DNA of 64,000 nt from an uncultured Lachnospiraceae bacterium. GTDB taxonomy: Bacteria; Bacillota; Clostridia; Lachnospirales; Lachnospiraceae. This document shows, piece by piece, positions 1 to 64,000 of the stretch; within the stretch, counting starts at the first letter, position 1, and every line of letters starts with the position of its first letter. The translations under genes were made by a program, and so were the position numbers. Location: positions 62,001 through 126,000 of the forward strand of contig CACWLA010000003.1 in NCBI GenBank assembly GCA_902761665.1, written 5' to 3'. Below the pieces are notes generated by a model. The model had not been told where the DNA came from. It was given only the letters and a program-made list of their open reading frames with translations, and ran no database searches.

Positions 1-1056
1 ACCTTCCTCGTGATCAGCTGCCCCTGCGCGATCGTGATCAGCGTGCCGCTCAGCTTCTTCGCGGGGCTCGGCGGCGCGGGCAGCCGCGGCATCCTCATCA
101 AGGGTGCGAACTACCTCGAAACGCTGGCCTCGGTCGGCACGGTCGCCTTTGACAAGACCGGGACGATCACGAAGGGGACCTTCGAGGTCACGGCGGTGCA
201 TCACAATACGCTCGACGAGAACAAACTGCTGGAACTCGCAGCGCACGCGGAGTGCCATTCCTCGCACCCGATCAGCCTGAGTCTGCAGAGGGCTTACGGG
301 AAGCCCGTGGACCCGGCGCGCGTTGCCGACGTGCAGGAGATCAGCGGGCACGGCATCACGGCGAAGGTAGACGGGAAAGCGGTCGCGGTCGGGAACGAAC
401 GGCTGATGAACCGTCTCGGCGTCCCTTCGGAGCACTGCCATTCGGCGGGGACGATCATCCACGTGGCCGTGGACGGCGCCTATGCCGGGCACTTCGTGAT
501 CGCGGACGAGGTCAAGGAACGTGCGAAAGAGGCGATGGAAGCACTTGCAAAGGCGGGCGTCGGACGGACGGTCATGCTGACCGGAGATATCGAAGCGGTT
601 GCGAAGAGCGTCGCGGAGGACGTCGGAATCAGTGAATACCGCGCGGAACTGCTGCCGCAGGATAAGGTCGCCTGCGTGGAGGAACTGCTGGCCGGAAGCA
701 CCGGCGGGAAGAAACTGGCCTTCGTCGGCGACGGCATCAACGACGCGCCGGTCCTTTCGCGGGCGGACATCGGGATCGCCATGGGCGCGCTCGGTTCGGA
801 CGCAGCCATCGAAGCGGCGGACGTCGTGCTGATGGACGACGATCCCGTGAAGATCGCAAAGGCGATCCGGATCGCCCGGAAATGCATCCGCATCGTCCGG
901 GAGAACATCGGCTTTGCCCTGGGTGTGAAGGCAGTCTGCCTGATCCTCAGCGCGCTCGGCCGTGCGGACATGTGGATCGCGATCCTTGCGGACGTCGGTG
1001 TCATGGTCCTGGCCGTGCTGAACGCCATCCGCTGCCTGTTCGTGAAGGACCTGTAA
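1..1056 (+). CDS. Heavy-metal P1B-type ATPase (Zn/Cd/Pb exporter type), 3' part
   Basis: Membrane ATPase that exports soft divalent metal ions. The gene is open at the window edge: the first codons read T-F-L-V-I-S-C-P-C, so only the metal-binding CPC helix onward is present. Visible in order are CPC, the phosphorylation loop DKTGT about 40 residues later, the nucleotide-domain HP motif of P1B pumps (SSHPIS), the MLTGD loop, the hinge GDGINDAP, and two closing transmembrane helices. CPC followed by VISVPLSFF resembles ZntA/CadA-type zinc/cadmium pumps more than copper pumps, which usually read CPCALGLATP; that assignment is inference. N-terminal metal-binding domains and four to six helices lie outside the window. 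A hairpin terminator follows about 40 bases after the stop. Confidence 0.93.
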   Translation, partial: TFLVISCPCAIVISVPLSFFAGLGGAGSRGILIKGANYLETLASVGTVAFDKTGTITKGTFEVTAVHHNTLDENKLLELAAHAECHSSHPISLSLQRAYGKPVDPARVADVQEISGHGITAKVDGKAVAVGNERLMNRLGVPSEHCHSAGTIIHVAVDGAYAGHFVIADEVKERAKEAMEALAKAGVGRTVMLTGDIEAVAKSVAEDVGISEYRAELLPQDKVACVEELLAGSTGGKKLAFVGDGINDAPVLSRADIGIAMGALGSDAAIEAADVVLMDDDPVKIAKAIRIARKCIRIVRENIGFALGVKAVCLILSALGRADMWIAILADVGVMVLAVLNAIRCLFVKDL

Positions 1057-1091
1057 GGGAACCTGCGCCGTCCGGCGGACGGAAAAGACGT

Positions 1092-1130
1092 TCTCCCCGC
1101 TTCATCGGCATGAGGCGGGGAGATTGATTT
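1092..1130 (+). terminator. Rho-independent-like terminator after the metal ATPase
   Basis: A perfect 9-bp stem, TCTCCCCGC at 1092-1100 and GCGGGGAGA at 1115-1123, closes a 14-base loop and is followed by a short T-rich stretch. Its right arm abuts the -35 box of the next promoter. Confidence 0.6.
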
Positions 1131-1152
1131 GACGGGGTTTCTGCGCTATAAT
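1124..1152 (+). promoter_or_regulatory. Sigma-A promoter for the GNAT-NUDIX pair
   Basis: TTGATT at 1124-1129, 17-base spacer, perfect TATAAT at 1147-1152. The gene start lies 37 bases further on. Confidence 0.7.
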
Positions 1153-1189
1153 TCACGCAGGAAGAAACTTTGAAGAGGAGGACGGAGCC

Positions 1190-1765
1190 GTGGTCATCCG
1201 GGATATCGAATTTACGTTAAAGGACGGCAGGACAGCCGTGCTTCACAGCCCGCGGGAAGAGGACGTCCCCGGCATGCTCGAATATCTTTACGTCAGCGCC
1301 GGGGAAACGGATTTCCTTCTGCGCTATCCGGAGGAGTGCGGAAAATATACCCCCGAGGCGGAGAAGGCCCTGTTTGAGCGCCTGAACGCATCCGAAACGG
1401 AAGCAATGCTGGCCTGCACTGTGGACGGAAGGATCGCCGGCAACTGCCAGATCACCTGGAACCGGCGGATCAAGACCGGGCACCGGGCGAACGTTGCCAT
1501 CGCGCTGCTTAAGGAATTCTGGGGACTCGGGATCGGGACCCGGATGTTTGAGGAAATGATCCGGATCGCCGAGGCCGACCCGGCCATCCTTCAGCTTGAA
1601 CTGGAATTCATCGAAGGAAACAGCCGCGCGCGGGCCCTGTACGAAAAGATGGGCTTCCGCATCACGGGCGTGAATCCGGACGCGATCCGCCTGAAGGACG
1701 GGTCGTTCCGGAACGAATATGTCATGATGAAAAAGATCGTACGGGGGCAGAAGGATGCGGACTGA
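1190..1765 (+). CDS. GNAT family N-acetyltransferase (RimI/SpeG-like)
   Basis: Predicted acetyl-CoA-dependent N-acetyltransferase of 191 residues. The acetyl-CoA pyrophosphate loop is seen as FWGLGIGTRMF at about residues 107-117, followed by the typical strand and helix ending in NSRARALYEKMGF near residues 146-158, the standard GNAT motif B. The target cannot be read from sequence; family members modify small molecules, peptides or ribosomal proteins. The start is GTG, chosen because AGGAGG at 1176-1181 sits eight bases upstream. It overlaps the following NUDIX gene by 11 bases, so the two are co-translated from the promoter at 1124-1152. Confidence 0.85.
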   Translation: MVIRDIEFTLKDGRTAVLHSPREEDVPGMLEYLYVSAGETDFLLRYPEECGKYTPEAEKALFERLNASETEAMLACTVDGRIAGNCQITWNRRIKTGHRANVAIALLKEFWGLGIGTRMFEEMIRIAEADPAILQLELEFIEGNSRARALYEKMGFRITGVNPDAIRLKDGSFRNEYVMMKKIVRGQKDAD

Positions 1766-2216
1766 AGACGAAAAAAGCGCCGTGAAGCGTGAAAAATCCT
1801 GCGGCGCGGTGGTCATCTGCACTGACGGAGAAGAAAGGCGCTATCTGCTGACCTGCTCGAAGAAAGGCGTCTGGGGATTTCCCAAGGGGCACATGGAGAA
1901 AGGCGAAACGGAGCACGATACCGCGCTTCGGGAGATCCGGGAAGAGACCGGCCTGAACGTTGCGTTCACGAACGGCTTCCGCAGGACGGACGCCTACATG
2001 ATCTTCCGGAAGGACGCGCCCGTGATCAACAAACTCGTGGTCTATTTCCTGGCGCATTATACGAATCAGACGCCGGTCCCGCAGGAAAGTGAAGTCTCCC
2101 GGATCGAACTGTTTGACTATGAAAGCGCCATGAAGCGCCTGACGTTCGACAGCGCACGGCGAATCCTGGCGGCCGCGGAACGCTTTCTGAAGCGCCAAGA
2201 GGGAAAGGAAGCCTGA
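1755..2216 (+). CDS. NUDIX hydrolase (Ap4A hydrolase-like)
   Basis: Hydrolase of 153 residues that would cleave a nucleoside diphosphate linked to another moiety. The complete NUDIX box lies at residues 45-67, beginning GHMEKGE and ending REIREETGL, with all consensus G, E, R and E positions. The preceding VWGFPKGH and the lack of other domains are typical of small diadenosine-polyphosphate or NDP-sugar hydrolases, but the substrate is inferred only from general resemblance. It overlaps the upstream GNAT gene by 11 bases. The convergent YolD-like gene ends 51 bases downstream, with no convincing terminator between them. Confidence 0.88.
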   Translation: MRTEDEKSAVKREKSCGAVVICTDGEERRYLLTCSKKGVWGFPKGHMEKGETEHDTALREIREETGLNVAFTNGFRRTDAYMIFRKDAPVINKLVVYFLAHYTNQTPVPQESEVSRIELFDYESAMKRLTFDSARRILAAAERFLKRQEGKEA

Positions 2217-2266
2217 GGGACGGCAGGAAGGCCGTGCCGCACAGTCCGCGGAAACGGTCTGCCGGC

Positions 2267-2503
2267 TCAGTGCCCGGAGGCGTTTTCCTCTTCGTTCATC
2301 GCCCGCGCGGTCTCGGCCATGATGGCTGCGGAAAAGCCGCGCAGGGCGTCGAAAGGCGCGAAGATCTTGGCCCGCTTTCCCGGGTCCATGACAGGATGAC
2401 GGATCCCGAAGGGGTCCGTTTTTTGATGCCTGGGACGGCCTTTCGCAAAGACGTCCCCGTACTTGAAACCGTCCGGCATGGGGGTGTTTCCGAGTCCGGC
2501 CAT
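2267..2503 (-). CDS. YolD-like small protein accompanying the Y-family polymerase
   Basis: A 78-residue protein lying 19 bases downstream of the Y-family polymerase gene. Its core, with MDPGKRAKIFAPFDALRGF at about residues 39-57 followed by a conserved A-x-x-ETAR helix, resembles the YolD-like family (D-R-A-A-Q-F-A/S-P-F-A-A-L-x-G-Y). Members of that family are commonly encoded beside UvrX/UmuC-type polymerases in Bacillota and are thought to act like UmuD in translesion synthesis. The assignment rests on motif and position; no function has been shown for this form. Confidence 0.7.
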   Translation of the reverse strand: MAGLGNTPMPDGFKYGDVFAKGRPRHQKTDPFGIRHPVMDPGKRAKIFAPFDALRGFSAAIMAETARAMNEEENASGH

Positions 2504-2522
2504 GATCTCTCCTTTCCGGCTG

Positions 2523-3920
2523 CTATGCCCGGTGGCCGCCGATCTGCATGCCGCGCTCGAGGGCGGTAGAACCTTCCAGAAGGTTCTTTCCCTTGAACAG
2601 CGCGCCCGGACCGAAGCGGCGGCGGACCTCCCCCATGGCCGCCTGGACCGCGGCCTCTTTCTCCAAGGCCGCGTAATCGGTAAACAGACTTAACTGGACC
2701 GCGCCGTTTTCCGAAACCGTGCGGTCCGCGCAGACACCGAGCCGCCGGAAGAGAAGCCGCGGGTCGGCCTTTTTGTCGAAAGAGGCGAGCAGTGCACGGC
2801 CGACTGTCACGGAGGAATTCGTCTCCTCCGTCAGGCGGACGGTCCCGTTCGCATGCTTCGGATGCAGGCGCCCGTAAAAATCAACGACCACCTGCCCTTC
2901 GTACTGCGGGCAGACTTCGAGGCTCCGCCAGTCGTAGCTGACCCACCAGGTATAGATCCCGGAAAGGAGCTGCCGGCGGAACATGCGCGCGCAGAGTTCG
3001 TCCGTCATCTCGCCGAGAACGAGCCTGGCCTCGTCAAAGCGGTAGGCCCGCGGGAGGACCTGGCCTGAGGAAAGGCTGTGCGCTTCGCTCTTGTAGGACT
3101 TAATGTCCCGCATCGTGACCGGCTCGATGCCCCAGGCGTGGTCGATCAGGATCTCGCCGTCGACGCCGAACTGCTTATAGAAAAACTCCTCGTCCCAGAG
3201 GCTGCGCCTCGCAACGTCGCCCATGGTCAGCATGTGCGCGTTCATGAGACGCCTCGCCTTGCCCGGGCCGATCTGCCAGAAATCGGTGAGCGGCCGGTGG
3301 TCCCAGAGGAGAAACTTGTACGAGTCTTCGTTTAATTCCGCGATGCGGACGCCGTCCCTGTCGGCTGGCCGCTTCTTGGCTACGATGTCCATCGCGACCT
3401 TGGCGAGATAAAGGTTGGTGCCGATGCCGACGGTCGCGGTGATCCCGGTGGTCCGGAGGACGTCGCGGATCATGGTCATGGCCATGACGTGCGCCGGGTG
3501 GACGCCGGTCCTTTCGGCCTCCTCCCGGTAGAAATGCAGATAGGGCGTGCAGTCGATGAAGCACTCATCGATCGAGTAGATGTGCACGTCTTCCGGCGCG
3601 GCATAGCGCAGGTAAACAGAGTAGATCTGCACCGAGATCCGCTCATATTCGGCCATGCGCGGCCGCGCGATAATATAATCCACCTTCGTCCGGTGGGTCT
3701 CTTCGTATTTGCGTATGGCTCTTCTGGCTTCGAAGAGGCGGGGGCGTGACGGTACGCCGATGGCCTTTAAGGGCGGCGAGACCGCGAGGCAGATGGTCTG
3801 CTCGGAACGGCTCTCGTCCGCCACCAGAAGATTGGTCGTTAAAGGGTCCAGCCCCCGGAAAACGCATTCCACGGAGGCGTAATAGGACTTAAGATCGATG
3901 CAGATATAGACGTTCTCCAT
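2523..3920 (-). CDS. Y-family DNA polymerase (UmuC/UvrX/DinB-like)
   Basis: Error-prone translesion DNA polymerase, 465 residues. The N-terminal IDLKSYYASVEC carries the first metal-binding aspartate and the steric-gate region, and SIDECFIDCTPYL near residues 117-129 carries the catalytic DE pair; palm, fingers, helix-hairpin (IGPGKARRL) and little-finger regions follow. D-L-K-S instead of D-x-N-A is typical of the plasmid, phage and ImpB/MucB-like clostridial forms rather than housekeeping DinB. It lies in a leftward run with a LexA-like repressor and an SRAP protein, so damage induction is likely. The first ATG is used; upstream DNA holds no clear competing start. Confidence 0.93.
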   Translation of the reverse strand: MENVYICIDLKSYYASVECVFRGLDPLTTNLLVADESRSEQTICLAVSPPLKAIGVPSRPRLFEARRAIRKYEETHRTKVDYIIARPRMAEYERISVQIYSVYLRYAAPEDVHIYSIDECFIDCTPYLHFYREEAERTGVHPAHVMAMTMIRDVLRTTGITATVGIGTNLYLAKVAMDIVAKKRPADRDGVRIAELNEDSYKFLLWDHRPLTDFWQIGPGKARRLMNAHMLTMGDVARRSLWDEEFFYKQFGVDGEILIDHAWGIEPVTMRDIKSYKSEAHSLSSGQVLPRAYRFDEARLVLGEMTDELCARMFRRQLLSGIYTWWVSYDWRSLEVCPQYEGQVVVDFYGRLHPKHANGTVRLTEETNSSVTVGRALLASFDKKADPRLLFRRLGVCADRTVSENGAVQLSLFTDYAALEKEAAVQAAMGEVRRRFGPGALFKGKNLLEGSTALERGMQIGGHRA

Positions 3921-4011
3921 ATGCTCATCATCCCGTACCCCCGTCGGATGCTCCCTGTATTCATGCCGCTGCAGAAGCGCGGCGTCTGCCCGCGCCCCGA
4001 CGGCTCGTATT

Positions 4012-4326
4012 TCATTCCGCGTCTTCCTCCAGCGCTTCCAGCAGGAAACTGACCGGCCGGAAGCCGTCGTTGCAGGAGATCATGGCGGACTTTTCGTTCT
4101 TCATCCAGCCGCCGTAGAAATTCCCGCCGCCGTGGGCGAGCGTCATGACAAAGGGAGAGACCGTCTCCCAGGCACTTTCGCAGAAGCCCTCTGGCCTTTC
4201 CCAGCCGTTTGCCGTAAAGACCATGCCTTCCTTCATGTCACAGGCGTGCTCGATGGGATTTTCGTAGCGCGCCATCAGGTCTCTGTATTCGGATATTCTC
4301 ATGACCGTGATCCGGACTTTTTTCAT
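4012..4326 (-). CDS. TIGR04076 family protein
   Basis: A 104-residue protein beginning KKVRITVMRISEYRDL, with a central CDMKEGMVF and GFCESAW and a C-terminal SCNDGFRPVSFLLE. These match the TIGR04076 family, small cysteine-containing proteins of anaerobes with no assigned function. Three conserved cysteines (in CDMKEG, GFCESAW and SCNDGFRP) could bind metal, which is inference. It sits between the SRAP and polymerase genes on the same strand, 54 bases after SRAP and 91 bases before the polymerase, so it may be co-transcribed with the DNA-damage genes, an unusual neighbourhood for the family. The ribosome binding site AAAGGAG lies just upstream of the ATG. Confidence 0.75.
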   Translation of the reverse strand: MKKVRITVMRISEYRDLMARYENPIEHACDMKEGMVFTANGWERPEGFCESAWETVSPFVMTLAHGGGNFYGGWMKNEKSAMISCNDGFRPVSFLLEALEEDAE

Positions 4327-4380
4327 TGTTTTTCTCCTTTAGCCGCGCGGGGCCTGCCGGGTCTTCCGGCAGCAGCCGCC

Positions 4381-4998
4381 TCAGTTTCCTTCTGCGGCGA
4401 TCCTTTCGCATGACATCGCGCCGAGAGCGGCGCCAAGCATCTCCTCCGGACGCGCGTCCGGCCGAATCCACTCGTTCACCAGGGCGCCCGGCAGGATGAG
4501 CGGCATGCGGTCGTGGATGAAGCGGATGCTCTCGTCCGCCTCCCGGGTAAGGACCACGAAGACCGGCAGCCCTTCCTCGATCCGGTAGAGCCCGGCGAGC
4601 CAGGTGACGCTTTCGCCTTCCGGCTGGATCAGGAATTTGTTCCCGGTCTTCTTCCGGCCGCCGTCGCCCACAAGGTGCTCCCACTCATAGTACCACGAGG
4701 CGGGAATCACGCAGCGGCGCCCTGCCCAGGCGTCCTTAAACAGCGGCTTTTCCGCCGCGGACTCGACGCGGGCGTTGATGAGGAGCGACTTTGCCGAAAA
4801 GCCCCATTTCATGGGGAATACGGCCCGCTCGCCCTTCCGGTTCGGGGCGATCACCGGCGCCACGTCGGCCGGGCGGATCTCGCCGCAGGTCTTCACGGCG
4901 CCCGTCTTATGCCAGCGCGAAACGAGCGGGGAACGGTTCATTTCTTCGACGATCGGCCTAAGCTCCGGAGAGAGGTCGGCATAGTAGCGGCAGCACAT
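4381..4998 (-). CDS. SRAP family abasic-site sensor (YedK/HMCES-like)
   Basis: Sensor that forms a thiazolidine cross-link with abasic sites in single-stranded DNA through its N-terminal cysteine. The start was set at the ATG at 4998, not the GTG four codons upstream, because the mature protein must begin with Cys2 (M-C-C-R-Y-Y) and GAGGTG lies just before it. Other family residues are visible: INARVES around residues 74-80 (Asn75, Glu79), WYYEWEH with Glu105, and His162 in HDRMPLIL. Length is 205 residues. It starts 8 bases after the S24 repressor stop, so the two form one transcript; a LexA-like repressor controlling an SRAP gene makes functional sense. Confidence 0.92.
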   Translation of the reverse strand: MCCRYYADLSPELRPIVEEMNRSPLVSRWHKTGAVKTCGEIRPADVAPVIAPNRKGERAVFPMKWGFSAKSLLINARVESAAEKPLFKDAWAGRRCVIPASWYYEWEHLVGDGGRKKTGNKFLIQPEGESVTWLAGLYRIEEGLPVFVVLTREADESIRFIHDRMPLILPGALVNEWIRPDARPEEMLGAALGAMSCERIAAEGN

Positions 4999-5006
4999 GG
5001 TGCACC

Positions 5007-5822
5007 TCACTCCCGGGCGGCAAGATACCGCTCTGCTTCCGCCGGCGGGACGATCCGCCGCGGATCCAGCCGCCCCATCACGCGCCCGATCAGGAAGACC
5101 GGCGTGCTTTCGTCGAAGTGTAGGGGCGGATAGGCCGGATTCAGGGAATGCAGGCCGTCCTTTTCGTAGACCTTGATGTAGGTCTCGTTGCCGGCGATGA
5201 AGGCGCCGATCTCGCCGTACTGCAGGGCCGGCGCGTCGGGAATGCGGGAAACGAGGACCATGTCGCCGCTCTTAAAGGCGGGTTCCATGCTCTCGCCGCT
5301 CACGGAAAAGACACAGCCGGCCTTTTCGGTCTCGGGTGAATCATACAGCCAGATGGGCGTTCCGGCTTCCTCAAATTCCGTGGGGTCGCCGACGCCGGCG
5401 GCAAGGGGCCGGTCGAAATGGATGAGCCGGCGGATGGGCGGAAGAGGTTCTGAGTCCGGTGCTTCCTGCCCGCCCTGCGCATCCAGAAGGGCATCCACCA
5501 GCTGCTCCACGGCAGCTCTGTGGCCCGCATTCAGGAGGCGGCAGCGTCCGATGAAGCGCTGCTCGTCGGCCGAAACGTCCCCGGCAGGGATCTGCGCGCC
5601 GAAAAGCTCCGGCAGCGTCACGTTCAGCGCGCGGCAGAGCGCCGGCAGCAGGTTCAGATCCGGGCGGCTTCGCCCGTTTTCCCAGTTGCTGACGGCATTG
5701 GCCGTTACGCCGAGCCTTGCGGCGAGAACCTTCTGTTCCATGCCGAGCCGCTCCCGGAGAGAGCGGATGCGTCCGCAGACTGCCGGCAGTCCGGCTTCGC
5801 TTTCCATTTTCCGTCTGGGCAT
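5007..5822 (-). CDS. LexA-like XRE/S24 self-cleaving repressor
   Basis: Transcription repressor of 271 residues combining an XRE/Cro helix-turn-helix (about residues 16-70, with ARLGVTANAVSNWENGRSRP) and a C-terminal S24 serine protease. The serine is Ser178 in SGESMEP, the lysine is Lys217 in YIKVYE, and a likely autocleavage site is Ala142-Gly143 in LAAGVG. As with phage CI or ImmA/LexA-type repressors, RecA-stimulated self-cleavage would lift repression after DNA damage. The start at 5822 is preferred over an in-frame codon 16 residues upstream because AGAAGG sits seven bases before it. It heads the leftward damage-response run and probably autoregulates from the adjacent promoter. Confidence 0.88.
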   Translation of the reverse strand: MPRRKMESEAGLPAVCGRIRSLRERLGMEQKVLAARLGVTANAVSNWENGRSRPDLNLLPALCRALNVTLPELFGAQIPAGDVSADEQRFIGRCRLLNAGHRAAVEQLVDALLDAQGGQEAPDSEPLPPIRRLIHFDRPLAAGVGDPTEFEEAGTPIWLYDSPETEKAGCVFSVSGESMEPAFKSGDMVLVSRIPDAPALQYGEIGAFIAGNETYIKVYEKDGLHSLNPAYPPLHFDESTPVFLIGRVMGRLDPRRIVPPAEAERYLAARE

Positions 5823-5860
5823 GAGGCACCTTCTTTCCGCGGAGATCCTTCCGCAGATCA

Positions 5861-5889
5861 AACATAACACAAATAAATGCGTTTGTAAA
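5861..5889 (-). promoter_or_regulatory. Sigma-A promoter of the S24 repressor operon
   Basis: On the minus strand, TTTACA (complement of 5884-5889), 17-base spacer, TATGTT (complement of 5861-5866). Two related direct elements on the plus strand, AAATAAATGCG at 5871-5881 and ATAAATATGCG near 5902-5912, flank the -35 and could be repressor sites. No full CGAAC-N4-GTTCG LexA box was seen. Confidence 0.6.
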
Positions 5890-5965
5890 GATAAAAATAC
5901 ATAAATATGCGAACGCGGAGGAGCTGCGGAAGCAAAAAAACTGCCGCATCCGCCGGAAAATGCGC

Positions 5966-6002
5966 TATAATCAGAACAGAAGAAAGGCGCCCTGCGGGCG
6001 CC
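5966..6002 (+). promoter_or_regulatory. -10 box and 5' leader hairpin before the PPOX gene
   Basis: Perfect TATAAT at 5966-5971 with no good -35. It is followed by a compact hairpin, GGCGCCC at 5986-5992 and GGGCGCC at 5996-6002, lying between promoter and ribosome binding site (AGGAGG at 6030-6035). Confidence 0.45.
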
Positions 6003-6043
6003 GGATCAGGTGCGCCAGAAAGGATCAGCAGGAGGAACGAAAC

Positions 6044-6448
6044 ATGGCAGAAGGCATTGAAAGAGTATGTGAATTTTTGGATGAGGCAGGGACCTACTAT
6101 CTGGCGACGGCGGACGGCGACCAGCCGCGCGTGCGTCCCTTCGGTACGGCGCTGCTGATGAACGGCCGGCTTTACATCCAGACCGGGAAGGTGAAAGCGG
6201 TCTCGAAGCAGATCGCGGCGAACCCGAAAGTGGAGATCTGCGCCTTCAAGGACGGAAAATGGCTCCGCATCGCCGGCGAACTCGCCGAAGATGACGACCG
6301 CGCGGTGAAGGAAGCCATGCTGGAAAAGATGCCGGCCCTGAAGGGGATGTACAGCCCGGACGACGGCAACATGCAGATGCTGTACTTTAAGAACGCGGAG
6401 GCGGTTTTCAGTTCCTTCACGGCGGCGCCGGAAACGGTCCGCTTCTGA
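6044..6448 (+). CDS. Pyridoxamine 5'-phosphate oxidase-fold protein
   Basis: Small split-barrel protein of 134 residues, probably binding FMN or another flavin. The segment TYYLATADGDQPRVRPFGTA near residues 16-35 is the hallmark strand pair of the PPOX-like family, and the rest (LYIQTGKVKAVSKQI, VEICAFKDGKWLRIAGE) follows the usual order. Such proteins in clostridia are annotated as pyridoxamine oxidase-like or general flavin reductases; the true substrate is unknown and a role in B6 synthesis is unlikely at this length. The start at 6044 is set by AGGAGG eight bases upstream; earlier in-frame codons would run through the leader hairpin. Confidence 0.85.
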   Translation: MAEGIERVCEFLDEAGTYYLATADGDQPRVRPFGTALLMNGRLYIQTGKVKAVSKQIAANPKVEICAFKDGKWLRIAGELAEDDDRAVKEAMLEKMPALKGMYSPDDGNMQMLYFKNAEAVFSSFTAAPETVRF

Positions 6449-6514
6449 GGAGAGGGAAATTTCGCAGCGCATGCGGACGGTGCCGCAGCGCGTTCCGGCG
6501 GGACGGGTTTCCCG

Positions 6515-6550
6515 CAAAAAACAGGGCCGCCCGGCAGGGGCGGCCTTTGT
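6515..6550. terminator. Bidirectional terminator between PPOX and channel genes
   Basis: Stem GGCCGCCC (6525-6532) with GGGCGGCC (6538-6545), a 5-base loop, a run of A before and TTTGT after, so it can serve both convergent genes. Confidence 0.7.
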
Positions 6551-6573
6551 CATGTCATTTTTCCGCGGACATC

Positions 6574-8427
6574 TTATTTTTCGCCGAGAACGATCAGGCA
6601 GTCTTCGTCCGAAAGATCCAGGGTCTCGTCCAGCCCGAGGTCAAAGCGGCTTTGCCCCCCGGCGTCCAGCAGTCCCATGAGGATGTAGCCCTGCCGGAGC
6701 ATGGTGCGGCGAAGCCCGCGGACCGTGTGCCGGCCCGTAAGGCCCAGGAGTCCCGCGTTCTTCAGATACAGCTCGTTCCCCCGGTTGGACAGGATCTCGC
6801 GGAAGACGCCGATCAGCCCGGGGCTTTCGGCGAGCTGCGCCACGATCAGGGATGACATGCTCGAGGAAACGAGGAAGTCGGTGTGGTCGCCGCGGCCTGC
6901 GAGTTTCTGGTTGCGTTCGAGGCGCATCTCCACCGTGATGTTGAAGGAAAGGCTGGAGCGAACGCGGATGTCACGCAGGTTCAGCAGCAGGAAGACCGCT
7001 TCCATGTCGGCTTCTTCGGGATCCTTCTCGTGATCGCCCAGAATGACGATATGCCCGGCGAGGCGGGCAAGGCGGTCCAGGACCTCTTCCGCATGGGGAT
7101 CCTCCGCGATGGCTTCGATCCGGGTCCCGCGCGCAAAGGCGGCTGCGGCCGCCTTTTCCGGCACGCCGCCACCGTAAAGCGGCGAAACGAGGAAGACGCG
7201 GGTCACGTTTTCAGGCAGCTCGGAAAGGATGACCGGCAGCATCTCGTTGCAGCCGATGATGACGGCCTCGGTGGGGGCTTCGGCCGCGTCGCCGGTAAGG
7301 GCGGGCTCATCCGGAAGCGCCGGCGCTTCGGCGTCCAGCTTCGCGGAGTCGCTTCTTTCCGAAAAGACCAGGATCTCGTCCGAAGCTTCGACGACGGTAT
7401 CTGCGGGCGGCGCCATGACGACGCTGCCGTTCCGGCCGATCCCGACCGGCACCGCGTCCCTGAGGCGGAGCGAGAGCTCTTCGAAGCTCAGGCCGGCCGC
7501 GTCTTTGGCTTCGATCAGGTAGAATTCCGAACCCTCGAAATTGAAGATCTCGCGGAAAGTCTCCGAGAGGCCGGTCTGCGTGCAGGAGTGCGCGATCATC
7601 TTGGCGAGGATGGCGTTCGTCTGCAGGGTCGAGATGTTGTTGGCTTCGGCAAGTGACGGCGGGAAGCGGTATTCGTTCCGGGAAATGATGGCGTTTACGG
7701 CGATCTGCGGCACGCCCTTTTCCTCCAGAAGGGCGGAAACGGCGAGCACGGCCTTCATGGTCGTGATGTCATCGGTCGGGCTGACGATGACGGTCCGGCA
7801 GGTCTCGACGGAGCATTTTTCCAGCGAGGCCGGATCTGTGATGTCCGCGGTCCGGCAGACAATGCGGAAATTCTTCGGCACGTCCAGGTTCTCGCGGATG
7901 TTGTCCTCCATCTCCACGCGGTCCATGTCCTCGGCCACGACCACGCAGGCCGGCTCGTCCGCAGCGGCGAGGATCAGCTGCTGCAGGAGGGTGTATTCGC
8001 CGGGGTAGAAGCCGAGCACGACGATGTGGCCTTCCTCAAGGACGAGGGAATTGCCGCGCTTTAAGCTGTCGATTTTTTCCTCGATCGCACTCGTGATGAT
8101 ACCGATCAGCACGCTGGTGAAGAGGACGCCCGCGATCGCGGTCACGCTCATGACGATGAGATAGCCGGGGCTGCCGTCCTCGAACGAGGGCATCCAGGCG
8201 TTGATGACCGTGGCGATGCTGTCCCAGATGACCGCGCCGCCCTCACCTTCGTCACTGAAGCCGCAGACGATGATCACGATGCCCATGAGGACGGCGATCA
8301 GGATCGAGGCGATGATCAGGATGCGGATGAGGCCGAGAGAGCCGCGGGTCATGCGGTTGTCGAACCAGTACTGGAAGCGCTTCTTCAGGGGAAAGCCTTT
8401 CCGGGCGGTCTTGCTGTCTTTTTTCAT
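6574..8427 (-). CDS. CASTOR/POLLUX-related ion channel with RCK/TrkA-N domains
   Basis: Membrane protein of 617 residues. It has a basic N-terminus, hydrophobic segments at about residues 31-56 and 87-112, then two tandem Rossmann-type RCK regions beginning near HIVVLGFYPGEY (about 134-145) and EAVIIGCNEMLP (about 392-403). This order, two helices flanking a pore-like segment followed by long cytoplasmic RCK domains, is that of plant CASTOR/POLLUX and bacterial relatives. The canonical potassium filter TVGYG is not visible, as is usual in the family. Ion selectivity is not readable; potassium or calcium-linked conductance is inference. It is a single gene with a terminator just downstream. 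Confidence 0.82.
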   Translation of the reverse strand: MKKDSKTARKGFPLKKRFQYWFDNRMTRGSLGLIRILIIASILIAVLMGIVIIVCGFSDEGEGGAVIWDSIATVINAWMPSFEDGSPGYLIVMSVTAIAGVLFTSVLIGIITSAIEEKIDSLKRGNSLVLEEGHIVVLGFYPGEYTLLQQLILAAADEPACVVVAEDMDRVEMEDNIRENLDVPKNFRIVCRTADITDPASLEKCSVETCRTVIVSPTDDITTMKAVLAVSALLEEKGVPQIAVNAIISRNEYRFPPSLAEANNISTLQTNAILAKMIAHSCTQTGLSETFREIFNFEGSEFYLIEAKDAAGLSFEELSLRLRDAVPVGIGRNGSVVMAPPADTVVEASDEILVFSERSDSAKLDAEAPALPDEPALTGDAAEAPTEAVIIGCNEMLPVILSELPENVTRVFLVSPLYGGGVPEKAAAAAFARGTRIEAIAEDPHAEEVLDRLARLAGHIVILGDHEKDPEEADMEAVFLLLNLRDIRVRSSLSFNITVEMRLERNQKLAGRGDHTDFLVSSSMSSLIVAQLAESPGLIGVFREILSNRGNELYLKNAGLLGLTGRHTVRGLRRTMLRQGYILMGLLDAGGQSRFDLGLDETLDLSDEDCLIVLGEK

Positions 8428-8488
8428 GGTGATTCTCCTTTGAATGGTGCGGGAGGACGGATCATGCCGCGGCGGACAGCCCTGCGGC

Positions 8489-9226
8489 TTACATTTTTCG
8501 TTTCAGCCAGTCCCGGGCGGCGGCGACAGCCTCGTCCAGGTGATAGTCGTAACAGTGGGAATCGCCGGGGATCACGGCGAGCTCGGCGTCCCGGAAGCGG
8601 CCGGCGTATTCGATTGACGCTTCGACGGGAATGGTCAGGTCCGCGTCGCCGTGGACGAAGAGGATGGGACCGCCGTAGCGGAGGGAATCTTCGGGATGGA
8701 CTAACTGCGCCGCGCGGACGTAACCACCGCCAAGCGGTTCGGGCTCCCCGACGTCAAATTCCTCAGGGACCCGTGCGGGATCGAAGAAGATTTCGTGGAC
8801 GCGCCCTTCCCGTGCCCATGCGGGGATGGTCAGGGCCGGTGCGAGGGCGACGACGCCCTTTATCCTGTCGCGGTGCATCGCGGCGGCAAGCATGACGGCA
8901 AGGCCGCCCTGCGAGTGCCCGCAGAGCCAGATCTCACGGTAAGGCAGATCCTTCCGCGCGTAATCAATCAGGGCCGTGATGTCCGACAGCCATTTCCAGA
9001 TCGTGTGGTCGCGGAAATGCCCGCCGCTCTTTCCGTGGCCGTAAAGGTCGGGGCGGAGCACGGCGAAGCCGAGCCCGGTCATCATTTCCGCCATTGCGTT
9101 TAAGTGGGGCTCTTCCTTATAGCCCGTAAAGCCGTGGACCAGGATCATCAGAGGCGTGTTTTCGCTCTGCTTATCCGGAAGATCCAGAACGGCCTCGAGC
9201 GGGATGCCGTCGTTATAGATCGTCAT
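8489..9226 (-). CDS. Alpha/beta hydrolase (cinnamoyl/feruloyl esterase-like)
   Basis: Serine carboxylesterase of 245 residues. The oxyanion-hole region is LVHGFTGYKEE, the nucleophile elbow is GHSQGG, and late Asp (HGDADLTIP) and His (GDSHCYD) complete the triad. RPDLYGHGKSGGHF and WKWLSDI are characteristic of Lactobacillus LJ0536-type cinnamoyl esterases, which release hydroxycinnamates from plant esters; that substrate is inferred. No signal peptide, so it is cytoplasmic. The ATG at 9226 was chosen because AGAGGT lies seven bases upstream; an in-frame extension of 38 codons upstream lacks a ribosome binding site and crosses the AT-rich promoter region. Confidence 0.85.
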   Translation of the reverse strand: MTIYNDGIPLEAVLDLPDKQSENTPLMILVHGFTGYKEEPHLNAMAEMMTGLGFAVLRPDLYGHGKSGGHFRDHTIWKWLSDITALIDYARKDLPYREIWLCGHSQGGLAVMLAAAMHRDRIKGVVALAPALTIPAWAREGRVHEIFFDPARVPEEFDVGEPEPLGGGYVRAAQLVHPEDSLRYGGPILFVHGDADLTIPVEASIEYAGRFRDAELAVIPGDSHCYDYHLDEAVAAARDWLKRKM

Positions 9227-9334
9227 GGGAATACCTCTTTTTTCGCAGTATCTTTCTGAAATCACACTATCGTATTTCCGAAAAAAAAGCAAGTGACGGC
9301 GGACGGTTTCGGCAGGATCCGGGAGCCGCGGCGC

Positions 9335-9363
9335 TTGCAAAGAAGGGGGAAGGCTCTTATAAT
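9335..9363 (+). promoter_or_regulatory. Sigma-A promoter of lipoprotein gene
   Basis: TTGCAA at 9335-9340, 17-base spacer, perfect TATAAT at 9358-9363, 47 bases before the start codon. Confidence 0.72.
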
Positions 9364-9410
9364 GAAAGCAGAAAAACGGGCTGTCCGGCTGCGGCCGGTG
9401 AGGAGGCAGG

Positions 9411-10181
9411 ATGAAAAGGACCCGGATAATTCTGATCTATCTATTGACAGGAGTGATGCTGATGATAAGCCTCGGCGGATGTTTCGGAAAAAAGTACAAG
9501 GTAATGCATGACGGCGGCTTCAGTTCGAAAAAGACCGCCTACCGCGCGGGCGAGAAGGTGACGCTTTACTACGAGTTCATCGCCACGGACACGGATTACA
9601 GCTTTTACAGCAACGACGTGGAACTGAAGCAGAGCTACGATAACGACCATGGCTACGTCTTCACCTTCACCATGCCGGAGCACGACGTTCTCGTGCAGTC
9701 GTACTCGAAGAATTCCATGGTCTGGGATCCGAATGCGAACCGCGAAGAGACCGAGGAGGACTGGATCGCGCAGATCAAAAACGGCGCCTGTGAGATGGTT
9801 TTTGACTATTATGAGGCGACGGTCGGGACCGTGGGCGGCGACGGCCACGATGAGTTCGTGCTCTACCGCCGGCCGAACGGCGTCATGCTCATGGCGAAGT
9901 ATTCGCAGTGGGGCGATGCCGCGGAGAGCTGCCGCGCCTGCATCATGACGGACAGCGCTCTCTACGACTGCCTGGAACTCGTGGACAAAAACAAAATGCG
10001 GAAATGGAACGAACAGGACGGACTCGCGATCACCGGCGCAGCGTATGTGGTGAAGTTCTGCGAAGCGGACCGTACGGTCCGCGTTTCCAGCGAGAACATG
10101 CCGGAGGACGGCCAGCGCGCCTTCGGCGAGATCGAAACGACCCTCGCGAAGTACTGGCGTATCTACGGCCCGAAGAAGTGA
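9411..10181 (+). CDS. Predicted lipoprotein, unknown function
   Basis: A 256-residue protein with a signal peptide ending in a lipobox (SLGGC, lipidated Cys near residue 24), so it should be tethered to the outer face of the membrane. After it, a short beta-rich module (about residues 40-95) ends in FTFTMPEHDVLVQSYS, a pattern seen at the end of small bacterial surface repeat modules. The remainder has no motif I recognise. The start carries the ribosome binding site GGAGG six bases upstream. It is monocistronic: own promoter upstream and a strong terminator 20 bases after the stop. No functional inference beyond envelope location is justified. Confidence 0.75.
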   Translation: MKRTRIILIYLLTGVMLMISLGGCFGKKYKVMHDGGFSSKKTAYRAGEKVTLYYEFIATDTDYSFYSNDVELKQSYDNDHGYVFTFTMPEHDVLVQSYSKNSMVWDPNANREETEEDWIAQIKNGACEMVFDYYEATVGTVGGDGHDEFVLYRRPNGVMLMAKYSQWGDAAESCRACIMTDSALYDCLELVDKNKMRKWNEQDGLAITGAAYVVKFCEADRTVRVSSENMPEDGQRAFGEIETTLAKYWRIYGPKK

Positions 10182-10201
10182 ACAGGGAAAGATCCAAGAA
10201 A

Positions 10202-10230
10202 AAGAAGACGGCGGCTGCCGTCTTCTTTTG
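10202..10230 (+). terminator. Rho-independent terminator after the lipoprotein
   Basis: Perfect 11-bp stem AAGAAGACGGC (10202-10212) / GCCGTCTTCTT (10217-10227), GGCT loop, then TTG. Near-symmetric, so it may also work for the convergent dehydrogenase operon. Confidence 0.8.
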
Positions 10231-10248
10231 TGCATCTTTATCTGCCGG

Positions 10249-10342
10249 GCCTTGCAGACAGGCGTAAGCTTTCTCGGAACGATTCACATCCGTTCAAATG
10301 TTCCTCGAAAGCTCAGCCGGCTCTGCAAGGCTTTCTTACGCC
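10249..10342. repeat. Nested imperfect inverted repeat between convergent genes
   Basis: Outer arms GCCTTGCAGA (10249-10258) and TCTGCAAGGC (10322-10331) are perfect. Inner arms 10267-10280 and 10300-10313 (AGCTTTC..GGAAC type) match at 12 of 14. A third pair, GGCGTAAG (10261-10268) and CTTACGCC (10335-10342), offers an alternative fold. The element covers the 3' end of the dehydrogenase gene. Confidence 0.6.
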
Positions 10343-11433
10343 AGCGATTCGAACATCTCCCGCAGCGCGGCCTCGTCCATCGGGACGGGGTTGTTTTTCA
10401 TGAGCGGATGCACGGCCGCGGCTTTTGCCAGCGCGGGAATGTCGACTTCCCCGAGATCGGAAAGGCGCGTTTTCAGACCGGCTTCCTGCTTGAAGGCACG
10501 GATGTATTCCGCAAGTTCCTCTGTTCCGGATAGGCCAGCCCTTCGGCAAAGTTCCTCCAGACGTTCGTCAGCGTTGATGCGCACGAAACTGTCCAGGGTG
10601 AAGGCGCAGGCTTCACCGTGCGGCAGGTGCCAGTTCTCGCTTAAGGGATAGCTGCAGGCGTGGCAGCCGGCCGTCTTCGGCAGGGCAAAGGAAAGGCCGC
10701 CGAGGAGAGAGGCATAGGAAAGGGCGGCGCGGGCGTCCCGGCTGCTCCCGTCCCGGTAAGCGGCGGAAAGGTTCTCCAGGATCAGGCGGACGGCTTCCGC
10801 AGCCAGAAGATCGGTGATGGGCTGATGGTTCTTGCTCCAGCAGCCTTCCAGGGCGTGCGCCATGGCGTCAAGCCCGGTGCTCATGGTGGTGTACGGAGAG
10901 ACCGTGAGTGTCAGCAGCGGATCCACGACCGCGGCCTTCGGCATGAAGGACGGGTGGTTCATGGTGCGCTTTTCCGTACCGCGGCTGATGACCGAGACCT
11001 GCGTGACTTCGCTGCCGGTGCCGGCTGTCGTGGGGACGCAGACGATGGAAAGCGGCCGGTCGAGAAGCGGCTTTTCTCCGCGGAAATAAGCCTCCGCAGG
11101 CGCGTCCCCGGGGGCGATCGCCGCGGCGAACTTGGCCGTATCCATGGCGCTTCCGCCGCCGACGCCGATGACGGCGTCCGCTTCGTGCTTCCGGGCGAGC
11201 GCTGCTGCTTCGGCGGCGCCGGAAAGCTGCGGGTTCGGCTCCGCGCCGGAGAAGACGGCACAGATCTGCGGGATCTTCTTCCGGAGAAGCGAAGCCTCTG
11301 CGGCAAAGTGCCTGCCGCAGACCAGAACGGCCCGACGGACCTTCAGTTCGTCAAGGACTTCGTCCAGACGGTCAAAACTGCCTTCGCCGAAGAAGATCTT
11401 CACCGGCTGGGCGTAGATGAAATCATTTGCCAT
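10336..11433 (-). CDS. Iron-dependent (group III) alcohol dehydrogenase; candidate sulfolactaldehyde reductase
   Basis: NAD(P)-dependent oxidoreductase of 365 residues, iron-ADH fold. The dinucleotide loop GGGSAMD lies at about 92-98, PTTAGTGSE at 134-142, and the iron ligands appear as Asp189 and His193 (GLDAMAHALE), His258 (GCHACSY) and His272 (LPHGE). The last gene of the transketolase-isomerase operon, it overlaps the isomerase gene by 11 bases. In the transketolase form of sulfoglycolysis a reductase turns 3-sulfolactaldehyde into 2,3-dihydroxypropane-1-sulfonate and regenerates NAD; this enzyme is placed to do that, but the substrate is inferred only from context. A butanol- or lactaldehyde-type dehydrogenase is the alternative. 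Confidence 0.88.
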   Translation of the reverse strand: MANDFIYAQPVKIFFGEGSFDRLDEVLDELKVRRAVLVCGRHFAAEASLLRKKIPQICAVFSGAEPNPQLSGAAEAAALARKHEADAVIGVGGGSAMDTAKFAAAIAPGDAPAEAYFRGEKPLLDRPLSIVCVPTTAGTGSEVTQVSVISRGTEKRTMNHPSFMPKAAVVDPLLTLTVSPYTTMSTGLDAMAHALEGCWSKNHQPITDLLAAEAVRLILENLSAAYRDGSSRDARAALSYASLLGGLSFALPKTAGCHACSYPLSENWHLPHGEACAFTLDSFVRINADERLEELCRRAGLSGTEELAEYIRAFKQEAGLKTRLSDLGEVDIPALAKAAAVHPLMKNNPVPMDEAALREMFESLA

Positions 11434-11899
11434 AGTTTCTGTCCTCGATGGCGTCCAGCTGCGCAGCGAACTTATGCATGTTGGCGGCGCGCCAGTCCTC
11501 GAGATCCTGGCACCATTCGGTGTTCAGGAAGGTCTTCGTCATGTCGACGGCAAGCTCCGGCCCGACGACCCAGCCGCCCATGCACAGCACCTTCGCGTTG
11601 TTGATGGCGCGGGCCATTTTCGCGGTGTAGGGGCTTTCGCAGACCACGGCGTGGACGCCCTTGAACTTGTTCGATACGATGCACATGCCGGCGCCGGTCC
11701 CGCAGATGAGCACCGCGCGGTCGAAGGTCCCGTCCGCGACGAGCGGGGCAGCCTTCGCGGCGACCTGATAGTAGGGCTGCGGCTGTTCGGGATCGAGCGT
11801 GCCGAGGTCTTCGAATTCATATCCTTCCTGCGTGAGCCAGGCTTTGACGGCTTCCTTGGCAGTGAAGCCGGATTTGTCGCTTCCGAGTGCGATCTTCAT
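11423..11899 (-). CDS. RpiB/LacAB-family isomerase; candidate four-carbon (sulfo)sugar isomerase
   Basis: Aldose-ketose isomerase of 158 residues. The catalytic cysteine is Cys66 in LICGTGAGMCIVSNK, the anion-binding loop of the family. Compared with E. coli RpiB as I remember it, the ring-opening histidine (His99) is Ile99 here (ARAINNAKV), the phosphate-contacting His9 is Lys9 (GSDKSG), and the C-terminal arginine pair is not evident. Those changes would suit an acyclic substrate with a non-phosphate anion, such as 4-deoxy-4-sulfoerythrose in the sulfo-transketolase pathway (enzyme SqwI there). A pentose- or tetrose-phosphate isomerase remains possible. Located between the transketolase and dehydrogenase genes; GGAGG precedes its ATG. 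Confidence 0.85.
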   Translation of the reverse strand: MKIALGSDKSGFTAKEAVKAWLTQEGYEFEDLGTLDPEQPQPYYQVAAKAAPLVADGTFDRAVLICGTGAGMCIVSNKFKGVHAVVCESPYTAKMARAINNAKVLCMGGWVVGPELAVDMTKTFLNTEWCQDLEDWRAANMHKFAAQLDAIEDRNYGK

Positions 11900-11937
11900 G
11901 ATGATCCTCCTGTTTTGACGAAATGCAAATGTGTTTT

Positions 11938-11982
11938 TGTATATACTTTTTGTTAATGCGTGTTAACGGTTTGTTTATGCGT
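11938..11982 (-). promoter_or_regulatory. Possible internal promoter with direct-repeat operators upstream of the isomerase gene
   Basis: Minus-strand TTAACA (complement of 11961-11966), 17-base spacer, TATACA (complement of 11938-11943) in an AT-rich 82-base gap. Direct repeats GTTAATGCGT (11952-11961) and GTTTATGCGT (11973-11982) are exactly 21 bases apart and flank the palindrome GTTAAC (11962-11967). Confidence 0.45.
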
Positions 11983-12908
11983 CATTCCTTCACGGCGAGC
12001 GCTGCCTTCGCGCGGCGGACGATGTTCTCCGGCGTGAGTCCCATGACCTTCTTCAGGTACGGGAGCTTTCCGACCTCGCCGAAGCGGTCCGGGATGCCGA
12101 GAGCAAAGGCGGGCACGGGATCCGCGGCGAGAGCTTCGGCGACGGCGCTGTGCAGGCCGCCGATGATGTTGTGGTTCTCGACGGTCAGGACGCAGCCGGT
12201 CTTTTTCGCCGAGCGGATGACGGTCTCCCGGTCGATCGGCTTGATCGTATGGACGTTGATGACCTCGGCTTCGATCCCTTCTTCCGCAAGCGTGCGGGCG
12301 GCCTCCAGCGTATCCGCAGTCGGCAGGCCGCTGACGAAGATCGAAAGATCCCGGCCTTCCCGCAGGAGGTCGGCCTTCATCAGGTCGAATGCATAGCCTT
12401 CCTGAAAGACCGGTGCGGTCTCCTTCCGGAAGAGGCGCAGGTACAGCGGTCCCTTGTAGGCGGCGATGGCCGGCATCGCGGCGCGCAGCTGGACCTCGTC
12501 CACCGGCTCCACGATCACCATCCCGGGGATGGAACGCATGACGCCGATGTCTTCCATGCTCATGTGCGTCCCGCCGTTCAGTTCTGCGGAGATGCCGGGG
12601 TCGGTACCCACGATCTTGACGTTCATGCCCGCGTACGCGATCGAAATGGCGACCTGGTCGCAGATGCGTCGGGTCGCGAAGGGCGTGAAGCTCTCGATCC
12701 AGGGCGTAAAGCCGTAACTGGCAAGTCCCGCGGCGATGGAGGCCATGTTCTGCTCGGCGACGCCGCAGTCAAACATCTGCCCGGGGAAGCGTTCGTACAG
12801 TTTCCTCGTTCCGCTGGCCTTCGCAAGGTCGGCGTCCAGAACGACCACGTGACGGTCGTTTGCCATCATTTCAGCCAGGCATTCGGCATAAGCTGCTCTC
12901 ATTTCCAT
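11982..12908 (-). CDS. Transketolase, C-terminal (Pyr/TKC) subunit
   Basis: Second half of a split transketolase, 308 residues, holding the pyrimidine-binding and C-terminal domains. The catalytic glutamate is Glu52 in CGVAEQNM, and GGTHMSMED (about 116-124) and the usual VEPVDEVQ segment follow. It pairs with the N-terminal subunit encoded 3 bases upstream to form the thiamine-diphosphate enzyme that moves a two-carbon ketol unit. Split transketolases serve the pentose pathway in many Clostridia, but also dedicated pathways such as apulose-4-phosphate (AptAB) and 6-deoxy-6-sulfofructose (SqwGH) breakdown. Genes downstream favour a dedicated role. Confidence 0.93.
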   Translation of the reverse strand: MEMRAAYAECLAEMMANDRHVVVLDADLAKASGTRKLYERFPGQMFDCGVAEQNMASIAAGLASYGFTPWIESFTPFATRRICDQVAISIAYAGMNVKIVGTDPGISAELNGGTHMSMEDIGVMRSIPGMVIVEPVDEVQLRAAMPAIAAYKGPLYLRLFRKETAPVFQEGYAFDLMKADLLREGRDLSIFVSGLPTADTLEAARTLAEEGIEAEVINVHTIKPIDRETVIRSAKKTGCVLTVENHNIIGGLHSAVAEALAADPVPAFALGIPDRFGEVGKLPYLKKVMGLTPENIVRRAKAALAVKE

Positions 12909-12911
12909 GGC

Positions 12912-13775
12912 TCAGGCCTCCTTTCCGCCGTTTCCGGCTTCTTCGCGGGCAAAGGCTTCCCGGAGCGCGCGGATGGCTTCGTCCGCTTCGGCTTCGGTGA
13001 AGGGGCAGTTGTGGTTGCCGGCGCCCATCGCTTCGACGGCGGGCACGCCGCAGCCCTTCTTCGTGTTCAGAATGACCATGGTCGGCCGGCCGGAACCGGT
13101 GTTTGCGCGGGCCCTGTCCACGGCTGCCGAGACGGCGGCGAGGTCGTTCCCGTCTTCGACGTCGATGACGTTCCAGCCGAAGGCTTTCCATTTGTCAGCA
13201 AGCGGCGCGATGTCGTTCACCTTTGCCACCGTATCGTCGATCTGCAGTTTATTGTAATCGGTAAAGGCGATCAGGTGATCCAGGTGCTTTGCCGCCGCAA
13301 ACATGGCGGCTTCCCAAATCTGGCCTTCCTGGCTCTCGCCGTCGCCGATCAGGGTGTAGATGACGGCTCCGTCGCCTTCAAGCTTGGAACCGAGGGCAGC
13401 GCCGACGGCGCAGGAAAAGCCCTGACCGAGCGAACCGGTGGTCATGTCGATGCCGGGCGTCCGGTTCATGTCGCAGTGCGAAGGGAGGTCGGTCCCGCCC
13501 TGGTTCAGGGTCAGCAGCATTTCCTTCGGGAAAAAGCCGCGGTTCGCGAGTGCGGCATATACGGCAGGACCGGCGTGTCCCTTGGAGCAGATGAAACGGT
13601 CGCGGCCGGGCATTTTCGGCTGCGCGGGATCGATGTTCATGGCCTCAAAATATAAGACGGTGAGGAGTTCGATGACGGACAGACAGCCGCCGATGTGGCC
13701 GACGCCGAGGTGCCCGATGGCCCGCAGGGTGTCGCAGCGGATGTCCAGACAGTGCTGTTTGAGAGATGGATTCAA
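12912..13775 (-). CDS. Transketolase, N-terminal (ThDP-binding) subunit
   Basis: First half of a split transketolase, 287 residues. It shows the substrate and cofactor histidines in LGVGHIGG and SKGHAGPA, the GSLGQGFS loop, and the ThDP motif GDGESQEGQIWEA followed by DYNKLQIDD. The start is a TTG at 13775, chosen because TCCGGAGG ends seven bases upstream and homology begins here; an open frame continues upstream but reads as nonsense across the promoter. First gene of the leftward operon: transketolase N, transketolase C, RpiB-like isomerase, iron alcohol dehydrogenase. Confidence 0.92.
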   Translation of the reverse strand: MNPSLKQHCLDIRCDTLRAIGHLGVGHIGGCLSVIELLTVLYFEAMNIDPAQPKMPGRDRFICSKGHAGPAVYAALANRGFFPKEMLLTLNQGGTDLPSHCDMNRTPGIDMTTGSLGQGFSCAVGAALGSKLEGDGAVIYTLIGDGESQEGQIWEAAMFAAAKHLDHLIAFTDYNKLQIDDTVAKVNDIAPLADKWKAFGWNVIDVEDGNDLAAVSAAVDRARANTGSGRPTMVILNTKKGCGVPAVEAMGAGNHNCPFTEAEADEAIRALREAFAREEAGNGGKEA

Positions 13776-13807
13776 CTTGTCGCCTCCGGATGATTTGATG
13801 CGCCATA

Positions 13808-13835
13808 AGCATAGCACAGGCGGCGGGAATGTCAA
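13808..13835 (-). promoter_or_regulatory. Sigma-A promoter of the transketolase operon
   Basis: Minus-strand perfect TTGACA (complement of 13830-13835), 16-base spacer, TATGCT (complement of 13808-13813) preceded by TG at the extended -10 position. It lies about 35 bases before the TTG start. Confidence 0.75.
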
Positions 13836-13892
13836 GGCAAAGGAGCCGCTGTCCTGCCCTGTTTTCCGCTGGAAATCTCCCGCTCCGGCTGA

Positions 13893-13898
13893 TATAAT
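13893..13898 (+). promoter_or_regulatory. -10 box of the acetyltransferase gene
   Basis: Perfect TATAAT 45 bases before the start codon, divergent from the transketolase promoter. The -35 (TGGAAA at 13870-13875, 17-base spacing) is weak. Confidence 0.45.
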
Positions 13899-13943
13899 GA
13901 CTGCATCGGGATCAGGATCTGCGGACCCGGAGGAGACGAAACA

Positions 13944-14594
13944 ATGACAGAATGGGAACGGATGACGACGGGGCGGCTCTACGACCCCGGCAAGGAAGAG
14001 ATCGATCTGCGGCACAGGCAGGGGATGGAACTCTGCGACCGCTTCAACAGGACGCCGCTCAGGCGCCGCCGGAAAAAGGCGCGCCTGCTGGAAAAACTGA
14101 TCCCCTCGTCCGCGGGGAAGGATCTGGTCGTATTCGGTCCGTTTTACTGTGAATACGGCGTCAATATCAATGTGGGGAAAGACTGCTTCGTCAATTACGG
14201 CTGCACTTTCCTGGACGTCGCGCCCATCACGCTGGGGGACGACGTCTGGATCGGCGCGAACGTGACGCTCGCGGCGCCCATGCACCCCTGCCTTGCCGAA
14301 GAACGGATCATCCGGGAATACCCGGACGGGATCCACGACCTGGAATACGCGAAGCCTATCACGATCAGGAACAACTGCTGGATCAGCTCGGGCGTCATCA
14401 TTTCCGGCGGCGTCACCGTCGGTGAGAACAGCATCATCGCGGCCGGAGCCGTGGTGACAAGAGACGTTCCGCCGGACTGCATCGTGGGCGGCGTGCCCGC
14501 GCGCGTGATCCGGAAGCTCGATGAAAACGACCGGATCGGCGTGTGGGAGGCCTATGTGAATGACCGCCCGCCCCTTTCGAAGAGGGCTCACTGA
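13944..14594 (+). CDS. Hexapeptide-repeat O-acetyltransferase (maltose/galactoside acetyltransferase-like)
   Basis: Acetyl-CoA-dependent sugar O-acetyltransferase of 216 residues. The N-terminal helix bundle (residues 1-60) leads into left-handed beta-helix repeats with the family landmarks FGPFYCEYG, GKDCFVNYGCTFLD, GANVTLAAPMHP (catalytic-site histidine) and GAVVTRDVPPDCIVGGVPARVI. That order is typical of Maa/LacA/NodL enzymes, thought to detoxify non-metabolised sugars by acetylation. It has its own -10 box, and ATG follows GGAGG. It lies between two sugar-catabolic operons, which may be meaningful, but the acceptor cannot be read. The DUF5131 gene starts 2 bases after its stop. Confidence 0.88.
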   Translation: MTEWERMTTGRLYDPGKEEIDLRHRQGMELCDRFNRTPLRRRRKKARLLEKLIPSSAGKDLVVFGPFYCEYGVNINVGKDCFVNYGCTFLDVAPITLGDDVWIGANVTLAAPMHPCLAEERIIREYPDGIHDLEYAKPITIRNNCWISSGVIISGGVTVGENSIIAAGAVVTRDVPPDCIVGGVPARVIRKLDENDRIGVWEAYVNDRPPLSKRAH

Positions 14595-14596
14595 CC

Positions 14597-15712
14597 ATGT
14601 CTGTCTGGAATCCCTGGCACGGCTGCCATAAGATCAGTCCCGGCTGCGCGAACTGCTACGTTTACCGCCGGGACGAAAGCATAGGAAAAGACGCGTCCGC
14701 CGTGACAAAGACGGGCGATTTTGACCTGCCGCTGAAGAAGGACCGGAAGGGGAAATACAAGCTGACGCCGGAGGACGGAACCGTTTTTACCTGCATGACC
14801 TCGGATTTCTTCCTGGACGAGGCGGATGCGTGGCGGCCGGCGTGCTGGGACATGATCCGCGCGCGGACGGACCTGCACTTTTTCATCATCACCAAGCGGA
14901 TCGGGCGCTTTGCGGCGTGCGCGCCGCCGGACTGGGGAGACGGCTGGGACAATGTCACGGTCTGCAGTACCTGCGAAGACCAGACGCGGGCGGACCTGCG
15001 CCTGCCGGTCCTGCTGGATCTGCCGCTTAAGCACCGCGAGGTGATCTGCGAGCCCATGCTCGGCCCCGTGGAAATGGAGAAGTATCTGGCGGCAGGCCTC
15101 ATAGAGCATGTGACCTGCGGCGGCGAATCGGGACCGAAGGCCAGATCCTGTGAGGATAAATGGATCCGTGAGGTCCGGCGGGAATGCATCCGTCAGGGCG
15201 TGCCCTTTACTTTCAAGCAGACGGGCGCGGTCTTCGTCATGGACGGCAGGACCTATCACATTGAGCGGAAGGACCAGATCCCGCAGGCGCGAAAGTCCGG
15301 CTGGAGCTACGTTCCCGGGGAAAATTCCGGCGCGGCCGTCGTCTACCGCCTGCCGCAGCGGGAGGCGCTCAGGCAGGCCCTTGGGCGCTCGGCCTTCCGG
15401 AGCCGCTTTCACCTGAGCGAAGAGGACAGAAAGTATGTCGCGGAGAAAGGCATGGAGACAGTCCGCCGCCACGCCGCGGAGATCGTCGCGAAGCGCCTGG
15501 CACCGGAAAACCCGGACAATGACGGAAAACAGACGCCCATGAAGGGACATCCGGTCTTCATTGCCCAGCACGCGATGGCCTGCTGCTGCCGTGCCTGCCT
15601 GGAAAAATGGCATCACATCCCGGCGGGCAAGGTCCTGACGGAAGAGGAACAGGCCTACGTCACGGCCGTGATCACGGACTGGATCGAAGGCGAAACGGCT
15701 CCCGCCCCTTGA
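14597..15712 (+). CDS. DUF5131 (phage Gp37/Gp68-type) protein fused to a DUF4186 domain
   Basis: A 371-residue two-domain protein. Residues 1 to about 255 match DUF5131: WNPWHGC at 4-10, SPGCANCY at 14-21 (three cysteines able to hold a metal or Fe-S cluster), then CMTSDFFLDEAD, CGGESGPKAR and KQTG. The C-terminal ~100 residues, with NDGKQTPMKGHPVFIAQHA and CCCRACLEKWHHIPAG, match DUF4186, normally a stand-alone protein. Neither domain has an established activity known to me; DUF5131 resembles radical-SAM or nucleic-acid-processing proteins of phages. It starts 2 bases after the acetyltransferase stop, so it is translationally coupled. Confidence 0.8.
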   Translation: MSVWNPWHGCHKISPGCANCYVYRRDESIGKDASAVTKTGDFDLPLKKDRKGKYKLTPEDGTVFTCMTSDFFLDEADAWRPACWDMIRARTDLHFFIITKRIGRFAACAPPDWGDGWDNVTVCSTCEDQTRADLRLPVLLDLPLKHREVICEPMLGPVEMEKYLAAGLIEHVTCGGESGPKARSCEDKWIREVRRECIRQGVPFTFKQTGAVFVMDGRTYHIERKDQIPQARKSGWSYVPGENSGAAVVYRLPQREALRQALGRSAFRSRFHLSEEDRKYVAEKGMETVRRHAAEIVAKRLAPENPDNDGKQTPMKGHPVFIAQHAMACCCRACLEKWHHIPAGKVLTEEEQAYVTAVITDWIEGETAPAP

Positions 15713-15737
15713 CATGAAGCGCGATCGCGCATAAAAT
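15709..15737 (+). promoter_or_regulatory. Sigma-A promoter with palindromic operator in its spacer
   Basis: Perfect TTGACA at 15709-15714, 17-base spacer, TAAAAT at 15732-15737. The spacer contains the perfect 12-base palindrome GCGCGATCGCGC at 15719-15730, well placed for a repressor that blocks RNA polymerase. It drives the isomerase-GH31-symporter operon. Confidence 0.78.
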
Positions 15738-15770
15738 TGCTAGAGAATTCAGAAACGCACCGGAGGTGCC

Positions 15771-17219
15771 ATGGAATCGTTAATTACCGTATATCTGCCG
15801 GTCGGCGTCGGAACTTTCCACATGGAAACGGCGGCCGATCAGTTCGCGCGCTCCGTCAGGCTCCTGAAAAGCATTGACGGAGATGTTGTTGTCCCGGACA
15901 GGCCCCTGCTTTCGGTGGAGGCTCTTCGGGACTATCTTGCGCCGCTTCGGCCCGGTCTGGTCATCTTTCAGGACCTGACTTTCGCGAACGGTGCCTATAT
16001 GGCGGAGGTCCTGCGCCGCTATGACGGCCCGGTCCTTCTCTGGACCCTGCGCGAGCCGGCGGGCGACGGGGGGCGGCTGAAGCTGAACTCCCTGACCGGC
16101 GCCTATTCGGCGGCGCATACCCTGCGGAATTTCGGGAACCGGCCGTTTTCCTACGTTTTCGGTGCGCCCGAAGAGGAAAACGTCAGGGAAGCCGTGCAGA
16201 AAGCGATCAGGGCTGCGGCGGACGAAAGCGTCACGTCGCTTCTTGACGAAAAGCCGGAAGAACGGGAGAAGACCCCCGAAGAAGTCTTTGCGGCTTCGAT
16301 CCGGGACAAGATGCGCCGCCTGAAGATCGCGGCGGTCGGCCACACGCCCCAGGGCTTCGGTTTCGGCCGGGCGCTGGACGCCGAAATGATGTACAACTTC
16401 GGCGCGGAGCTGGTCTCGGTCGAGGTCCGCGAACTCATTAACAAGGCGAAGAGCTATGCCGACGAAGAGTGTGCGGAATACCTTGCACGCACGGAAGAAG
16501 CGACCTGCGGCTTCGGGAAGACGCCGGAGAAGAACCGCCTGGACCACGCCCGCCTGTACAAGGCGTACACGGATTTCGTCCGCGAAAACGGGATCGGCGC
16601 GCTCGCATCCCGCTGCTGGCCGGATCTCTTCACCGAATTCGGCACGCCTGTCTGCACGGTGCTTTCGCTCCTGAACGACGAAGGCGTCGCGGCGGCCTGC
16701 GAAGCCGACCTGTACGGCGCACTGTCCATGTGGATCGGGCAGGAACTTTCGGGAAGACCGGTCTTCTTCGGCGATCCCGTCGCGCTTGACGAAGAAGCAA
16801 ATACCCTGACCTTCTGGCACTGCGGCATGGCTGCCTGTTCGCTGGCGCGCAGGGATACCGGCGCCGTGGTGGGCGTGCATCCGAACCGGAAGATCGGTCC
16901 GGCCATGGATTTCGGCTGCGAAAGCTTCCCTTCGGCGACCATCTTCCGCATCGGCCGCGAGCCGGACGGCACTTTCCGCTTCTTCATTGCGGAAGGCGAA
17001 GCGCTTGACAGGCCGAAACAGTTCATCGGGACTTCGCTCGTCGTCCGCACGGACGCGGACAGCCGCGCCCTCGTGGAACAGAGCGTCGCCGCGGGCTTCG
17101 AGCCGCACTTTGCCGTGATCCACGGCCGCCACGCCGGAACGCTGAAGGCACTTGCCGGCCTGTACGGCTTCAAGGTCTGCGAATACCCTCTCCCGGAAGA
17201 GGGAGACCGGCAGAACTGA
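15771..17219 (+). CDS. L-fucose/L-arabinose isomerase-fold protein; candidate sulfoquinovose isomerase
   Basis: Predicted metal-dependent aldose-ketose isomerase of 482 residues. The C-terminal half carries the conserved metal ligands of the fucose/arabinose isomerase superfamily: Glu311 (ACEADLYGALSM), Asp335 (FFGDPV) and His350 (TLTFWHCG). N-terminal Rossmann-like domains are divergent. First gene of a rightward operon with a GH31 glycosidase and a sugar symporter, under a strong promoter with an internal palindrome. In sulfoglycolysis by transaldolase or transketolase, sulfoquinovose must first become 6-deoxy-6-sulfofructose without phosphorylation; this enzyme is the obvious candidate for that step. 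Isomerisation of an ordinary deoxysugar is the alternative. Confidence 0.8.
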   Translation: MESLITVYLPVGVGTFHMETAADQFARSVRLLKSIDGDVVVPDRPLLSVEALRDYLAPLRPGLVIFQDLTFANGAYMAEVLRRYDGPVLLWTLREPAGDGGRLKLNSLTGAYSAAHTLRNFGNRPFSYVFGAPEEENVREAVQKAIRAAADESVTSLLDEKPEEREKTPEEVFAASIRDKMRRLKIAAVGHTPQGFGFGRALDAEMMYNFGAELVSVEVRELINKAKSYADEECAEYLARTEEATCGFGKTPEKNRLDHARLYKAYTDFVRENGIGALASRCWPDLFTEFGTPVCTVLSLLNDEGVAAACEADLYGALSMWIGQELSGRPVFFGDPVALDEEANTLTFWHCGMAACSLARRDTGAVVGVHPNRKIGPAMDFGCESFPSATIFRIGREPDGTFRFFIAEGEALDRPKQFIGTSLVVRTDADSRALVEQSVAAGFEPHFAVIHGRHAGTLKALAGLYGFKVCEYPLPEEGDRQN

Positions 17220-17256
17220 GCGGGTGAGAGCCCGCATCTGCCGAAAAGGAGAAAAC

Positions 17257-19266
17257 ATGTACCGTTCCCATATTGAAAACAGTGTCTGGACCGTGACTCT
17301 CGGCGGCCGGACCATCGCCATGCATTCGCCGGAAAAACCCTTCATCTTTGCGATCCGGAAGGAAAAGACCTATGTGTCGAACCGCGGGACCGTGAAGGAG
17401 ACCATCGTGGAGAAGGCCAGGATCGCCCTGACCGAACTGAAAACGGACGAAGACGGAACGCTCCTCTTTTCGGCGGAAGGCCGTCTCGTCCGTGTGAACC
17501 TTTCCGAACCCGGGGAAGGGATGCTGCGTCTGAAGATCAGCGGCGAAGAAGGCTGGGGCTATGAATTTGCCCTGCCGGCCGATCCGGAGGAAGGCATCTT
17601 CGGCGGCGGCGAACAGTACCGGCAGGTCAACCTGAAGGGCGAAGCGGTGGTCAATTTCGTCTCGGAACACATCAAGGCGAAGACGATCATCGAAAAAACG
17701 CTCCTGCCCGCTGCGTTTTACCAGGAAAAACCGCATAGGGAGATCGGCAGCTACGCGCCGATGCCCGTCTTTGTTTCGGATAGAGGCCTCATGGTGCTTT
17801 TCGAAACGCCCTACGACGGCGTGAGCAGCCTGGACGGCAGCTTTTACCGTTTCGGCTTCGATGCCTGCCCGGAGGAGATGATCCTCTCGCAGGCGGACAG
17901 CTTCCGCGAACAGGCAAGGCGTCTTGCCCGGCTCCATCCGGTGCGGCAGTACCTGCCCGACTGGTGCCTGGACGGCATGATCGTGGGCGTACAGGGCGGA
18001 ACGGAGCGCGTGCTGGAAAAAGCTTTTGCCCTGCAGGAAGCCGGTGCGCGGGTCGCCGGCGTCTGGTGCCAGGACTGGTGCGGCGAGAACCGCACGGTCA
18101 TGGGCAAGCAGGTCTGGTGGAACTGGGAAGTGAGCGAAGAACTCTATCCCGGCCTGAAAGAGGCCATCGCAAAGCTCCGCGAAAAAGGCATCCGCTTCCT
18201 CGCCTACATCAATCCGTATCTCGTGAAGGGCGGCCGTTTGTATGAGGAATGCGCGGAGAAAGGCTATCTCATCCGCCGCGCGGACGGCAGCATCTACCAT
18301 ATCAAATCGACGACCTTCGATGCCGGCATGCTGGACCTGACCGACCCCGAAGTCGTGAAATACGTCAAGGAGACCCTCATCCGCGACAACATGCTCGCGC
18401 TCGGCATTTCGGGCTGGATGGCCGACTTCGGCGAATACCTGCCCACCGACTGCGTCCTGCATGACGGCGACCCGGCGAAACTCCACAACGTCTGGCCGGT
18501 CCTTTGGGCGAAGGTGAACCGCGAAGCCATTGAGGAATTCGGTACGGGCGACGAGATGTTCTTCTCGCGCTCCGGCTACCTGGGCATCGCGAAATACGCG
18601 CCCATCCTCTGGAACGGCGACCAGCACACCGACCTGACAAAGGACTACGGCATGCCCTGCGTGATGCCGGCGAGCTTCTCGCTCGGTTTCTCGGGCGTCC
18701 CGCTTGTCCACGGCGACATCGGCGGCTTCTTCACCTTCGGGAAGATGAAGCGCGATGCCGAACTCTTCATCCGCTGGATGGAGATGGGGACCTTCTCCCC
18801 GCTCATGCGCAGCCACGAGGCGATCCGCCCCTGGACGAATGCCCAGCCGTACGACGAGGGCGTCGCACCTTATACCGTGATGCTGTCGAAGGTCCATGCG
18901 GCGCTCCGCCCGTATCTCGAACGGTTGCTGGAAGAGGCGCAGGAGGGCATCCCCGCCATGCGTCCGGACTTCTGGGAAGCCGGAAGCATTCAGGAGAGCC
19001 GCGATCCCTACGCCTATTTCCTCGGCGACGATCTTTTCGTCTGCCCGGTGATCGAAAAAGGGAAGACCTGGCGCCGCGTGCACCTGCCCGCAGGAAAATG
19101 GATCGGCCTCTGGGACGGAAAGACGCATTACGGCCCGCTGTCCTTCACTGCGCAGGCGCCGCTCGGGAAGATACCGGTCTTTTACCGCGAGGGAAGTGCC
19201 TTTACGGAAGCCTTCAGGGCGGCAGCAGCGGTCGGAGACGTTCCGCAGAGCCGGAAAAAACGCTGA
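17257..19266 (+). CDS. GH31 glycosidase, YihQ (sulfoquinovosidase)-like
   Basis: Retaining alpha-glycosidase of 669 residues, cytoplasmic (no signal). Catalytic nucleophile Asp390 lies in GWMADFGEYLPTD and acid/base Asp455 in LWNGDQ; both segments are nearly identical to E. coli YihQ as I recall it. The five residues that mark sulfoquinovosidases in YihQ (Q262, Q288, R301, W304, Y508) align here with Gln246, Gln272, Gln285, Trp288 and Phe491, so the Arg and Tyr that contact the sulfonate are replaced. It may therefore cleave sulfoquinovosides with a changed pocket, or a different alpha-glucoside. The ATG at 17257 follows AAAAGGAG; 37 bases after the isomerase stop. Confidence 0.88.
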   Translation: MYRSHIENSVWTVTLGGRTIAMHSPEKPFIFAIRKEKTYVSNRGTVKETIVEKARIALTELKTDEDGTLLFSAEGRLVRVNLSEPGEGMLRLKISGEEGWGYEFALPADPEEGIFGGGEQYRQVNLKGEAVVNFVSEHIKAKTIIEKTLLPAAFYQEKPHREIGSYAPMPVFVSDRGLMVLFETPYDGVSSLDGSFYRFGFDACPEEMILSQADSFREQARRLARLHPVRQYLPDWCLDGMIVGVQGGTERVLEKAFALQEAGARVAGVWCQDWCGENRTVMGKQVWWNWEVSEELYPGLKEAIAKLREKGIRFLAYINPYLVKGGRLYEECAEKGYLIRRADGSIYHIKSTTFDAGMLDLTDPEVVKYVKETLIRDNMLALGISGWMADFGEYLPTDCVLHDGDPAKLHNVWPVLWAKVNREAIEEFGTGDEMFFSRSGYLGIAKYAPILWNGDQHTDLTKDYGMPCVMPASFSLGFSGVPLVHGDIGGFFTFGKMKRDAELFIRWMEMGTFSPLMRSHEAIRPWTNAQPYDEGVAPYTVMLSKVHAALRPYLERLLEEAQEGIPAMRPDFWEAGSIQESRDPYAYFLGDDLFVCPVIEKGKTWRRVHLPAGKWIGLWDGKTHYGPLSFTAQAPLGKIPVFYREGSAFTEAFRAAAAVGDVPQSRKKR

Positions 19267-19368
19267 GAAAGCAAGGAGACCGAGCGGAGCGGAGCTGAGA
19301 AAGTTTATCCGAGGCAGCGAGGCCGCAAGAATAAGCACTTCATTATTTTCACATAAAGGAGAACAACA

Positions 19369-20781
19369 GTGGAACAGTCGTACATTTCCCGCACGAGCGG
19401 GATCAAGGCAAAGGATAAGATCGGCTATGCCATGGGCGACCTGGCGTCCTGCCTGGTCTTCGGCCTGACCCAGAGCGTCCTGAACAAGTATTACACCGAC
19501 GTCCTGGAGATCAGCGTCTTAAGCGTCATGATCATGACCATCGTCGCCCGCATCTGGGACGCGGTCAACGACCCGATCTGGGGCCGCCTCATCGACGGTG
19601 CGAAGCCCGGTAAGGACGGCCGCTACCGCAGATGGATCAAGATCTTCGCCATACCGGTCGCGCTCGCCGCGGTCCTGATGTTCCTGGATGTCAGGGGCTT
19701 TGGCGCCGGCGGCAGGCTCGCCTGGATCTACGTCACCTACATCTTCTTCGGCATGCTGTACACCTGCATCAACATCCCCTACGGATCTCTCGCGCAGGTC
19801 ATCACCTCTGACGATAAGGAACGCTCCGCGCTGTCCGTGTTCCGCTCCATCGGTTCCACCTTCGGCGCCATGCCCGCCATGGTCCTTGCCAGCATCTGCT
19901 ACGTGAAGCTCGCGGACGGGACCAGGCAGATGAGCCAGAGCAAGGTCCTCATCGGTGCCGCCGCCATCGCCGTGCTCAGCGTCATCGCCTACATGCTCTG
20001 CTACGCCTGGACAAAGGAACGCGTGGAATCGAAGCCCGCGCCCCGACAGAAGGGCGAAACGATGCGCGTCATCAAGATCCTCGTGAAGAGCCGCCCGTTC
20101 ATGGCGGTCAGCCTCGCGAGCATGCTCTTCCTTGCCGCGCAGATGTTCGGCCAGGGCTACAACACCTATCTGTTCCACCACTATTTCGGCAAGCCCGGCC
20201 TGACCATGCTGCCTACGGTCTTCCAGTACCTGCCCGTGGCCGTCGTCATGTTCTTTGCCACGAAGCTCGGCAATAAGTTCGGCCGGAGAGAGGTCTGCTC
20301 CTACGGCATCCTGGTTGCCGCAGCCTTCTACATCCTGCTCTTCGTCCTGGCGCTCTTCGGCGTCACCAGCGTCTGGCTGTATCTCGCAGCCTGTCTCATG
20401 AGCGGCATCGGCACGGCATTCATCTTCCTGCTGATCTGGGCGCTCGCGACAGATGCGATCGACTACAACAAGGTGACCTACGGGCTGAACGACGAGGCCA
20501 CGAGCTACGCCTTCTATTCCTTCATGCGCAAGCTCGGCCAGACTGTCGCGACCGTGCTCATCAACGTCCCGCTCCTGAAGATCGGCTACAACGGCAGCGA
20601 GCTGAAGACCGAAGGCCTTTCCGCGGAAGCCCTGAAGAGCATGTACAATTCATCGGTCATGATCCCGGCGATTCTGTTCCTCCTGGTCTTCATCATCCTT
20701 CGCTTCGTGTATCCGCTGGGCAAAAAGCAGATCGCGGAACTGCAGGTGAAGAAGGAAGAAGTCCTCGGCAGACAGGCCTGA
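19369..20781 (+). CDS. GPH-family sugar symporter (YihO/MelB-type MFS)
   Basis: Twelve-helix cation-coupled sugar importer of 470 residues. The N-terminus GIKAKDKIGYAMGDLASC and the loop DAVNDPIWGRLIDGAKPGKDGRYRRW (split across the first cytoplasmic loop) are hallmarks of the glycoside-pentoside-hexuronide family, as is ATDAIDYNKVTYG near residues 360-372. YihO, the E. coli sulfoquinovose importer, belongs to this family; the cargo here is inferred from the neighbouring GH31 and isomerase genes. The start is GTG with AAAGGAG upstream. A 102-base gap separates it from the GH31 gene; part of that gap and the first codons recur in the scar near 23.2 kb. Confidence 0.88.
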   Translation: MEQSYISRTSGIKAKDKIGYAMGDLASCLVFGLTQSVLNKYYTDVLEISVLSVMIMTIVARIWDAVNDPIWGRLIDGAKPGKDGRYRRWIKIFAIPVALAAVLMFLDVRGFGAGGRLAWIYVTYIFFGMLYTCINIPYGSLAQVITSDDKERSALSVFRSIGSTFGAMPAMVLASICYVKLADGTRQMSQSKVLIGAAAIAVLSVIAYMLCYAWTKERVESKPAPRQKGETMRVIKILVKSRPFMAVSLASMLFLAAQMFGQGYNTYLFHHYFGKPGLTMLPTVFQYLPVAVVMFFATKLGNKFGRREVCSYGILVAAAFYILLFVLALFGVTSVWLYLAACLMSGIGTAFIFLLIWALATDAIDYNKVTYGLNDEATSYAFYSFMRKLGQTVATVLINVPLLKIGYNGSELKTEGLSAEALKSMYNSSVMIPAILFLLVFIILRFVYPLGKKQIAELQVKKEEVLGRQA

Positions 20782-20818
20782 GACGGACGGAAAAAATACA
20801 CAAAAGGAGAAGACAGAC

Positions 20819-21841
20819 ATGATTGAAAACAAATTCGCACGCTTCATGCGCAACAGCGGCCCGGCCCGCTTCCTGATCCCGTTAGGCATCGTCCTGATCG
20901 TCTTCGGTTTCCTGACCCGCGGCTTCAATACCGAAAACTTCGTGGAGACCGTCGGCAGGGTCACTGCCGTGGAGGAACACGTTGAGGTCATCGACGGCAG
21001 GCAGGAGACACAGTATGACGTGACCGTCAGCTTTACCGCGGACGGAAAGACTTACGAGACCGTCTTCCCGAATCTCGGCAAGGCGCCCAAGGTCGGCGGA
21101 GACATCAAGGTTCTTTACGATCCCGCGGATCCCAACCGGAATTCCAACAGCAAGGTGAGCAAGTTCTTCGCCCCGGCCATGATGGGCGGCGGCGCGCTCG
21201 TGATCGTGCTCGGCGCCTTTCTGACGGTGAAGGCGGTGAAGAAGAGCAAAGCCCTCGATCAGAAGGCGCCCGCGGCAAGCCGCGCCGATTTCGCGGGCTT
21301 CAAGACGGCGCCCGGCGTGACCGAATACTACGTCCGCTTCGACGGCCACAGCTTAAAGCCCGGCTATGTCATGGAAGATGCAGACAGGAACATCCTTTAC
21401 GAAGGCACCATGCTGAAGCAGAACCTTGTCGGGGCGCGCCCCTACGAATTCACCAACCATGTGAACGGCAGCGTGCAGCCGCACGAGGTGGGACACGTCA
21501 TGACCCAGACCTACAACAGCGAATTCTTCTCCGCGAAGTCCTGGTTCAAGTTCGACGGGAAGAACATCTGGGACGTGCTGCATGAGAGCGGTCTGCGTCT
21601 GGAGACCGATATGGTCAGCAAGTTCCCGAATCTCGTCTACAACCTCTCAAAGGACGGCAGCCCTGTTGCCCGCATTGAAACGAGCGGCATGTACGTGCAC
21701 GAGGACGAGGCGGAGCAGCATCGCGTCAACCTGCCGGTGGGCCGCTACTACTACCGCGTATGGACGAACAGCGACGACTTCGATTCCCTCTTCCTCACGG
21801 TCTTCGCAATCAGCGAGACCGAACAGACCGTCGTGGAATAA
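20819..21841 (+). CDS. DUF3592 membrane protein with C-terminal LURP/tubby-like domain
   Basis: A 340-residue protein. A hydrophobic segment at about 18-34 precedes a DUF3592 region (YDVTVSFTADGKTYETVF, then VLYDPADPNRN) and a second membrane helix at about 119-139. The C-terminal half (residues 165-340) begins TEYYVRFDGHSLKPGYVMED and reads like LURP-one/tubby-C-type beta-barrel domains. Function unknown. It lies 37 bases after the symporter in the same operon, which is unusual because such proteins are generally not linked to sugar catabolism. Its last codons are duplicated in the scar at 23.2-23.4 kb. Confidence 0.65.
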   Translation: MIENKFARFMRNSGPARFLIPLGIVLIVFGFLTRGFNTENFVETVGRVTAVEEHVEVIDGRQETQYDVTVSFTADGKTYETVFPNLGKAPKVGGDIKVLYDPADPNRNSNSKVSKFFAPAMMGGGALVIVLGAFLTVKAVKKSKALDQKAPAASRADFAGFKTAPGVTEYYVRFDGHSLKPGYVMEDADRNILYEGTMLKQNLVGARPYEFTNHVNGSVQPHEVGHVMTQTYNSEFFSAKSWFKFDGKNIWDVLHESGLRLETDMVSKFPNLVYNLSKDGSPVARIETSGMYVHEDEAEQHRVNLPVGRYYYRVWTNSDDFDSLFLTVFAISETEQTVVE

Positions 21842-21878
21842 GGAACTTCGGAGAATCGCCTGTTTCCGGAAAATGTGG

Positions 21879-21927
21879 TATAATGACCGCAGAAATGCGG
21901 GGCGCGGCTTTCCGCCGCGCCCTTTCT
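21879..21927 (+). promoter_or_regulatory. Extended -10 promoter and leader hairpin of the ammonia-lyase gene
   Basis: TGGTATAAT at 21876-21884 is an extended -10 with no strong -35. It is followed by the stem GGGCGCGGC (21900-21908) / GCCGCGCCC (21914-21922) and TTTCT, lying between promoter and GGAGG at 21931-21935. It could be the upstream operon's terminator or an attenuator. Confidence 0.55.
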
Positions 21928-21940
21928 GCAGGAGGACGAC

Positions 21941-23131
21941 ATGGAGATACGAAGAGACGGGATCCGCATCCTGAAAAATCCGCAGAGAAAGGGACGCCCG
22001 GAGGCCGTTTTTACTGAAGAAAAGGCGCAGGAGGCGCTTCGTTTTCACCGGAGCCTGCCCGCCTACGGAGAAACGGCGCTGCGTTCTCTGGATGCACTCG
22101 CGAAGTCGCTTCGTCTCGGCGGGATCTTCGTGAAGGACGAATCCTCGCGCTTCGGCCTGAACGCTTTCAAGGGGCTCGGGGGCAGCTACGCGCTGTTCAG
22201 GCTGCTCTGCGAACGTTTCGGCTTTGACCCGCGGAAGACAGACTTTGCGGACCTTCTGCAGGAACCGTACCGCACGAAATGCCGCGCGGTGGAATTTACC
22301 ACTGCGACGGACGGAAACCACGGGAGAGGCGTTGCCTGGGCGGCCGGCCTTTTCGGCTGCCGGGCGCACGTTTTCATGCCGGCGGGCAGTGCGGAAGCGC
22401 GCCGCCGGGCAATCGAGGAAGTCGGTTTTGAAGCCGAAGCCGTGATCACGCCTTACAACTATGACGGCGCGGTCGCTCACGCCGCACGCCTTGCGGCGGA
22501 AAACGGCTGGATCCTGGTGCAGGATACCTCCTGGGAAGGCTACGAGGAGATCCCGGCGCGGATCGTCGAGGGGTATCTTACTCTGGGAAATGAAGCCGTG
22601 CGGCAGCTTGCCGGGGCCGCTCCGACCCACGTGATCCTGCAGGCAGGCGTCGGCGCGATGGCCGGCGGCCTAACCGACTACCTGGCCCATGCCTTCGAAA
22701 AACGCCCGGTCTTCATCCTGGCCGAGCCAGACGAGGCAAACTGCCTCTACCGCTCGCTCGAAGCCGGAGACGGGCAGATCCGCATCGTGGAAGGCAACCC
22801 GGAGACCGAAATGGCAGGCCTTAACTGCGGAACGCCCTGCGGCGTCACCTGGCCCGTGCTCCGCGACGAGACCGACTTTGCCTGTGCCCTCACCGACGAA
22901 GTCACCGAGGAAGGCATGCGCCTTTATGCAAAGCCGCACGGAAACGACCCGAAGATCGTTTCCGGCGAATCCGGCGCCGTCACCCTCGGCCTTGCCGCCC
23001 GCATCGCCCGCGACGGCGAACTGCGCAGCCTCTTCGGCGTCACCGAAGACTCCGTTTTCCTGCTTGTCAGCACCGAAGGCGACACCGACCCCGAAAATTA
23101 CCGCAGGATAACCACTGCCTACCACCTCTAG
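21941..23131 (+). CDS. dpaL: Diaminopropionate ammonia-lyase
   Basis: PLP enzyme of 396 residues that converts 2,3-diaminopropionate (and often D-serine) to pyruvate and ammonia. The Schiff-base lysine is Lys77 in FGLNAFKGLGG, TTATDGNHGRGVAW is the substrate-binding loop, and GVGAMAGGLTDYL is the cofactor phosphate loop; length and motif order fit the YgeX/DpaL family. It has its own extended -10 promoter and a leader hairpin. No carbamoyltransferase or dipeptidase genes of the usual ygeWXYZ group are nearby, so it probably acts alone on an imported or toxic amino acid. Confidence 0.9.
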   Translation: MEIRRDGIRILKNPQRKGRPEAVFTEEKAQEALRFHRSLPAYGETALRSLDALAKSLRLGGIFVKDESSRFGLNAFKGLGGSYALFRLLCERFGFDPRKTDFADLLQEPYRTKCRAVEFTTATDGNHGRGVAWAAGLFGCRAHVFMPAGSAEARRRAIEEVGFEAEAVITPYNYDGAVAHAARLAAENGWILVQDTSWEGYEEIPARIVEGYLTLGNEAVRQLAGAAPTHVILQAGVGAMAGGLTDYLAHAFEKRPVFILAEPDEANCLYRSLEAGDGQIRIVEGNPETEMAGLNCGTPCGVTWPVLRDETDFACALTDEVTEEGMRLYAKPHGNDPKIVSGESGAVTLGLAARIARDGELRSLFGVTEDSVFLLVSTEGDTDPENYRRITTAYHL

Positions 23132-23194
23132 GCGGCATGCCGGCATTCGTTCGCAGCGAGCGTGCCCGAAATGAACTTTCGAACCGACTTCGAA

Positions 23195-23379
23195 GCGCAA
23201 GCGGAGCGGAAATGAGAAAGCATATGCCAGGCAGCGAGACATTGATCAGAACTTTATTATTTTCACATAAAGGAAAATCACCGTGGAGCTCTTACATTTC
23301 CCGCACGAGCGGCATGTACGTGCACGAGGATGAAGCGGTTTTCGCGGTCAGCGAGACCGAACAGACCGTCGTGGAGTAA
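23195..23379 (+). pseudogene. Duplication scar: symporter 5' end fused to DUF3592 3' end
   Basis: From about 23195 the DNA resembles the gap before the symporter (about 19280-19400), including the shared string TTATTTTCACATAAAGGA and the first symporter codons (YISRTSG). At the octamer ACGAGCGG it jumps to the DUF3592 gene at GMYVHEDEA, and after GAAGCGG jumps again to its last codons (AVSETEQTVVE, stop). The simplest reading is a second copy of symporter-DUF3592 that collapsed through two deletions. The remaining frame is unlikely to make a functional protein. Confidence 0.75.
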
Positions 23380-23417
23380 AACAATTATACGAACTGTATG
23401 GAAGAGGGCAGAAAAAG

Positions 23418-23452
23418 AACGGACCGCTGCGGGAGAGCAGTGGTCCGTTTTG
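23418..23452. terminator. Bidirectional terminator before the SPFH gene
   Basis: Thirteen-base arms AACGGACCGCTGC (23418-23430) and GCAGTGGTCCGTT (23437-23449) with one G-T wobble, hexaloop, A-rich before and TTT after. It lies between rightward DNA and the leftward SPFH operon end. Confidence 0.75.
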
Positions 23453-23468
23453 ATGTCCGTATAATTTT

Positions 23469-24692
23469 TTACATCAGGCTGGCAAGGACTTCTTTCTTCT
23501 TGGCGTCGTAATCCTCCTGTGTAATGAGGCCGGCATCCAGCAGTGCTTTCATTTTTGTTAAGACGGCGACAGGATCTGGCGCCGGGGACTGTGCAGCAGG
23601 GACTTCTGCGGCGGGTTGGGACTGCGGGACGGGAGCGATTGCCGGAGAGGGCTGCACCACAGGCTGCTGCGAGGGAGTTCCCTGCACATCGGTGTGGGTA
23701 AAAGCGGAGGTGTTGGAACCCTGCACCGTGGTTGCTACCGGCACGGCACCGGCAAGCGGTGAGGCAAGGCCGCCCATCATCTTCCCGAGGATCATCCCTT
23801 CGGCAATCCCCATGCCGAGGCCGGCACCGCTGCCGCCCATATTTTTCGAAGTGCCCACCAGCGTTTCCGACTGCAGTTTGGTCCGCCAGGCTTCCTCTCC
23901 CAGGGCATCCAGCGCTGCCCTTTCCCCGAGTGCCTCCTGTGCCCGTGCCATCGCACCTAGCCGCATCTCGTCAAGACGGTCATACTTGGTGGTATCGACG
24001 TCCAGTCCAGACAAGGAGAAGCGCACACACGTCAATCCGTATTCGCGGAAAGTTCGGTCGAGAAGCGGCGTCACCTGCTGTGAAAGCTCTTCCAGGTGCT
24101 CATCCAGACCAATCAGTTCCCCATTGTAATTATTCAGGAGCAGCGCCACCTGAGAACGGATGACCGACTGCAGCTCGTTGCTGAAATAGCTGTCGAGATC
24201 CTTCTGTGTCTCAAAACGCAGACCGGAGCCGACCAGCTTTTGTAAAAAAGCCGCCGGATCGGTGATGCGCACCTTGTAGGCACCGCGCGCGAGAACTTCG
24301 GTGCGGATGTTGTGGACAGTGTCACGGACCAGGATAGGACTGGAAGCTCCCCAAAGGATCTCCTGACTGTCCGCGGCCCGCACGAAATAGACCACGCAGT
24401 TGAACATGCTGACGCCGCCGCTCACAGCATTTCGGATGCGGCTGATAAACGGATAGTTCTGTGTCGTAAGTTTGTAGGTCCCGCTTTCGCTGAACACCTC
24501 TTCGATCGTACCGCTCTTGACAAAGATCGCGGATTCACCGGGCATCACGACCAGCCGTGAGTTTGTGTTGAAATCCTCTTCCGGCTGTTTCCAAATCAGA
24601 AGCCCAGGGGCTCCCGAATTCTTGATGACCTCACAAATATGTTTCTTTCCCCCGGGATAGTTTATTTCATTCGGATTTTTCAAAAATGCCAT
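23469..24692 (-). CDS. SPFH/Band-7 protein with C-terminal SHOCT domain (YdjI-like)
   Basis: A 407-residue protein of the group often labelled virion core protein-like SPFH. Residues 1-290 form the SPFH region (IKNSGAPGLLIWKQPEEDF, VVMPGESAIFVKSG, helical LDEMRLGAMARAQEAL), followed by a glycine-rich segment, a Pro/Gln/Ala linker (about 320-375) and a SHOCT motif (LTKMKALLDAGLITQEDYDAKK) close to the C-terminus. B. subtilis YdjI, its closest known relative by description, joins PspA at stressed membranes. It ends a three-gene leftward operon with two zinc-ribbon membrane proteins 14 and 35 bases apart. Base composition is more AT-rich than flanking DNA. Confidence 0.85.
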   Translation of the reverse strand: MAFLKNPNEINYPGGKKHICEVIKNSGAPGLLIWKQPEEDFNTNSRLVVMPGESAIFVKSGTIEEVFSESGTYKLTTQNYPFISRIRNAVSGGVSMFNCVVYFVRAADSQEILWGASSPILVRDTVHNIRTEVLARGAYKVRITDPAAFLQKLVGSGLRFETQKDLDSYFSNELQSVIRSQVALLLNNYNGELIGLDEHLEELSQQVTPLLDRTFREYGLTCVRFSLSGLDVDTTKYDRLDEMRLGAMARAQEALGERAALDALGEEAWRTKLQSETLVGTSKNMGGSGAGLGMGIAEGMILGKMMGGLASPLAGAVPVATTVQGSNTSAFTHTDVQGTPSQQPVVQPSPAIAPVPQSQPAAEVPAAQSPAPDPVAVLTKMKALLDAGLITQEDYDAKKKEVLASLM

Positions 24693-24706
24693 GGTTGGTG
24701 CTCCTT

Positions 24707-25654
24707 CTAATTCCCTTTTGCTTTTTCAAGTGCTGCATTTGCTGCTTCCAGCTCTTTTTTCAGTTTATAGATTTCCGATGACGGATTATACATGCTATTG
24801 GCTTTTTTCCGTTCAGAAATGTTAAAAAATCTGGATAATCGTCCGCCAAGAAACACCAGAATGCCAGTAATGAGACTTGTGACCAGCAGGAAAACAGCAA
24901 TCAACAAGACCAGACCGATGATTTCTCCAATGATCTTCAGTGCGCTGTATCCTGAAAAATCAAGACTGTACCCTTGTTTCTTCCAGAACTTGATCAGCAA
25001 AATGATACCGATGATAACGCCCGCTGCTCCGAAAATCAATTGGAAAGGCTTTTTCAGCTTTTCAGCTTTACTTATGGCGTCGTTTCTGGCTTTTGCCTGC
25101 TTATTCAGCTGTGCCATCTGTGCTTCCAGTCTGTCGACATTGTCCTGGTTCTGTGCAACAGCGTTATTTCGCAGCGTTTGCCGCATCCGGCAGAAGTCGT
25201 TCCATTGCTGCTGATATTTACTTTTGATCCCCATAGCAACAGGAGCAAGTGTCAGGACCTTCTGCGCGTACCCGTCCAGTTCATCCCATAGTTTCTGGCT
25301 CAGTCCGCAAGTCGTCAGATCCTCCGTGCGGATGCGAATAAGGCCCCAGTAAGCCTCGTACGAATCAGGCAGGACACGGATGACCGCCCGCGCGATTTCT
25401 TCTGCCTTTTTATAATCCTTCAGGACTGAGATGCACGATTCCATTTGTCTCAGCTGGACCGTGCTGGAACTTTCATCTTGGTTGATGACCGTATCGACAT
25501 GCTGGATATTGTATTCATTGACGATCTTGTAATTGTTGATCGCATCCTGCACGAGATATTCTGCATGACAAAAAGGGCAGGTCGCCGTTTTTTTTGTACT
25601 GTCTACCTGAAGATTCCCGCCGCAATTTGTACACTTAGCCCGCTCAATAGCCAT
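24707..25654 (-). CDS. Zinc-ribbon, helical-repeat membrane protein (YdjG-like), copy 2
   Basis: A 315-residue protein with an N-terminal zinc ribbon (C-T-N-C at 8-11 and C-P-F-C at 26-29), a helical stretch resembling a TPR (about 70-150, with ALRNN/coiled coil to ~200), and two transmembrane segments at about 205-225 and 240-268, ending in a charged coiled coil. It is a paralogue of the upstream gene, sharing the opening N-L-Q-V-D and V-Q-D-A-I motifs. Zinc-ribbon membrane proteins of this build accompany SPFH proteins in Bacillota stress operons; a role as sensor or adaptor is inference. Confidence 0.75.
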   Translation of the reverse strand: MAIERAKCTNCGGNLQVDSTKKTATCPFCHAEYLVQDAINNYKIVNEYNIQHVDTVINQDESSSTVQLRQMESCISVLKDYKKAEEIARAVIRVLPDSYEAYWGLIRIRTEDLTTCGLSQKLWDELDGYAQKVLTLAPVAMGIKSKYQQQWNDFCRMRQTLRNNAVAQNQDNVDRLEAQMAQLNKQAKARNDAISKAEKLKKPFQLIFGAAGVIIGIILLIKFWKKQGYSLDFSGYSALKIIGEIIGLVLLIAVFLLVTSLITGILVFLGGRLSRFFNISERKKANSMYNPSSEIYKLKKELEAANAALEKAKGN

Positions 25655-25675
25655 AATCCTTAATCCTCCTGTTTC

Positions 25676-26617
25676 TTACTTCAAAAGATCATATTTTACC
25701 TGAAGTTGGCGGTCCAGTTTGTCTGCACTTCCTCGCAGCTTCAGCATAGTCTGTTCCGATTCATGCTCCAGTTCCGCGAAAGCTCTTATCTTCTTTTTCC
25801 AGCTCAGCATGCGAATAAGATTGATGAGAGCGAAGATCAAAGGAATGACCGAGGAAATCATGATCGCCCGGCAGACAGGAAAATCATCGTTGTTGCCGAG
25901 CAAAGCCATCGCCAATTGCTCCAGCAGTGCGCCGGCGACGAAAATGCAGACTGCGACCTTGACCAGAAACCAGGCTCTCGCCCCGGGGTCTTTCGCATTA
26001 TATTTATCTTTCATTGATTTTTTTGCTTTGGCATACAGGGTGTATTCTTCTTGTGCCTTTTTTTCCTTGCTTCGTTCCGCATCTCTCTGCTGAGTCAGCA
26101 ACTGGATCTTCTGCTGTGTTTCGGAAACGATACGGGGACGTTCTTTCTGCCAAAGTGCCTGATAAGCCGTCCAGTCTTTCAGTTTTTTTTGTTGATCCTC
26201 GCCCCAGGCTGTTTTCAGAGCCCGGTCGGCCAGAGAGGCCAGCTCTCCATCGAGATCCGTCTTCGAAAAGACAACATTTTTCATGTTTTTCGTTCGGCTT
26301 CGCAGGATGCCCCACCAACCGTCGCTTTCTCCGGGCAGAAGATCGGAATACTCCCGGAAGGTCTTCTCAGCAGCTGCATAATCCTGCTCTGCCAGATACG
26401 CCTCTCCTTTACGGAGCATTTCCTTGGACTTGTCCAGACTCTCGATATTCATAGTCTGGATATTGTCGACTTGATACTGCTTGGTGATAGTCACATTGCT
26501 GATGGCATCCTGCACATCATATTCTGCTCCGCAGTATGGACAAAACGCACTCTTCAGTGAATTATCCACCTGCAGATTTGCACCGCATACGGTGCATCGT
26601 GCCGCTACGACAGGCAT
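25676..26617 (-). CDS. Zinc-ribbon, helical-repeat membrane protein (YdjG-like), copy 1
   Basis: A 313-residue paralogue of the next gene. The zinc ribbon uses Cys8, Cys11, Cys26 and Cys29 (CTVCGANLQVD, CPYCGAEYDVQDAI). A TPR-like helical pair at about 70-115 (YLAEQDYAAAEKTF, EYSDLLPGESDGWWGIL) is followed by a lysine-rich coiled coil, two transmembrane helices (about 220-240 and 248-270) and a C-terminal helix. First gene of the operon, with GGAGG before its ATG and a good promoter about 90 bases upstream. Divergence between the two copies is high outside the ribbon, so the duplication is old. Confidence 0.75.
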   Translation of the reverse strand: MPVVAARCTVCGANLQVDNSLKSAFCPYCGAEYDVQDAISNVTITKQYQVDNIQTMNIESLDKSKEMLRKGEAYLAEQDYAAAEKTFREYSDLLPGESDGWWGILRSRTKNMKNVVFSKTDLDGELASLADRALKTAWGEDQQKKLKDWTAYQALWQKERPRIVSETQQKIQLLTQQRDAERSKEKKAQEEYTLYAKAKKSMKDKYNAKDPGARAWFLVKVAVCIFVAGALLEQLAMALLGNNDDFPVCRAIMISSVIPLIFALINLIRMLSWKKKIRAFAELEHESEQTMLKLRGSADKLDRQLQVKYDLLK

Positions 26618-26703
26618 TGAGATCCTCCTGTATATTCCTTTTTCTGTGCTGGTGCTTCTGTTTCTGTCGGGACGACGTATAAAAGAAGACGCCTGTCCAT
26701 TTT

Positions 26704-26732
26704 TTTATAACTCAAAAAACGAGGCTTTTCAA
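26704..26732 (-). promoter_or_regulatory. Sigma-A promoter of the zinc-ribbon/SPFH operon
   Basis: Minus-strand TTGAAA (complement of 26727-26732), 17-base spacer, TATAAA (complement of 26704-26709). Confidence 0.7.
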
Positions 26733-26878
26733 TAATAAACCAAGGTTTTTTTAGCGGAATCTTATTTTGTGAAGCGTGACTGTCTGCAGGTTTTCATTTT
26801 GGTCAGTGCAGGACATCCGTTCGCATCCATAGATCTTCCTGCCCCTTTCCGACTGCCTTCCAAGGAGGCTGGAAAGTC

Positions 26879-26907
26879 TTGCATTTTCCGGACATACCGA
26901 GTATTAT
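26879..26907 (+). promoter_or_regulatory. Sigma-A promoter of the FakA C-terminal-like gene
   Basis: TTGCAT at 26879-26884, 17-base spacer, TATTAT at 26902-26907, 31 bases before the start codon. Confidence 0.65.
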
Positions 26908-26937
26908 ATTTTCCAGAACAAACCTGGAGGCAAAACC

Positions 26938-27195
26938 ATGCTGGAATACCGCTATGACACACAGCTTCTGATCGAAAGAACGACCCGCGACCTTGACGAA
27001 GACGAGATCACCGACTACATCACCGAAAACTTCAAGGGTGACTGCCTCCTGGCCGTCGGCGACGAAGAACTCATCAAGATCCATTTCCATACCAACGAAC
27101 CCTGGAAGGTGCTGGAATACGGCGCCTCCATCGGCGAGATCTACGATATCGTCGTCGAAGACATGGAACGCCAGGCAAACGGCCTTCCGGGCTGA
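26938..27195 (+). CDS. Stand-alone FakA/YloV C-terminal-like small protein
   Basis: An 85-residue protein resembling the C-terminal segment of FakA (YloV, DAK2-domain fatty acid kinase): it opens YRYDTQLLIE and has LAVGDEELIKIHFHTNEP and VLEYGASIGEIYDIVVEDM. In FakA this region interacts with the FakB acyl carrier. Here it lacks the kinase (DAK2) domain, so it cannot phosphorylate on its own; similar short proteins exist in clostridia as separate genes. GGAGG lies eight bases before the ATG, with its own promoter and terminator, so it is an intact gene, not a fragment. Role unknown. Confidence 0.72.
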   Translation: MLEYRYDTQLLIERTTRDLDEDEITDYITENFKGDCLLAVGDEELIKIHFHTNEPWKVLEYGASIGEIYDIVVEDMERQANGLPG

Positions 27196-27215
27196 TAAGC
27201 CGACTGCCGCGGAAG

Positions 27216-27248
27216 ACCTGCCGGAAGAGCGATATCCGGCAGGTTTTT
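27216..27248 (+). terminator. Rho-independent terminator
   Basis: Ten-bp stem ACCTGCCGGA (27216-27225) / TCCGGCAGGT (27235-27244), 9-base loop, then TTTT. Confidence 0.8.
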
Positions 27249-27302
27249 CATCTGAACGTAAAACGCTGCACCGCCTGAACAGGCAATCATGAGGAGAGTT
27301 CA

Positions 27303-28847
27303 ATGAGCACTTACGAACCCGCACTCTATTCCACTTTTTTCTCTCTGCTGCCCGCGCTGCTTGCCATCACGCTGGCACTCATCACCAAGGAAGTCTACAG
27401 TTCCCTGTTCATCGGGATCGTGGCCGGCGCCCTTCTCTATGCCGGCGGCAATCTTGAACTGGCTTACAACACTCTGCTCTTCAATGAAGAAGGCGGCCTC
27501 ATCCCCAACATCGCCGACATCTCGCATGCCTCGATCCTGGTGTTCTGCGCCCTGCTCTTCATGCTGGTGGAGATCCTGAACCGCGCCGGCGCGGTCGCGG
27601 CCTTCGGAAAATTCGCGACCTCCCGCATCAGATCGCGGGTCGGCACGCAGCTCGTCTCCATCCTGCTGGGCGTTCTGATCTTCGTAGACGACGGCTTCAA
27701 CTGCATGACCGTCGGCTCCGTGATGCGCCCCCTGTCCGACCGCCAGAAGATCTCCCGTGCCAAACTCGCGTACATCATCGACTCCACGGCGGCGCCGGTG
27801 TGCATCATTGCGCCGATCTCCAGCTGGGCGGCTGCGGTCACGAGTTCCGTGCCGGAGGAGATGGGCATCAACGGCTTCGCGATGTTCGTGAAACTGATCC
27901 CCTATAACCTTTATGCCCTGCTGACGCTCGGCCTGATGGTCTTCCTGGTGACGATGAAAGTCGACTTCGGCCCCATGAAAAAGGCCGAGGCAAGAGCGCT
28001 GGCGGGCGACGTCGGCGCTTCCGAGGACCTGGTCACCGATGCGCCTTCGAAGGGCAAGGAAGGCAAGGCGAAGCCCATCGATCTGATCCTGCCGGTCGCA
28101 CTGCTGATCGTGACCTGCGTCTTCTGCATGGCCTATACCGGCGGCATTTTCGAGGGAGCCTCCCTGCAGATGGCCTTCGCCGACTGCGACTCGCCGAGAG
28201 CTCTGGTCATGGGCAGCCTTTTCACCCTGGTCTTCACCTGCATCTTTTTCCTGATCCGCGGCATCCTGGACTTCAAGACCTTCATGGGAGGGATCCCGGC
28301 CGGCCTCCGGACCATGTGCGCCCCCATGATCATTCTGATCCTCTCCTGGAACCTGTCCGGCATGACAGGCCTTCTGGGGGCTGCCCCCTTCATCCACGAC
28401 GTGGTGGAAGCTTCTGCGGGATCGCTCCAGATGTTCCTGCCGGTCATCATCTTCCTGATCTCGGTCTTCCTGGCTTTCGCGTCGGGGACCAGCTGGGGCA
28501 CCTTCATGATCCTGATCCCGATCATCTGCGGCGTCTTCCCGAAAAATGAAGCAATGCTCCTTGTTTCGATCGCGGCCTGCCTCTCCGGCGCCGTCTGCGG
28601 CGACCACTGCAGCCCGATCTCCGATACGACCATCATGAGTTCCGCGGGTGCCGGCTGCAACCACGTTGAGCACGTGTCCACACAGCTGCCCTACGCCATC
28701 ACCACGGCGGCCGTCTCAGCAGCCGGTTTCCTGATCGCCGGGATCCTGGCCTATACGGCAGGCGCCGGCGCAGCCCTTCTCGGCACTCCCGCGGCCTTTG
28801 CCATCCTCTTCGGCGTGGTGATGATCGCGAAAAGGAAAAAAGGATGA
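27303..28847 (+). CDS. Na+/H+ antiporter NhaC family protein
   Basis: Membrane transporter of 514 residues with about 11-12 hydrophobic segments. Family landmarks are the repeated acidic and polar stretches GVLIFVDDGFNCMTVGSVMRP (two segments), IDSTAAPVCIIAPISSWAA, ASGTSWGTFMILIP and CGDHCSPISDTTIMSS, shared by the NhaC and arginine-ornithine-like clades. Sodium/proton exchange or amino-acid antiport are both known in this superfamily, so cargo is not certain. ATG follows GAGGAG. Its stop overlaps the start of the AI-2E-family gene (ATGA), meaning coupled translation. Confidence 0.88.
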   Translation: MSTYEPALYSTFFSLLPALLAITLALITKEVYSSLFIGIVAGALLYAGGNLELAYNTLLFNEEGGLIPNIADISHASILVFCALLFMLVEILNRAGAVAAFGKFATSRIRSRVGTQLVSILLGVLIFVDDGFNCMTVGSVMRPLSDRQKISRAKLAYIIDSTAAPVCIIAPISSWAAAVTSSVPEEMGINGFAMFVKLIPYNLYALLTLGLMVFLVTMKVDFGPMKKAEARALAGDVGASEDLVTDAPSKGKEGKAKPIDLILPVALLIVTCVFCMAYTGGIFEGASLQMAFADCDSPRALVMGSLFTLVFTCIFFLIRGILDFKTFMGGIPAGLRTMCAPMIILILSWNLSGMTGLLGAAPFIHDVVEASAGSLQMFLPVIIFLISVFLAFASGTSWGTFMILIPIICGVFPKNEAMLLVSIAACLSGAVCGDHCSPISDTTIMSSAGAGCNHVEHVSTQLPYAITTAAVSAAGFLIAGILAYTAGAGAALLGTPAAFAILFGVVMIAKRKKG

Positions 28848-30070
28848 AGGATAATTCTGCTGAAAACCTGAACAAGGTTCCCGAAAGAAACGGGAAGCGC
28901 ATCAAGGACAGGATCGATCCCAAATATCTGAAGATCAGCCTTTATGCCGCGGTCTCCGTCACGGTGACATTTGCGCTGTGCCTGATCCTGCTTCGCTCCC
29001 AGAGTTTCTTTGCGGCAGCCTGGAATCTCATCAAGACCGTACTCTCGCCGGTCCTCATCGGCGCCGTGATCTGCTATCTGCTGACGCCCATAACGGCACG
29101 CCTGACGCAGCTGCTGAGCGGAAAGAAAAACGAAGCGAAGCCCTGGGTAAGGCCGGTCGCCGTGATCCTGACCATTCTGCTGATCCTGGCGGTCGTTGCC
29201 GGACTGGTCTTCCTGCTCTCCCTCTTTGTTTACCGGGGGATCCGGGCGATCAGCCTGGAGGAGCTCCGGCACCTGATCTCAGCCGCGAAGAGTGAACTGA
29301 CGGCCTTCTACCGGGCGGTCCAGGATACGATCTCCGGTCTGGAACTGCCGGCGGGAAGGCTGGAGGACATCCTGACCGATTTGATCGAAAACGTCGGCGT
29401 CTGGATCTCGGATGTCATTGCCGGTCTTCCGAAAGCGGCAGCATCCGCCCTTTTTGCCACGGTCTTCTCCATCTATTTCCTGCTGGACGGCAAAAGGGTC
29501 GGTGATTATCTCAGACACGCCTTTTCGGTGCTCTGCCGGGAAAGCACGGTGCGGAATACGAAGCAGCTGGCGCAGGATGCGGACAAGGTGTTCTCCGGCT
29601 ATCTTCGCGGCAGGATCCTGGATTCGCTGATCCTCGGGGTCGTGCTTGCCGTCGTGTACCGGATCGCCGGCGTTCCCTATGCCTTCATTATCGGGATCCT
29701 GACAGGGGTGGTCAACCTGATCCCCTATGTCGGCTATGCCATCGGTTACGTGATCCTCGTGCTGGCCTATCTTGTCGGCGGCATTTTCCCGGAGGCCTGG
29801 ATCGGTGTCATCCTGCTGACGGTCGTCCAGACGGCAGATGCCTACTGGATCTGCCCGAAACTGATGAACCGCAGCATCATGATCCATCCGCTGCTCGTCA
29901 TCGTCGCCCTTATTGCGGGCGGCGCGGTCGGCGGGATCGTCGGCATGCTGATCGCGATCCCTGTCATGGCCCTCGTAAAACTTCGCTTCGACCGTTTTCT
30001 CGAGCGAAAGGAGAAGATGAAGGCAGAAGACCGCGCGCCGAAAGAAACAAGCGAAGCAAAAGAACCGTGA
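28844..30070 (+). CDS. AI-2E family transporter (YtvI/PerM/TqsA-like)
   Basis: Membrane protein of 408 residues with about eight helices and the family core: a soluble central helical region (about 130-215), then GYLRGRILDSLILGVV, ITGVVNLIPYVG-type segment and the late GGAVGGIVGMLIAIPVMA. Family members export autoinducer-2 or act as Na+(Li+)/H+ antiporters; given translational coupling to the NhaC gene, an ion role is attractive but unproven. Charged tails at both ends are cytoplasmic. A terminator begins within the stop region. Confidence 0.85.
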   Translation: MKDNSAENLNKVPERNGKRIKDRIDPKYLKISLYAAVSVTVTFALCLILLRSQSFFAAAWNLIKTVLSPVLIGAVICYLLTPITARLTQLLSGKKNEAKPWVRPVAVILTILLILAVVAGLVFLLSLFVYRGIRAISLEELRHLISAAKSELTAFYRAVQDTISGLELPAGRLEDILTDLIENVGVWISDVIAGLPKAAASALFATVFSIYFLLDGKRVGDYLRHAFSVLCRESTVRNTKQLAQDADKVFSGYLRGRILDSLILGVVLAVVYRIAGVPYAFIIGILTGVVNLIPYVGYAIGYVILVLAYLVGGIFPEAWIGVILLTVVQTADAYWICPKLMNRSIMIHPLLVIVALIAGGAVGGIVGMLIAIPVMALVKLRFDRFLERKEKMKAEDRAPKETSEAKEP

Positions 30071-30091
30071 AGTCCTTCACGGTTCTTTTTT
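30061..30091 (+). terminator. Rho-independent terminator after the AI-2E gene
   Basis: Eleven-bp stem AGAACCGTGAA (30061-30071) / TTCACGGTTCT (30076-30086), GTCC loop, T-run. Confidence 0.85.
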
Positions 30092-30129
30092 ATTGCGGAA
30101 AAGAGAGGGCTTGACCGCGTCCTCCCGTT

Positions 30130-30158
30130 TGACTTTCCCTGCCTGCTGTTTTATATTG
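30130..30158 (+). promoter_or_regulatory. Sigma-A promoter of the ABC sugar importer operon
   Basis: TTGACT at 30130-30135, 17-base spacer, TATATT at 30153-30158, 75 bases before the ATPase start. Confidence 0.72.
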
Positions 30159-30233
30159 ATAAGTAAGAAAAGCCCGGAGCAGGCGGCCGCGTATCCGCGC
30201 CGCGCTCAATCCGCGGGCCCTGCGAGAAAAGTT

Positions 30234-31325
30234 ATGAAAGTGGTATTGGATCATCTGACCAAAAGGTTTCCGAACCGCACCAAAGGCGAGCCGGACGTGA
30301 TCGCCGTGAATGACTTCACTTTCGAGATCCCCGACGGCAAGCTGATCGGCCTGCTCGGTCCTTCCGGCTGCGGCAAATCCACCTGCCTGAACCTCATCAG
30401 CGGTCTGGAAAAACCCTCGAGCGGCAAGGTCTTTTTCGGTGAGACCGACGTGACGGATCTGGAACCCGAAAACCGGGGCGTTGGCCTGGTCTTCCAGAAT
30501 TACGCCCTCTATCCGCACCTCACCGTACGCCAGAACATCATGTTCCCGCTGCAGAATCTGAAGGGCGCAGACAAACTGGAAAAAGAAGAGATGCTGCGCC
30601 GCGCCGACGAAGCTGCGAAGATGGTCCAGATCGACAAACTGATGGACCGCAAGCCCTCGCAGATGTCCGGCGGCCAGCAGCAGCGCGTCGCCATTGCGAG
30701 AGCTCTGGTCAAGATGCCGCGGGTCCTGCTGCTCGATGAACCGCTCTCCAACCTGGACGCGCGGCTCCGGCTCCAGACCCGTGAGGAGATCCGCCGCATC
30801 CAGCGCGAGACCGGCATTACCACCATCTTCGTTACCCATGACCAGGAAGAGGCCATGAGCATTTCCGATGAGATCGTGGTCATGAAGCTCGGCGTGCTGC
30901 AGCAGATCGGAAAGCCGCAGGAGGTCTACAACGACCCCGTGAATCTCTTCGTCGCACAGTTCCTCGGCACGCCTGCGATCAACACCTTCACCGGGGAGGT
31001 GAGAGGCGGCCACGTCTATATCGGCAGCGAAGCCGTTCTGGACGCGCCCGGCGTTCCGGATCAGGCGGTCTGGGTCGGCATCCGGCCAGAGGGCTTCATT
31101 CTGGATGAAAAAGGCCCCTTCACCCTGGATCTTACCCGGGTCGAGGTCATGGGCCGCGATACCAGCGTGGTCGCAGCGCATCCCTTTGCGCAGAGCCCTT
31201 CGGTGCGCGCCATCATCAGTTCGGAAAACGAAGTCGACGCCGATGCGGCAAAAGTCCGCTTCTCTCTGAAGCCGAAGAAGGTCTTTCTCTTCGAAGAGGA
31301 GAGCGAGCTGCGCATCCGTTTTTAA
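30234..31325 (+). CDS. Carbohydrate ABC transporter ATP-binding protein (MalK/UgpC-like)
   Basis: ATPase of a type I importer, 363 residues. Walker A GPSGCGKST (about 40-48), Q-loop VFQNYALYPHLTV, signature MSGGQQQRVAIARAL, Walker B VLLLDEPLSNLDA and switch His in VTHDQEEAM are all intact. The C-terminal ~130 residues form the TOBE/MalK regulatory domain. ATG at 30234 starts the homology; the open frame upstream crosses the promoter. First gene of an operon with two permeases and a binding protein. CUT1-type sugar or glycerol-phosphate import is expected; the ligand is not readable. Confidence 0.92.
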   Translation: MKVVLDHLTKRFPNRTKGEPDVIAVNDFTFEIPDGKLIGLLGPSGCGKSTCLNLISGLEKPSSGKVFFGETDVTDLEPENRGVGLVFQNYALYPHLTVRQNIMFPLQNLKGADKLEKEEMLRRADEAAKMVQIDKLMDRKPSQMSGGQQQRVAIARALVKMPRVLLLDEPLSNLDARLRLQTREEIRRIQRETGITTIFVTHDQEEAMSISDEIVVMKLGVLQQIGKPQEVYNDPVNLFVAQFLGTPAINTFTGEVRGGHVYIGSEAVLDAPGVPDQAVWVGIRPEGFILDEKGPFTLDLTRVEVMGRDTSVVAAHPFAQSPSVRAIISSENEVDADAAKVRFSLKPKKVFLFEEESELRIRF

Positions 31326-31340
31326 GCCGGAGGGGCTGCC

Positions 31341-32231
31341 ATGAAAAAGAGTAAGCTGAAAGGATGGCTGTACCTGCTGCCTGCGATCGTATTCCTGGGC
31401 ATCTTCATGGTCTATCCGCTCGTCGACGTTTTCGTCTACGCCTTCCAGGAAGGCTTCAATTTTGCCTCCCAGACCTACAAGGGCGTGGGCTGGTACAATT
31501 TCTCCTACGTCCTGCGTGATCCCTATTTCCTGCAGGCCGTGAAGAACACCTTCATCATCGTGATCATCACGGTGCCGGTCTCTACGGGACTTGCACTGCT
31601 GATCTCACTGGGCCTGAATTCGATCAAGCCGCTGAAGAATCTCTTCCAGACGGTCTATTTCCTGCCGTACGTGACGAATACGCTGGCGGTCGGCCTGGTC
31701 TTCATGATCCTCTTCAAGAAGACGGCCTACACCGACGGCCTCGTCAACCTGATCATCAACTGGTTCGGCAGCGAGAGCATTGATTTCATCGACGGTCCCT
31801 ACTGGGCGAAGATGTTCGTCATGTGCTTCTACACCGTCTGGGTGGTCATGCCGTTCAAGATCCTGATCCTGACGAGCGCCCTTGCTTCGGTGAACGAAGA
31901 TTATTACAAGGCGGCGAAGATCGACGGCACCTCGAAAGGCCGAATCTTCCGGCGCATCACCCTGCCCATGATCTCTCCGATGATCTTCTACCTGGTCATC
32001 ACGGGCTTCATCGGCGCGTTCAAGGCCTACTCGGACGAAGTCGCCATCTTCGGCACCGACCTGAACGTCGCCGGCATGAACACCATCGTGGGCTACGTCT
32101 ATGACATGCTCTACGGCGATTCCGGCGGCTATCCGTCGTTCGCCAGCGCGGCGGCGCTCATCCTGTTCGTTATCGTGCTGACGATCACGGTCATCAACCT
32201 GATGGTCAGCCGCAAGAACGTGCATTATTAA
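31341..32231 (+). CDS. Carbohydrate ABC permease, MalF/UgpA type
   Basis: Inner-membrane permease of 296 residues with six hydrophobic segments starting at residue 8. The EAA loop that docks the ATPase is seen as EDYYKAAKIDGTSKGRIFRRITLPM at about 193-217 (listed in two halves: EDYYKAAKIDG and IFRRITLPM). It pairs with the next gene to form the pore. GGAGGGG precedes the ATG, 15 bases after the ATPase stop. Confidence 0.92.
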   Translation: MKKSKLKGWLYLLPAIVFLGIFMVYPLVDVFVYAFQEGFNFASQTYKGVGWYNFSYVLRDPYFLQAVKNTFIIVIITVPVSTGLALLISLGLNSIKPLKNLFQTVYFLPYVTNTLAVGLVFMILFKKTAYTDGLVNLIINWFGSESIDFIDGPYWAKMFVMCFYTVWVVMPFKILILTSALASVNEDYYKAAKIDGTSKGRIFRRITLPMISPMIFYLVITGFIGAFKAYSDEVAIFGTDLNVAGMNTIVGYVYDMLYGDSGGYPSFASAAALILFVIVLTITVINLMVSRKNVHY

Positions 32232-32246
32232 GGGGAGGAGGAAGCC

Positions 32247-33062
32247 ATGACGACGCAGAACATGCAGGTGTCACAGGACGACCTGAAGAAGATCGAACAG
32301 CGCGCCAGGGTCAAACGGGTGACCGGCAAGAGCCTCACCTATTTCTTCCTGACCGTGTGGGGGCTCCTTGTCCTCTTCCCGTTCTACTGGATGCTGCTCA
32401 CTTCGGTGAAGAGCTACAGCTCCTATAATGCCGAATACACACCGAAATTCTGGACGGCGGCGCCGACCCTCGCGAACTACCGGGCGGCCTTCACCACCGT
32501 TCCTCTGGCCAGATATTTCCTGAACACCCTGATCTTTACGGTGGCGACCACGCTGATCATGCTGATCGTGGTCACGCTCGCGGCATTTGCCTTCTCGCGC
32601 CTGGAGTTCAAGGGGAAAAACCTGGTCTTTACCCTGTTTCTTGCCCTGATGATGATCCCGAACGAGCTGGTCATCATCACCAACTTCGTCACCATCACCA
32701 ACTGGGGCATGCGCAACACCTTCTGGGGCCTGATCCTGCCGTCGGTCACCTCGGTCTTCTACATCTATCTGCTGAAGGAGAACTTCGCGCAGATCCCCGA
32801 GGAACTGTACAAGGCGGCCAAGGTGGACGGCTGCTCGGATTTCCGCTACCTCACGAAGGTCATGATCCCGATCAGCGCGCCGACGCTCGTCACGGTGATC
32901 ATCCTGAAGGTCATCGAGTGCTGGAACTCCTACGTGTGGCCGCGCCTGATCACGGATGATCCGAATTACTATCTGGTCTCGAACGGCATCCAGATCATCC
33001 TCTTCCTGATCTTCCACAAGAAGATCATGGCCGGCGTATCGAGAGGAGGGACAAAGGGATGA
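32247..33062 (+). CDS. Carbohydrate ABC permease, MalG/UgpE type
   Basis: Second permease, 271 residues. After a cytoplasmic N-terminus of about 30 residues come six helices and the EAA loop EELYKAAKVDGCSDFRYL, followed by KVMIPISAPTLVTV, standard for the MalG branch. The C-terminus is slightly short for the family (usual 270-290). The stop overlaps the ATG of the binding-protein gene by four bases, so stoichiometry is likely set by coupled translation. Confidence 0.92.
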   Translation: MTTQNMQVSQDDLKKIEQRARVKRVTGKSLTYFFLTVWGLLVLFPFYWMLLTSVKSYSSYNAEYTPKFWTAAPTLANYRAAFTTVPLARYFLNTLIFTVATTLIMLIVVTLAAFAFSRLEFKGKNLVFTLFLALMMIPNELVIITNFVTITNWGMRNTFWGLILPSVTSVFYIYLLKENFAQIPEELYKAAKVDGCSDFRYLTKVMIPISAPTLVTVIILKVIECWNSYVWPRLITDDPNYYLVSNGIQIILFLIFHKKIMAGVSRGGTKG

Positions 33063-34828
33063 AAAAGATCATCTGCCTGCTTTTAGCCCTGCTCCTTGCC
33101 GCGGGAACGCTCAGCGGCTGCCATGGGACACTCGTGCCCGATACGACGGCGGCGCAGACCGAAGCGCCCGGGGAGACAAAGGAAAGCGTCCCCGGCGAAA
33201 CGAAGGAATCGGAGGCGGCGCCCGCCGAAGACAAGTCCTTCAAGGTGCCGGAAAACTTCGATACCTCGCGGAAATTTGAACTGACCTTCTGGCTCAAGAA
33301 CGACAGCAACTCTGCCCAGGTGGCCATTTATCAGAAGGCTATGGACGACTTCACAGCCCTCTACCCGAACGTCACCTTCAAGGTGAAGAAGTACACCGAC
33401 TACGGCGAGATCTACAACGACGTCATCACGAACATCGCGACGAAGACCACGCCGAACGTCTGCATCACCTATCCGGACCACATTGCGACCTACCTCACCG
33501 GCGCGGACACGATGGTCAGCCTGGACAATCTGATGGCTGACGCGAAATACGGCTTCGGCGGCAGTGACCTGCGTTTTGACAGCCCGAAGACGGACGAGAT
33601 CGTGCCGAAGTTCCTGGAAGAAGGCGTTCTGCAGGGACATCAGTACGCCCTGCCCTTCATGCGCTCGACCGAAGCACTCTACGTCAATAAGACCATGGTA
33701 GAGAAGCTCGGCTACACCCTTCCCGAAGTCTGCACCTGGGACTTCATCTGGGAAGTTTCCGAGGCGGCCATGAAGAAAAGGGACGACGGGACCTACGCGG
33801 TCAACGGCCAGAAGGTACTGATCCCTTTCATTTACAAGTCCACGGACAACATGATGATCCAGATGCTCCGGCAGATGGAGGCGGGCTACTCCACGGAGGA
33901 CGGGAAGATCCTGCTCTTCAACGACGACACGGCAGCCCTCCTCAAGGAGATCGCCGTGCACGGCGAGACGCGGAGCTTTTCCACGTTCAAGATCTCGAGC
34001 TACCCCGGCAACTACCTGAATGCAGGCCAGTGCATTTTCGCGGTGGACTCCACCGCTGGCGCGACCTGGATGGGACACGACGCCCACAATCAGGACATCC
34101 CGAAGGAACAGATGGTCAATTTCGAGATCGCCGTTCTGCCGGTGCCGCAGTTTGACACCCAGAACATGCAGATGATCTCCCAGGGCCCGTCGGTCTGCAT
34201 CTTCAACAAGAGCGACCCGCAGGAGGTGCTTGCCAGCTGGCTCTTCGCCCAGTTCCTGCTGACGAACGACGTACAGATCGCCTACTCGCGCACCGAAGGC
34301 TATGTCCCGGTCACGCTGAAGGCGCAGAACTCCGCGGAGTATCAGGATTATCTGTCCCGTGCCGGTGAGGACAACGACGCCTACTATCACGTGAAGATCG
34401 AAGCGGCCGAGCTCCTGATCAACAACGTGGACCACAGTTTTGTGACACCGGTCTTCAACGGTTCGGCGTCGCTCCGGAATGCCGCAGGGACCCTCGTAGA
34501 AGAGGCCGTGAAGAACGGCTACCGGAAGAAAGTGACCGACGACGCCTTCATCACGGCGCTGTACGATAAGACGATCGCCCTTTACCACCTGGATAAGGGC
34601 GCGATCGTGGATCCTTCTGTCCCTCCCGTGACGGAGCCGGAGACGGACGAAGCCGGCGAGACCGTAGCGCCGCCCGCAACCGAAGCGCAGCCCGAACCGA
34701 AACCGGCAGGGCCTGAACCCCTGCCGAAGACCGCGCGGAGCCTCCTGTACTGTATCGTGATCGCCTGGGTCGGCATCGCCGCCGCGTGGATCATCCGGCT
34801 CATCCGGGAAAAACGCGAGAAGCGGTGA
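33059..34828 (+). CDS. Extracellular sugar-binding lipoprotein with a C-terminal membrane anchor
   Basis: Solute-binding component of the ABC importer, 589 residues, longer than the usual 420-560. It has a lipobox (TLSGC, lipidated Cys21), a Thr/Glu/Ala linker to about residue 60, the family-1 binding fold (FWLKNDSNSAQVAIYQKAMDD opening, in two segments; ITYPDHIATYL; GHQYALPFMRSTEALYVNK in two segments), then a Pro/Glu/Thr-rich stretch (about 515-560) and a clear transmembrane helix (SLLYCIVIAWVGIAAAWII) with a basic tail. Anchoring at both ends is unusual. The C-terminal part might instead be a signal for surface sorting, but no LPxTG is present (it reads LPKTA). Confidence 0.85.
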   Translation: MKKIICLLLALLLAAGTLSGCHGTLVPDTTAAQTEAPGETKESVPGETKESEAAPAEDKSFKVPENFDTSRKFELTFWLKNDSNSAQVAIYQKAMDDFTALYPNVTFKVKKYTDYGEIYNDVITNIATKTTPNVCITYPDHIATYLTGADTMVSLDNLMADAKYGFGGSDLRFDSPKTDEIVPKFLEEGVLQGHQYALPFMRSTEALYVNKTMVEKLGYTLPEVCTWDFIWEVSEAAMKKRDDGTYAVNGQKVLIPFIYKSTDNMMIQMLRQMEAGYSTEDGKILLFNDDTAALLKEIAVHGETRSFSTFKISSYPGNYLNAGQCIFAVDSTAGATWMGHDAHNQDIPKEQMVNFEIAVLPVPQFDTQNMQMISQGPSVCIFNKSDPQEVLASWLFAQFLLTNDVQIAYSRTEGYVPVTLKAQNSAEYQDYLSRAGEDNDAYYHVKIEAAELLINNVDHSFVTPVFNGSASLRNAAGTLVEEAVKNGYRKKVTDDAFITALYDKTIALYHLDKGAIVDPSVPPVTEPETDEAGETVAPPATEAQPEPKPAGPEPLPKTARSLLYCIVIAWVGIAAAWIIRLIREKREKR

Positions 34829-34865
34829 GAGGATCGCGGCAGACGCCGGCGGAACCCGAAAACCC

Positions 34866-34893
34866 TTGAATTTTCCCCGTGTTCCGCTATAAT
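34866..34893 (+). promoter_or_regulatory. Sigma-A promoter of the repeat lipoprotein
   Basis: TTGAAT at 34866-34871, 16-base spacer, perfect TATAAT at 34888-34893, 62 bases before the start codon. Confidence 0.7.
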
Positions 34894-34955
34894 ATTTATG
34901 TTCCATTTTTGTAATGTTCCCGGACGGGACGTTAACAGTTAAAAGGAGAAATATC

Positions 34956-37018
34956 ATGAAGAAAATCTTAGCACTCGTGCTCGCGCTGGCCATGGTACTC
35001 GGCCTCGCAGCATGCGGCAGCCCGAAGGAGACCACTTCGGCTCCGACTGAGCCGCCGAAGACGACGGAAGCTCCGGCGACCACCGAAGCGCCGACTGCGG
35101 CACCGAGACCTACGAAGAGTTCATGGCGGCGGAACTCATGGAACCCGTCGTGATCGAAGCTTTCGTGCAGGGCAAGCAGAGCTACTATGCCGCCAAGGGC
35201 ACGGCTAACGTTTATCTGGCCGACATGGACGGCGCGTATTACTGCTATGGCCTGGCAATGACCCAGGAACAGTTCGACAAGCTGGCAAAAGGCGTTAAGG
35301 TCAAGGTTTCCGGTGAAAAAGCCGAGTATGCCGGTGAGATCGAAGTCAGCAACGGCGTTCTGGAGGAGATCTGGGAAGACATCAACTATGAGACGGCCTA
35401 CGGGGATGTGACCGCGTTCATTTCTGAACCGGAAGAACTGGTCAAATTCATGAACCTGAGCGTCCAGTTCACGGACATGGTCGTTCTGGCGCAGGATGAC
35501 GGCTCGGCGGTCAGCAAGAAGCAGAGCGACTCCGACCCCGATCTGTATTTCCGTGCCGGCAATCAGTACGGCATCGTGGATTTCTGCGTGGAATCTTTCC
35601 TGACCGGTCCGGATACCGATGCCTATAAGGCCGTCGAAGCGCTCAAAGTGGGCGATATGGTGAACGTTCAGGGCTTCCTGTACTGGTATAACGGCGCGAA
35701 CCCGCACGTGACGGATATCACGGTCTACTGGAACATCAACAACAAGAGCGACGACGCCGTGACCTACGAACAGTATCTGGCGACGGAACTGATGGAACCG
35801 ATCATCATCGAAGCCTACGTCCAGGGCAAGCAGAGTTATTATGCTGATAAGGAAACGGCTATCCTCTATCTTGCTGACCCGGACGGCGCGTATTTGGCCT
35901 ACAGCTGCGCGATGACGCAGGAACAGTATGACGAACTGGAATCCGGCACGCACGTTCGGATCACTGGCGAGCGGGCGGAATACGCCGGCGAGATCGAGAT
36001 CAGCAACTGCACGCTGGAATCGATCATACCGGAGAGTTTCATTGCGCCGACCATTGACGTGACCGCCCTGGTTGGCGATAATGAAGCGCTGGCCGAGAAG
36101 ATGAACCAGAAGGTCGTTTTCAAGAATCTGGTCGTTACCGAACTCGGCAGGAAGGAAAGCGATTCCGATCCTGATATCTACATCACCGCCGGCAATGAAA
36201 AGGGCTCCGTCAGCTTCTGCGTGGAATCCTACCTGACCGGCCCTGACAACGGGACGTATCAGACCGCTGAAAACCTCAGCGTCGGCGACATTGTTGACGT
36301 TGCCGCTTTCCTGTACTGGTACAACAACCCGAACCCGCACGTGACGATGCTAGACAAGAAGGTCAACGTGAACGAGAAGTCCGAAGGCGTGATGACCTAT
36401 AAGGAATTCATGGCCGCGGAAACGCAGGAACCGGTCGTGATCGAAGCCTACGTCCAGGGCAAGCAGGCCTACTATGCTGCCAAGGAGACCGCGAACCTGT
36501 ATCTTGCCGATGCGGACGGCGCCTACTACGCCTACGGCTGCAAGATGACGCAGGAACAGTTCGACGCGCTGGAAGAAGGCACTAAGGTCCGTATTTCCGG
36601 TGAAAAGGCCGAATGGGCCGGCGAGATCGAGGTCGCCGGGGATGATATTAAGCTGGAAGAGATCCTGGAAGGCAAATACATTGCGGCGCCGGTGGATGTG
36701 ACCGGCATCGGCGGTGAGGAACTGATGAAGTACATGAACCGCAAGGTCGTCTTCAAAGGTGCGGTCGTCCGTCCGCAGGATAACGGAGAAGCTATCAGCA
36801 AAAAGGACAGCGACAGCGATCCGGATCTCTATTTTGACGCTGCCATTGGAGCAGATAAGATTAGTTTCTGCGTGGAATCCTACCTGACCGGCACGGATAC
36901 CGACGTTTACAAGGCCGTGGAAGGGCTGAAAGTCGACGATAAGGTCAACATTGTCTGCTTCCTGTACTGGTACAACGGCGCGAACCCGCACGTGCTCGCG
37001 GTGGAACCGGTTGAATAA
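34956..37018 (+). pseudogene. Frameshifted lipoprotein with three ~210-residue OB-like repeats
   Basis: An intact lipoprotein signal (MKKILALVLALAMVLGLAACG, Cys20, in its first 21 residues) and a Thr/Pro/Glu linker are read in one frame, but the repeat body is in the -1 frame from about 35105. The frames join if one base is restored near 35104-35108, where CCGAGACC would need to read CCGGAGACC, giving T-Y-E-E-F-M as in the inner repeats. Each repeat starts TY(E/K)(E/Q) and ends in FLYWYN-x-x-NPHV, with a SDSDPDLYF-like motif between. No slippery heptamer is visible, so mutation or a sequencing error is likelier than programmed frameshifting. Function unknown; surface-exposed binding is likely. 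Confidence 0.8.
35108..37015 (+). repeat. Three tandem protein-coding repeats
   Basis: Units start at 35108, 35762 and 36395 (periods 654 and 633 bases, last unit about 620). Shared landmarks are VIEA(F/Y)VQGKQ, MTQEQ(F/Y)D, AGEIE(V/I), F/VESYLTGPD-type and YWYN. Synonymous drift between units is considerable, so the repeats are old, not a recent expansion. Confidence 0.85.
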
Positions 37019-37096
37019 GCAAAAGAATACAATGAAAAAGAAGGCCTCTGCGGAGGCAAAAATAATTTTTCGGGAAATAATTTCCGAATGAAAGAA

Positions 37097-37132
37097 GAAA
37101 CGGCATGGTCCTTGAATCATGCCGTTTCTCTT
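37097..37132. terminator. Terminator between the repeat lipoprotein and rpoN
   Basis: Eleven-bp stem GAAACGGCATG (37097-37107) / CATGCCGTTTC (37118-37128), 10-base loop, then T-rich; A-rich on the other side so usable in both directions. Confidence 0.75.
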
Positions 37133-37146
37133 AATTATATAATAAT

Positions 37147-38499
37147 TTATTTTTCCCTGCGTTCTGATGCTGGAGGAATCCTCAGTTTGTCGCGATATTT
37201 GGCAATAGTTCTACGCGCGATTCTTATGCCTCGTGTAGCCAGTTTTTCACAGATGGTCTGGTCGGACAGGGGGTGTTTTTTGTTTTCATCAGCAATGATC
37301 TCCTTGATGATCTCACAAATAGCAACATTCCCGGTATCTGATTGATCAGCATTTTCTGAACCAACTTTGCGGATAAAGAAGAAAGAAAGCGGTACGACTC
37401 CTCCTGGATAAGCCAGGTATTTGTTTCGGATCGTTCGACTGATCGTGGAGACGTTCAGATCTAGAACGGAAGCGACATCCGCAAGAGACAGGGGCTTCAG
37501 TCCTCTGCGTCCTATAGTAAAAAAGTCCTTCTGTCGCTTAATGATGACTTCTGCGCAGCGTTCCAGCGTGCTTCTGCGCTGTTCGATCCTCCAGCGCAAG
37601 AGCTTTGCCTGTTGGATTTTGTCTGTCAGATACTGGCGGACTTCTTCGTCGTCGGTCGTGTTCAGCAGTGAGCAGTAATAAGAATCGAGAGAAAAGTAGC
37701 GCTTCTCTCTGCCGCGGATGCTGAGAATGAAATCGCCGTTTTCTTGTTCGACGAAAAGTTCAGGAACGATATATTCGGCTTTAGCGGTTGAGGCATAAGC
37801 AGCACCGGGGCGGGGCTGGAGTTCGGAAAGAAGTTTTTTTGCCTTGTGGAGTTCGTCTTCGGAAAGACCAAGCAGGCTGGAAAGCAACTGATAACGCCTG
37901 GCAGCAAGATCCTCCAGGTGATCCCGGGCGAGACATACGATCCGCTCATCTGCATGTCGCGCCATTAACTGAAGAGCCAAACACTCGCTCAGATTACGGG
38001 CGCCTATACCGGGCGGTGCAGTTCGCTGCAGTTCGTTTAGTGCTTCGGCAATTTCGTCTGTACTGCACCCTCCTTCGGCAGCAAGTTCTTCGAGGTTGAT
38101 CCGTAGATAACCGTCCTCATCAAGGCAGTGTGCAAGGAAACGCATACGGCTGCGAAGAGGTTCCGGCTTGTGCAAGCACTCTATCAGCAGACAAAGTGCA
38201 TTGGGAAGGGTCATCTCCAAGCCGCCGGTATGAGCGATATTTGAGACAGGATCGTATGGATCTATAGGCTGTTCAGAATAATAGCGGTTTTGAACGTCGC
38301 AGTCATAACGGTCTTCCCAGTCTTTTACGGATACGGAAACAAGGCTCTCGTCAGTTTCGTGGATAGGCTCAATGACGGGATTAGATTGTGCTTGTTCTTC
38401 AACATAAGCGGCAAGATCCAGCGTATTCATCTGGAGGATCTGCAGGCTAATCAGCTGCTGCTGAGACAGCTGCAATTCCAACTTTTGGCTTAGTTCCAT
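37147..38499 (-). CDS. rpoN: RNA polymerase sigma-54 factor
   Basis: Alternative sigma factor, 450 residues. Region I is a Gln/Leu-rich N-terminus (LSQKLELQLSQQQLISLQIL), the core-binding region follows, a helix-turn-helix lies at about 335-360 (SLADVASVLDLNVSTISRTI), and the RpoN box is intact as ARRTIAKYRDKL near the C-terminus; GGVVPLSFFF precedes it. It recognises -24/-12 promoters and needs an AAA+ activator, here encoded 42 bases upstream on the same strand. Two consensus sigma-54 promoters lie within 10 kb. AT-rich relative to the rest of the window, consistent with acquisition as part of an island. Confidence 0.96.
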   Translation of the reverse strand: MELSQKLELQLSQQQLISLQILQMNTLDLAAYVEEQAQSNPVIEPIHETDESLVSVSVKDWEDRYDCDVQNRYYSEQPIDPYDPVSNIAHTGGLEMTLPNALCLLIECLHKPEPLRSRMRFLAHCLDEDGYLRINLEELAAEGGCSTDEIAEALNELQRTAPPGIGARNLSECLALQLMARHADERIVCLARDHLEDLAARRYQLLSSLLGLSEDELHKAKKLLSELQPRPGAAYASTAKAEYIVPELFVEQENGDFILSIRGREKRYFSLDSYYCSLLNTTDDEEVRQYLTDKIQQAKLLRWRIEQRRSTLERCAEVIIKRQKDFFTIGRRGLKPLSLADVASVLDLNVSTISRTIRNKYLAYPGGVVPLSFFFIRKVGSENADQSDTGNVAICEIIKEIIADENKKHPLSDQTICEKLATRGIRIARRTIAKYRDKLRIPPASERREK

Positions 38500-38541
38500 C
38501 TTGTCTCCATACCTGCGGTTCTGCTTGCTAAGCTGGTCGGC

Positions 38542-40524
38542 TCAGCGTTGCTTCTTATTGATCTTATTATACAATGTGGTCCTGCTGATTCCAAGTTTTT
38601 GAGCTAGCTGAGTCATGTTGCCGTTAAATTGCTGGTAATAGATTTGCAGGATCTTGTTTTCTGCCTCAGCCAGGTCGGCCTTGTAGTCACCAGTGATAAG
38701 CGGTTTTTCGAACAGTGGTTCCTGAGTTTTATCTAATTTGGCCTCTGATTCGGCAGGAGTACGGCATACGATGGATTCAGGCGGAAGGTCTTCGTCTTCA
38801 TTGTCCAGACAGTAGGAAAGCAGTTTAAGGACATAATCACGATCGTTAAGCCTGGTTTCATCGAAAAGTGTGGCGAACCGTTCTGTAACGCTGATTAGTT
38901 CACGTATGTTTCCCGGGAAAGAATATGCAGACAGGGGAAGCATCAATTCATCCATCTGATTATTTACTGCGGCATGAATGCTTTTGCTGAATTGTTGGAG
39001 ATAATGGGAGAAGAGCACGGGGATGTCTTCTTTCCGCTGTCTGAGCGGTGGAATAAAGAGGTGCAGAACATTGACGCGAAAATAAAGATCATTACGGAAC
39101 TGTCCCTCTCGAACCAACTGCTTAAGATTTCGGTTTGTCGCAACGATGAAACGGACGTCGACAGGGATGGGGGAGTCCCCGCCGATACGGATTATCTCAT
39201 GCTCCTGCATAACCCGCAGAAGTTTAGCCTGGAAACCAGGTGACAAGGCATCGATATCATCCAGGAACATTGTGCCATGATTGGCAAGTTCGATCAGCCC
39301 GGTCTTGCCTTTTTTGCTTGCTCCTGTAAAGGAGCCGGGCATGTAGCCGAAGAGTTCGCTTTCAATCAGCGTATCCGGCATGGCGGCACAGTTGATGGCA
39401 ACAAAAGGATAATTCCGGCGAACGCTGAATTCGTGAATGCTTTGCGCAAAGACTTCCTTTCCGGCCCCGGTCTCTCCGTTGATCAGAATCGTTGACTGAC
39501 TTCTGGCAAACTGTCGGGCTTGCATGACCGCTTCCTTAATCTGCTCGCTCTGACCCAGGATATCTTTGAAGGTGTAATGTGTTTCGAAACTTTTTCTTTT
39601 GATCTCCTGACGGATAATTGTCTCATATTCGAGAATGTTCGAGGCGTTTTCAAAGAGGATGCAAAGTCGGGAAATAGTGCCTCTAAGCTTTAATTGAACA
39701 ACGTTCCCCACGACATTAACGCCATAAAAGTCAAACTGAGAGATCTCACTCGCGTCCTGACCGAGACTGATAGTCTTATAAAAACTCTTGGAGATCATAT
39801 CCTTGATGTTTCTTTGCATCAGGTCCTGCGGGCTGCAGCGCAGCATATTAACAGCTGTTTGATTGGCGTAGATGATACTCAGGTCCGGGTAGCTCAAACA
39901 GACAGCACCGCACATGGCATTTTCCAAAATAGACTGGATCTCTTCGAGATAGTCACGTTCCTTCTCCATGTTCTGTGCGATTTGAATCGCATTACCGACA
40001 GCAATTTCAAGATTCGGCTGCGTATAATAATAGATAGCTTTCAATCCGAGCGACTCTGCCATCTGAACAACAAATTGAACACCGACGATTGTGTGGTAAC
40101 CATGCTCCTTCAGCTGGCAGAGAAGGGCATAGACATCGTCATTGTAATTGTAGATGAATTTGTTGTATCGAATCCCGAGAGCTTTCTCCAACAGTGTGAG
40201 ATCCAGGTTGTGCGCACGTCTTATGACAATGGCTGTGCGGGAATAATCGCTTATGCTCTCATGGATGTTTAGAAAGTCATATAGCGTTGGACTGACGATA
40301 TAATACGGGATCTGGACATAGTCCTTGATTTTCATGTAATCATTCGGACCGATGAGCAGAACCTGATTGTTAGCCTCCAGAACACGCTGTGCTATGACTG
40401 GGATGCTCTCGGCTAAAGTGTCCCCGCAGTAATTCAGGATAACGTCAGGAAAGAGTTGGAGCGCTGTGATATTTTTGACATAGAGTCCGAAAGCGGAAGA
40501 GCCAACCACTGCAAGATTGATCAT
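38542..40524 (-). CDS. Sigma-54-dependent enhancer-binding regulator (PrpR-N, PAS, AAA+, Fis HTH)
   Basis: Activator of 660 residues. Residues 1-175 match the PrpR N-terminal sensory domain, 195-300 a PAS domain, 320-560 the AAA+ module and 630-658 a Fis-type HTH (MTQLAQKLGISRTTLYNKI). Walker A is GETGAGKE (350-357). The sigma-contact loop reads GSFTGA (397-402) where GAFTGA is standard, and the Walker B acidic pair is Asp422-Asp423 where D-E is standard. PrpR-N domains sense small carboxylate-like effectors, suggesting control by the imported substrate. It is divergent from the TRAP operon and shares an intergenic inverted repeat with it. Confidence 0.92.
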   Translation of the reverse strand: MINLAVVGSSAFGLYVKNITALQLFPDVILNYCGDTLAESIPVIAQRVLEANNQVLLIGPNDYMKIKDYVQIPYYIVSPTLYDFLNIHESISDYSRTAIVIRRAHNLDLTLLEKALGIRYNKFIYNYNDDVYALLCQLKEHGYHTIVGVQFVVQMAESLGLKAIYYYTQPNLEIAVGNAIQIAQNMEKERDYLEEIQSILENAMCGAVCLSYPDLSIIYANQTAVNMLRCSPQDLMQRNIKDMISKSFYKTISLGQDASEISQFDFYGVNVVGNVVQLKLRGTISRLCILFENASNILEYETIIRQEIKRKSFETHYTFKDILGQSEQIKEAVMQARQFARSQSTILINGETGAGKEVFAQSIHEFSVRRNYPFVAINCAAMPDTLIESELFGYMPGSFTGASKKGKTGLIELANHGTMFLDDIDALSPGFQAKLLRVMQEHEIIRIGGDSPIPVDVRFIVATNRNLKQLVREGQFRNDLYFRVNVLHLFIPPLRQRKEDIPVLFSHYLQQFSKSIHAAVNNQMDELMLPLSAYSFPGNIRELISVTERFATLFDETRLNDRDYVLKLLSYCLDNEDEDLPPESIVCRTPAESEAKLDKTQEPLFEKPLITGDYKADLAEAENKILQIYYQQFNGNMTQLAQKLGISRTTLYNKINKKQR

Positions 40525-40546
40525 TATATTAGTGCCACCTTCTATC

Positions 40547-40586
40547 TTTGTTGAAATAATTTAACATATTTTAACAAACCTGTAAA
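40547..40586. promoter_or_regulatory. Inverted-repeat activator site overlapping the regulator's sigma-A promoter
   Basis: Arms TTTGTTGAAATA (40547-40558) and TATTTTAACAAA (40567-40578) match at 11 of 12 around an 8-base centre, roughly 95 bases upstream of the -24 element. On the minus strand a promoter TTTACA (complement of 40581-40586), 17-base spacer, TAAATT (complement of 40558-40563) overlaps the repeat, so binding could activate the TRAP operon and repress the regulator gene. Confidence 0.65.
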
Positions 40587-40656
40587 GGATAAATTGCAAT
40601 GTGCATAATAGTTTACAAAAAAAATAAGAAAAAAGCCATTTCCGGCATACATATTT

Positions 40657-40672
40657 TGGCACGACCTTTGCT
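40657..40672 (+). promoter_or_regulatory. Sigma-54 (-24/-12) promoter of the TRAP-opine dehydrogenase operon
   Basis: TGGCAC at 40657-40662, 5-base spacer, TTGCT at 40668-40672: an exact match to the TGGCAC-N5-TTGCW consensus. The expected start of transcription is near 40683, about 44 bases before the ATG. Confidence 0.93.
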
Positions 40673-40726
40673 ACATAATATGTGTAAGCTGGTTTGTCAG
40701 CAATAACGTGAAAAAGGAGAAAGGAA

Positions 40727-41794
40727 ATGAAAAAAGTTTTATGTTTCGTCATTGCAATCGTTTTGGTCTTGGGACTTGCCGCCTGCGGTGAGAAGCCTGT
40801 GACCACCACCGAAGCGCCGAAGGCTAGTACTCAGGCTCCTGCGGGCAGCACGGCTGCTCCTGCGCAGAGTACCGAAGCAGGTCAGAAGAAGATTGAGGCA
40901 CTTGACCTTCTGGCCGGCTCAGCGACTGGCTCCTGGTATACGATTGGCGCCGGTATTGCGGATAAGTTCAATGAAAGTTATGAAGGCTTCCCGATGACGG
41001 CGATTCCCGGGCCAGGTTCCGTTGGCAACATCGGTGTTATTTCGTCCGGTGAATCAGAGATTGGTATGAGCTACGGCCCGTTCCTGGCAGCTGCCGTGGC
41101 CGGCACCAGCCCTTACGAAGAAAAGTATGAGAATCTTCGCTCGATTGCCTGTCTGCAGCCCACAGTCATCCAGCCGTTGACTACTTTGGATATTCAGACT
41201 TACGGTCAGTTCATCAGGGATCAGATGAAGTGCACGGTCGGCTTGTACCCGGTCGGCAACGCTTCTACTCTGATTGTTAGCATGATCCTTCAAGCATATG
41301 GACTGAATGAACCTACTGACATGGAAAAATGGGGCGCTTCTGTTTATTACGCTGACGGCGCTTCCTTGGCAGATGCCTGGAAAGACCGCCACATCGACAT
41401 TCAGAGCCCGATGCTGAACGTCCCGGCTTCCACGGTAACAGAAGCTCTTGTCAACCGCAATGATGGCAAATTGGTCAGCTTGGATGAAGACGTTATTCAA
41501 ACCCTTTGCGATAAGTATGGATTTGCCAAGTATACCATCAAGGCCGGTACTTATGAAGGACAGAAAGAAGACATCCAAACCGTAGGTCTGCCGATTGTTT
41601 TCTTCTGCGCCGCAGATGCAGATGAAGACACGGTCTACACCTTCACTAAGACCCTTTATGAGAACAAAGACTACTTCCTCGGCGTTCACGCCTCGTTTGG
41701 CGAATTCGATCCTGAGCACATGAATGAAGGTACCGCTATTGAGATTCATCCTGGCGCTCTGAAATTCTACAAAGAGGTGGGATTAGTAAAGTAA
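40727..41794 (+). CDS. TAXI-family TRAP transporter substrate-binding lipoprotein
   Basis: Extracytoplasmic binding protein of 355 residues for a TRAP importer. Lipobox GLAAC puts the lipidated Cys at 20; a Thr/Ala/Pro linker runs to about residue 50; the TAXI fold starts LLAGSATGSWYTIGAGIADK, with PGPGSVGNIGVISSGESEIG marking the ligand cleft. TAXI proteins bind organic acids and amino acids such as glutamate. First gene after a perfect sigma-54 promoter, with AAGGAGAAAGG before the ATG. It should deliver the ligand to the fused permease encoded next. Confidence 0.93.
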   Translation: MKKVLCFVIAIVLVLGLAACGEKPVTTTEAPKASTQAPAGSTAAPAQSTEAGQKKIEALDLLAGSATGSWYTIGAGIADKFNESYEGFPMTAIPGPGSVGNIGVISSGESEIGMSYGPFLAAAVAGTSPYEEKYENLRSIACLQPTVIQPLTTLDIQTYGQFIRDQMKCTVGLYPVGNASTLIVSMILQAYGLNEPTDMEKWGASVYYADGASLADAWKDRHIDIQSPMLNVPASTVTEALVNRNDGKLVSLDEDVIQTLCDKYGFAKYTIKAGTYEGQKEDIQTVGLPIVFFCAADADEDTVYTFTKTLYENKDYFLGVHASFGEFDPEHMNEGTAIEIHPGALKFYKEVGLVK

Positions 41795-41823
41795 GTCCTG
41801 TATAAGAACCTGCAGTTAACGGC

Positions 41824-41855
41824 ATCCCCCGCGGTGAGTGATTGCCGCGGGGGAT
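41824..41855 (+). other. Intercistronic hairpin between TRAP binding protein and permease
   Basis: Perfect 11-bp stem ATCCCCCGCGG (41824-41834) / CCGCGGGGGAT (41845-41855) with a 10-base loop and no T-run. It probably protects the upstream message and lowers permease expression relative to the binding protein. Confidence 0.65.
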
Positions 41856-41878
41856 ATCATATGAAAGGAGAAGAAGCC

Positions 41879-43882
41879 TTGAATCAAGAAGAACAAAAAA
41901 CTCCGGGAAGCACCTTTTCGGCGGAAGCCATGGAACAGGCTGAGGTTTCAGAAGAACTTCAGGAAAAAGCGACCGGTAAGTATAGAAGACTGAAAGGCTT
42001 TCCTCGATATCTGGCATTGGTCATTGCAGTCGCTACTACTCTGCTGGTGTTTTATACCGCATTTGCCGGTGTTTTTCTGCCGCATATTCAGCGCGGAATT
42101 GTGCTGTGTGCTATGCTGGCACTGACTTTTCTCTGGTATCCGACAACGAAAAAGAGCAAGTTTGACCGGGATAAAGTGGCTTTCTATGACTGGATCCTGA
42201 TTGCAGCCTCGATTGCCAGTTTGGTCTATATCATGGTCAATCACAAGAGGATCCTGACGCGTATCCCTTTTATGTCCAAGGTTTTGCCCATGGACAAAGT
42301 TGTGGCAATCGTCCTGGTATTCATGCTTTTGGAAGCTGGTCGGCGAACGCTGGGACTGTCGATAACGGTCATCTGCGGATTGTTCATTGCATATGCTTTT
42401 TTAGGACCGCATATGCCGAAGATGTTCTATTACAAAGGTCTGAATCTGAATAAGTTTACTGAACAAGTCTTCCTCACGACAGAAGGGATGTTCGGCTCTC
42501 TGAGTGGCATGGCTTCCTCGCTGCTCTTTGGATTTCTGGCTTTTGGGACTTTCCTTCAGGCAACTGGTGCGGATAAGCATTTCATGAATATTTGTATTGC
42601 CCTAGCTGGAAAACGCCGTGGCGGACCGGCTAAAGTCGCCGTTATTTCGTCCGCGGCGATGGGTACTATCTCAGGTAGCGCAATTGCCAATGTAGTAACG
42701 ACTGGAACTTTGACCATTCCGATGATGAAGAAGACAGGCTATACCCCGGAGGAAGCAGGTGCAATTGAGACCTGTGCTTCAACGGGAGGACAGATTATGC
42801 CGCCGATCATGGGCACAGGAGCTTTTATCCTGGCAGAAACAGTCGGTGTAGCATATGGCAAAGTTTGTATTCTGTCGATCATACCTGCGTTACTCTTTTA
42901 CATCGCAATCTATTTCCTGGTCGATCTGATGGCAAGAAAAAGAGGCTTGAAGGGGCTTCCTGCGGACAGCATTCCGAATCTTTTAAAGACATTGAAGAGC
43001 GGAGGAATTTTCTTCCTTCCGATCCTGATTCTGATTGGCTTGTTAGTCAGCGGCTTTACGCCCTTCCTGAGTGGCGTTGGCTGTACGTTGCTGATCTATT
43101 TACTTGCGCAAAGCAGAAAAAGTACCCGTATCAGCTTTAAGCAAACGATTCTTGCGTTGGAAAACTGCGCCAAGGGACTGATGTCCATTGCTGGTGTGAT
43201 CTTCTGTGCATCGATCATCGTATCAATGATCAACGTGACAGGATTGATGATGAAAACGACGGCGATTATCCTGAGCTTCTCTCAGGGTAAGCTTTGGATC
43301 ACTCTGCTGCTCGTTGCTGCAATCGGCTACCTGCTCGGTATGGGCCTTCCAATCAGCACCTCCTATATCATTCTGGCAACGCTCAGCGGCCCTGCACTCG
43401 TGGCGCTTGGAGTGGACATGCTGGTCGCTCATCTGACGATTTTCTGGTTCACGCAATTGGCTACGATCACACCGCCAGTCTGCATGACTGCTTTCGCAGC
43501 AGCAGGTATTGCCGGAGGAAATCCAATGAAGACGGGCTTCACGGCGCTAAAACTGGGATTCACCTTCTACTATGTCCCGATACTGTTCGTTTACTCGCAG
43601 CTGATTAACGGGACATGGTATGAGCAGTGCATTATTGCAGTATTTGCGATTGTTGCTATCTATTTCTTGGGAACTTTTACGGAGAAATACTTCAACGGTC
43701 CGCTGAATCAGATCCAACGTTTTGCTGGACTGGTCGTCTTTTTGTCGCTGTATGCGATGATGTTCAATGATTCATCCTGGACGCTTCGCGGCATTTTGCT
43801 GGCGGTTGCTGCCGGGATGATCCTGCTGCTGTTCATAACGCAGGCGGTAAAGGCTAAAAAGGTCAAAGCCGCTCAAGCATAA
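41879..43882 (+). CDS. TRAP transporter permease, 4TM/12TM (DctQ-DctM) fusion
   Basis: Membrane permease of about 667 residues joining the small (4 TM) and large (12 TM) TRAP subunits, the form that pairs with TAXI binding proteins. The DctM core shows SAAMGTISGSAIANVVTTGT, ETCASTGGQIMPPIMGTGAF, GMGLPISTSYIILATL and the C-terminal AAAGIAGGNPMKTGFTALKL. A long hydrophilic N-terminus (about 45 residues) precedes TM1. The TTG at 41879 is favoured because AAAGGAGA lies 7 bases upstream; an ATG 6 codons earlier (41861) lies against the hairpin and lacks a site. Confidence 0.92.
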   Translation: MNQEEQKTPGSTFSAEAMEQAEVSEELQEKATGKYRRLKGFPRYLALVIAVATTLLVFYTAFAGVFLPHIQRGIVLCAMLALTFLWYPTTKKSKFDRDKVAFYDWILIAASIASLVYIMVNHKRILTRIPFMSKVLPMDKVVAIVLVFMLLEAGRRTLGLSITVICGLFIAYAFLGPHMPKMFYYKGLNLNKFTEQVFLTTEGMFGSLSGMASSLLFGFLAFGTFLQATGADKHFMNICIALAGKRRGGPAKVAVISSAAMGTISGSAIANVVTTGTLTIPMMKKTGYTPEEAGAIETCASTGGQIMPPIMGTGAFILAETVGVAYGKVCILSIIPALLFYIAIYFLVDLMARKRGLKGLPADSIPNLLKTLKSGGIFFLPILILIGLLVSGFTPFLSGVGCTLLIYLLAQSRKSTRISFKQTILALENCAKGLMSIAGVIFCASIIVSMINVTGLMMKTTAIILSFSQGKLWITLLLVAAIGYLLGMGLPISTSYIILATLSGPALVALGVDMLVAHLTIFWFTQLATITPPVCMTAFAAAGIAGGNPMKTGFTALKLGFTFYYVPILFVYSQLINGTWYEQCIIAVFAIVAIYFLGTFTEKYFNGPLNQIQRFAGLVVFLSLYAMMFNDSSWTLRGILLAVAAGMILLLFITQAVKAKKVKAAQA

Positions 43883-43900
43883 TAAAGAGAGGGGATAAAA

Positions 43901-45016
43901 ATGGAAAAGATCACAATAATCGGTGGAGGAAACGGTGGATTTGCCGCGGCGGCAGATCTTACTATTCGCGGACATCAGGTTACTCTGTATGATTCACCAG
44001 CATTTGCTGCCGGACTGCAGCAGGTCATTGAACAAGGAGGTATTAAGCTTCGCACGCTTCCCAGCAATGGTCTGCAGGGTGGTTTTGCTAAACTTCATAA
44101 AGTGACAACTGATATTGAAGAGGCGCTGGCAGAATCTGATATTGTTTTTGTTATTGCACCGGCATATGCACAGGCAAATATCGCGAAGACGGCTGCTCCT
44201 TTTCTGAGAGATGGTCAGATCGTTGCGCTTTGCCCAGCTAACTTCGGTGGTTCGCTTTATTTTAATAAAGTGCTCAGAGATATCGGATGCAAGACCAGAG
44301 TTCAGTTTGCCGAGTTTTCCTGCATGATGTATGCAACACGCAAGGATGGCCCTGCTGGCTCCTATGTCCGAGGTTACAAGCACAATCTAGGCGTTGCCAT
44401 GTTCCCTAATAAGAACAGTGATGGGGCATTTGAACGTCTGAAAGGAATTTATCCTTATATTATCCGTTATAACAACATCGTGGAGACAGGTATGAGCAAT
44501 ACCAATACTACGCTTCACACGTCTTTGATGCTGCTGAACGCCGCTAATATCGACAATCAGGAAGATCGCCTGTTTTATGCGGAATGCGTAACAAAGTCTT
44601 TGGATAACCTGATCGAAGCTACTGATAAAGACCGGATGCAGGTCAATGTATGGCCTAACATGCGTGTACGTTCCATTCCGGAAATTACGCTTGACTGGTA
44701 CGCTTATCAGGGCGGTGAAGGCACGACCCTCAGCGAGATTCAGCATTCACTGGTTCCGAAGATCTTTATGGAGAGCAGGATGCCGAAAACTCTGGATTAC
44801 CGCTACGTAACGGAAGATGTTCCGTTCGGCCTTATCCCGATAGCAGCTTTCCTGGATCAGATGGGCTTTGAACACAGAGCGATAACGGCCCTTGCGGATA
44901 TCCTTGGTTTCGTGATGAACCGTGACTTTTACAAGGAGGCCAGGACCATGGAGGAACTTGGCATTGAAAAGATGAATGCCGAAGAATTCATGCATTTCCT
45001 GGAAGAAGGTAATTAA
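43901..45016 (+). CDS. NAD(P)-dependent octopine/nopaline dehydrogenase-family protein (copy A)
   Basis: Oxidoreductase of 371 residues. The N-terminal Rossmann fold shows IIGGGNGGFAAAADL, and the C-terminal opine-dehydrogenase domain contains NTNTTLHTSLMLLNAANID with the family's substrate-site H-x-x-x-x-L-N pattern, then LDYRYVTEDVPFGLIPI. Relatives oxidise N-carboxyalkyl amino acids (opines) to an amino acid and a 2-oxo acid, or work in reverse. Co-transcribed with the TRAP genes from the sigma-54 promoter, so the imported ligand may be its substrate. A strong terminator follows. Confidence 0.88.
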   Translation: MEKITIIGGGNGGFAAAADLTIRGHQVTLYDSPAFAAGLQQVIEQGGIKLRTLPSNGLQGGFAKLHKVTTDIEEALAESDIVFVIAPAYAQANIAKTAAPFLRDGQIVALCPANFGGSLYFNKVLRDIGCKTRVQFAEFSCMMYATRKDGPAGSYVRGYKHNLGVAMFPNKNSDGAFERLKGIYPYIIRYNNIVETGMSNTNTTLHTSLMLLNAANIDNQEDRLFYAECVTKSLDNLIEATDKDRMQVNVWPNMRVRSIPEITLDWYAYQGGEGTTLSEIQHSLVPKIFMESRMPKTLDYRYVTEDVPFGLIPIAAFLDQMGFEHRAITALADILGFVMNRDFYKEARTMEELGIEKMNAEEFMHFLEEGN

Positions 45017-45033
45017 GACTCGGAAAACAAGCA

Positions 45034-45071
45034 AAAGGAGCCCCGGAAGCGATAGCTTCCGGGGCTCCTTT
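45034..45071. terminator. Bidirectional terminator between convergent opine dehydrogenase genes
   Basis: Perfect 17-bp stem from 45034-45050 to 45055-45071 with a GATA loop, beginning AAAGGAGCCCC and ending GGGGCTCCTTT. Confidence 0.92.
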
Positions 45072-45085
45072 ATGTTCTTTCGATA

Positions 45086-46174
45086 TTATGCTCCGTTTTC
45101 AAAGAATTGAAGCGTGTCAGTGATGCTCATGCCTTCCAGACCAAGATTTTTCGCACTTCGGCCTTCTGAACGAAAATCGCGTTCATAGATCGTGGAAGCT
45201 AACTGAATAACGGCATCAATATTAGGTGTGGGAACCCCGGCAATCCTGGCCAATTCCGAAATTGGAACAAGACTCATCGGTACATCTTCGGTCACATAAC
45301 GGACATCTATCGCATGAGGACCCTTGATACCGTGATAGGCAAGATTATTCTGGATCAGTTCATACAGATCGCTGCCGCTTGTTTCGTAGGACTGCAGCAT
45401 CCATTCCTCAGCAGTCAGAACCGTCACACCGTAAGCCTTGGCTACAGCTAGTCGTTCCTGATCAATGTTGTGAATCAGGCGCGCAACAGAAGGGGAAATC
45501 CCGTCAATGTAGTAACGAAAATCATGGGGATCCGATTCAATACGGCCGATGTTGAGCAGGACCGGCGTTGGATGGAAGAGAGCGCCGATATTGGAAAGAG
45601 ACGTCTCAAGACAGTTGGCTGCAGGAATAAACTGCGGATATAAAGGGGTGATGACTTTCAGGACTTCTCTCGTGCGCGAGGCAGGGAAAACGCCCAAAGA
45701 GACCTGTTTTTTTGTACCGAAGATCTCGACGGACGCTGGCCCTGACTTACGGCAGGCGTAGATCAGGGTCTGTGCTTCAGCGATAATAATATCGGTCTTA
45801 CATCCGTTTTTCCGTACTGTGTTCAGAAAATCAATCGCGCCAGCAGTTCTGCCCGGATTCAGGACAACGATTTGACCGCCTTCAAGATGCGGACTGCAGG
45901 CTTCGGCAATCATTTTGTGGGTAAAGGACGGGGTCACGACCATGATGAGACGAACACCCGAGATAGCTTTGCCGACATCTGTTGTAACCAGGGAAGGAGT
46001 ATATTTTTTCGTTGTGCCATTCTCAGTAAGAATGATACCGCCTTCAGCAATGATTCCTTCAAGGTAGGAAGGAAACAGGTCGCAAAGTCTGACTTCGACA
46101 CCAAGACTGGTCAGATGGGCGGCAATGGCCGTTCCGCCGTTGCCCGCACCAATAACAGCTATTTTGGATTCCAT
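45086..46174 (-). CDS. NAD(P)-dependent octopine/nopaline dehydrogenase-family protein (copy B)
   Basis: Paralogue of copy A, 362 residues, convergent with it. Rossmann motif VIGAGNGGTAIAAHL; later NIGALFHPTPVLLNIGRIES carries the substrate-site His and Asn; DVRYVTEDVPMSLVPISELA is the shared C-terminal signature. Identity to copy A is modest, so the two probably act on different substrates or stereoisomers. It lies 34 bases downstream of the enolase-superfamily gene in the leftward sigma-54 operon. Confidence 0.88.
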   Translation of the reverse strand: MESKIAVIGAGNGGTAIAAHLTSLGVEVRLCDLFPSYLEGIIAEGGIILTENGTTKKYTPSLVTTDVGKAISGVRLIMVVTPSFTHKMIAEACSPHLEGGQIVVLNPGRTAGAIDFLNTVRKNGCKTDIIIAEAQTLIYACRKSGPASVEIFGTKKQVSLGVFPASRTREVLKVITPLYPQFIPAANCLETSLSNIGALFHPTPVLLNIGRIESDPHDFRYYIDGISPSVARLIHNIDQERLAVAKAYGVTVLTAEEWMLQSYETSGSDLYELIQNNLAYHGIKGPHAIDVRYVTEDVPMSLVPISELARIAGVPTPNIDAVIQLASTIYERDFRSEGRSAKNLGLEGMSITDTLQFFENGA

Positions 46175-46208
46175 ACGTTTTTCTCACTTTTCATTTTTAT
46201 TGGAGAAA

Positions 46209-47339
46209 TCAGGCTTCAGCCCAGAATTCATCTTGTAAATATTTTTGAACAACATCCTCCCGAATTTCAACGCCAAGTCCGGGTCTGTCGTTGATATGGA
46301 CCCAACCGTTTCGGACTTGTTCGGAATATGTTGTGATGTCGTCGTCGAGACGCAGCGGAGAAAAATAAGCACTGCCGAAATCCACAAGGTTCGGCAGGGT
46401 AACACCGATCTGCAGGCTGGCTGCCTGCGCCAAGCCTTCTTCCAGCATGGAGTTCATCAGCAGTTTGATTCCGGCATACTGGGCCAAGACTGCAATCTGC
46501 TTTTCTTTCAGAATGCCGCCGTGCTTATTCACTTTTAAGCTGATGATGTCGACTGCTCGGTTTTCGATGACCTGAACGGCTTCGTGGATCGAGAAAACGC
46601 TCTCGTCTGCAGAGATCGGAACATCACTCGCGGCTTTCAGACGTATCAGGGATTCGATGTCCCAATGAGGAACGGGTTGTTCTAGGCAGACGATATTGCA
46701 GCCCTCCGTAAGACGCAGAAAACGAAGTGCCTTGTGGTAATCCCAACCCTGATTAACGTCGACAACGAGCGGGTAGTCTTTGCCTACTGCATCCTGGATG
46801 GCAAAAATACGTTCTGCATCATATTCGACGCTCTCCATTCCGCATTTAACCATGACGGAACGATAGCCTTCGTTTTTGCGCTGCAGGACAAGTTTTGCAC
46901 CTTCTTCAGCGCTGATATTGCCAATTGCGTGCATTATCGGGATCGATGACTGCAGTTTTCCCCCGAGCAGTTTATAGACCGGAACGCCGGCTGCTTTTCC
47001 CGCGATATCATAACAAGCCGTATTGACGGCAGCTTTTGGGAGATTGTTGTTTTTGCAGACGATATCCATGCGGCGGTCGATGGCGGCAACATCGGTAGGA
47101 TCCATACCGATGATTGCTGGTGCTAGTATTTTGCCAATCACGCTCTTAGCGGTTTCAGCACTTTCGTCAGTGAAACCGGGCTGAGGGTTGCATTCGCCGT
47201 ATCCGACAATACCTTCGTCAGTATGGACTGCAACTAAGACACAGCATGTGTGCGATTTGACTCCGTATGATTTTTGTAAGGCGTAAGGAACTTTCAGTGG
47301 AATCAGCAAATTCCGAACATTGATCCGGGTGATTTTCAT
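46209..47339 (-). CDS. Enolase-superfamily enzyme, muconate lactonizing/dipeptide epimerase subgroup
   Basis: A 376-residue (beta/alpha)7-barrel enzyme that would abstract a proton alpha to a carboxylate. Metal ligands are visible as Asp in VVDVNQGWD, Glu in CLEQPVP and Asp-Glu in SADES; a barrel lysine is in ISLKVNKHGG. The usual K-x-K after the second strand reads M-V-K (RSVMVKCG), so one of the two lysines is missing. Epimerase, racemase or cycloisomerase activity are all possible; with opine dehydrogenases nearby, epimerisation of an N-substituted amino acid is a reasonable guess. First gene behind a perfect sigma-54 promoter. Confidence 0.87.
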   Translation of the reverse strand: MKITRINVRNLLIPLKVPYALQKSYGVKSHTCCVLVAVHTDEGIVGYGECNPQPGFTDESAETAKSVIGKILAPAIIGMDPTDVAAIDRRMDIVCKNNNLPKAAVNTACYDIAGKAAGVPVYKLLGGKLQSSIPIMHAIGNISAEEGAKLVLQRKNEGYRSVMVKCGMESVEYDAERIFAIQDAVGKDYPLVVDVNQGWDYHKALRFLRLTEGCNIVCLEQPVPHWDIESLIRLKAASDVPISADESVFSIHEAVQVIENRAVDIISLKVNKHGGILKEKQIAVLAQYAGIKLLMNSMLEEGLAQAASLQIGVTLPNLVDFGSAYFSPLRLDDDITTYSEQVRNGWVHINDRPGLGVEIREDVVQKYLQDEFWAEA

Positions 47340-47381
47340 AAATGCTTTCCTCCTGCAGAAAAATCATTCTATAGAAATAAT

Positions 47382-47397
47382 AGCAAATAAAGTGCCA
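47382..47397 (-). promoter_or_regulatory. Sigma-54 (-24/-12) promoter of the enolase-opine dehydrogenase operon
   Basis: On the minus strand TGGCAC (complement of 47392-47397), 5-base spacer, TTGCT (complement of 47382-47386): exact consensus, 43 bases before the ATG at 47339. Confidence 0.92.
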
Positions 47398-47473
47398 GTT
47401 TTAGATGCGAAAAACAGATCTGCAAACTGATGATTCAGCTAAAGAATAATACCGTTTTACAGAGTGAATATAA

Positions 47474-47517
47474 GTTTGTTCATAATTGTGTTCAGATGTT
47501 CAGTATGATTGACAAAC
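47474..47517 (-). promoter_or_regulatory. Possible activator site upstream of the second sigma-54 promoter
   Basis: Arms GTTTGTT (47474-47480) and GACAAAC (47511-47517), with TGTTCAG repeated in between, about 80-120 bases upstream of the -24 element. It shares only the GTTTGT ends with the better repeat at 40547-40578. Confidence 0.3.
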
Positions 47518-47521
47518 AACG

Positions 47522-47561
47522 CACAAAAAGGACCTTGCATAACTGCAAGGCCCTTTTTGTG
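47522..47561. terminator. Bidirectional terminator at the island border
   Basis: Stem of CACAAAAAGG and CCTTGCA on the left with TGCAAGG and CCTTTTTGTG on the right, TAAC loop. It marks the change from AT-richer island to GC-rich DNA. Confidence 0.8.
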
Positions 47562-47587
47562 GTTATAGACAGGAGCTGCATTCGGTT

Positions 47588-48235
47588 TTACAGGTCGCAG
47601 ACTGCGAGGATCCTTTCGTACATGGCGTCGCAGCGGGTCGTGACGTATTCAGTGAGACGCTTTCCTTCGGCGTAGGCGGAGATGACGAAGGGGTCGTCCC
47701 GCCCCGAAAGGCTTTTCAGGCTGTTGAGGATGTTGAGCCAGGAACTTCTGGCGGAAGCGGCAAGCGCCGCCGCGGCCACGCCGAGCTCATCCGCACAGTC
47801 CGGATCCACGTGTCCCTCCAGTGCCAGCAGGAGGTCGGTGGCCTCCTTGCACAGCCGGAGGACGTCCAGCGGGACCCGGGAACAGTCGCGGGCTGCCTGA
47901 TCCAGCGTATCCTGACGGATCTCTTCCTGGATCCTGTCGCCCTGGGGCATGAGAAGGGCGCGCAGAGAGCGTTTCCACACCTCTGCGTCGCGATCCACCG
48001 CGTCAAGGAAGGCTGCGGTGAGAGGGATCCCCTGCTCCTGCGCCTTCAGTGCACCTTCCTCGAACTCCGCGAACTTCGGCTTGCCGACAGTCAGGGAGGC
48101 GGTCATCACGCCGAGTGCAGCACCTGTCGCCCCGATGAGCGCGCTGCCGCCGCCTCCCCCCGGAGCGGGAGAGGCGCCTGCGAGAAGACGGATGAAAGCC
48201 CGTAGGTCTTTCTCCGTTAAATGTTTTTCATTCAT
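47588..48235 (-). CDS. Cyclodeaminase/cyclohydrolase family protein (FchA-like)
   Basis: A 215-residue helical protein of the formiminotransferase-cyclodeaminase family; relatives convert 5-formimino-THF or 5,10-methenyl-THF in one-carbon metabolism. The folate-binding glycine-rich segment is SPAPGGGGGSALIGATGAAL at about 22-41, followed by MTASLTVGK; a second landmark is VPLDVLRLCKEA. No other folate gene is adjacent. Promoter on the minus strand at 48281-48309, AGGAATCG-like weak ribosome binding site; ATG is the first in-frame codon after it. Confidence 0.87.
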   Translation of the reverse strand: MNEKHLTEKDLRAFIRLLAGASPAPGGGGGSALIGATGAALGVMTASLTVGKPKFAEFEEGALKAQEQGIPLTAAFLDAVDRDAEVWKRSLRALLMPQGDRIQEEIRQDTLDQAARDCSRVPLDVLRLCKEATDLLLALEGHVDPDCADELGVAAAALAASARSSWLNILNSLKSLSGRDDPFVISAYAEGKRLTEYVTTRCDAMYERILAVCDL

Positions 48236-48280
48236 ATCGATTCCTTAAGTGGATATTTGCCGGGAACAACTTGCATTTAC

Positions 48281-48309
48281 AGTATAGCACGAAAAACGGC
48301 TTCCGTCAA
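48281..48309 (-). promoter_or_regulatory. Sigma-A extended -10 promoter of the cyclodeaminase gene
   Basis: Minus-strand TTGACG (complement of 48304-48309), 17-base spacer, TATACT (complement of 48281-48286) preceded by TGC. Confidence 0.75.
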
Positions 48310-48416
48310 AGAAATCGCGAAAGGACTGGAAGATTTCATGTTTTTAAGATATGCTTAAGAAGATCCTTCACCTCCCCAGGGATGACAGGGAGGAGAGGGA
48401 TGACAGGAGAATTGCC

Positions 48417-48932
48417 ATGACATACGATGAGATCAACATGTGCCTTGAAGGCCTGACCGCGGGCGTGCCGCACCAAACGGCGAACCTCGCGAACGCGGCC
48501 GCCCTTCTTTATCAGGAACTGCCGGACGTAAGCTGGGCAGGCTTTTACCTTGCCGAAGAGGGAACGCCGACGCTTGCGGAAGGCGGAATAAAGGATCTGC
48601 CGGAAGAAGACCGGGGCAGGATGCTGGTCCTCGGCCCCTTCCAGGGAAAGACCGCCTGCATCGAGATCCCCTGGGGACGGGGCGTCTGCGGTACGGCTGC
48701 GAAGACCCGTAAGACCCAGCTGGTGCCGGACGTATTTGCCTTCTCCGGCCACATTGCCTGCGACGCCGCCTCCCGCTCGGAGATCGTGGTGCCGCTGTTC
48801 GGCGCGGACGGACAGGTTGCGGGCGTCCTCGACCTTGACTCGGCAAGCCCGGCGCGCTTTACCGAAGCGGACGCGGAAGGGCTTGAGGCCTTCGCCCGGA
48901 TCATCGAAAAGGAAGTGTTTGGCCGTGCATGA
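48417..48932 (+). CDS. msrC: Free methionine-(R)-sulfoxide reductase (GAF-domain fRMsr)
   Basis: A 171-residue single GAF-domain enzyme that reduces free methionine-R-sulfoxide with thioredoxin. The three conserved cysteines appear as Cys81 (TACIEIPWGRG), Cys91 (GVCGTAAKT) and Cys115 (HIACDAASRSEI), the same spacing as I recall for E. coli fRMsr. Start at 48417 fits AGGAGA eight bases upstream; 22 further in-frame codons upstream lack a site. Its last codons overlap the YgjP-type gene, so both are in one operon. Confidence 0.92.
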   Translation: MTYDEINMCLEGLTAGVPHQTANLANAAALLYQELPDVSWAGFYLAEEGTPTLAEGGIKDLPEEDRGRMLVLGPFQGKTACIEIPWGRGVCGTAAKTRKTQLVPDVFAFSGHIACDAASRSEIVVPLFGADGQVAGVLDLDSASPARFTEADAEGLEAFARIIEKEVFGRA

Positions 48933-49368
48933 GCCCGATCCTGCCTGTTTTCCGAAGGACGGCAAAAGCTTCACCGAGGAGGAGCGGAAGGCGCTCGTAA
49001 GGAAGGCGCGGCCTGTCTTCCTGGAACGGGTGGCATATTACGCACCGCTCATGAAGGTCACGCCGGGCCGCATCACCGTCCGCACCCAGAAGACCCGCTG
49101 GGGGAGCTGCACCAAAGAGGGAAACCTCAACTTCAATGCCCTGCTCCTGCTTGCACCGCCTGAGGCGCTGGACATGGTCGTGGTGCACGAGCTCTGCCAT
49201 CTGAAATACATGAACCACTCGAAGTACTTTTACTTTGAGTTAAAACGCTTTTACCCGGCGTATAAGGAGCCCCGGGAATGGCTGAAGAAAAACGGCGCCG
49301 GACTCATCCGGATGCTGCCGAAAGAAGTGCTCAGGCGCAAGCGCCGCCGCTTCTTTTTCTTCAGATAG
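48925..49368 (+). CDS. YgjP/SprT-like metallopeptidase-fold protein (M48 family)
   Basis: A 147-residue zincin-like protein with the HExxH-type site VVHELCHLKYMNHS near residues 88-101 and the upstream family motif TRWGSCTKEGNLNFN. Such YgjP-type (WLM/DUF45) proteins are putative zinc proteases whose substrates are mostly unknown; some act on DNA-protein crosslinks in the distantly related SprT group. GTG at 48925 overlaps msrC by 8 bases and follows AAGGAAG; an in-frame extension into msrC has no support. Confidence 0.85.
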   Translation: MHEPDPACFPKDGKSFTEEERKALVRKARPVFLERVAYYAPLMKVTPGRITVRTQKTRWGSCTKEGNLNFNALLLLAPPEALDMVVVHELCHLKYMNHSKYFYFELKRFYPAYKEPREWLKKNGAGLIRMLPKEVLRRKRRRFFFFR

Positions 49369-49381
49369 GAGGAGGGAAACG

Positions 49382-50245
49382 ATGCGAAACGACCGATCCG
49401 CAGCAGCAAAAGGCGCACTCTTCGTCTTTCTGTCCGCGCTTTTCTTCAGTATCGGCGGCCTCTTCATGAAGCTGATCCCCTGGAACGGGCTCGCGATCAA
49501 CAGCGCGCGGAATGTCTTTTCGGTCCTCGTGCTGGCCGCGTTCTTCCGGATCCGCCGCCATAAGCTCGTCATCAACCGCACCGTACTCATCGGTGCGCTT
49601 GCCATCGTGGGGACGAACATCCTCTACAGCCTTGCGAACAAACTGACCACTGCCGGCAACACGATCATCCTGCAGTTCACGGCGCCGATCTGGGTCATGG
49701 TCTTCTCGTCGCTTCTGCTGAAGAAGAAGCCGGGACGGCTGGATCTCGTCGCGGCAGCCTTCGTCTTTGCCGGCGTCATCTGCTTTTTCGTCGACAGTCT
49801 CTCGTCGGGGCATCTGACCGGCGACCTGCTCGCCCTGCTTTCGGGCATCTTCTACGCGGGCGTCTTCATGATGAACGCGCGGGAGGATTCGGACAGCCTG
49901 TCCTCGGTCCTTGTCGGCATGGTGCTGAACGTGCTGACAGGCCTTCCCTTCCTCATCCGGGAGCAGCCGTTTTCGGCGGGGATGGACGTCTGGGGACCGG
50001 TCCTCATCCTGGGCTTCTTCCAGTTAGGCCTTGCCTATGTCTTCCTGACGGAAGGCCTCGTGATCACGCCGCCCGTCACCGCGAGCCTCATCAGCGGGAT
50101 CGAACCGGTGCTGAATCCGCTCCTCGTCGCAGTCTTTTACGGTGAAATGCTGACGCCGCTGTCCCTGGTCGGCGCGGCGATCGTTTTCCTCTCGGTCATC
50201 GGCTACAATCTGCTACGGCTGAAACAGGCCGAAGCCGGAACATAG
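49382..50245 (+). CDS. EamA/DMT-family transporter (copy 1)
   Basis: A ten-helix membrane protein of 287 residues made of two EamA repeats. LFVFLSALFFSIGGLFMKLI opens repeat one and GDLLALLSGIFYAGVFMMNA repeat two; QFTAPIWVMVFS and SGIEPVLNPLLVAVFYGE end the respective repeats. Family members export amino acids, nucleosides or other metabolites; cargo is not readable. It starts 13 bases after the YgjP-type gene with AGGAGG upstream, and a UUCG-capped terminator follows the stop. Confidence 0.88.
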   Translation: MRNDRSAAAKGALFVFLSALFFSIGGLFMKLIPWNGLAINSARNVFSVLVLAAFFRIRRHKLVINRTVLIGALAIVGTNILYSLANKLTTAGNTIILQFTAPIWVMVFSSLLLKKKPGRLDLVAAAFVFAGVICFFVDSLSSGHLTGDLLALLSGIFYAGVFMMNAREDSDSLSSVLVGMVLNVLTGLPFLIREQPFSAGMDVWGPVLILGFFQLGLAYVFLTEGLVITPPVTASLISGIEPVLNPLLVAVFYGEMLTPLSLVGAAIVFLSVIGYNLLRLKQAEAGT

Positions 50246-50248
50246 ACG

Positions 50249-50275
50249 GAGGCGCCTTCGGGCGCCTCTTTTCTG
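50249..50275 (+). terminator. Rho-independent terminator with UUCG loop
   Basis: Stem GAGGCGCC (50249-50256) / GGCGCCTC (50261-50268), TTCG loop, TTTTCT tail. Confidence 0.87.
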
Positions 50276-50292
50276 CCGGCAGGCATACCCCG

Positions 50293-50322
50293 TTGACGCG
50301 GCGCCCCTGCGGATGATAAAAT
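50293..50322 (+). promoter_or_regulatory. Sigma-A promoter of the Lys/Ala-rich gene
   Basis: TTGACG at 50293-50298, 18-base spacer, TAAAAT at 50317-50322. Confidence 0.62.
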
Positions 50323-50362
50323 AAATTGTCAGACACCGGCCCCGTGAAAGAGAGGTATTGCC

Positions 50363-51529
50363 ATGGGACTTCTGGATAAATTACTGAATAAGGCGGCGAA
50401 GGCCGTCGGCGAAGCCGTAAAGAAGAGCACGCAGAGCGTCGTGCAGAAGGCGGAGGAAAAGGTCTCGGGCGCCGTCCGGAAAGCGGAGGACAAGATCGCG
50501 GACGCGGCGCACGATGCGGCGGAAAAGGCCGCGGAAAAGACGGCGGAGAGCCTCGCGAAGCAAAAAGAGAAGGAAGCCGCGGACAAGGCAGGGGAAGCCG
50601 TCACGGAAGGCCCCGCCAGCTTCGAGGAAGCCGTTTCGGCCTGCAGCGCGGCCGGCGCTTCCGCAGACGCGGAAGGCGAAAAGCCCGGCTGGGGTGAAGG
50701 CGGCGTGGATGCTTTCTGGGATAAGCTGGACAGCGAATGGCAGGACGATCAGGCGCGGAACGAAGGGTACGTCTGGACCCTCAGCATCGACGACGTCGCC
50801 GCGGTGGATGCCATGGGCCTTGCGAAGATGAAGTACGGCCTGAAGCTTTCTTGCTCGCATGTCGGCCCGGAACGGGACGGCGTTTACCGCGGGAGCCTCG
50901 CGCTTGCCTACGGCGCGGATCTTTCCGGCCTTGCCGAAATGATCGGCTCGCTCGGCGGCAGGACCTCTGCGAACCGCCTGGCAGGATGGTTCCGAAACGA
51001 TAAGTTCATCATGAAGCTGTCCCCCTACAGCAAAGAAAAGGAGCAGGGCTTCATCGGCTCGCTCGACCTCGTGATGAACGAAGATCACGAAGCGGTGCCG
51101 AAGCCATCGGATCCGTACGCGGATGCGATCGCCGGCCCGATGCTTGCGCAGATGGCTGCCGGCAGCAGGGATTTTGAAAAGGAAAGCGATCCCGAATCGT
51201 ACTGATTCGACTGGGACTACCACATGACGAGCGGCGACATCGGGTACAGCTATTCCATCTCGGGTGTGATGGGCATGGCGGGCGGCAAGGCGACGCTTGC
51301 CGAAGACGGCAGCGGCGTCGAAGCGTCCGGGAAGGCCGTTACTCCCTGGGGCAGCTATTCGGACCGCTACGATAAGGACTACGACGCCCCGTTCCCCTAC
51401 GTGATCCGGGTCTACGGGAACGGCAGGGCGGTCTTTGAACTGCATTCGCCGGAAGGCGGGCCGGTCACGATCAAATTTTACGGACAGATCGACCGCGTTC
51501 CGGTCTCTCAGACGGCGGTCGTCAGATAA
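50363..51529 (+). pseudogene. Lys/Ala-rich amphipathic protein gene interrupted by an in-frame TGA
   Basis: The first 280 codons encode a long amphipathic, Lys/Ala/Glu-rich helix (about residues 1-80, apolipoprotein- or LEA-like repeats), an acidic linker and a globular part containing FWDKLDSEWQDDQ. A TGA at 51203-51205 ends the frame, yet the same frame stays open for 107 more codons to 51529 with sensible protein (FDWDYHMTSGDIGYSYSISG). Restoring TGG would give Tyr-Trp-Phe and a 388-residue product. Either a nonsense mutation split the gene, or the downstream part is made separately from ATG 51224, which lacks a good ribosome binding site. Function unknown. Confidence 0.72.
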
Positions 51530-51540
51530 GGAGGTGCCGC

Positions 51541-52254
51541 ATGAAAAAGATGATCCGTTTGACGGCAGTGCTGCTGGTCCTTGCGCTGCTTGCAGGAACG
51601 GTTTCCGGCTGTACGTTTGGAGAAGAGAAGAAACTGCGGGAGCGAGCACAGGCTCATCTCGGCCGCCTGGCGCATCACGCGGACGTTTCCGATACCTTCA
51701 CGCTCAGCGATGAAAAGGTGAAGTTTTCGGACAGAACCATGTCTGTCCCGTTCAAGGTCACGTCGAAGACCTATGGCGGGGACTTTACCGTCTGGGTCAG
51801 CCGCGGTGAAGAGGATACGGTGACGGATGATTATTACTGCCTCTACCTGCGGCAGGAAGCGAAGGATAAGATCAACGCCCTGATCGAGAAAGCCCTGGGC
51901 GGCCTCATGCTCCGGGCATCGGTCAGTTTCGTAAGGACCGTGAACCCGGCACTGTCCCTTCATGCCGCCGGCAGCGTGGAAGAACTGATGAAACTCGCCG
52001 GTTCCGAGCCGCTCATCATGGAGGTCGATGCCGTATCCGGAGAAGGATACAACCCGGATGATGAGATGGTCGATGCCATGCTGACCGCGCTGCGGGACGC
52101 GGGATACTGGTGCACCTTCTACCCTTACGTGAGCAGTGCGGTCTGGTTCGAGGTCCGTCCGGAAGGCTTCTGGAAGAACCGGCAGACCGGCGCCGACGGC
52201 GGTGCGATGATGGAGCGGATAGAATACGTTCCGACGCTCCCCGCCGGGAACTGA
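51541..52254 (+). CDS. Predicted lipoprotein, unknown function
   Basis: A 237-residue protein with signal peptide and lipobox TVSGC (Cys near 22), starting 11 bases after the preceding interrupted frame with AAGGAGG upstream. No domain recognised; the mature part is alpha/beta and contains acidic EDTVTDDYY and a final aromatic segment YWCTFYPYV. Likely co-expressed with the Lys/Ala-rich gene and acting in the cell envelope. Terminated by a strong bidirectional hairpin. Confidence 0.72.
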   Translation: MKKMIRLTAVLLVLALLAGTVSGCTFGEEKKLRERAQAHLGRLAHHADVSDTFTLSDEKVKFSDRTMSVPFKVTSKTYGGDFTVWVSRGEEDTVTDDYYCLYLRQEAKDKINALIEKALGGLMLRASVSFVRTVNPALSLHAAGSVEELMKLAGSEPLIMEVDAVSGEGYNPDDEMVDAMLTALRDAGYWCTFYPYVSSAVWFEVRPEGFWKNRQTGADGGAMMERIEYVPTLPAGN

Positions 52255-52265
52255 ATCCGGGCACG

Positions 52266-52305
52266 AAAAAGGACGGTCCCTCCTTCGGGAGAGACCGTCC
52301 TTTTT
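52266..52305. terminator. Bidirectional terminator
   Basis: Arms AAAAAGGACGGTC (52266-52278) and GACCGTCCTTTTT (52293-52305) with an inner TCC/GGA pairing and TTCG loop, between convergent genes. Confidence 0.9.
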
Positions 52306-52320
52306 ATTATGCTGACCGGT

Positions 52321-53808
52321 CTACGGATGCCCGGCGAGCCCCGTGATCAGGAGTTTTATCATGTCGCCGAAGTTTGCGGGCAGTGTCTGGCCGCCGATCT
52401 GCAGGGCCTGATAGCCTCCCTCGATCCAGACCCAGAAGATGAGAAAGATGCCGCCGAGCGGCAGGACCGCGTCGATGATCCGGTTCTTATGCGTCCGCGT
52501 ATAGGAAAAGAGCAGCATGAAGGGGATCATCGGGAGCAGTTCAATGCTGCCGCCGAAGCCGCTGTCTGCCAGGGTGTCCATGAGCGGCGCATAGCCGTTC
52601 AGATCCTGCCCGCGGACGGCGAGGATCATGACCGGAATGCCGAAGACAACGAAGATGTCAAGCAGGGCAGTGAGGAAGAATGTTTTGGCCGTGAAGAGGG
52701 AAAAACGCAGCGAATTGTAGTTTGTCTGCATGTGTTCCATGAATTCCTCGTGCGTGCGGCCGTGTCTCCGGAAGAGTCGCTCGCGCCGCTTGATGTAGAA
52801 GGCAAGGAAGATGAAGACCAGGAAGGTCATGGGCGGTTTCGTGGTCAGGAAAGGCCAGACCATGATCGGAAGGCGCAGCCAGCCGTTGGCAGCCATGATT
52901 TTCAGTACGATGCAGCCGATCTCGTATGCGGCAGGAATGACGGCGAGTAAACGCAGGATGATCACGCGCCTGCCCGTAAAGACCCGTTTCGGCCGGCAGT
53001 TGACGAGGCACATGAACAGCGAGCAGAGGAACAGGTCGATAAAGATGTTGAAGGCGAGAAATCCCTGCGGCCGGAAGATGGAGATGAGCATGTCCAGATA
53101 CTGGGGCGCTTCTTCGGGACTCTGGATAAGGAAACCCAGTGAGCCCAGAAGATACCGCTTGATGAAGAAGCAGCAGCCGGCGCCCGTTCCTGCGGCAAAG
53201 AACCCGTAGCGCAGCATCTGCCTGACATACCCTTCGCGGCCGTCCAGGATGACGGCAAAGTTTGCGATCAGCAGGAGGGGCAGGGCGAGGGAGGAGAGCG
53301 GCCCGAGAACGGCGATCGGGGTATCGTAGACCGCGGCATATTCCGGCTCGAGGCGCTGGTCGAGTTTCATCAGAAGAACGACCTGGGCGAGGGCGAGGCA
53401 GATCCAGGCAAGCACGCGGAAGGAGCGGTAGGAGAGCGGCCCGCGGTAGCGGATGTCGTTTTCGGCGCTGCGTGCGAGGATCTTATGCTTTCTGCGGCGC
53501 AGTTTCGCGACTTTTTTTACCTTGGCCTTCTTCGGTGGTTTCGGCGCCGGAGCGGACGGTAAGATACCGGTCTCCGGGGCATCCTTCGGCGGAGCCGGAG
53601 TCTCTTCGCCGGAAGCCTCTTCCGGAGCTTCTGCAGCTTCTTCGGACACTTCTTCGGCAGCCGCCTCCGGCGCCTGCGGAACTTCCGGAACTGCTTCCGC
53701 GGAAGTGCCTTCCGGGCTTTCGGGCGCGCTGCTTCCCGGCGCCCCGGCTTCGGGGCTTTCAGCCGTCAGGGCTTCTATTTTATCGGATGTTTCATCGGGG
53801 AACGTCAT
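52321..53808 (-). CDS. Polytopic membrane protein with acidic Pro/Ala/Glu-rich N-terminus
   Basis: A 495-residue protein of unknown function. Residues 1-90 are low-complexity (Pro, Ala, Glu, Ser), followed by a basic patch KKAKVKKVAKLRRRKHK (about 91-107) and some eight to nine transmembrane helices from about residue 130. No catalytic motif seen; GGSIELLPMIPFMLLFSYTR near the C-terminus gives no family to me. The ATG at 53808 has AGGAGA upstream and lies behind an extended -10 promoter mirrored with that of the divergent C-S lyase gene. Similar acidic-tail polytopic proteins are common in Lachnospiraceae-like genomes without known role. Confidence 0.7.
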   Translation of the reverse strand: MTFPDETSDKIEALTAESPEAGAPGSSAPESPEGTSAEAVPEVPQAPEAAAEEVSEEAAEAPEEASGEETPAPPKDAPETGILPSAPAPKPPKKAKVKKVAKLRRRKHKILARSAENDIRYRGPLSYRSFRVLAWICLALAQVVLLMKLDQRLEPEYAAVYDTPIAVLGPLSSLALPLLLIANFAVILDGREGYVRQMLRYGFFAAGTGAGCCFFIKRYLLGSLGFLIQSPEEAPQYLDMLISIFRPQGFLAFNIFIDLFLCSLFMCLVNCRPKRVFTGRRVIILRLLAVIPAAYEIGCIVLKIMAANGWLRLPIMVWPFLTTKPPMTFLVFIFLAFYIKRRERLFRRHGRTHEEFMEHMQTNYNSLRFSLFTAKTFFLTALLDIFVVFGIPVMILAVRGQDLNGYAPLMDTLADSGFGGSIELLPMIPFMLLFSYTRTHKNRIIDAVLPLGGIFLIFWVWIEGGYQALQIGGQTLPANFGDMIKLLITGLAGHP

Positions 53809-53859
53809 TGGGGGTCTCCTTGCGGACGGACAGGCAAACAGCCTGAAAATCAGTTTCAG

Positions 53860-53911
53860 CATAGCATATCCGGCAGAACTTTGATAGTGTTTTCGCCGCG
53901 GATATGCTATG
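53860..53911. promoter_or_regulatory. Mirror-image divergent promoters
   Basis: CATAGCATATCCG (53860-53872) and CGGATATGCTATG (53899-53911) are perfect inverted copies. Each supplies a TGCTAT-type extended -10 for one direction: leftward to the membrane protein and rightward to the C-S lyase, the latter with TTGATA at 53881-53886. Confidence 0.6.
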
Positions 53912-53959
53912 ATGAAGCTGCCTGAAAGGAAAAACTTTCGGCAGGGAAGGAGAAAGGTT

Positions 53960-55177
53960 TTGAAATACGATTTTGAAACGCTGCTGGACCGCCGCGGGCA
54001 TGATGCGATCGCCGTGGATGCGGTCGGGAACCCGCTCTGGAAGGGCTTCGCCCCGACCGCGCCGAAGGAAGGCTTCGACTGCATCCCGATGTGGGTCGCT
54101 GACATGAATTTCCCCGTGCCGAAGTCGGTGCAGGAAGCCATGATCCGCCGGATCGAGCACCCGGCTTTCGGTTATTTTTCCCCTTCGGACGAGTATTATC
54201 AGGCAATTATCGGTTGGCACGCGCGCCGAAAGGGCGTGAGCGACCTGGACCGCTCCGTGATCGGCTATGAAAACGGCGTGCTCGGCGGCCTGGTCTCGGC
54301 CCTCAAGGTTTTTGCGGCGCCCGGCGACAAGGTCCTTCTGCACAGCCCGACCTACATGGGCTTTACCCACAGCGTGGAGGATGCCGGTTTTAAGATCGTC
54401 CACAGCCCGCTCGTACGGGACGCGGACGGTGTCTGGCGCATGGATTTTGAGGACATGGAACGGAAGATCCGCGAGCATCACATCCACGCGGCAGTCTTCT
54501 GCAATCCCCACAACCCCTGCGGGCGCGTCTGGACGAAAGAAGAGATCACGGAGGCGATGGCTGTCTATGAACGGAATCACGTCGGCGTCATTTCCGACGA
54601 GATCTGGTCGGACCTCCTGATCGGCGGTGCGAAATACACCCCTGCGCAGTCGGTGAGCGACTGGGCGAAGACCCACACTGTCGCGCTTTATGCCCCGTCC
54701 AAAACCTTCAATCTGGCCGGACTCATCGGCAGCTACCACGTCATTTACGACAAAACGCTCCGCGAGCGCGTGGAGAGCATCAGCAGCAAGGTCCTGTACA
54801 ATTCCATGAACGTCCTCTCGCAGTATGCCCTGATCGGCGCCTACAGCGCGGAGGGCGAAAGCTGGCTGGACCAGCTCCTGCCGGTGCTGACGGAGAACGT
54901 GGATCTGGGCGCAGACTGCGTGCGCGACCGCTTTGACGGCGTTTCGGCCTTCCGCTCCGAGGGCACCTACATGATGTTCCTCGACTGCAGCGGGTGGCTC
55001 GCCGCGCACGGCATGACGCCGGGAGAACTCCTGCAGAAGGGCTGGGATCACGGGGTCGGCTGGCAGGACGGCAAACTTTTCCAGGCGCCTGAGTGCATCC
55101 GCCTGAACCTTGCATCACCCACGCACCGTATCCGCGAAGCCTTCGAACGGATGGATAAATACATTTTCAACGCCTGA
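53960..55177 (+). CDS. MalY/PatB-family PLP-dependent C-S beta-lyase
   Basis: Fold-type I PLP enzyme of 405 residues, typically cleaving cystathionine or cysteine conjugates to pyruvate, ammonia and a thiol. It begins LKYDFETLLDRRG as in the family; CIPMWVADMNFPVP, FCNPHNPCGRVW, SDEIWSDLL (cofactor Asp) and the Schiff-base Lys in YAPSKTFNLAGL are all present, as is the C-terminal Arg in CIRLNLASP. TTG at 53960 is the start because AGGAGA is six bases upstream and homology begins there. It is followed after 16 bases by an esterase gene in the same direction. Confidence 0.92.
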   Translation: MKYDFETLLDRRGHDAIAVDAVGNPLWKGFAPTAPKEGFDCIPMWVADMNFPVPKSVQEAMIRRIEHPAFGYFSPSDEYYQAIIGWHARRKGVSDLDRSVIGYENGVLGGLVSALKVFAAPGDKVLLHSPTYMGFTHSVEDAGFKIVHSPLVRDADGVWRMDFEDMERKIREHHIHAAVFCNPHNPCGRVWTKEEITEAMAVYERNHVGVISDEIWSDLLIGGAKYTPAQSVSDWAKTHTVALYAPSKTFNLAGLIGSYHVIYDKTLRERVESISSKVLYNSMNVLSQYALIGAYSAEGESWLDQLLPVLTENVDLGADCVRDRFDGVSAFRSEGTYMMFLDCSGWLAAHGMTPGELLQKGWDHGVGWQDGKLFQAPECIRLNLASPTHRIREAFERMDKYIFNA

Positions 55178-55193
55178 TAAAGGAGAACGCGCC

Positions 55194-55955
55194 ATGATCA
55201 TCGTCAGGAAAATTCAGATCCCGGGACTGGAAACGGCAAAACCGCGGAGGCTCTACATTTATCTTCCGAAGGATTACGAAGCTTCTGACCGCCGCTATCC
55301 CGTTCTTTACATGTTCGACGGCCACAACGTCTTCTACAACAGCCACGCGACCTACGGCAAGAGCTGGGGCATGAAGGAATACCTGCAGAAAACGAAGCTG
55401 CCGCTGATCGTTGTCGGAATCGAGAGCAACCGGGAGGGAAATCGGCTCTCGGAATACTCGCCCTGGGATTTTTCCCGCCGGGAGGTGGGCTTCGTTCCCG
55501 GCCGCGGGCAGGTCACGATGGACTGGATCGTCAAGACCCTCAAGCCGTCGGTCGATAAGGAATTCCGTACGGTCCCTGACCGGGAGCATACCATGATCGC
55601 GGGCAGTTCCATGGGCGGGCTCATTACGGTCTACGCCGCGGTCGCATACAATGACGTCTTCTCGCGCGCGGCAGCCCTTTCGCCCTGCTTCTTCCTGCTT
55701 CCCCGTGAAACGGCAGCGCTCATAAAGGAAACGGCACCGCTTGCTCAGCCCACCCGCATCTACATGGATTACGGCAGCGCAGAGTGGAACGGAAAGTGCA
55801 GCGGGCACTGGGCGGAGATGTTCCGCATGGCGGCGCGCCTTTCCAGAGCCGGCGCGCACACGGCCGCCCGGGTCGTTCCCGGCGCCGTACACAACGAGGC
55901 TGCCTGGGAGAAACGCATCCCGGTCTTCATGGATTATCTTTATCCGAAGGACTGA
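55194..55955 (+). CDS. Alpha/beta hydrolase, putative esterase (Esterase D/YbbA-like)
   Basis: A 253-residue predicted serine esterase. It begins with RRLYIYLPKDYEASDRRYPVLYMFDGHNVF across the first strands (given here as RRLYIYLPKDY and YPVLYMFDGHNVF), the nucleophile elbow is AGSSMGG, and late Asp (MDYGSAEW) and His (GAVHNEAAW) complete the triad. This group includes siderophore and S-formylglutathione esterases and esterase-like acetylxylan enzymes. No signal peptide. AAAGGAG precedes ATG; co-transcription with the C-S lyase is likely. Confidence 0.84.
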   Translation: MIIVRKIQIPGLETAKPRRLYIYLPKDYEASDRRYPVLYMFDGHNVFYNSHATYGKSWGMKEYLQKTKLPLIVVGIESNREGNRLSEYSPWDFSRREVGFVPGRGQVTMDWIVKTLKPSVDKEFRTVPDREHTMIAGSSMGGLITVYAAVAYNDVFSRAAALSPCFFLLPRETAALIKETAPLAQPTRIYMDYGSAEWNGKCSGHWAEMFRMAARLSRAGAHTAARVVPGAVHNEAAWEKRIPVFMDYLYPKD

Positions 55956-56005
55956 GAAGCACGCCGAGATCATGATCATTAATGCGGAAAACGGAGGGCA
56001 TTTGC

Positions 56006-57133
56006 ATGTCTGAACAAAAGAAACGCAGAACGGCAGGGTCCGTGATCGCTTCGGTTTTTCTGTCGATCCTGCTGATCGCACCCCTGACACTGGGGATCTT
56101 CTGGTGGGAACTGCGGGACATTCTTTCGGAGAAGGGGATCGAATACTGCCTCGACAGCATCGAACTGGACGAGATAAGGCTTTCGGATGCCGGCATCGGC
56201 AAAAAAGGAACGCTTCTCGATGAGATGACCGAATCGGTCAACAAGGCATTGGGTTCCGAAGTCGTTGCCCCTTCCGTGCTGAAGGAAAAGATCGAAGCGT
56301 CCACGGTCAGATCTTTTATTGCCCGGGAGATCGGAGAGATCCTTGCGGACTTTAAAAAAGGGACAAGCAGCGCAGCCGTCACGGCGGAGGAACTCGCCGC
56401 GTTCGTGGAAGAAAACTGGCCGCTGTTTGCCGACCTGATCCCTGCCATGCCGGAGGAAAACCTTGAGGCAGCGGTGGATTCCGTCATCGCCGGAGAGGTA
56501 AATGACGAATTTGCGGGGATTTTTCAGGATTTTCTGAAGAAACACGACCCGCCCCAAAAGTATGACGGGATGATCCGGACGTTTCAGGCAACGGGAGCGG
56601 TCGAAGAAAAAGACCGGGCTCTTCTGAAGGAATTCCTGGATAAGGAACTGATCCCCGGCCTGTATAAGGACCAGTTCTCGGAAAAAATGGCGGAAGAACT
56701 GCCGCGGGAACTGAACACGGCCTACCTTCGCAGTCAGATGAAAGCGGACGAAGCGAAGGCTTTTGATACGGCGTTCTCCCTGCTGCCGGGCGCTGTCCTG
56801 CTCGGGATCATTGCCGTCCTGGTCCTGCTGTACTTTGTCGCTGACCGGCACATCCCGGGGGATGCCTTCATTGGGATCGGTGCGCTGCTCCTTACCGTCT
56901 GCGGACCTCTGGCCGCATCGGGTGTTCTTCATCCGCTGCAGAGCTTTTTCCGGCAGCACCTTGCGGGGGTCAACTATTTCGCGTATACCCTTTCCGAAAC
57001 CTTCCTGGAATTCCATCAGACGAGAAATCTGATCGCCGCCGGCGCCGGGCTGGGACTCGTGATCCTGGGCATCGTGCTGAACGGGCTTTCGCGCCGCAGG
57101 ATTCAGCATCCTGAACAGCCAGTACAGGCGTAA
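56006..57133 (+). CDS. Membrane protein of unknown function
   Basis: A 375-residue protein. One helix at about 12-34, a long acidic alpha-helical extracellular or cytoplasmic region (about 40-250), then three hydrophobic helices (about 253-275, 283-303, 335-355) and a basic tail. GGAGGG at 55993-55998 sets the start; an in-frame ATG eight codons earlier has no site. It resembles no family known to me; the long helical loop between TM1 and TM2 recalls clostridial sensor-like membrane proteins, which is weak evidence. Confidence 0.65.
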   Translation: MSEQKKRRTAGSVIASVFLSILLIAPLTLGIFWWELRDILSEKGIEYCLDSIELDEIRLSDAGIGKKGTLLDEMTESVNKALGSEVVAPSVLKEKIEASTVRSFIAREIGEILADFKKGTSSAAVTAEELAAFVEENWPLFADLIPAMPEENLEAAVDSVIAGEVNDEFAGIFQDFLKKHDPPQKYDGMIRTFQATGAVEEKDRALLKEFLDKELIPGLYKDQFSEKMAEELPRELNTAYLRSQMKADEAKAFDTAFSLLPGAVLLGIIAVLVLLYFVADRHIPGDAFIGIGALLLTVCGPLAASGVLHPLQSFFRQHLAGVNYFAYTLSETFLEFHQTRNLIAAGAGLGLVILGIVLNGLSRRRIQHPEQPVQA

Positions 57134-57182
57134 ATGGCTGAAAAAACTTCCCTCCGGGGGTAGTATTTTGTTTTTTATCTGT

Positions 57183-57188
57183 TATAAT
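57183..57188 (+). promoter_or_regulatory. -10 box upstream of the UPF0316 gene
   Basis: Perfect TATAAT 44 bases before the ATG; no convincing -35. Confidence 0.4.
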
Positions 57189-57232
57189 AGGGCGTCGCGC
57201 GGGAAAAACTGCGCAGAAAAGGAAAGATCATC

Positions 57233-57994
57233 ATGAACATGCATATTTTTATCAGCTGCCTCACGATCTTCTGCTGCAGGATCATTGACGTGTCGCTCGG
57301 CACGATCCGCACGATCCTCACGGTCAGGGAACGGACGCTCCTGTCATCCATAATCGGTTTTACGGAAGTTTTCATCTGGTACATCGTCGTCAAGGACGCC
57401 CTGACCGGTGATGCGCCCGTCCTGCTCACGGCGATCTCTTACGCCGGCGGCTACGCGACCGGGACCTTCGTCGGCGGAAAGCTGGCCGGCGCCCTCGTGA
57501 ACAGCCAGGTCACCATGCAGGTCGTGACCTCGCACCGGGATCCCGCGATCCTTGCTTATCTTCGCTCCTTCGGCTACGGCCTCACCGTGCTGAACGTGGA
57601 AGCCGGCCGCGACGGCGTGGAAAAGCACCTGATCCTCTCCACGATCGACCGCAAGCAGGTCCGGATCTTCCGCGAAAACATCGAGCGGATCGACCCGAAG
57701 GCCATGATCATGATCCAGAACACGGTCAGCCGCGTGGGCGGCTACGACCATGCGAAGATCCTGAGCAACGAGGATTACCGCAAGGCTTACGAGATGTATC
57801 TCGAAAGAAGGAAAAAGAGCAGATTCGGCCTGCAGCGCTATCTGGTCGCCGAATACGCGAAACAGTTCAAAATGACCAGGGCGGACACGTTCAAGATCAT
57901 GCTGGCCATGCATGACGACCGTAACGCGGAGGAGAAGAACAAGAGGGCGGCTCAGGTCGCTGCGGAAAGCATGCCGCCGAGAAAAGGAAAATGA
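57233..57994 (+). CDS. UPF0316/DUF5698-DUF2179 membrane protein (YebE-like)
   Basis: A 253-residue protein with three N-terminal transmembrane helices (IDVSLGTIRTILTVR, GFTEVFIWYIVV, GYATGTFVGG are the UPF0316 landmarks) and a cytoplasmic DUF2179 domain (about 95-170). A lysine-rich extra tail of about 80 residues continues past the usual family length (about 170-180), with ADTFKIMLAMHDDRNAEEKN. Family members resemble B. subtilis YebE; role unknown. ATG follows AAGGAAAG; a terminator lies 35 bases after the stop. Confidence 0.82.
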   Translation: MNMHIFISCLTIFCCRIIDVSLGTIRTILTVRERTLLSSIIGFTEVFIWYIVVKDALTGDAPVLLTAISYAGGYATGTFVGGKLAGALVNSQVTMQVVTSHRDPAILAYLRSFGYGLTVLNVEAGRDGVEKHLILSTIDRKQVRIFRENIERIDPKAMIMIQNTVSRVGGYDHAKILSNEDYRKAYEMYLERRKKSRFGLQRYLVAEYAKQFKMTRADTFKIMLAMHDDRNAEEKNKRAAQVAAESMPPRKGK

Positions 57995-58027
57995 ACGGCT
58001 CATCCGCCGCTGTGCGGCAGAACATCG

Positions 58028-58073
58028 CAAAAAGGGGAAATGGCAGGGCATATCTTGCGCATTTCCCTTTTTT
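58028..58073 (+). terminator. Rho-independent terminator after the UPF0316 gene
   Basis: GGGAAATG (58035-58042) pairs with CATTTCCC (58060-58067), with A-tract before and a T-run (58068-58073) after. Confidence 0.7.
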
Positions 58074-58104
58074 GTGGCATATTAAAAGAGGAAGGAGAGC
58101 AGAC

Positions 58105-58338
58105 ATGAAGAAAGAGCACAGGAAGAAAATGATCGCGCCGATCGTCATCGCGGTTTTCTTTGTGGGATACCTCGCGCTGTACATTTATATGCTGTTCTTT
58201 GCTGCAGCGGTGACGAAGCCGGTGCTGTTCCTTCTTGCCGTTCCGCTCGCTGCGCTGGGCGTCGGCATGATCTGGGTACTGATCACCCGCATCCGGGAAA
58301 TCGACAAAGGAGAAGAAGATGATCTTAGCAACTACTGA
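58105..58338 (+). CDS. Small two-helix membrane protein
   Basis: A 77-residue protein with a basic N-terminus (KKEHRKK), two membrane helices at about 11-33 and 38-60 and an acidic cytoplasmic tail (REIDKGEEDDLSNY). ATG at 58105 follows GGAGAG. It overlaps the YbjQ-family gene by 20 bases, so expression is coupled; small membrane partners of YbjQ-type proteins are common in Bacillota. Function unknown. Confidence 0.72.
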   Translation: MKKEHRKKMIAPIVIAVFFVGYLALYIYMLFFAAAVTKPVLFLLAVPLAALGVGMIWVLITRIREIDKGEEDDLSNY

Positions 58339-58630
58339 AACCATTAACGGCAAAAATCTCGAGACCCTCGGCCTTGTCAAGGGCAGCACCATCCAGACGG
58401 TCAACGCGTTCCGCGACATCGGCGCCGGTCTGAAGACCCTGGTCGGCGGCGAACTGACGAAATACAACGAGATGATGAACAACGCGCGTGCTCTCGCGAC
58501 CAAGCGCATGGTCGAAGAAGCCGAAGCGCTCGGTGCCGACGCCATCGTGTGCGTCCGCTATGCTTCTGCTTCCGTGACGCAGGGTGCGGCTGAGGTCATG
58601 GCCTACGGCACCGCGGTACAGTTCAGGTAA
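58319..58630 (+). CDS. YbjQ/UPF0145-family protein
   Basis: A 103-residue protein matching the putative heavy-metal-binding YbjQ family: MILATTETINGKNLETLGLV start, VNAFRDIGAGLKTLVGGE centre, EAEALGADAIVCVRYASASV and a conserved C-terminal AYGTAV. The fold is a homopentameric beta/alpha barrel-like assembly by structures of relatives; metal binding has not been established. Overlaps the small membrane protein gene by 20 bases with the site AAAGGAG inside it. Confidence 0.9.
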   Translation: MILATTETINGKNLETLGLVKGSTIQTVNAFRDIGAGLKTLVGGELTKYNEMMNNARALATKRMVEEAEALGADAIVCVRYASASVTQGAAEVMAYGTAVQFR

Positions 58631-58642
58631 GAAGAATCATTA

Positions 58643-59593
58643 TTGGAGAAAAAACCGTCCGGCAAACTGATGAGCCTGCTTCTGGTCCTCGCCGCAATGA
58701 TCTGGGGCGCTGCTTTTGTTGCCCAGAGCGAGGGGACGAAGTATGTTGAGGCCTGCACCTTCGTCTGCACACGATACGTTCTGTCGGCGGCGATCCTGAT
58801 CCCGCTCGGACTCATCGCGGGGCGGAAGGGCGGAAAAATGCCGCTTCGCCGGGCGGAGTTCAAGCATGTGCTGACAGGCGGCGCGGTCTGCGGCGTATTT
58901 CTTGCGCTTGCGAGCCTCTCGCAGCAGGTGGGGATCGAAACGACCACGGCAGGCAAGGCCGGCTTCATCACGGCACTCTACGTCGTGGGCGTGCCGCTCC
59001 TCGGCCTCTTTTTCGGGAGGCGTCCGGGTCTTCGGATCTGGTTCTGCGCGCTCCTCGGCGTCATCGGCCTCTACCTCATCAGCGTGAAGGAAGGCCTTTC
59101 GATCGGGAAGGGCGACGCCCTGATGATCCTCTGCGCAATCATTTTCTCGTTCCAGATCATGAGCGTGGACCGTTTCTCGAAGGGGACGGACAACCTGCTG
59201 CTTCTGGCAGGGCTGCAGTTCCTGACGACGGCAGCGGTCAGCGGCATAGGGATGCTCCTTTTCGAAACGCCCCGCTGGGCGGACATTTCGGCGGCAGGGC
59301 TCCCGATCCTCTATGCGGGCGTCATGAGCGGCGCCGTCGGCTACACGCTGCAGATCCTCGGTCAGAAATACACGGATCCCGCGATCGCTTCCCTCATCAT
59401 GAGCCTGGAGGCGGTCTTTTCGGCGCTGACGGGGTGGATCATCCTGCACGAGAGGATGACGGGGCGCGAGATCATCGGCTGCGCGGTCCTCTTTTCGGCC
59501 GTGATCCTGGCCCAGCTGCCTGCGAAAAAGCACGCTGCCGGGACAGAAAAAAGCATTAAAACAAATCGTTTCAATACAGGAGGAAGAACATGA
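58643..59593 (+). CDS. EamA/DMT-family transporter (copy 2)
   Basis: Ten-helix exporter of 316 residues with two EamA repeats: LLLVLAAMIWGAAFVAQ and ALMILCAIIFSFQIMSVDR open them, TTAGKAGFITALYVVGVPL and SLIMSLEAVFSALTGWIILHE end them. The first codon is a TTG at 58643; an ATG nine codons later (58670) would still keep the first helix, and neither has a good ribosome binding site, so the exact start is uncertain. The stop overlaps the oligopeptidase ATG by four bases. Confidence 0.87.
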   Translation: MEKKPSGKLMSLLLVLAAMIWGAAFVAQSEGTKYVEACTFVCTRYVLSAAILIPLGLIAGRKGGKMPLRRAEFKHVLTGGAVCGVFLALASLSQQVGIETTTAGKAGFITALYVVGVPLLGLFFGRRPGLRIWFCALLGVIGLYLISVKEGLSIGKGDALMILCAIIFSFQIMSVDRFSKGTDNLLLLAGLQFLTTAAVSGIGMLLFETPRWADISAAGLPILYAGVMSGAVGYTLQILGQKYTDPAIASLIMSLEAVFSALTGWIILHERMTGREIIGCAVLFSAVILAQLPAKKHAAGTEKSIKTNRFNTGGRT

Positions 59594-61278
59594 AGGTTTC
59601 CGAACTGCCCTACGAACGGGTAACCATTGAAGAAGTAAAGGAAAAACTCCCGCAGCTCGTGGAACGGATCCGCAGCGCGAAAAGCGTGGAGGAGGTCCTC
59701 GCCGCACGCGAAGACTACCGGGAGTTCCAGAAGCGTTTCTATACGAACGCCTCGCTCGCTTCCATGCGCTATACCATCAACACGGTGGACGAGTTCTACG
59801 TGGCCGAGAACGAATATTACGATGAGATCGGTCCCGAGGCGCAGGCCCTTGCCCAGGAATACGCCAAGGCCATGCTGGAATCGCCGTTCCGCCCCGAACT
59901 GGAGAAAAAATTCGGCACCCTGATCTTCAGACAGGCCGAGATCGAACTGAAGAGCATGTCCCCCGCGATCATTGAAGACATGGTCGAGGAAAACAAGGTC
60001 GTCATGGAATACAGCAAGCTGATGGCCGGCATGGACTTTGAGTTCCGCGGCGAGACGATGCCCCGTTCCGTCCTCATGGGCTTCGCGAAGTCGGAAGACC
60101 GCGCGACCCGGAAGGAATGCTACGAAGCGCTCGGCAGGGGCCTGGCCGCCCACTCCGCCGAACTGGACGACATCTTCGACCGCCTGGTGCACATCCGTGA
60201 CCGCATGGCGAAAAAGATGGGCTACAAGAACTTCGTCGAGCTCGGCTACTACCGCATGGGCCGTCTGGCCTACGGCGAGGAAGACATCAAGGTCTTCCGC
60301 GAAAATATCCTGAAAGACATCGTCCCCGTGGTCGCGAAGCTCCGGCTGGAGAATGCGAAGAAGCTCGGCATCGAAGGCGATTTCATGATCTACGATAACG
60401 ACGTCGTGATCCCCGGCGGCGATCCGAAGCCCCTCGGCAAAGAAGCCATTTTCAAGGCTGCGAAAGAGATGTACCATGCCATGGGCGAAGAGACCGGCCG
60501 CTTCATCGACATGATGATGGAAGCCGAAGCCTTCGACGTCGATTCCCGCAAGAACAAATGGGGCGGCGGCTACTGCACCGGGTTTGAACTGTATAAGCAG
60601 CCTTTCATCCTCGCGAACTTCAACGGTACCGCGGGCGACGTGGACGTCATGACCCACGAGGCCGGCCACGCCCTGAACGCCTGGTTCACCTTCGACAACG
60701 AGCCGTTTGAGGCCCAGATGGGCATGGAGACGGCGGAGACCCACTCCATGAGCATGGAATTCTTTGCCTGGCCGTACATGGACAAGTTCTTTGGCGACAG
60801 GGCGGCGGACTACCGCTTCATGCATGCGCTGGACGCCCTGACCTTCATCCCCTACGGCACCATCGTGGACTACTACCAGCATCTCGTGTACGAGAACCCG
60901 GACATGACGCCGGCGGAGCGCAAGGCCTGCTGGAACGAGCTGGAAAAGGAATTCCGTCCGTGGATCAGCACGAAGGGCATCCCGTACATCGAAGAGGGTA
61001 CGCGCTGGCAGTACCAGATGCACATCTACGAAAGCCCCTTCTACTACATCGACTACGTGCTCGCGCAGACCGCAGCCTTCGAATTCCTGCTGGCTTCGCA
61101 GGAGGACTATGCGGACGCCTTCAGGCGCTACATCGCCCTGTCCAAGAAGGGCGGCACAAAGCTGTGGCCGCAGCTTCTTGAAGAAGCCGGCCTTGCTTCG
61201 CCGTTCACGCCCGGCGCCCTCGCCGAAGTGGCCGGAAAGGTCGAAAAGCTGCTGGAGAAGATCGCGCCCGCGGACTGA
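59590..61278 (+). CDS. M3-family oligoendopeptidase
   Basis: Zinc metallo-oligopeptidase of 562 residues, cytoplasmic, degrading short peptides. The zinc site MTHEAGHALNAW (His356, Glu357, His360) and the downstream glutamate in AETHSMSMEF are in place; the helical N-terminal third (1-200) and length match the PepF-like M3 clade of Bacillota. ATG is coupled to the EamA stop (ATGA) and preceded by AGGAGGAAG. Nothing unusual in the sequence. Confidence 0.94.
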   Translation: MKVSELPYERVTIEEVKEKLPQLVERIRSAKSVEEVLAAREDYREFQKRFYTNASLASMRYTINTVDEFYVAENEYYDEIGPEAQALAQEYAKAMLESPFRPELEKKFGTLIFRQAEIELKSMSPAIIEDMVEENKVVMEYSKLMAGMDFEFRGETMPRSVLMGFAKSEDRATRKECYEALGRGLAAHSAELDDIFDRLVHIRDRMAKKMGYKNFVELGYYRMGRLAYGEEDIKVFRENILKDIVPVVAKLRLENAKKLGIEGDFMIYDNDVVIPGGDPKPLGKEAIFKAAKEMYHAMGEETGRFIDMMMEAEAFDVDSRKNKWGGGYCTGFELYKQPFILANFNGTAGDVDVMTHEAGHALNAWFTFDNEPFEAQMGMETAETHSMSMEFFAWPYMDKFFGDRAADYRFMHALDALTFIPYGTIVDYYQHLVYENPDMTPAERKACWNELEKEFRPWISTKGIPYIEEGTRWQYQMHIYESPFYYIDYVLAQTAAFEFLLASQEDYADAFRRYIALSKKGGTKLWPQLLEEAGLASPFTPGALAEVAGKVEKLLEKIAPAD

Positions 61279-61295
61279 GAAGGGAGGTTTCTGCC

Positions 61296-62021
61296 ATGAG
61301 GAAGAAATGGCTGATATTGCTTACGGCCCTCATCTGTTTCTTCCTGTCCGCGTGCGGAAGATCATTGGACATGGAGAAACTCATTTCCGCGCCGGTGAAG
61401 GAAGCGGTGATCAGGGCAGGCGGCGAAGAAACCCGCATCAGTGACCTGAAGATGGCGGAGGAGGTGGTGAAAGCGGTCAAAAGCTCCGTTTTCCGGCCGG
61501 CTTCGGCATCGGCTTACGATATGCCAGGCGCACTGAACCTGAGTGTTGAAGTCATCACGGAGACGGAGAGCGTGACCGTTACCTATCCGTGCTTCCGCTG
61601 GGACGGCCGCGTTTACGATGCCGGTGCGGACAGCGTCAAGCCGTTCTATGCGATTATGAATGCGGCAGCCGCTGCGGAGACTTCTGCAAGGACTGCGGCG
61701 GAAGGAGACACGCCTCCGCGCTGTTTCCGCCTCGCGGGAAAAACGTATTATTTCTACGGGAAGAAAGCCGCCTCTGTGCCTGAAGGAAAAGACCCGGAAA
61801 TCGGCCTCACCGCCTGTACCGGGGAGATCAGAATCATGCCTTCAAGGGACGGTGAAAGCAATTTTGAAGAAGCCGTCGGCGCAAAGTGCGTTCTTGCCGG
61901 GGACGAGGTCTTCATTAAGATCGGCAGCGAATGGTACGAAACCGTCAGCGAAGATACGATGAAGAAGATGGCGGAGGAAGCAAGAGAACAGGCATCCCGG
62001 GAAGCCGGAAAGGCCGAGTAA
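61296..62021 (+). CDS. Predicted lipoprotein, unknown function
   Basis: A 241-residue lipoprotein (lipobox FLSAC, Cys near 20) 17 bases after the peptidase gene, with GGGAGG upstream of ATG. The mature domain has a pattern of alternating strands (VTVTYPCFRWDGRVYDAG, FRLAGKTYYFYGKK) and a C-terminal helical Lys/Glu-rich tail. No known family; envelope location only. Confidence 0.72.
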   Translation: MRKKWLILLTALICFFLSACGRSLDMEKLISAPVKEAVIRAGGEETRISDLKMAEEVVKAVKSSVFRPASASAYDMPGALNLSVEVITETESVTVTYPCFRWDGRVYDAGADSVKPFYAIMNAAAAAETSARTAAEGDTPPRCFRLAGKTYYFYGKKAASVPEGKDPEIGLTACTGEIRIMPSRDGESNFEEAVGAKCVLAGDEVFIKIGSEWYETVSEDTMKKMAEEAREQASREAGKAE

Positions 62022-62199
62022 CCGCCGGAAAACCTCCGGTAAACCGAAAAAACACTGCTTTGCAACTGCCGGTTGCGTAAGTTTACGGTCCGTTTGATAG
62101 CCTGCAACGGCGAAAACCGCTATGATGGCGCCGTAAACAAAAGCGCTGCGGACTCAGCGGGATGACGCGTGACCGGCAGGAAAGCAAAGGAGATACACC

Positions 62200-63189
62200 A
62201 TGATACTTGCAGACAAAATCATCGAACTCAGAAAAAGAAACGGCTGGTCACAGGAAGAACTTGCCGAAAAGCTGGACGTGAGCCGCCAGTCCATTTCCAA
62301 ATGGGAAGGCGCGCAGTCGGTCCCGGACATGAACCGCATCCTTGCGCTCTCGCAGATCTTCGGCGTGAGCACGGACGTTCTCTTAAAGGACGAACTGGAG
62401 CTTGACGGGGCAGCCGGGCCCGGCCTGCAGGCGGAGGATACCGCCGCGCGGAGCGTCAGCATGGAAGAAGCTTCGGCCTACCTTGACCATAAGAACACGG
62501 CGGCAAACCGCATTTCCCTCGGCGTGATGCTCTGCATCCTCTCCCCCGTGCTCCTGATCATCCTTACCGGTGCACAGGAGGCGGGACGCATCGCCCTTAC
62601 GGAAAATCAGGCGGCCGGCCTCGGCCTTATCGTTCTCTTCCTCCTGATCGGCGCGGCGGTGGCGCTCTTCGTGATCAGCGGCATCCGGCACAGCCGCTTC
62701 GAATATCTGGAAGAAGAAATCATTGACACGGCCTACGGCGTATCCGGCATGGCCAGAGAGCGCCGCGAAAGATACCGCTCCGTGAACGCCCGCATGCTGA
62801 CCGCGGGGATCGTCCTCTGCGTGGTCGCAGCCGTCCCCATCTTCATTGCCGAACTCTTCTTTGAGGAAAATGAGATGGCGGAGATCCTGGCCGTAGGCGT
62901 GCTGCTGGTCCTCGTTGCCGTCGGCGTGATGATGATCGTCCGCACCTCGATCATCTGGGGCGGCTTCAAGGCCCTGCTTGAAGAGGACGATTACAGCCGC
63001 ATCGAGAAGACGGCAGAAAAGAAGATCGCACCGATTGCGTCCGTCTACTGGGCGCTCGTTACCGCCGGCTATCTCGGCTGGAGCTTCCTCACCATGGAAT
63101 GGCACCGGACCTGGATCGTCTGGCCCATCGCCGGCGCCGCCTTCGGTATCGTCAGCGGCGTCGCAAGAATGATGCGGAGCAAAGGCTGA
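62200..63189 (+). CDS. XRE-family membrane-anchored regulator
   Basis: A 329-residue protein with an N-terminal XRE helix-turn-helix (residues 1-66; GWSQEELAEKLDVSRQSISKWE is the DNA-binding core, given as GWSQEELAEKL and DVSRQSISKWE), an acidic linker, then about six transmembrane helices from residue 103. HTH-plus-membrane proteins of this build are common in Bacillota, often regulating envelope or bacteriocin-immunity genes; the target is not evident here. Own terminator downstream; GGAGAT precedes ATG. No clear promoter in the 178-base gap before it, though a TATGAT lies at 62122-62127. Confidence 0.85.
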   Translation: MILADKIIELRKRNGWSQEELAEKLDVSRQSISKWEGAQSVPDMNRILALSQIFGVSTDVLLKDELELDGAAGPGLQAEDTAARSVSMEEASAYLDHKNTAANRISLGVMLCILSPVLLIILTGAQEAGRIALTENQAAGLGLIVLFLLIGAAVALFVISGIRHSRFEYLEEEIIDTAYGVSGMARERRERYRSVNARMLTAGIVLCVVAAVPIFIAELFFEENEMAEILAVGVLLVLVAVGVMMIVRTSIIWGGFKALLEEDDYSRIEKTAEKKIAPIASVYWALVTAGYLGWSFLTMEWHRTWIVWPIAGAAFGIVSGVARMMRSKG

Positions 63190-63212
63190 AACAGGCAGCA
63201 GAAGGCACAATG

Positions 63213-63245
63213 AAAAACGCGGAGGGAAAACCTCCGCGTTTTTTT
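63213..63245. terminator. Bidirectional terminator
   Basis: Arms AAAAACGCGGAGG (63213-63225) and CCTCCGCGTTTTT (63231-63243), GAAAA loop, further Ts. Confidence 0.9.
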
Positions 63246-63267
63246 ATGTGGGCAGTTCGTTCGGAAC

Positions 63268-63741
63268 TTATTTCTTCTGCGTATCCAGGCTGTTTCCGAA
63301 GACGAAGAAGCGCTGGTAGAGGAATTCGGTAATGAGGTTCAGGATCATGTTGGCAGCGGTCGCGAGGTACTCGTTCCAGCCGAGCTGCATGGTGTAAACG
63401 TGCTCCAGCCAGGAGGAGAGAGGCGTAAAGACCAGGTAGTAGGCAGCCACCTTCAGCATGGCGACGGGGACGTTCGCGGCCGACTTGAAGGTGAACTTAC
63501 GGTTCAGGGTGAAGTTCCAGAGGACCGACAGTACGAGCGCGATCATGTAGCTCAGCCAGTAATCGAGATGCAGGGTCTCGTTCAGGAGGGCGAAGGTGCC
63601 CATCTCGATGATCCCCGCGCTGGCGGAAAATAAGACGAACTTGATGACGCGGATGACCTCCGCGTTTTTGCTTTTTGCAGCCGGAACGGTTTCCGGCCCT
63701 TCGGCGGGAACGGAGCCGGGGAAAGTGTTTTTGTTTTCCAT
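63268..63741 (-). CDS. GtrA-family membrane protein
   Basis: A 157-residue protein with four transmembrane helices after a hydrophilic N-terminus of about 28 residues. IKFVLFSASAGIIEMGTFALL, LSVLWNFTLNRKFTFKS and FLYQRFFVFGNS are the GtrA signatures (first two split over helix ends). GtrA proteins are thought to flip undecaprenyl-linked sugars in cell-surface glycan synthesis. No glycosyltransferase is next to it within the window. It lies 3 bases after the upstream beta-repeat gene in the same direction. Confidence 0.9.
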   Translation of the reverse strand: MENKNTFPGSVPAEGPETVPAAKSKNAEVIRVIKFVLFSASAGIIEMGTFALLNETLHLDYWLSYMIALVLSVLWNFTLNRKFTFKSAANVPVAMLKVAAYYLVFTPLSSWLEHVYTMQLGWNEYLATAANMILNLITEFLYQRFFVFGNSLDTQKK

Positions 63742-63744
63742 GAT

Positions 63745-64000
63745 TCACCCTATCGCTAAGACGGCAAGCAGTGCCATCATTTCGTCATGGTCCAGATAGC
63801 CCTCGACTTTGTACAGGATCTGGCCGGAAAAACTGAGGATCTGATCGCCGCGGAGGCGCATCAGGATCTCGGAACTGAAGTTTCGGAACAGTTCGCCGTC
63901 AAAGCGGTAGACGATCGTCCCGTAAAAATCCCGGACAAGATCCCCTTCGAGTTTGTAGAGGATGGCACCGGTAGGACGCCTGACGTAGTTCCCGTCCAAC
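63745..64000 (-). CDS. Four-fold beta-repeat (beta-flower-like) protein, 5' end at window edge
   Basis: At least 84 residues made of four near-identical ~16-residue strands: GAILYKLEGDLVRDF, GTIVYRFDGELFRNF, SEILMRLRGDQILSF and GQILYKVEGYL, followed by a helix (HDEMMALLAVLAIG). This is the pattern of small four-fold beta-flower proteins of clostridia. The first codon visible is TTG at 63999, preceded by DNA outside the window, so the start could lie further on. It is co-directional with GtrA, 3 bases apart. Confidence 0.65.
   Translation of the reverse strand, partial: LDGNYVRRPTGAILYKLEGDLVRDFYGTIVYRFDGELFRNFSSEILMRLRGDQILSFSGQILYKVEGYLDHDEMMALLAVLAIG

Follow-up and report, generated by a model that had tools for sequence, protein, structure and literature searches.

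Billions of tons of the plant sulfur sugar sulfoquinovose are made every year, and its degradation is a source of sulfide in the gut and rumen. The transketolase-dependent (sulfo-TK) pathway of its degradation in Clostridium sp. MSTE9 was reportedly described by Liu et al. 2021. According to the accessible parts of two publications, the MSTE9 pathway consists of SqvD, SqwGH, SqwI, SqwF, and SqwE; its two transketolase steps leave sulfoacetaldehyde, which SqwF reduces to isethionate, whereas sulfolactaldehyde and C3 sulfonates are products of the sulfo-TAL, sulfo-EMP, and sulfo-ED pathways (PMC9594981, PMC12890257). In the rumen, the available sections of a further study report sulfo-TK clusters from Candidatus Limivicinus, Caproiciproducens, and Neosphaerochaeta, conversion of sulfoquinovose to isethionate in microcosms with transcription of sqwGHI, two yihQ copies in some Limivicinus, and the use of yihQ as a marker gene for the sulfoquinovose-degrading guild (PMC13219744).

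The 64,000-nt stretch of DNA analyzed here (the window) contains seven genes that we read, with a probability of about 75%, as a conserved unit for a variant sulfo-TK pathway, which would import sulfoquinovose glycosides and ferment them to isethionate. The reading is based on gene content, conservation, a sequence motif, and clade placement; activities, substrates, and products are predicted. The enzyme classes are those of MSTE9, and the transketolase has the same RAFDR motif and halves 60% identical to those of locus L046 from Clostridium UBA701, which is taken as MSTE9-like from its gene content. The window differs in its SftI-lineage isomerase (23–24% identical to that of L046), a GH31 glycosidase of another clade, a GPH symporter in place of an ABC importer, and the lack of a TSUP exporter and DUF4867. 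With the rumen sulfo-TK clusters it shares an affiliation with rumen Clostridia, and with the sulfo-TAL pathway of Eubacterium rectale an SftI-type isomerase and the GH31 fold; however, E. rectale employs a transaldolase instead of a transketolase and forms a C3 product. Because sulfo-TK has already been published for rumen Oscillospiraceae, the module represents a variant of a known pathway with an unusual entry enzyme.

The leftward set of four genes encodes an Fe-ADH, an RpiB-type isomerase, and two transketolase halves, and the rightward set of three a FucI/SftI-type isomerase, a GH31 glycosidase, and a GPH symporter; the starts of the two sets are separated by 2 kb (Table 1). Gene calls and domain profiles recovered all six gene types named in the original prediction, together with the acetyltransferase and DUF5131 genes that it had placed between the operons, the latter encoding a DUF5131-DUF4186 fusion. 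The N-terminal transketolase half starts with TTG, just downstream of GGAGG. The start codon of the GH31 gene is the ATG at 17257; the codon at 17254 is AAC.

Table 1 Genes of the module and of the insertion between its two operons, with positions in the window
Gene product	Position	Strand	Evidence
Fe-ADH, predicted sulfoacetaldehyde reductase (SqwF-like)	10336..11433	-	PF00465 9.6e-45
LacAB_RpiB isomerase	11423..11899	-	PF02502 3.1e-43
Transketolase C-terminal half (SqwH-like), motif RAFDR	11982..12908	-	PF02779/PF02780, motif, tree
Transketolase N-terminal half (SqwG-like)	12912..13775	-	PF00456 2.4e-46; top PDB match 6yak, a split transketolase
Hexapeptide (maltose-type) acetyltransferase, insertion between operons, outside conserved module	13944..14594	+	
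DUF5131-DUF4186 fusion protein, insertion, outside conserved module	14597..15712	+	
Isomerase of the FucI family and SftI lineage, predicted to act on sulfoquinovose	15771..17219	+	NF048012
GH31 glycosidase of Q301/F508 clade, predicted sulfoquinovosidase-like	17257..19266	+	Sequence and fold
GPH-family symporter, predicted glycoside importer	19369..20781	+	TIGR00792 273.7 bits, cut-off 231

A contig scan with Q301-favoring patterns (MG[KY]QVWW) supplied the related loci, which were then ordered by similarity. Among the best 80 of 581 are the 34 loci of the module comparison set (L005-L037 and L066), the GH31 proteins of which are 55–75% identical to that of the window. Genes were picked by composition score; picking of the longest ORFs gave shadow ORFs. 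All seven genes occur together in 11 of the 34 loci among the best 80 of 581 (L005, L007, L010, L012, L013, L014, L025, L026, L029, L031, and L035), with L026 counted although its FucI-type isomerase (FI) gene is cut at the locus edge. GH31, FI, and the transketolase (TK) N-half (TKN) are present in a single stretch in 19 of the 34 loci of this best-80 set and in L132 of the same-genus genome G238. Fifteen genomes have a GH31 locus, among the best 80 of 581, without a nearby TK, and 13 of them encode a TK of the same type elsewhere; 12 of these distant TKs score at least 536 bits, and that of G398 consists of two fragments scoring 309 and 269 bits. The fetched flanks of the distant genes contain RpiB in 13 of 13 cases and FI in 12 of 13. 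In the two remaining genomes, G397 and G407, the search for a module-type TK elsewhere in the genome found none. In a family control of 397 genomes, only G000 and G238 have a GH31 scoring above 1275 bits, and the same two alone have a TK above 600 bits. The grouping of the seven genes is not due to chance, and they form a conserved module. Since the acetyltransferase and DUF5131 genes have no match in the 34 related loci (best 80 of 581) or in the same-genus L132, the two genes appear to be an insertion specific to the lineage.

The RAFDR motif of the window transketolase is shared by 17 of the 19 TK-bearing module loci among the best 80 of 581 (the exceptions are L027 with RSFDR and L020 with KSFDR) and by all four sulfo-TK loci L045, L046, L049, and L073. 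RAFDR has been reported for sulfofructose transketolases, with RSFHR as the ordinary counterpart (PMC11659671, as given in its section 3.4); the transketolase of C. hydrogenoformans has RSFHR. The motif is not confined to sulfo loci, being present in solitary transketolases of the module type in G661, which are placed inside the module clade, and the genome's own split paralogs have xCFDR, so the Asp is already present there. In the tree of the C-terminal half, a quick search, like the other trees, with branch support by SH-aLRT only, the module clade (SH-aLRT 100) is nested in a starred clade of 29 rows that also contains the sulfo-TK rows L046 and L192 and ten further rows without assigned context; 14 of the 16 rows labeled sulfo-TK by context fall outside it. 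By motif and tree, the window enzyme is not placed beside the housekeeping transketolase, and it lacks RSFHR; it is a split transketolase of the sulfofructose type, as expected of a sulfo-TK locus. The isomerase expected beside it, of the LacAB_RpiB type, is encoded in the same operon and is 48–57% identical to its counterparts in Clostridia sulfo-TK contexts (38/52% for the split row L193), 38–39% to those in Spirochaetota sulfo-TK contexts, and 38% to the other RpiB of the genome.

The transketolase could alternatively belong to an ordinary pentose or apiose pathway, as a pentose-phosphate or apulose-4-phosphate enzyme that neighbors the glycosidase operon by chance. The genome has other split transketolases, and the RpiB passes the NCBIfam cut-off of the generic ribose-5-phosphate isomerase B subfamily (137.6 of 135). 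However, the linkage to the SftI-type isomerase and GH31 is conserved, the module genes include no sugar kinase, and the C-half lies outside the genome's own split paralogs L002/L003, which are not part of the 29-row clade, and outside 6yaj, with the N-half and RpiB compared by identity only; this disfavored alternative is very improbable, and the ordinary transketolase clade, which would have spoken against the original prediction, is not where the C-half falls.

The window isomerase matches NF048012, the profile of the sulfoquinovose isomerase SftI, with 364 bits (1.1e-108), below the curated cut-off of 700, which none of ten other scored isomerases reached. Five FIs from loci with a Q301/Y508 GH31, three of them with the transaldolase SftT (L044, L056, and L072), have scores of 389–418 bits; Paenibacillus L055 has 517, the MSTE9-like L046 184, and the genome's own paralog on contig C35 52 bits. 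A third FucI-like gene of the genome, on contig C7, was outside the scored set. The isomerases of a second group of 46 loci are the closest to that of the window (53–58% identity); the tree label "sulfo-TAL isomerases" was assigned by identity above 50%, not locus by locus. By homology, at a score below the equivalog cut-off, the enzyme is the SqvD/SftI relative expected of a sulfo-TK locus. A membership among characterized fucose or arabinose isomerases, which would also have contradicted the prediction, was not found by sequence search, as opposed to a tree: the PDB search gave no match, including to the solved fucose and arabinose isomerases. These were matched by the AlphaFold model (mean pLDDT 71) only at a TM score of about 0.5.

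The sulfonate motif of GH31 sulfoquinovosidases is reportedly formed by Q262, Q288, R301, W304, and Y508 (Abayakoon et al. 2018; YihQ numbering). All five residues are present in the aligned row of E. coli YihQ (L101), and SftG of E. rectale, the structure of which is PDB 6PNR (PMC11968277, in its accessible part), has R301/Y508. The available sections of the rumen study (PMC13219744) do not treat this motif. The window GH31, 36% identical to YihQ, has Q, Q, Q, W, and F at these positions: Q262, Q288, W304, and the catalytic Asp pair are kept, whereas R301 is changed to Q at its residue 285 and Y508 to F at its residue 491, and three aligned enzymes with solved structures differ from it there. 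The fold is that of a sulfoquinovosidase; the top 23 Foldseek chains are sulfoquinovosidases, after which the E-value falls from 2.6e-51 to 2.5e-35. The earlier description of the enzyme as YihQ-like thus holds for fold and nearest sequences but not for two positions of the sulfonate motif, and because of the Q, Q, Q, W, F reading the protein is not filed as a proven sulfoquinovosidase. The pocket geometry was not read from the AlphaFold model, because stretches with pLDDT below 50 (residues 276-287, 453-478, and 487-499) hold positions 301 and 508.

Q301/F508 is found throughout the clade of the window GH31, which has an SH-aLRT of 100 on its long branch (1.1 changes per column) and K/T in place of the loop acidic residues (E. 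coli 366 and 369). Among the best 120 database homologs, 118 have Q at position 301 and 107 have DIGGFF, the pattern missing the rest. Q301 is combined with Y508 in 41 of 84 GH31 rows, a sample drawn with Q301-favoring patterns; since the patterns favor Q301 and the loci were ranked by similarity, such residue counts are not frequencies. A second, less biased sample has 35 rows, including two duplicate pairs (L166/L198 and L114/L199) and one shortened row. The Q/F pair is also present in two YihQ-like genes of G519, which lie beside an ABC importer in a genome that has sulfoglycolysis genes; apparently, this is a second origin of the two substitutions.

These substitutions raise the question of whether the module degrades another C6-modified sugar. 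A GH31 without sulfonate binding would then free a different alpha-glycoside, the aldose would be isomerized, and two transketolase cuts would leave a C2 aldehyde other than sulfoacetaldehyde. The clade-wide changes at 301 and 508, the long branch, and the altered loop are in line with such a role, as is the lack of a TSUP match in module loci among the best 80 of 581, and the two transketolase arginines could serve the acceptor phosphate alone. Nevertheless, Q301 also occurs together with Y508; SftT is encoded in 23 of 46 second-group loci (among the best 80 of 581); the isomerase is closest to those of that group and the transketolase to sulfo-TK enzymes; and L020 and L026, which contain the module plus an R301-type GH31 and ABC importer genes, pair both glycosidase types beside one transketolase set. 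DUF4867, common in sulfoglycolysis clusters, is located within the module operon of seven loci (L010, L012, L014, L026, L029, L031, and L035; best 80 of 581), although it is also found in the genome's own kinase operon. We consider this alternative unlikely. More tentatively than the sulfo-TK assignment, the Q301/F508 clade, of which no description was found in the literature searched, might be a second, unrecognized kind of clostridial sulfosugar glycosidase, with a 6-position pocket remodeled for another sulfoquinovose glycoside or another C6-modified sugar. In that case, this enzyme of putative function would make up some of the yihQ diversity counted in the rumen. Should the Q/F enzyme be a sulfoquinovosidase, the rule for sulfonate recognition based on solved structures is too narrow; yihQ marker counts need rechecking if a large gut clade recognizes the sugar differently or is no sulfoquinovosidase.

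In the favored sulfo-TK pathway, the GPH symporter would take up a sulfoquinovose glycoside, from which GH31 would set sulfoquinovose free for conversion to sulfofructose by the SftI-type isomerase. Transfer of C1-C2 of sulfofructose to glyceraldehyde phosphate by the split transketolase would leave sulfoerythrose, to be converted by the RpiB-type enzyme to sulfoerythrulose, from which a second transketolase round would leave sulfoacetaldehyde for reduction to isethionate by the Fe-ADH. The conserved module, RAFDR, the transketolase clade, and the SftI-type isomerase support the original proposal of transketolase-type sulfoglycolysis, but its C3 sulfonate end product is wrong, since sulfo-TK leads through sulfoacetaldehyde to the C2 compound isethionate. 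The Fe-ADH, of the family and at the place expected for a sulfoacetaldehyde reductase, is below every NCBIfam cut-off, including SarD (162 of 700 bits), and 40% identical to the ADH of L046; the same-genus G238 has no close ADH (best match 36%). Oxidative (SqwD/SqwKL) and bifurcated versions of sulfo-TK, in which reduction to isethionate is absent or is only one fate of sulfoacetaldehyde, have been published (PMC12890257 and PMC11659671, available parts), and L132, L027, and L028 have TK/RpiB genes without an adjoining Fe-ADH. Such a variant is very improbable in the window, where an Fe-ADH is part of the operon and a search of the 64 kb (E 1e-5) detected no homologs of the relatives' SftT and SLA reductase. 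The same search gave no homologs of their DUF4867, ROK, EamA, and TSUP.

To call the locus a full parts list was too strong, given the lack of DUF4867 (SqvB/SftX), a TSUP exporter, and a ROK regulator. DUF4867 is present in most, not all, published clusters, and clusters without it are known (PMC11968277, accessible part). Several relatives have DUF4867, regulator, and EamA transporter genes, all three missing from the window locus, and in several EamA occupies the place of the exporter. The only DUF4867 gene of the genome, in the kinase operon on C35, was rejected as the missing SqvB, as it adjoins an FGGY-type kinase gene (named by eye) and another FucI-like gene; its 42% identity to module DUF4867 does not decide the question, because it is no lower than the 41% of L040. 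The sulfonate exporter TSUP (SqwE) is absent from the window, and three TSUP genes are located elsewhere in the genome, of which that on contig C14, adjoining an ammonia-lyase-like gene (by eye), was rejected as SqwE. The GPH symporter of the window is 25–26% identical to E. coli YihO and YihP.

The window probably encodes a conserved, functional variant of transketolase-type sulfoglycolysis (sulfo-TK). The class of the pathway is known; the combination of genes and the pocket of the entry enzyme, GH31, are new. The module consists of two operons that point away from each other, and re-examination of the genes bore out the gene calls and coordinates of the original prediction. The gap between the transketolase halves is 3 nt, and the RpiB and Fe-ADH genes overlap. 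An acetyltransferase gene and a DUF5131–DUF4186 fusion are positioned between the operons; neither the acetyltransferase nor the DUF5131 gene has a match in the loci of relatives. An enzyme like diaminopropionate ammonia-lyase, judged by eye, is encoded downstream of the symporter.

Positions of the module and of other features in the window and in related loci
Feature	Location	Position	Strand
Operon: transketolase N-half, C-half, RpiB-type isomerase, Fe-ADH	window, leftward	13775 to 10336	-
Operon: FucI-type isomerase, GH31, GPH symporter	window, rightward	15771 to 20781	+
GH31 motif residues	window, counted from ATG at 17257	246, 272, 285, 288, 491	
Ammonia-lyase-like gene	window	21941-23131	
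Two DMT/EamA-like genes	window	49382-50245, 58643-59593	
Module of same-genus genome	L132 (G238)	1488-8774	
Lone transketolase pair	L195 (G661)	8101-9872	
EamA-family gene	L012	19341-20243	
Kinase, DUF4867, FucI-like isomerase	L089 (own genome, C35)	6568-10167	
Two YihQ-like GH31 genes	L200 (G519:C192:12000-31000)	7163-9169, 13548-15554	

The original prediction had the pathway end in a C3 sulfonate, which disagrees with PMC9594981 and PMC12890257, where sulfo-TK yields sulfoacetaldehyde and then isethionate or sulfoacetate. PMC13219744 describes the conversion of sulfoquinovose to isethionate by rumen microcosms and the transcription of sulfo-TK in Ca. Limivicinus and others.

The GH31 alignment was scanned against named genomes, and the best 80 of 581 relatives were kept. 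They split sharply into 34 loci with 55–75% identity to the window GH31 (L005–L037 and L066) versus 46 with 37–43%. Record titles place the first group in Oscillospiraceae, Ruminococcaceae, Lachnospiraceae, and other Clostridia, with ruminants as a frequent source. Among these best 80, GH31, the FucI-type isomerase, and the transketolase N-half occur together in 19 of the 34 first-group loci and all seven module genes in 11, usually with transketolase-RpiB-ADH divergent from the isomerase. The remaining 15 loci, many ending at contig edges, were traced within their own genomes: in 13, this type of transketolase lies at another site, where the retrieved flank contains RpiB in all 13 cases and the FucI-type isomerase in 12; no such transketolase was found in G397 and G407. 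Among 397 genomes of the family, this GH31 (>1275 bits) and the module-type transketolase (>600 bits) co-occur in the window genome and G238, and neither was found beyond these two at the same thresholds. G238, of the same genus, has the GPH-GH31 pair in inverted orientation, and a search there found no close Fe-ADH; what becomes of the C2 aldehyde may therefore be different in this genome. Across 391 genomes sampled from the class, GH31 of this clade is present in the window genome alone, and G661 has a solitary module-type transketolase (569 bits), a pair with RAFDR-type residues and no adjoining isomerase or glycosidase.

According to PMC11659671, the phosphate-orienting RSFHR motif of ordinary transketolases becomes RAFDR in sulfofructose transketolases. 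RAFDR is present in the window transketolase, in 17 of the 19 transketolase-bearing module loci among the best 80 of 581 GH31 relatives, and in all four MSTE9-like or spirochaete sulfo-TK loci tested; the alanine is absent from L027 and L020. The 6yaj transketolase has RSFHR, and paralogs from the window genome have RCFDR, QCFDR, and TGFRR. Since two of these paralogs have the aspartate, it is not diagnostic alone. In the tree, the module transketolases form one clade (SH-aLRT 100), which includes the lone G661 protein and is nested in a starred 29-row clade with the Clostridium-type sulfo-TK rows L046 (taken as MSTE9-like from gene content) and L192. The 29-row clade also includes ten rows of unassigned context; the split paralogs of the window genome are placed elsewhere, and 14 of 16 rows labelled sulfo-TK by context also fall outside.

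Against a curated sulfoquinovose isomerase model (cut-off 700), the window isomerase scores 364 bits, five isomerases from second-group loci 389–418, the MSTE9-like one 184, and the C35 paralog 52. It is 53–58% identical to isomerases of most second-group loci, 32–34% to two from Bacillales, and 22–27% to MSTE9-like and spirochaete ones; its clade forms one side of a branch in the tree. The sulfo-TAL transaldolase SftT was found in 23 of the 46 second-group loci among the best 80 of 581. Because of the transketolase motif and tree, and the isomerase scores, identities, and clade, the module joins a sulfo-TK transketolase set to an isomerase whose lineage is that of the sulfo-TAL clusters of gut bacteria.

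We take the sulfonate motif to be Q262, Q288, R301, W304, and Y508 in E. coli YihQ numbering, residues that the E. coli sequence bears. The window GH31 has Q, Q, Q, W, and F and retains both catalytic aspartates. It thus differs at positions 301/508 from E. coli YihQ, E. rectale SftG (6pnr), and BmSQase (8r56), which belong to the 11 aligned R301/Y508 rows. Q301/F508 is present in all 31 aligned clade rows reaching position 508 and Q301 with Y508 in 41, counts that are not frequencies, as the loci were drawn with patterns favouring Q301. The branch bearing the Q/F clade has 1.1 changes per column, and other changes include a loop (366, D/E to K; 369, E to T). Genome G519 contains two YihQ-like Q301/F508 genes, 52% identical to E. 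coli YihQ, flanking an ABC sugar importer related to importers beside R301 GH31 genes; judged by identity, this genome seems to have acquired both substitutions independently. G519 also has an R/Y GH31 gene with a FucI-type isomerase and SftT (L170), and L020 and L026 have both Q/F and R-type GH31. The pair in G519 and the coexistence of both types favour the view that the enzyme stays within sulfosugar metabolism, with a different glycoside or a different way of recognizing the sulfonate, rather than having turned to an unrelated sugar. Of the rumen yihQ ASVs in PMC13219744, 64% in assay a (of 1220) and 47.5% in assay b (of 1548) are placed on a long branch shared with a protein from Mariniplasma; the amplicon spans approximately nucleotides 1201–1526, inferred from primer names, and would therefore miss residue 301.

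Downstream of the ADH, an EamA-family transporter, a ROK regulator, and DUF4867 are all present in L012, L014, L026, L029, and L031, EamA and DUF4867 in L035, DUF4867 in L010, and EamA in L007; L027 has EamA and lacks the ADH. At E 1e-5 the window gave no homolog of any of the three, and two DMT/EamA-like genes recognized there by eye do not match the relatives' EamA at that threshold. In L012 and several related module loci, EamA is between ADH and ROK, a place taken by a TSUP exporter in other sulfo-TK clusters. No TSUP match was found in module loci, and EamA is therefore a candidate isethionate exporter. On contig C35 of the window genome, an FGGY-type kinase, identified by eye, is encoded in a row with DUF4867 and a FucI-like isomerase, and this DUF4867 is outside sulfoglycolysis, within a kinase pathway for some sugar.
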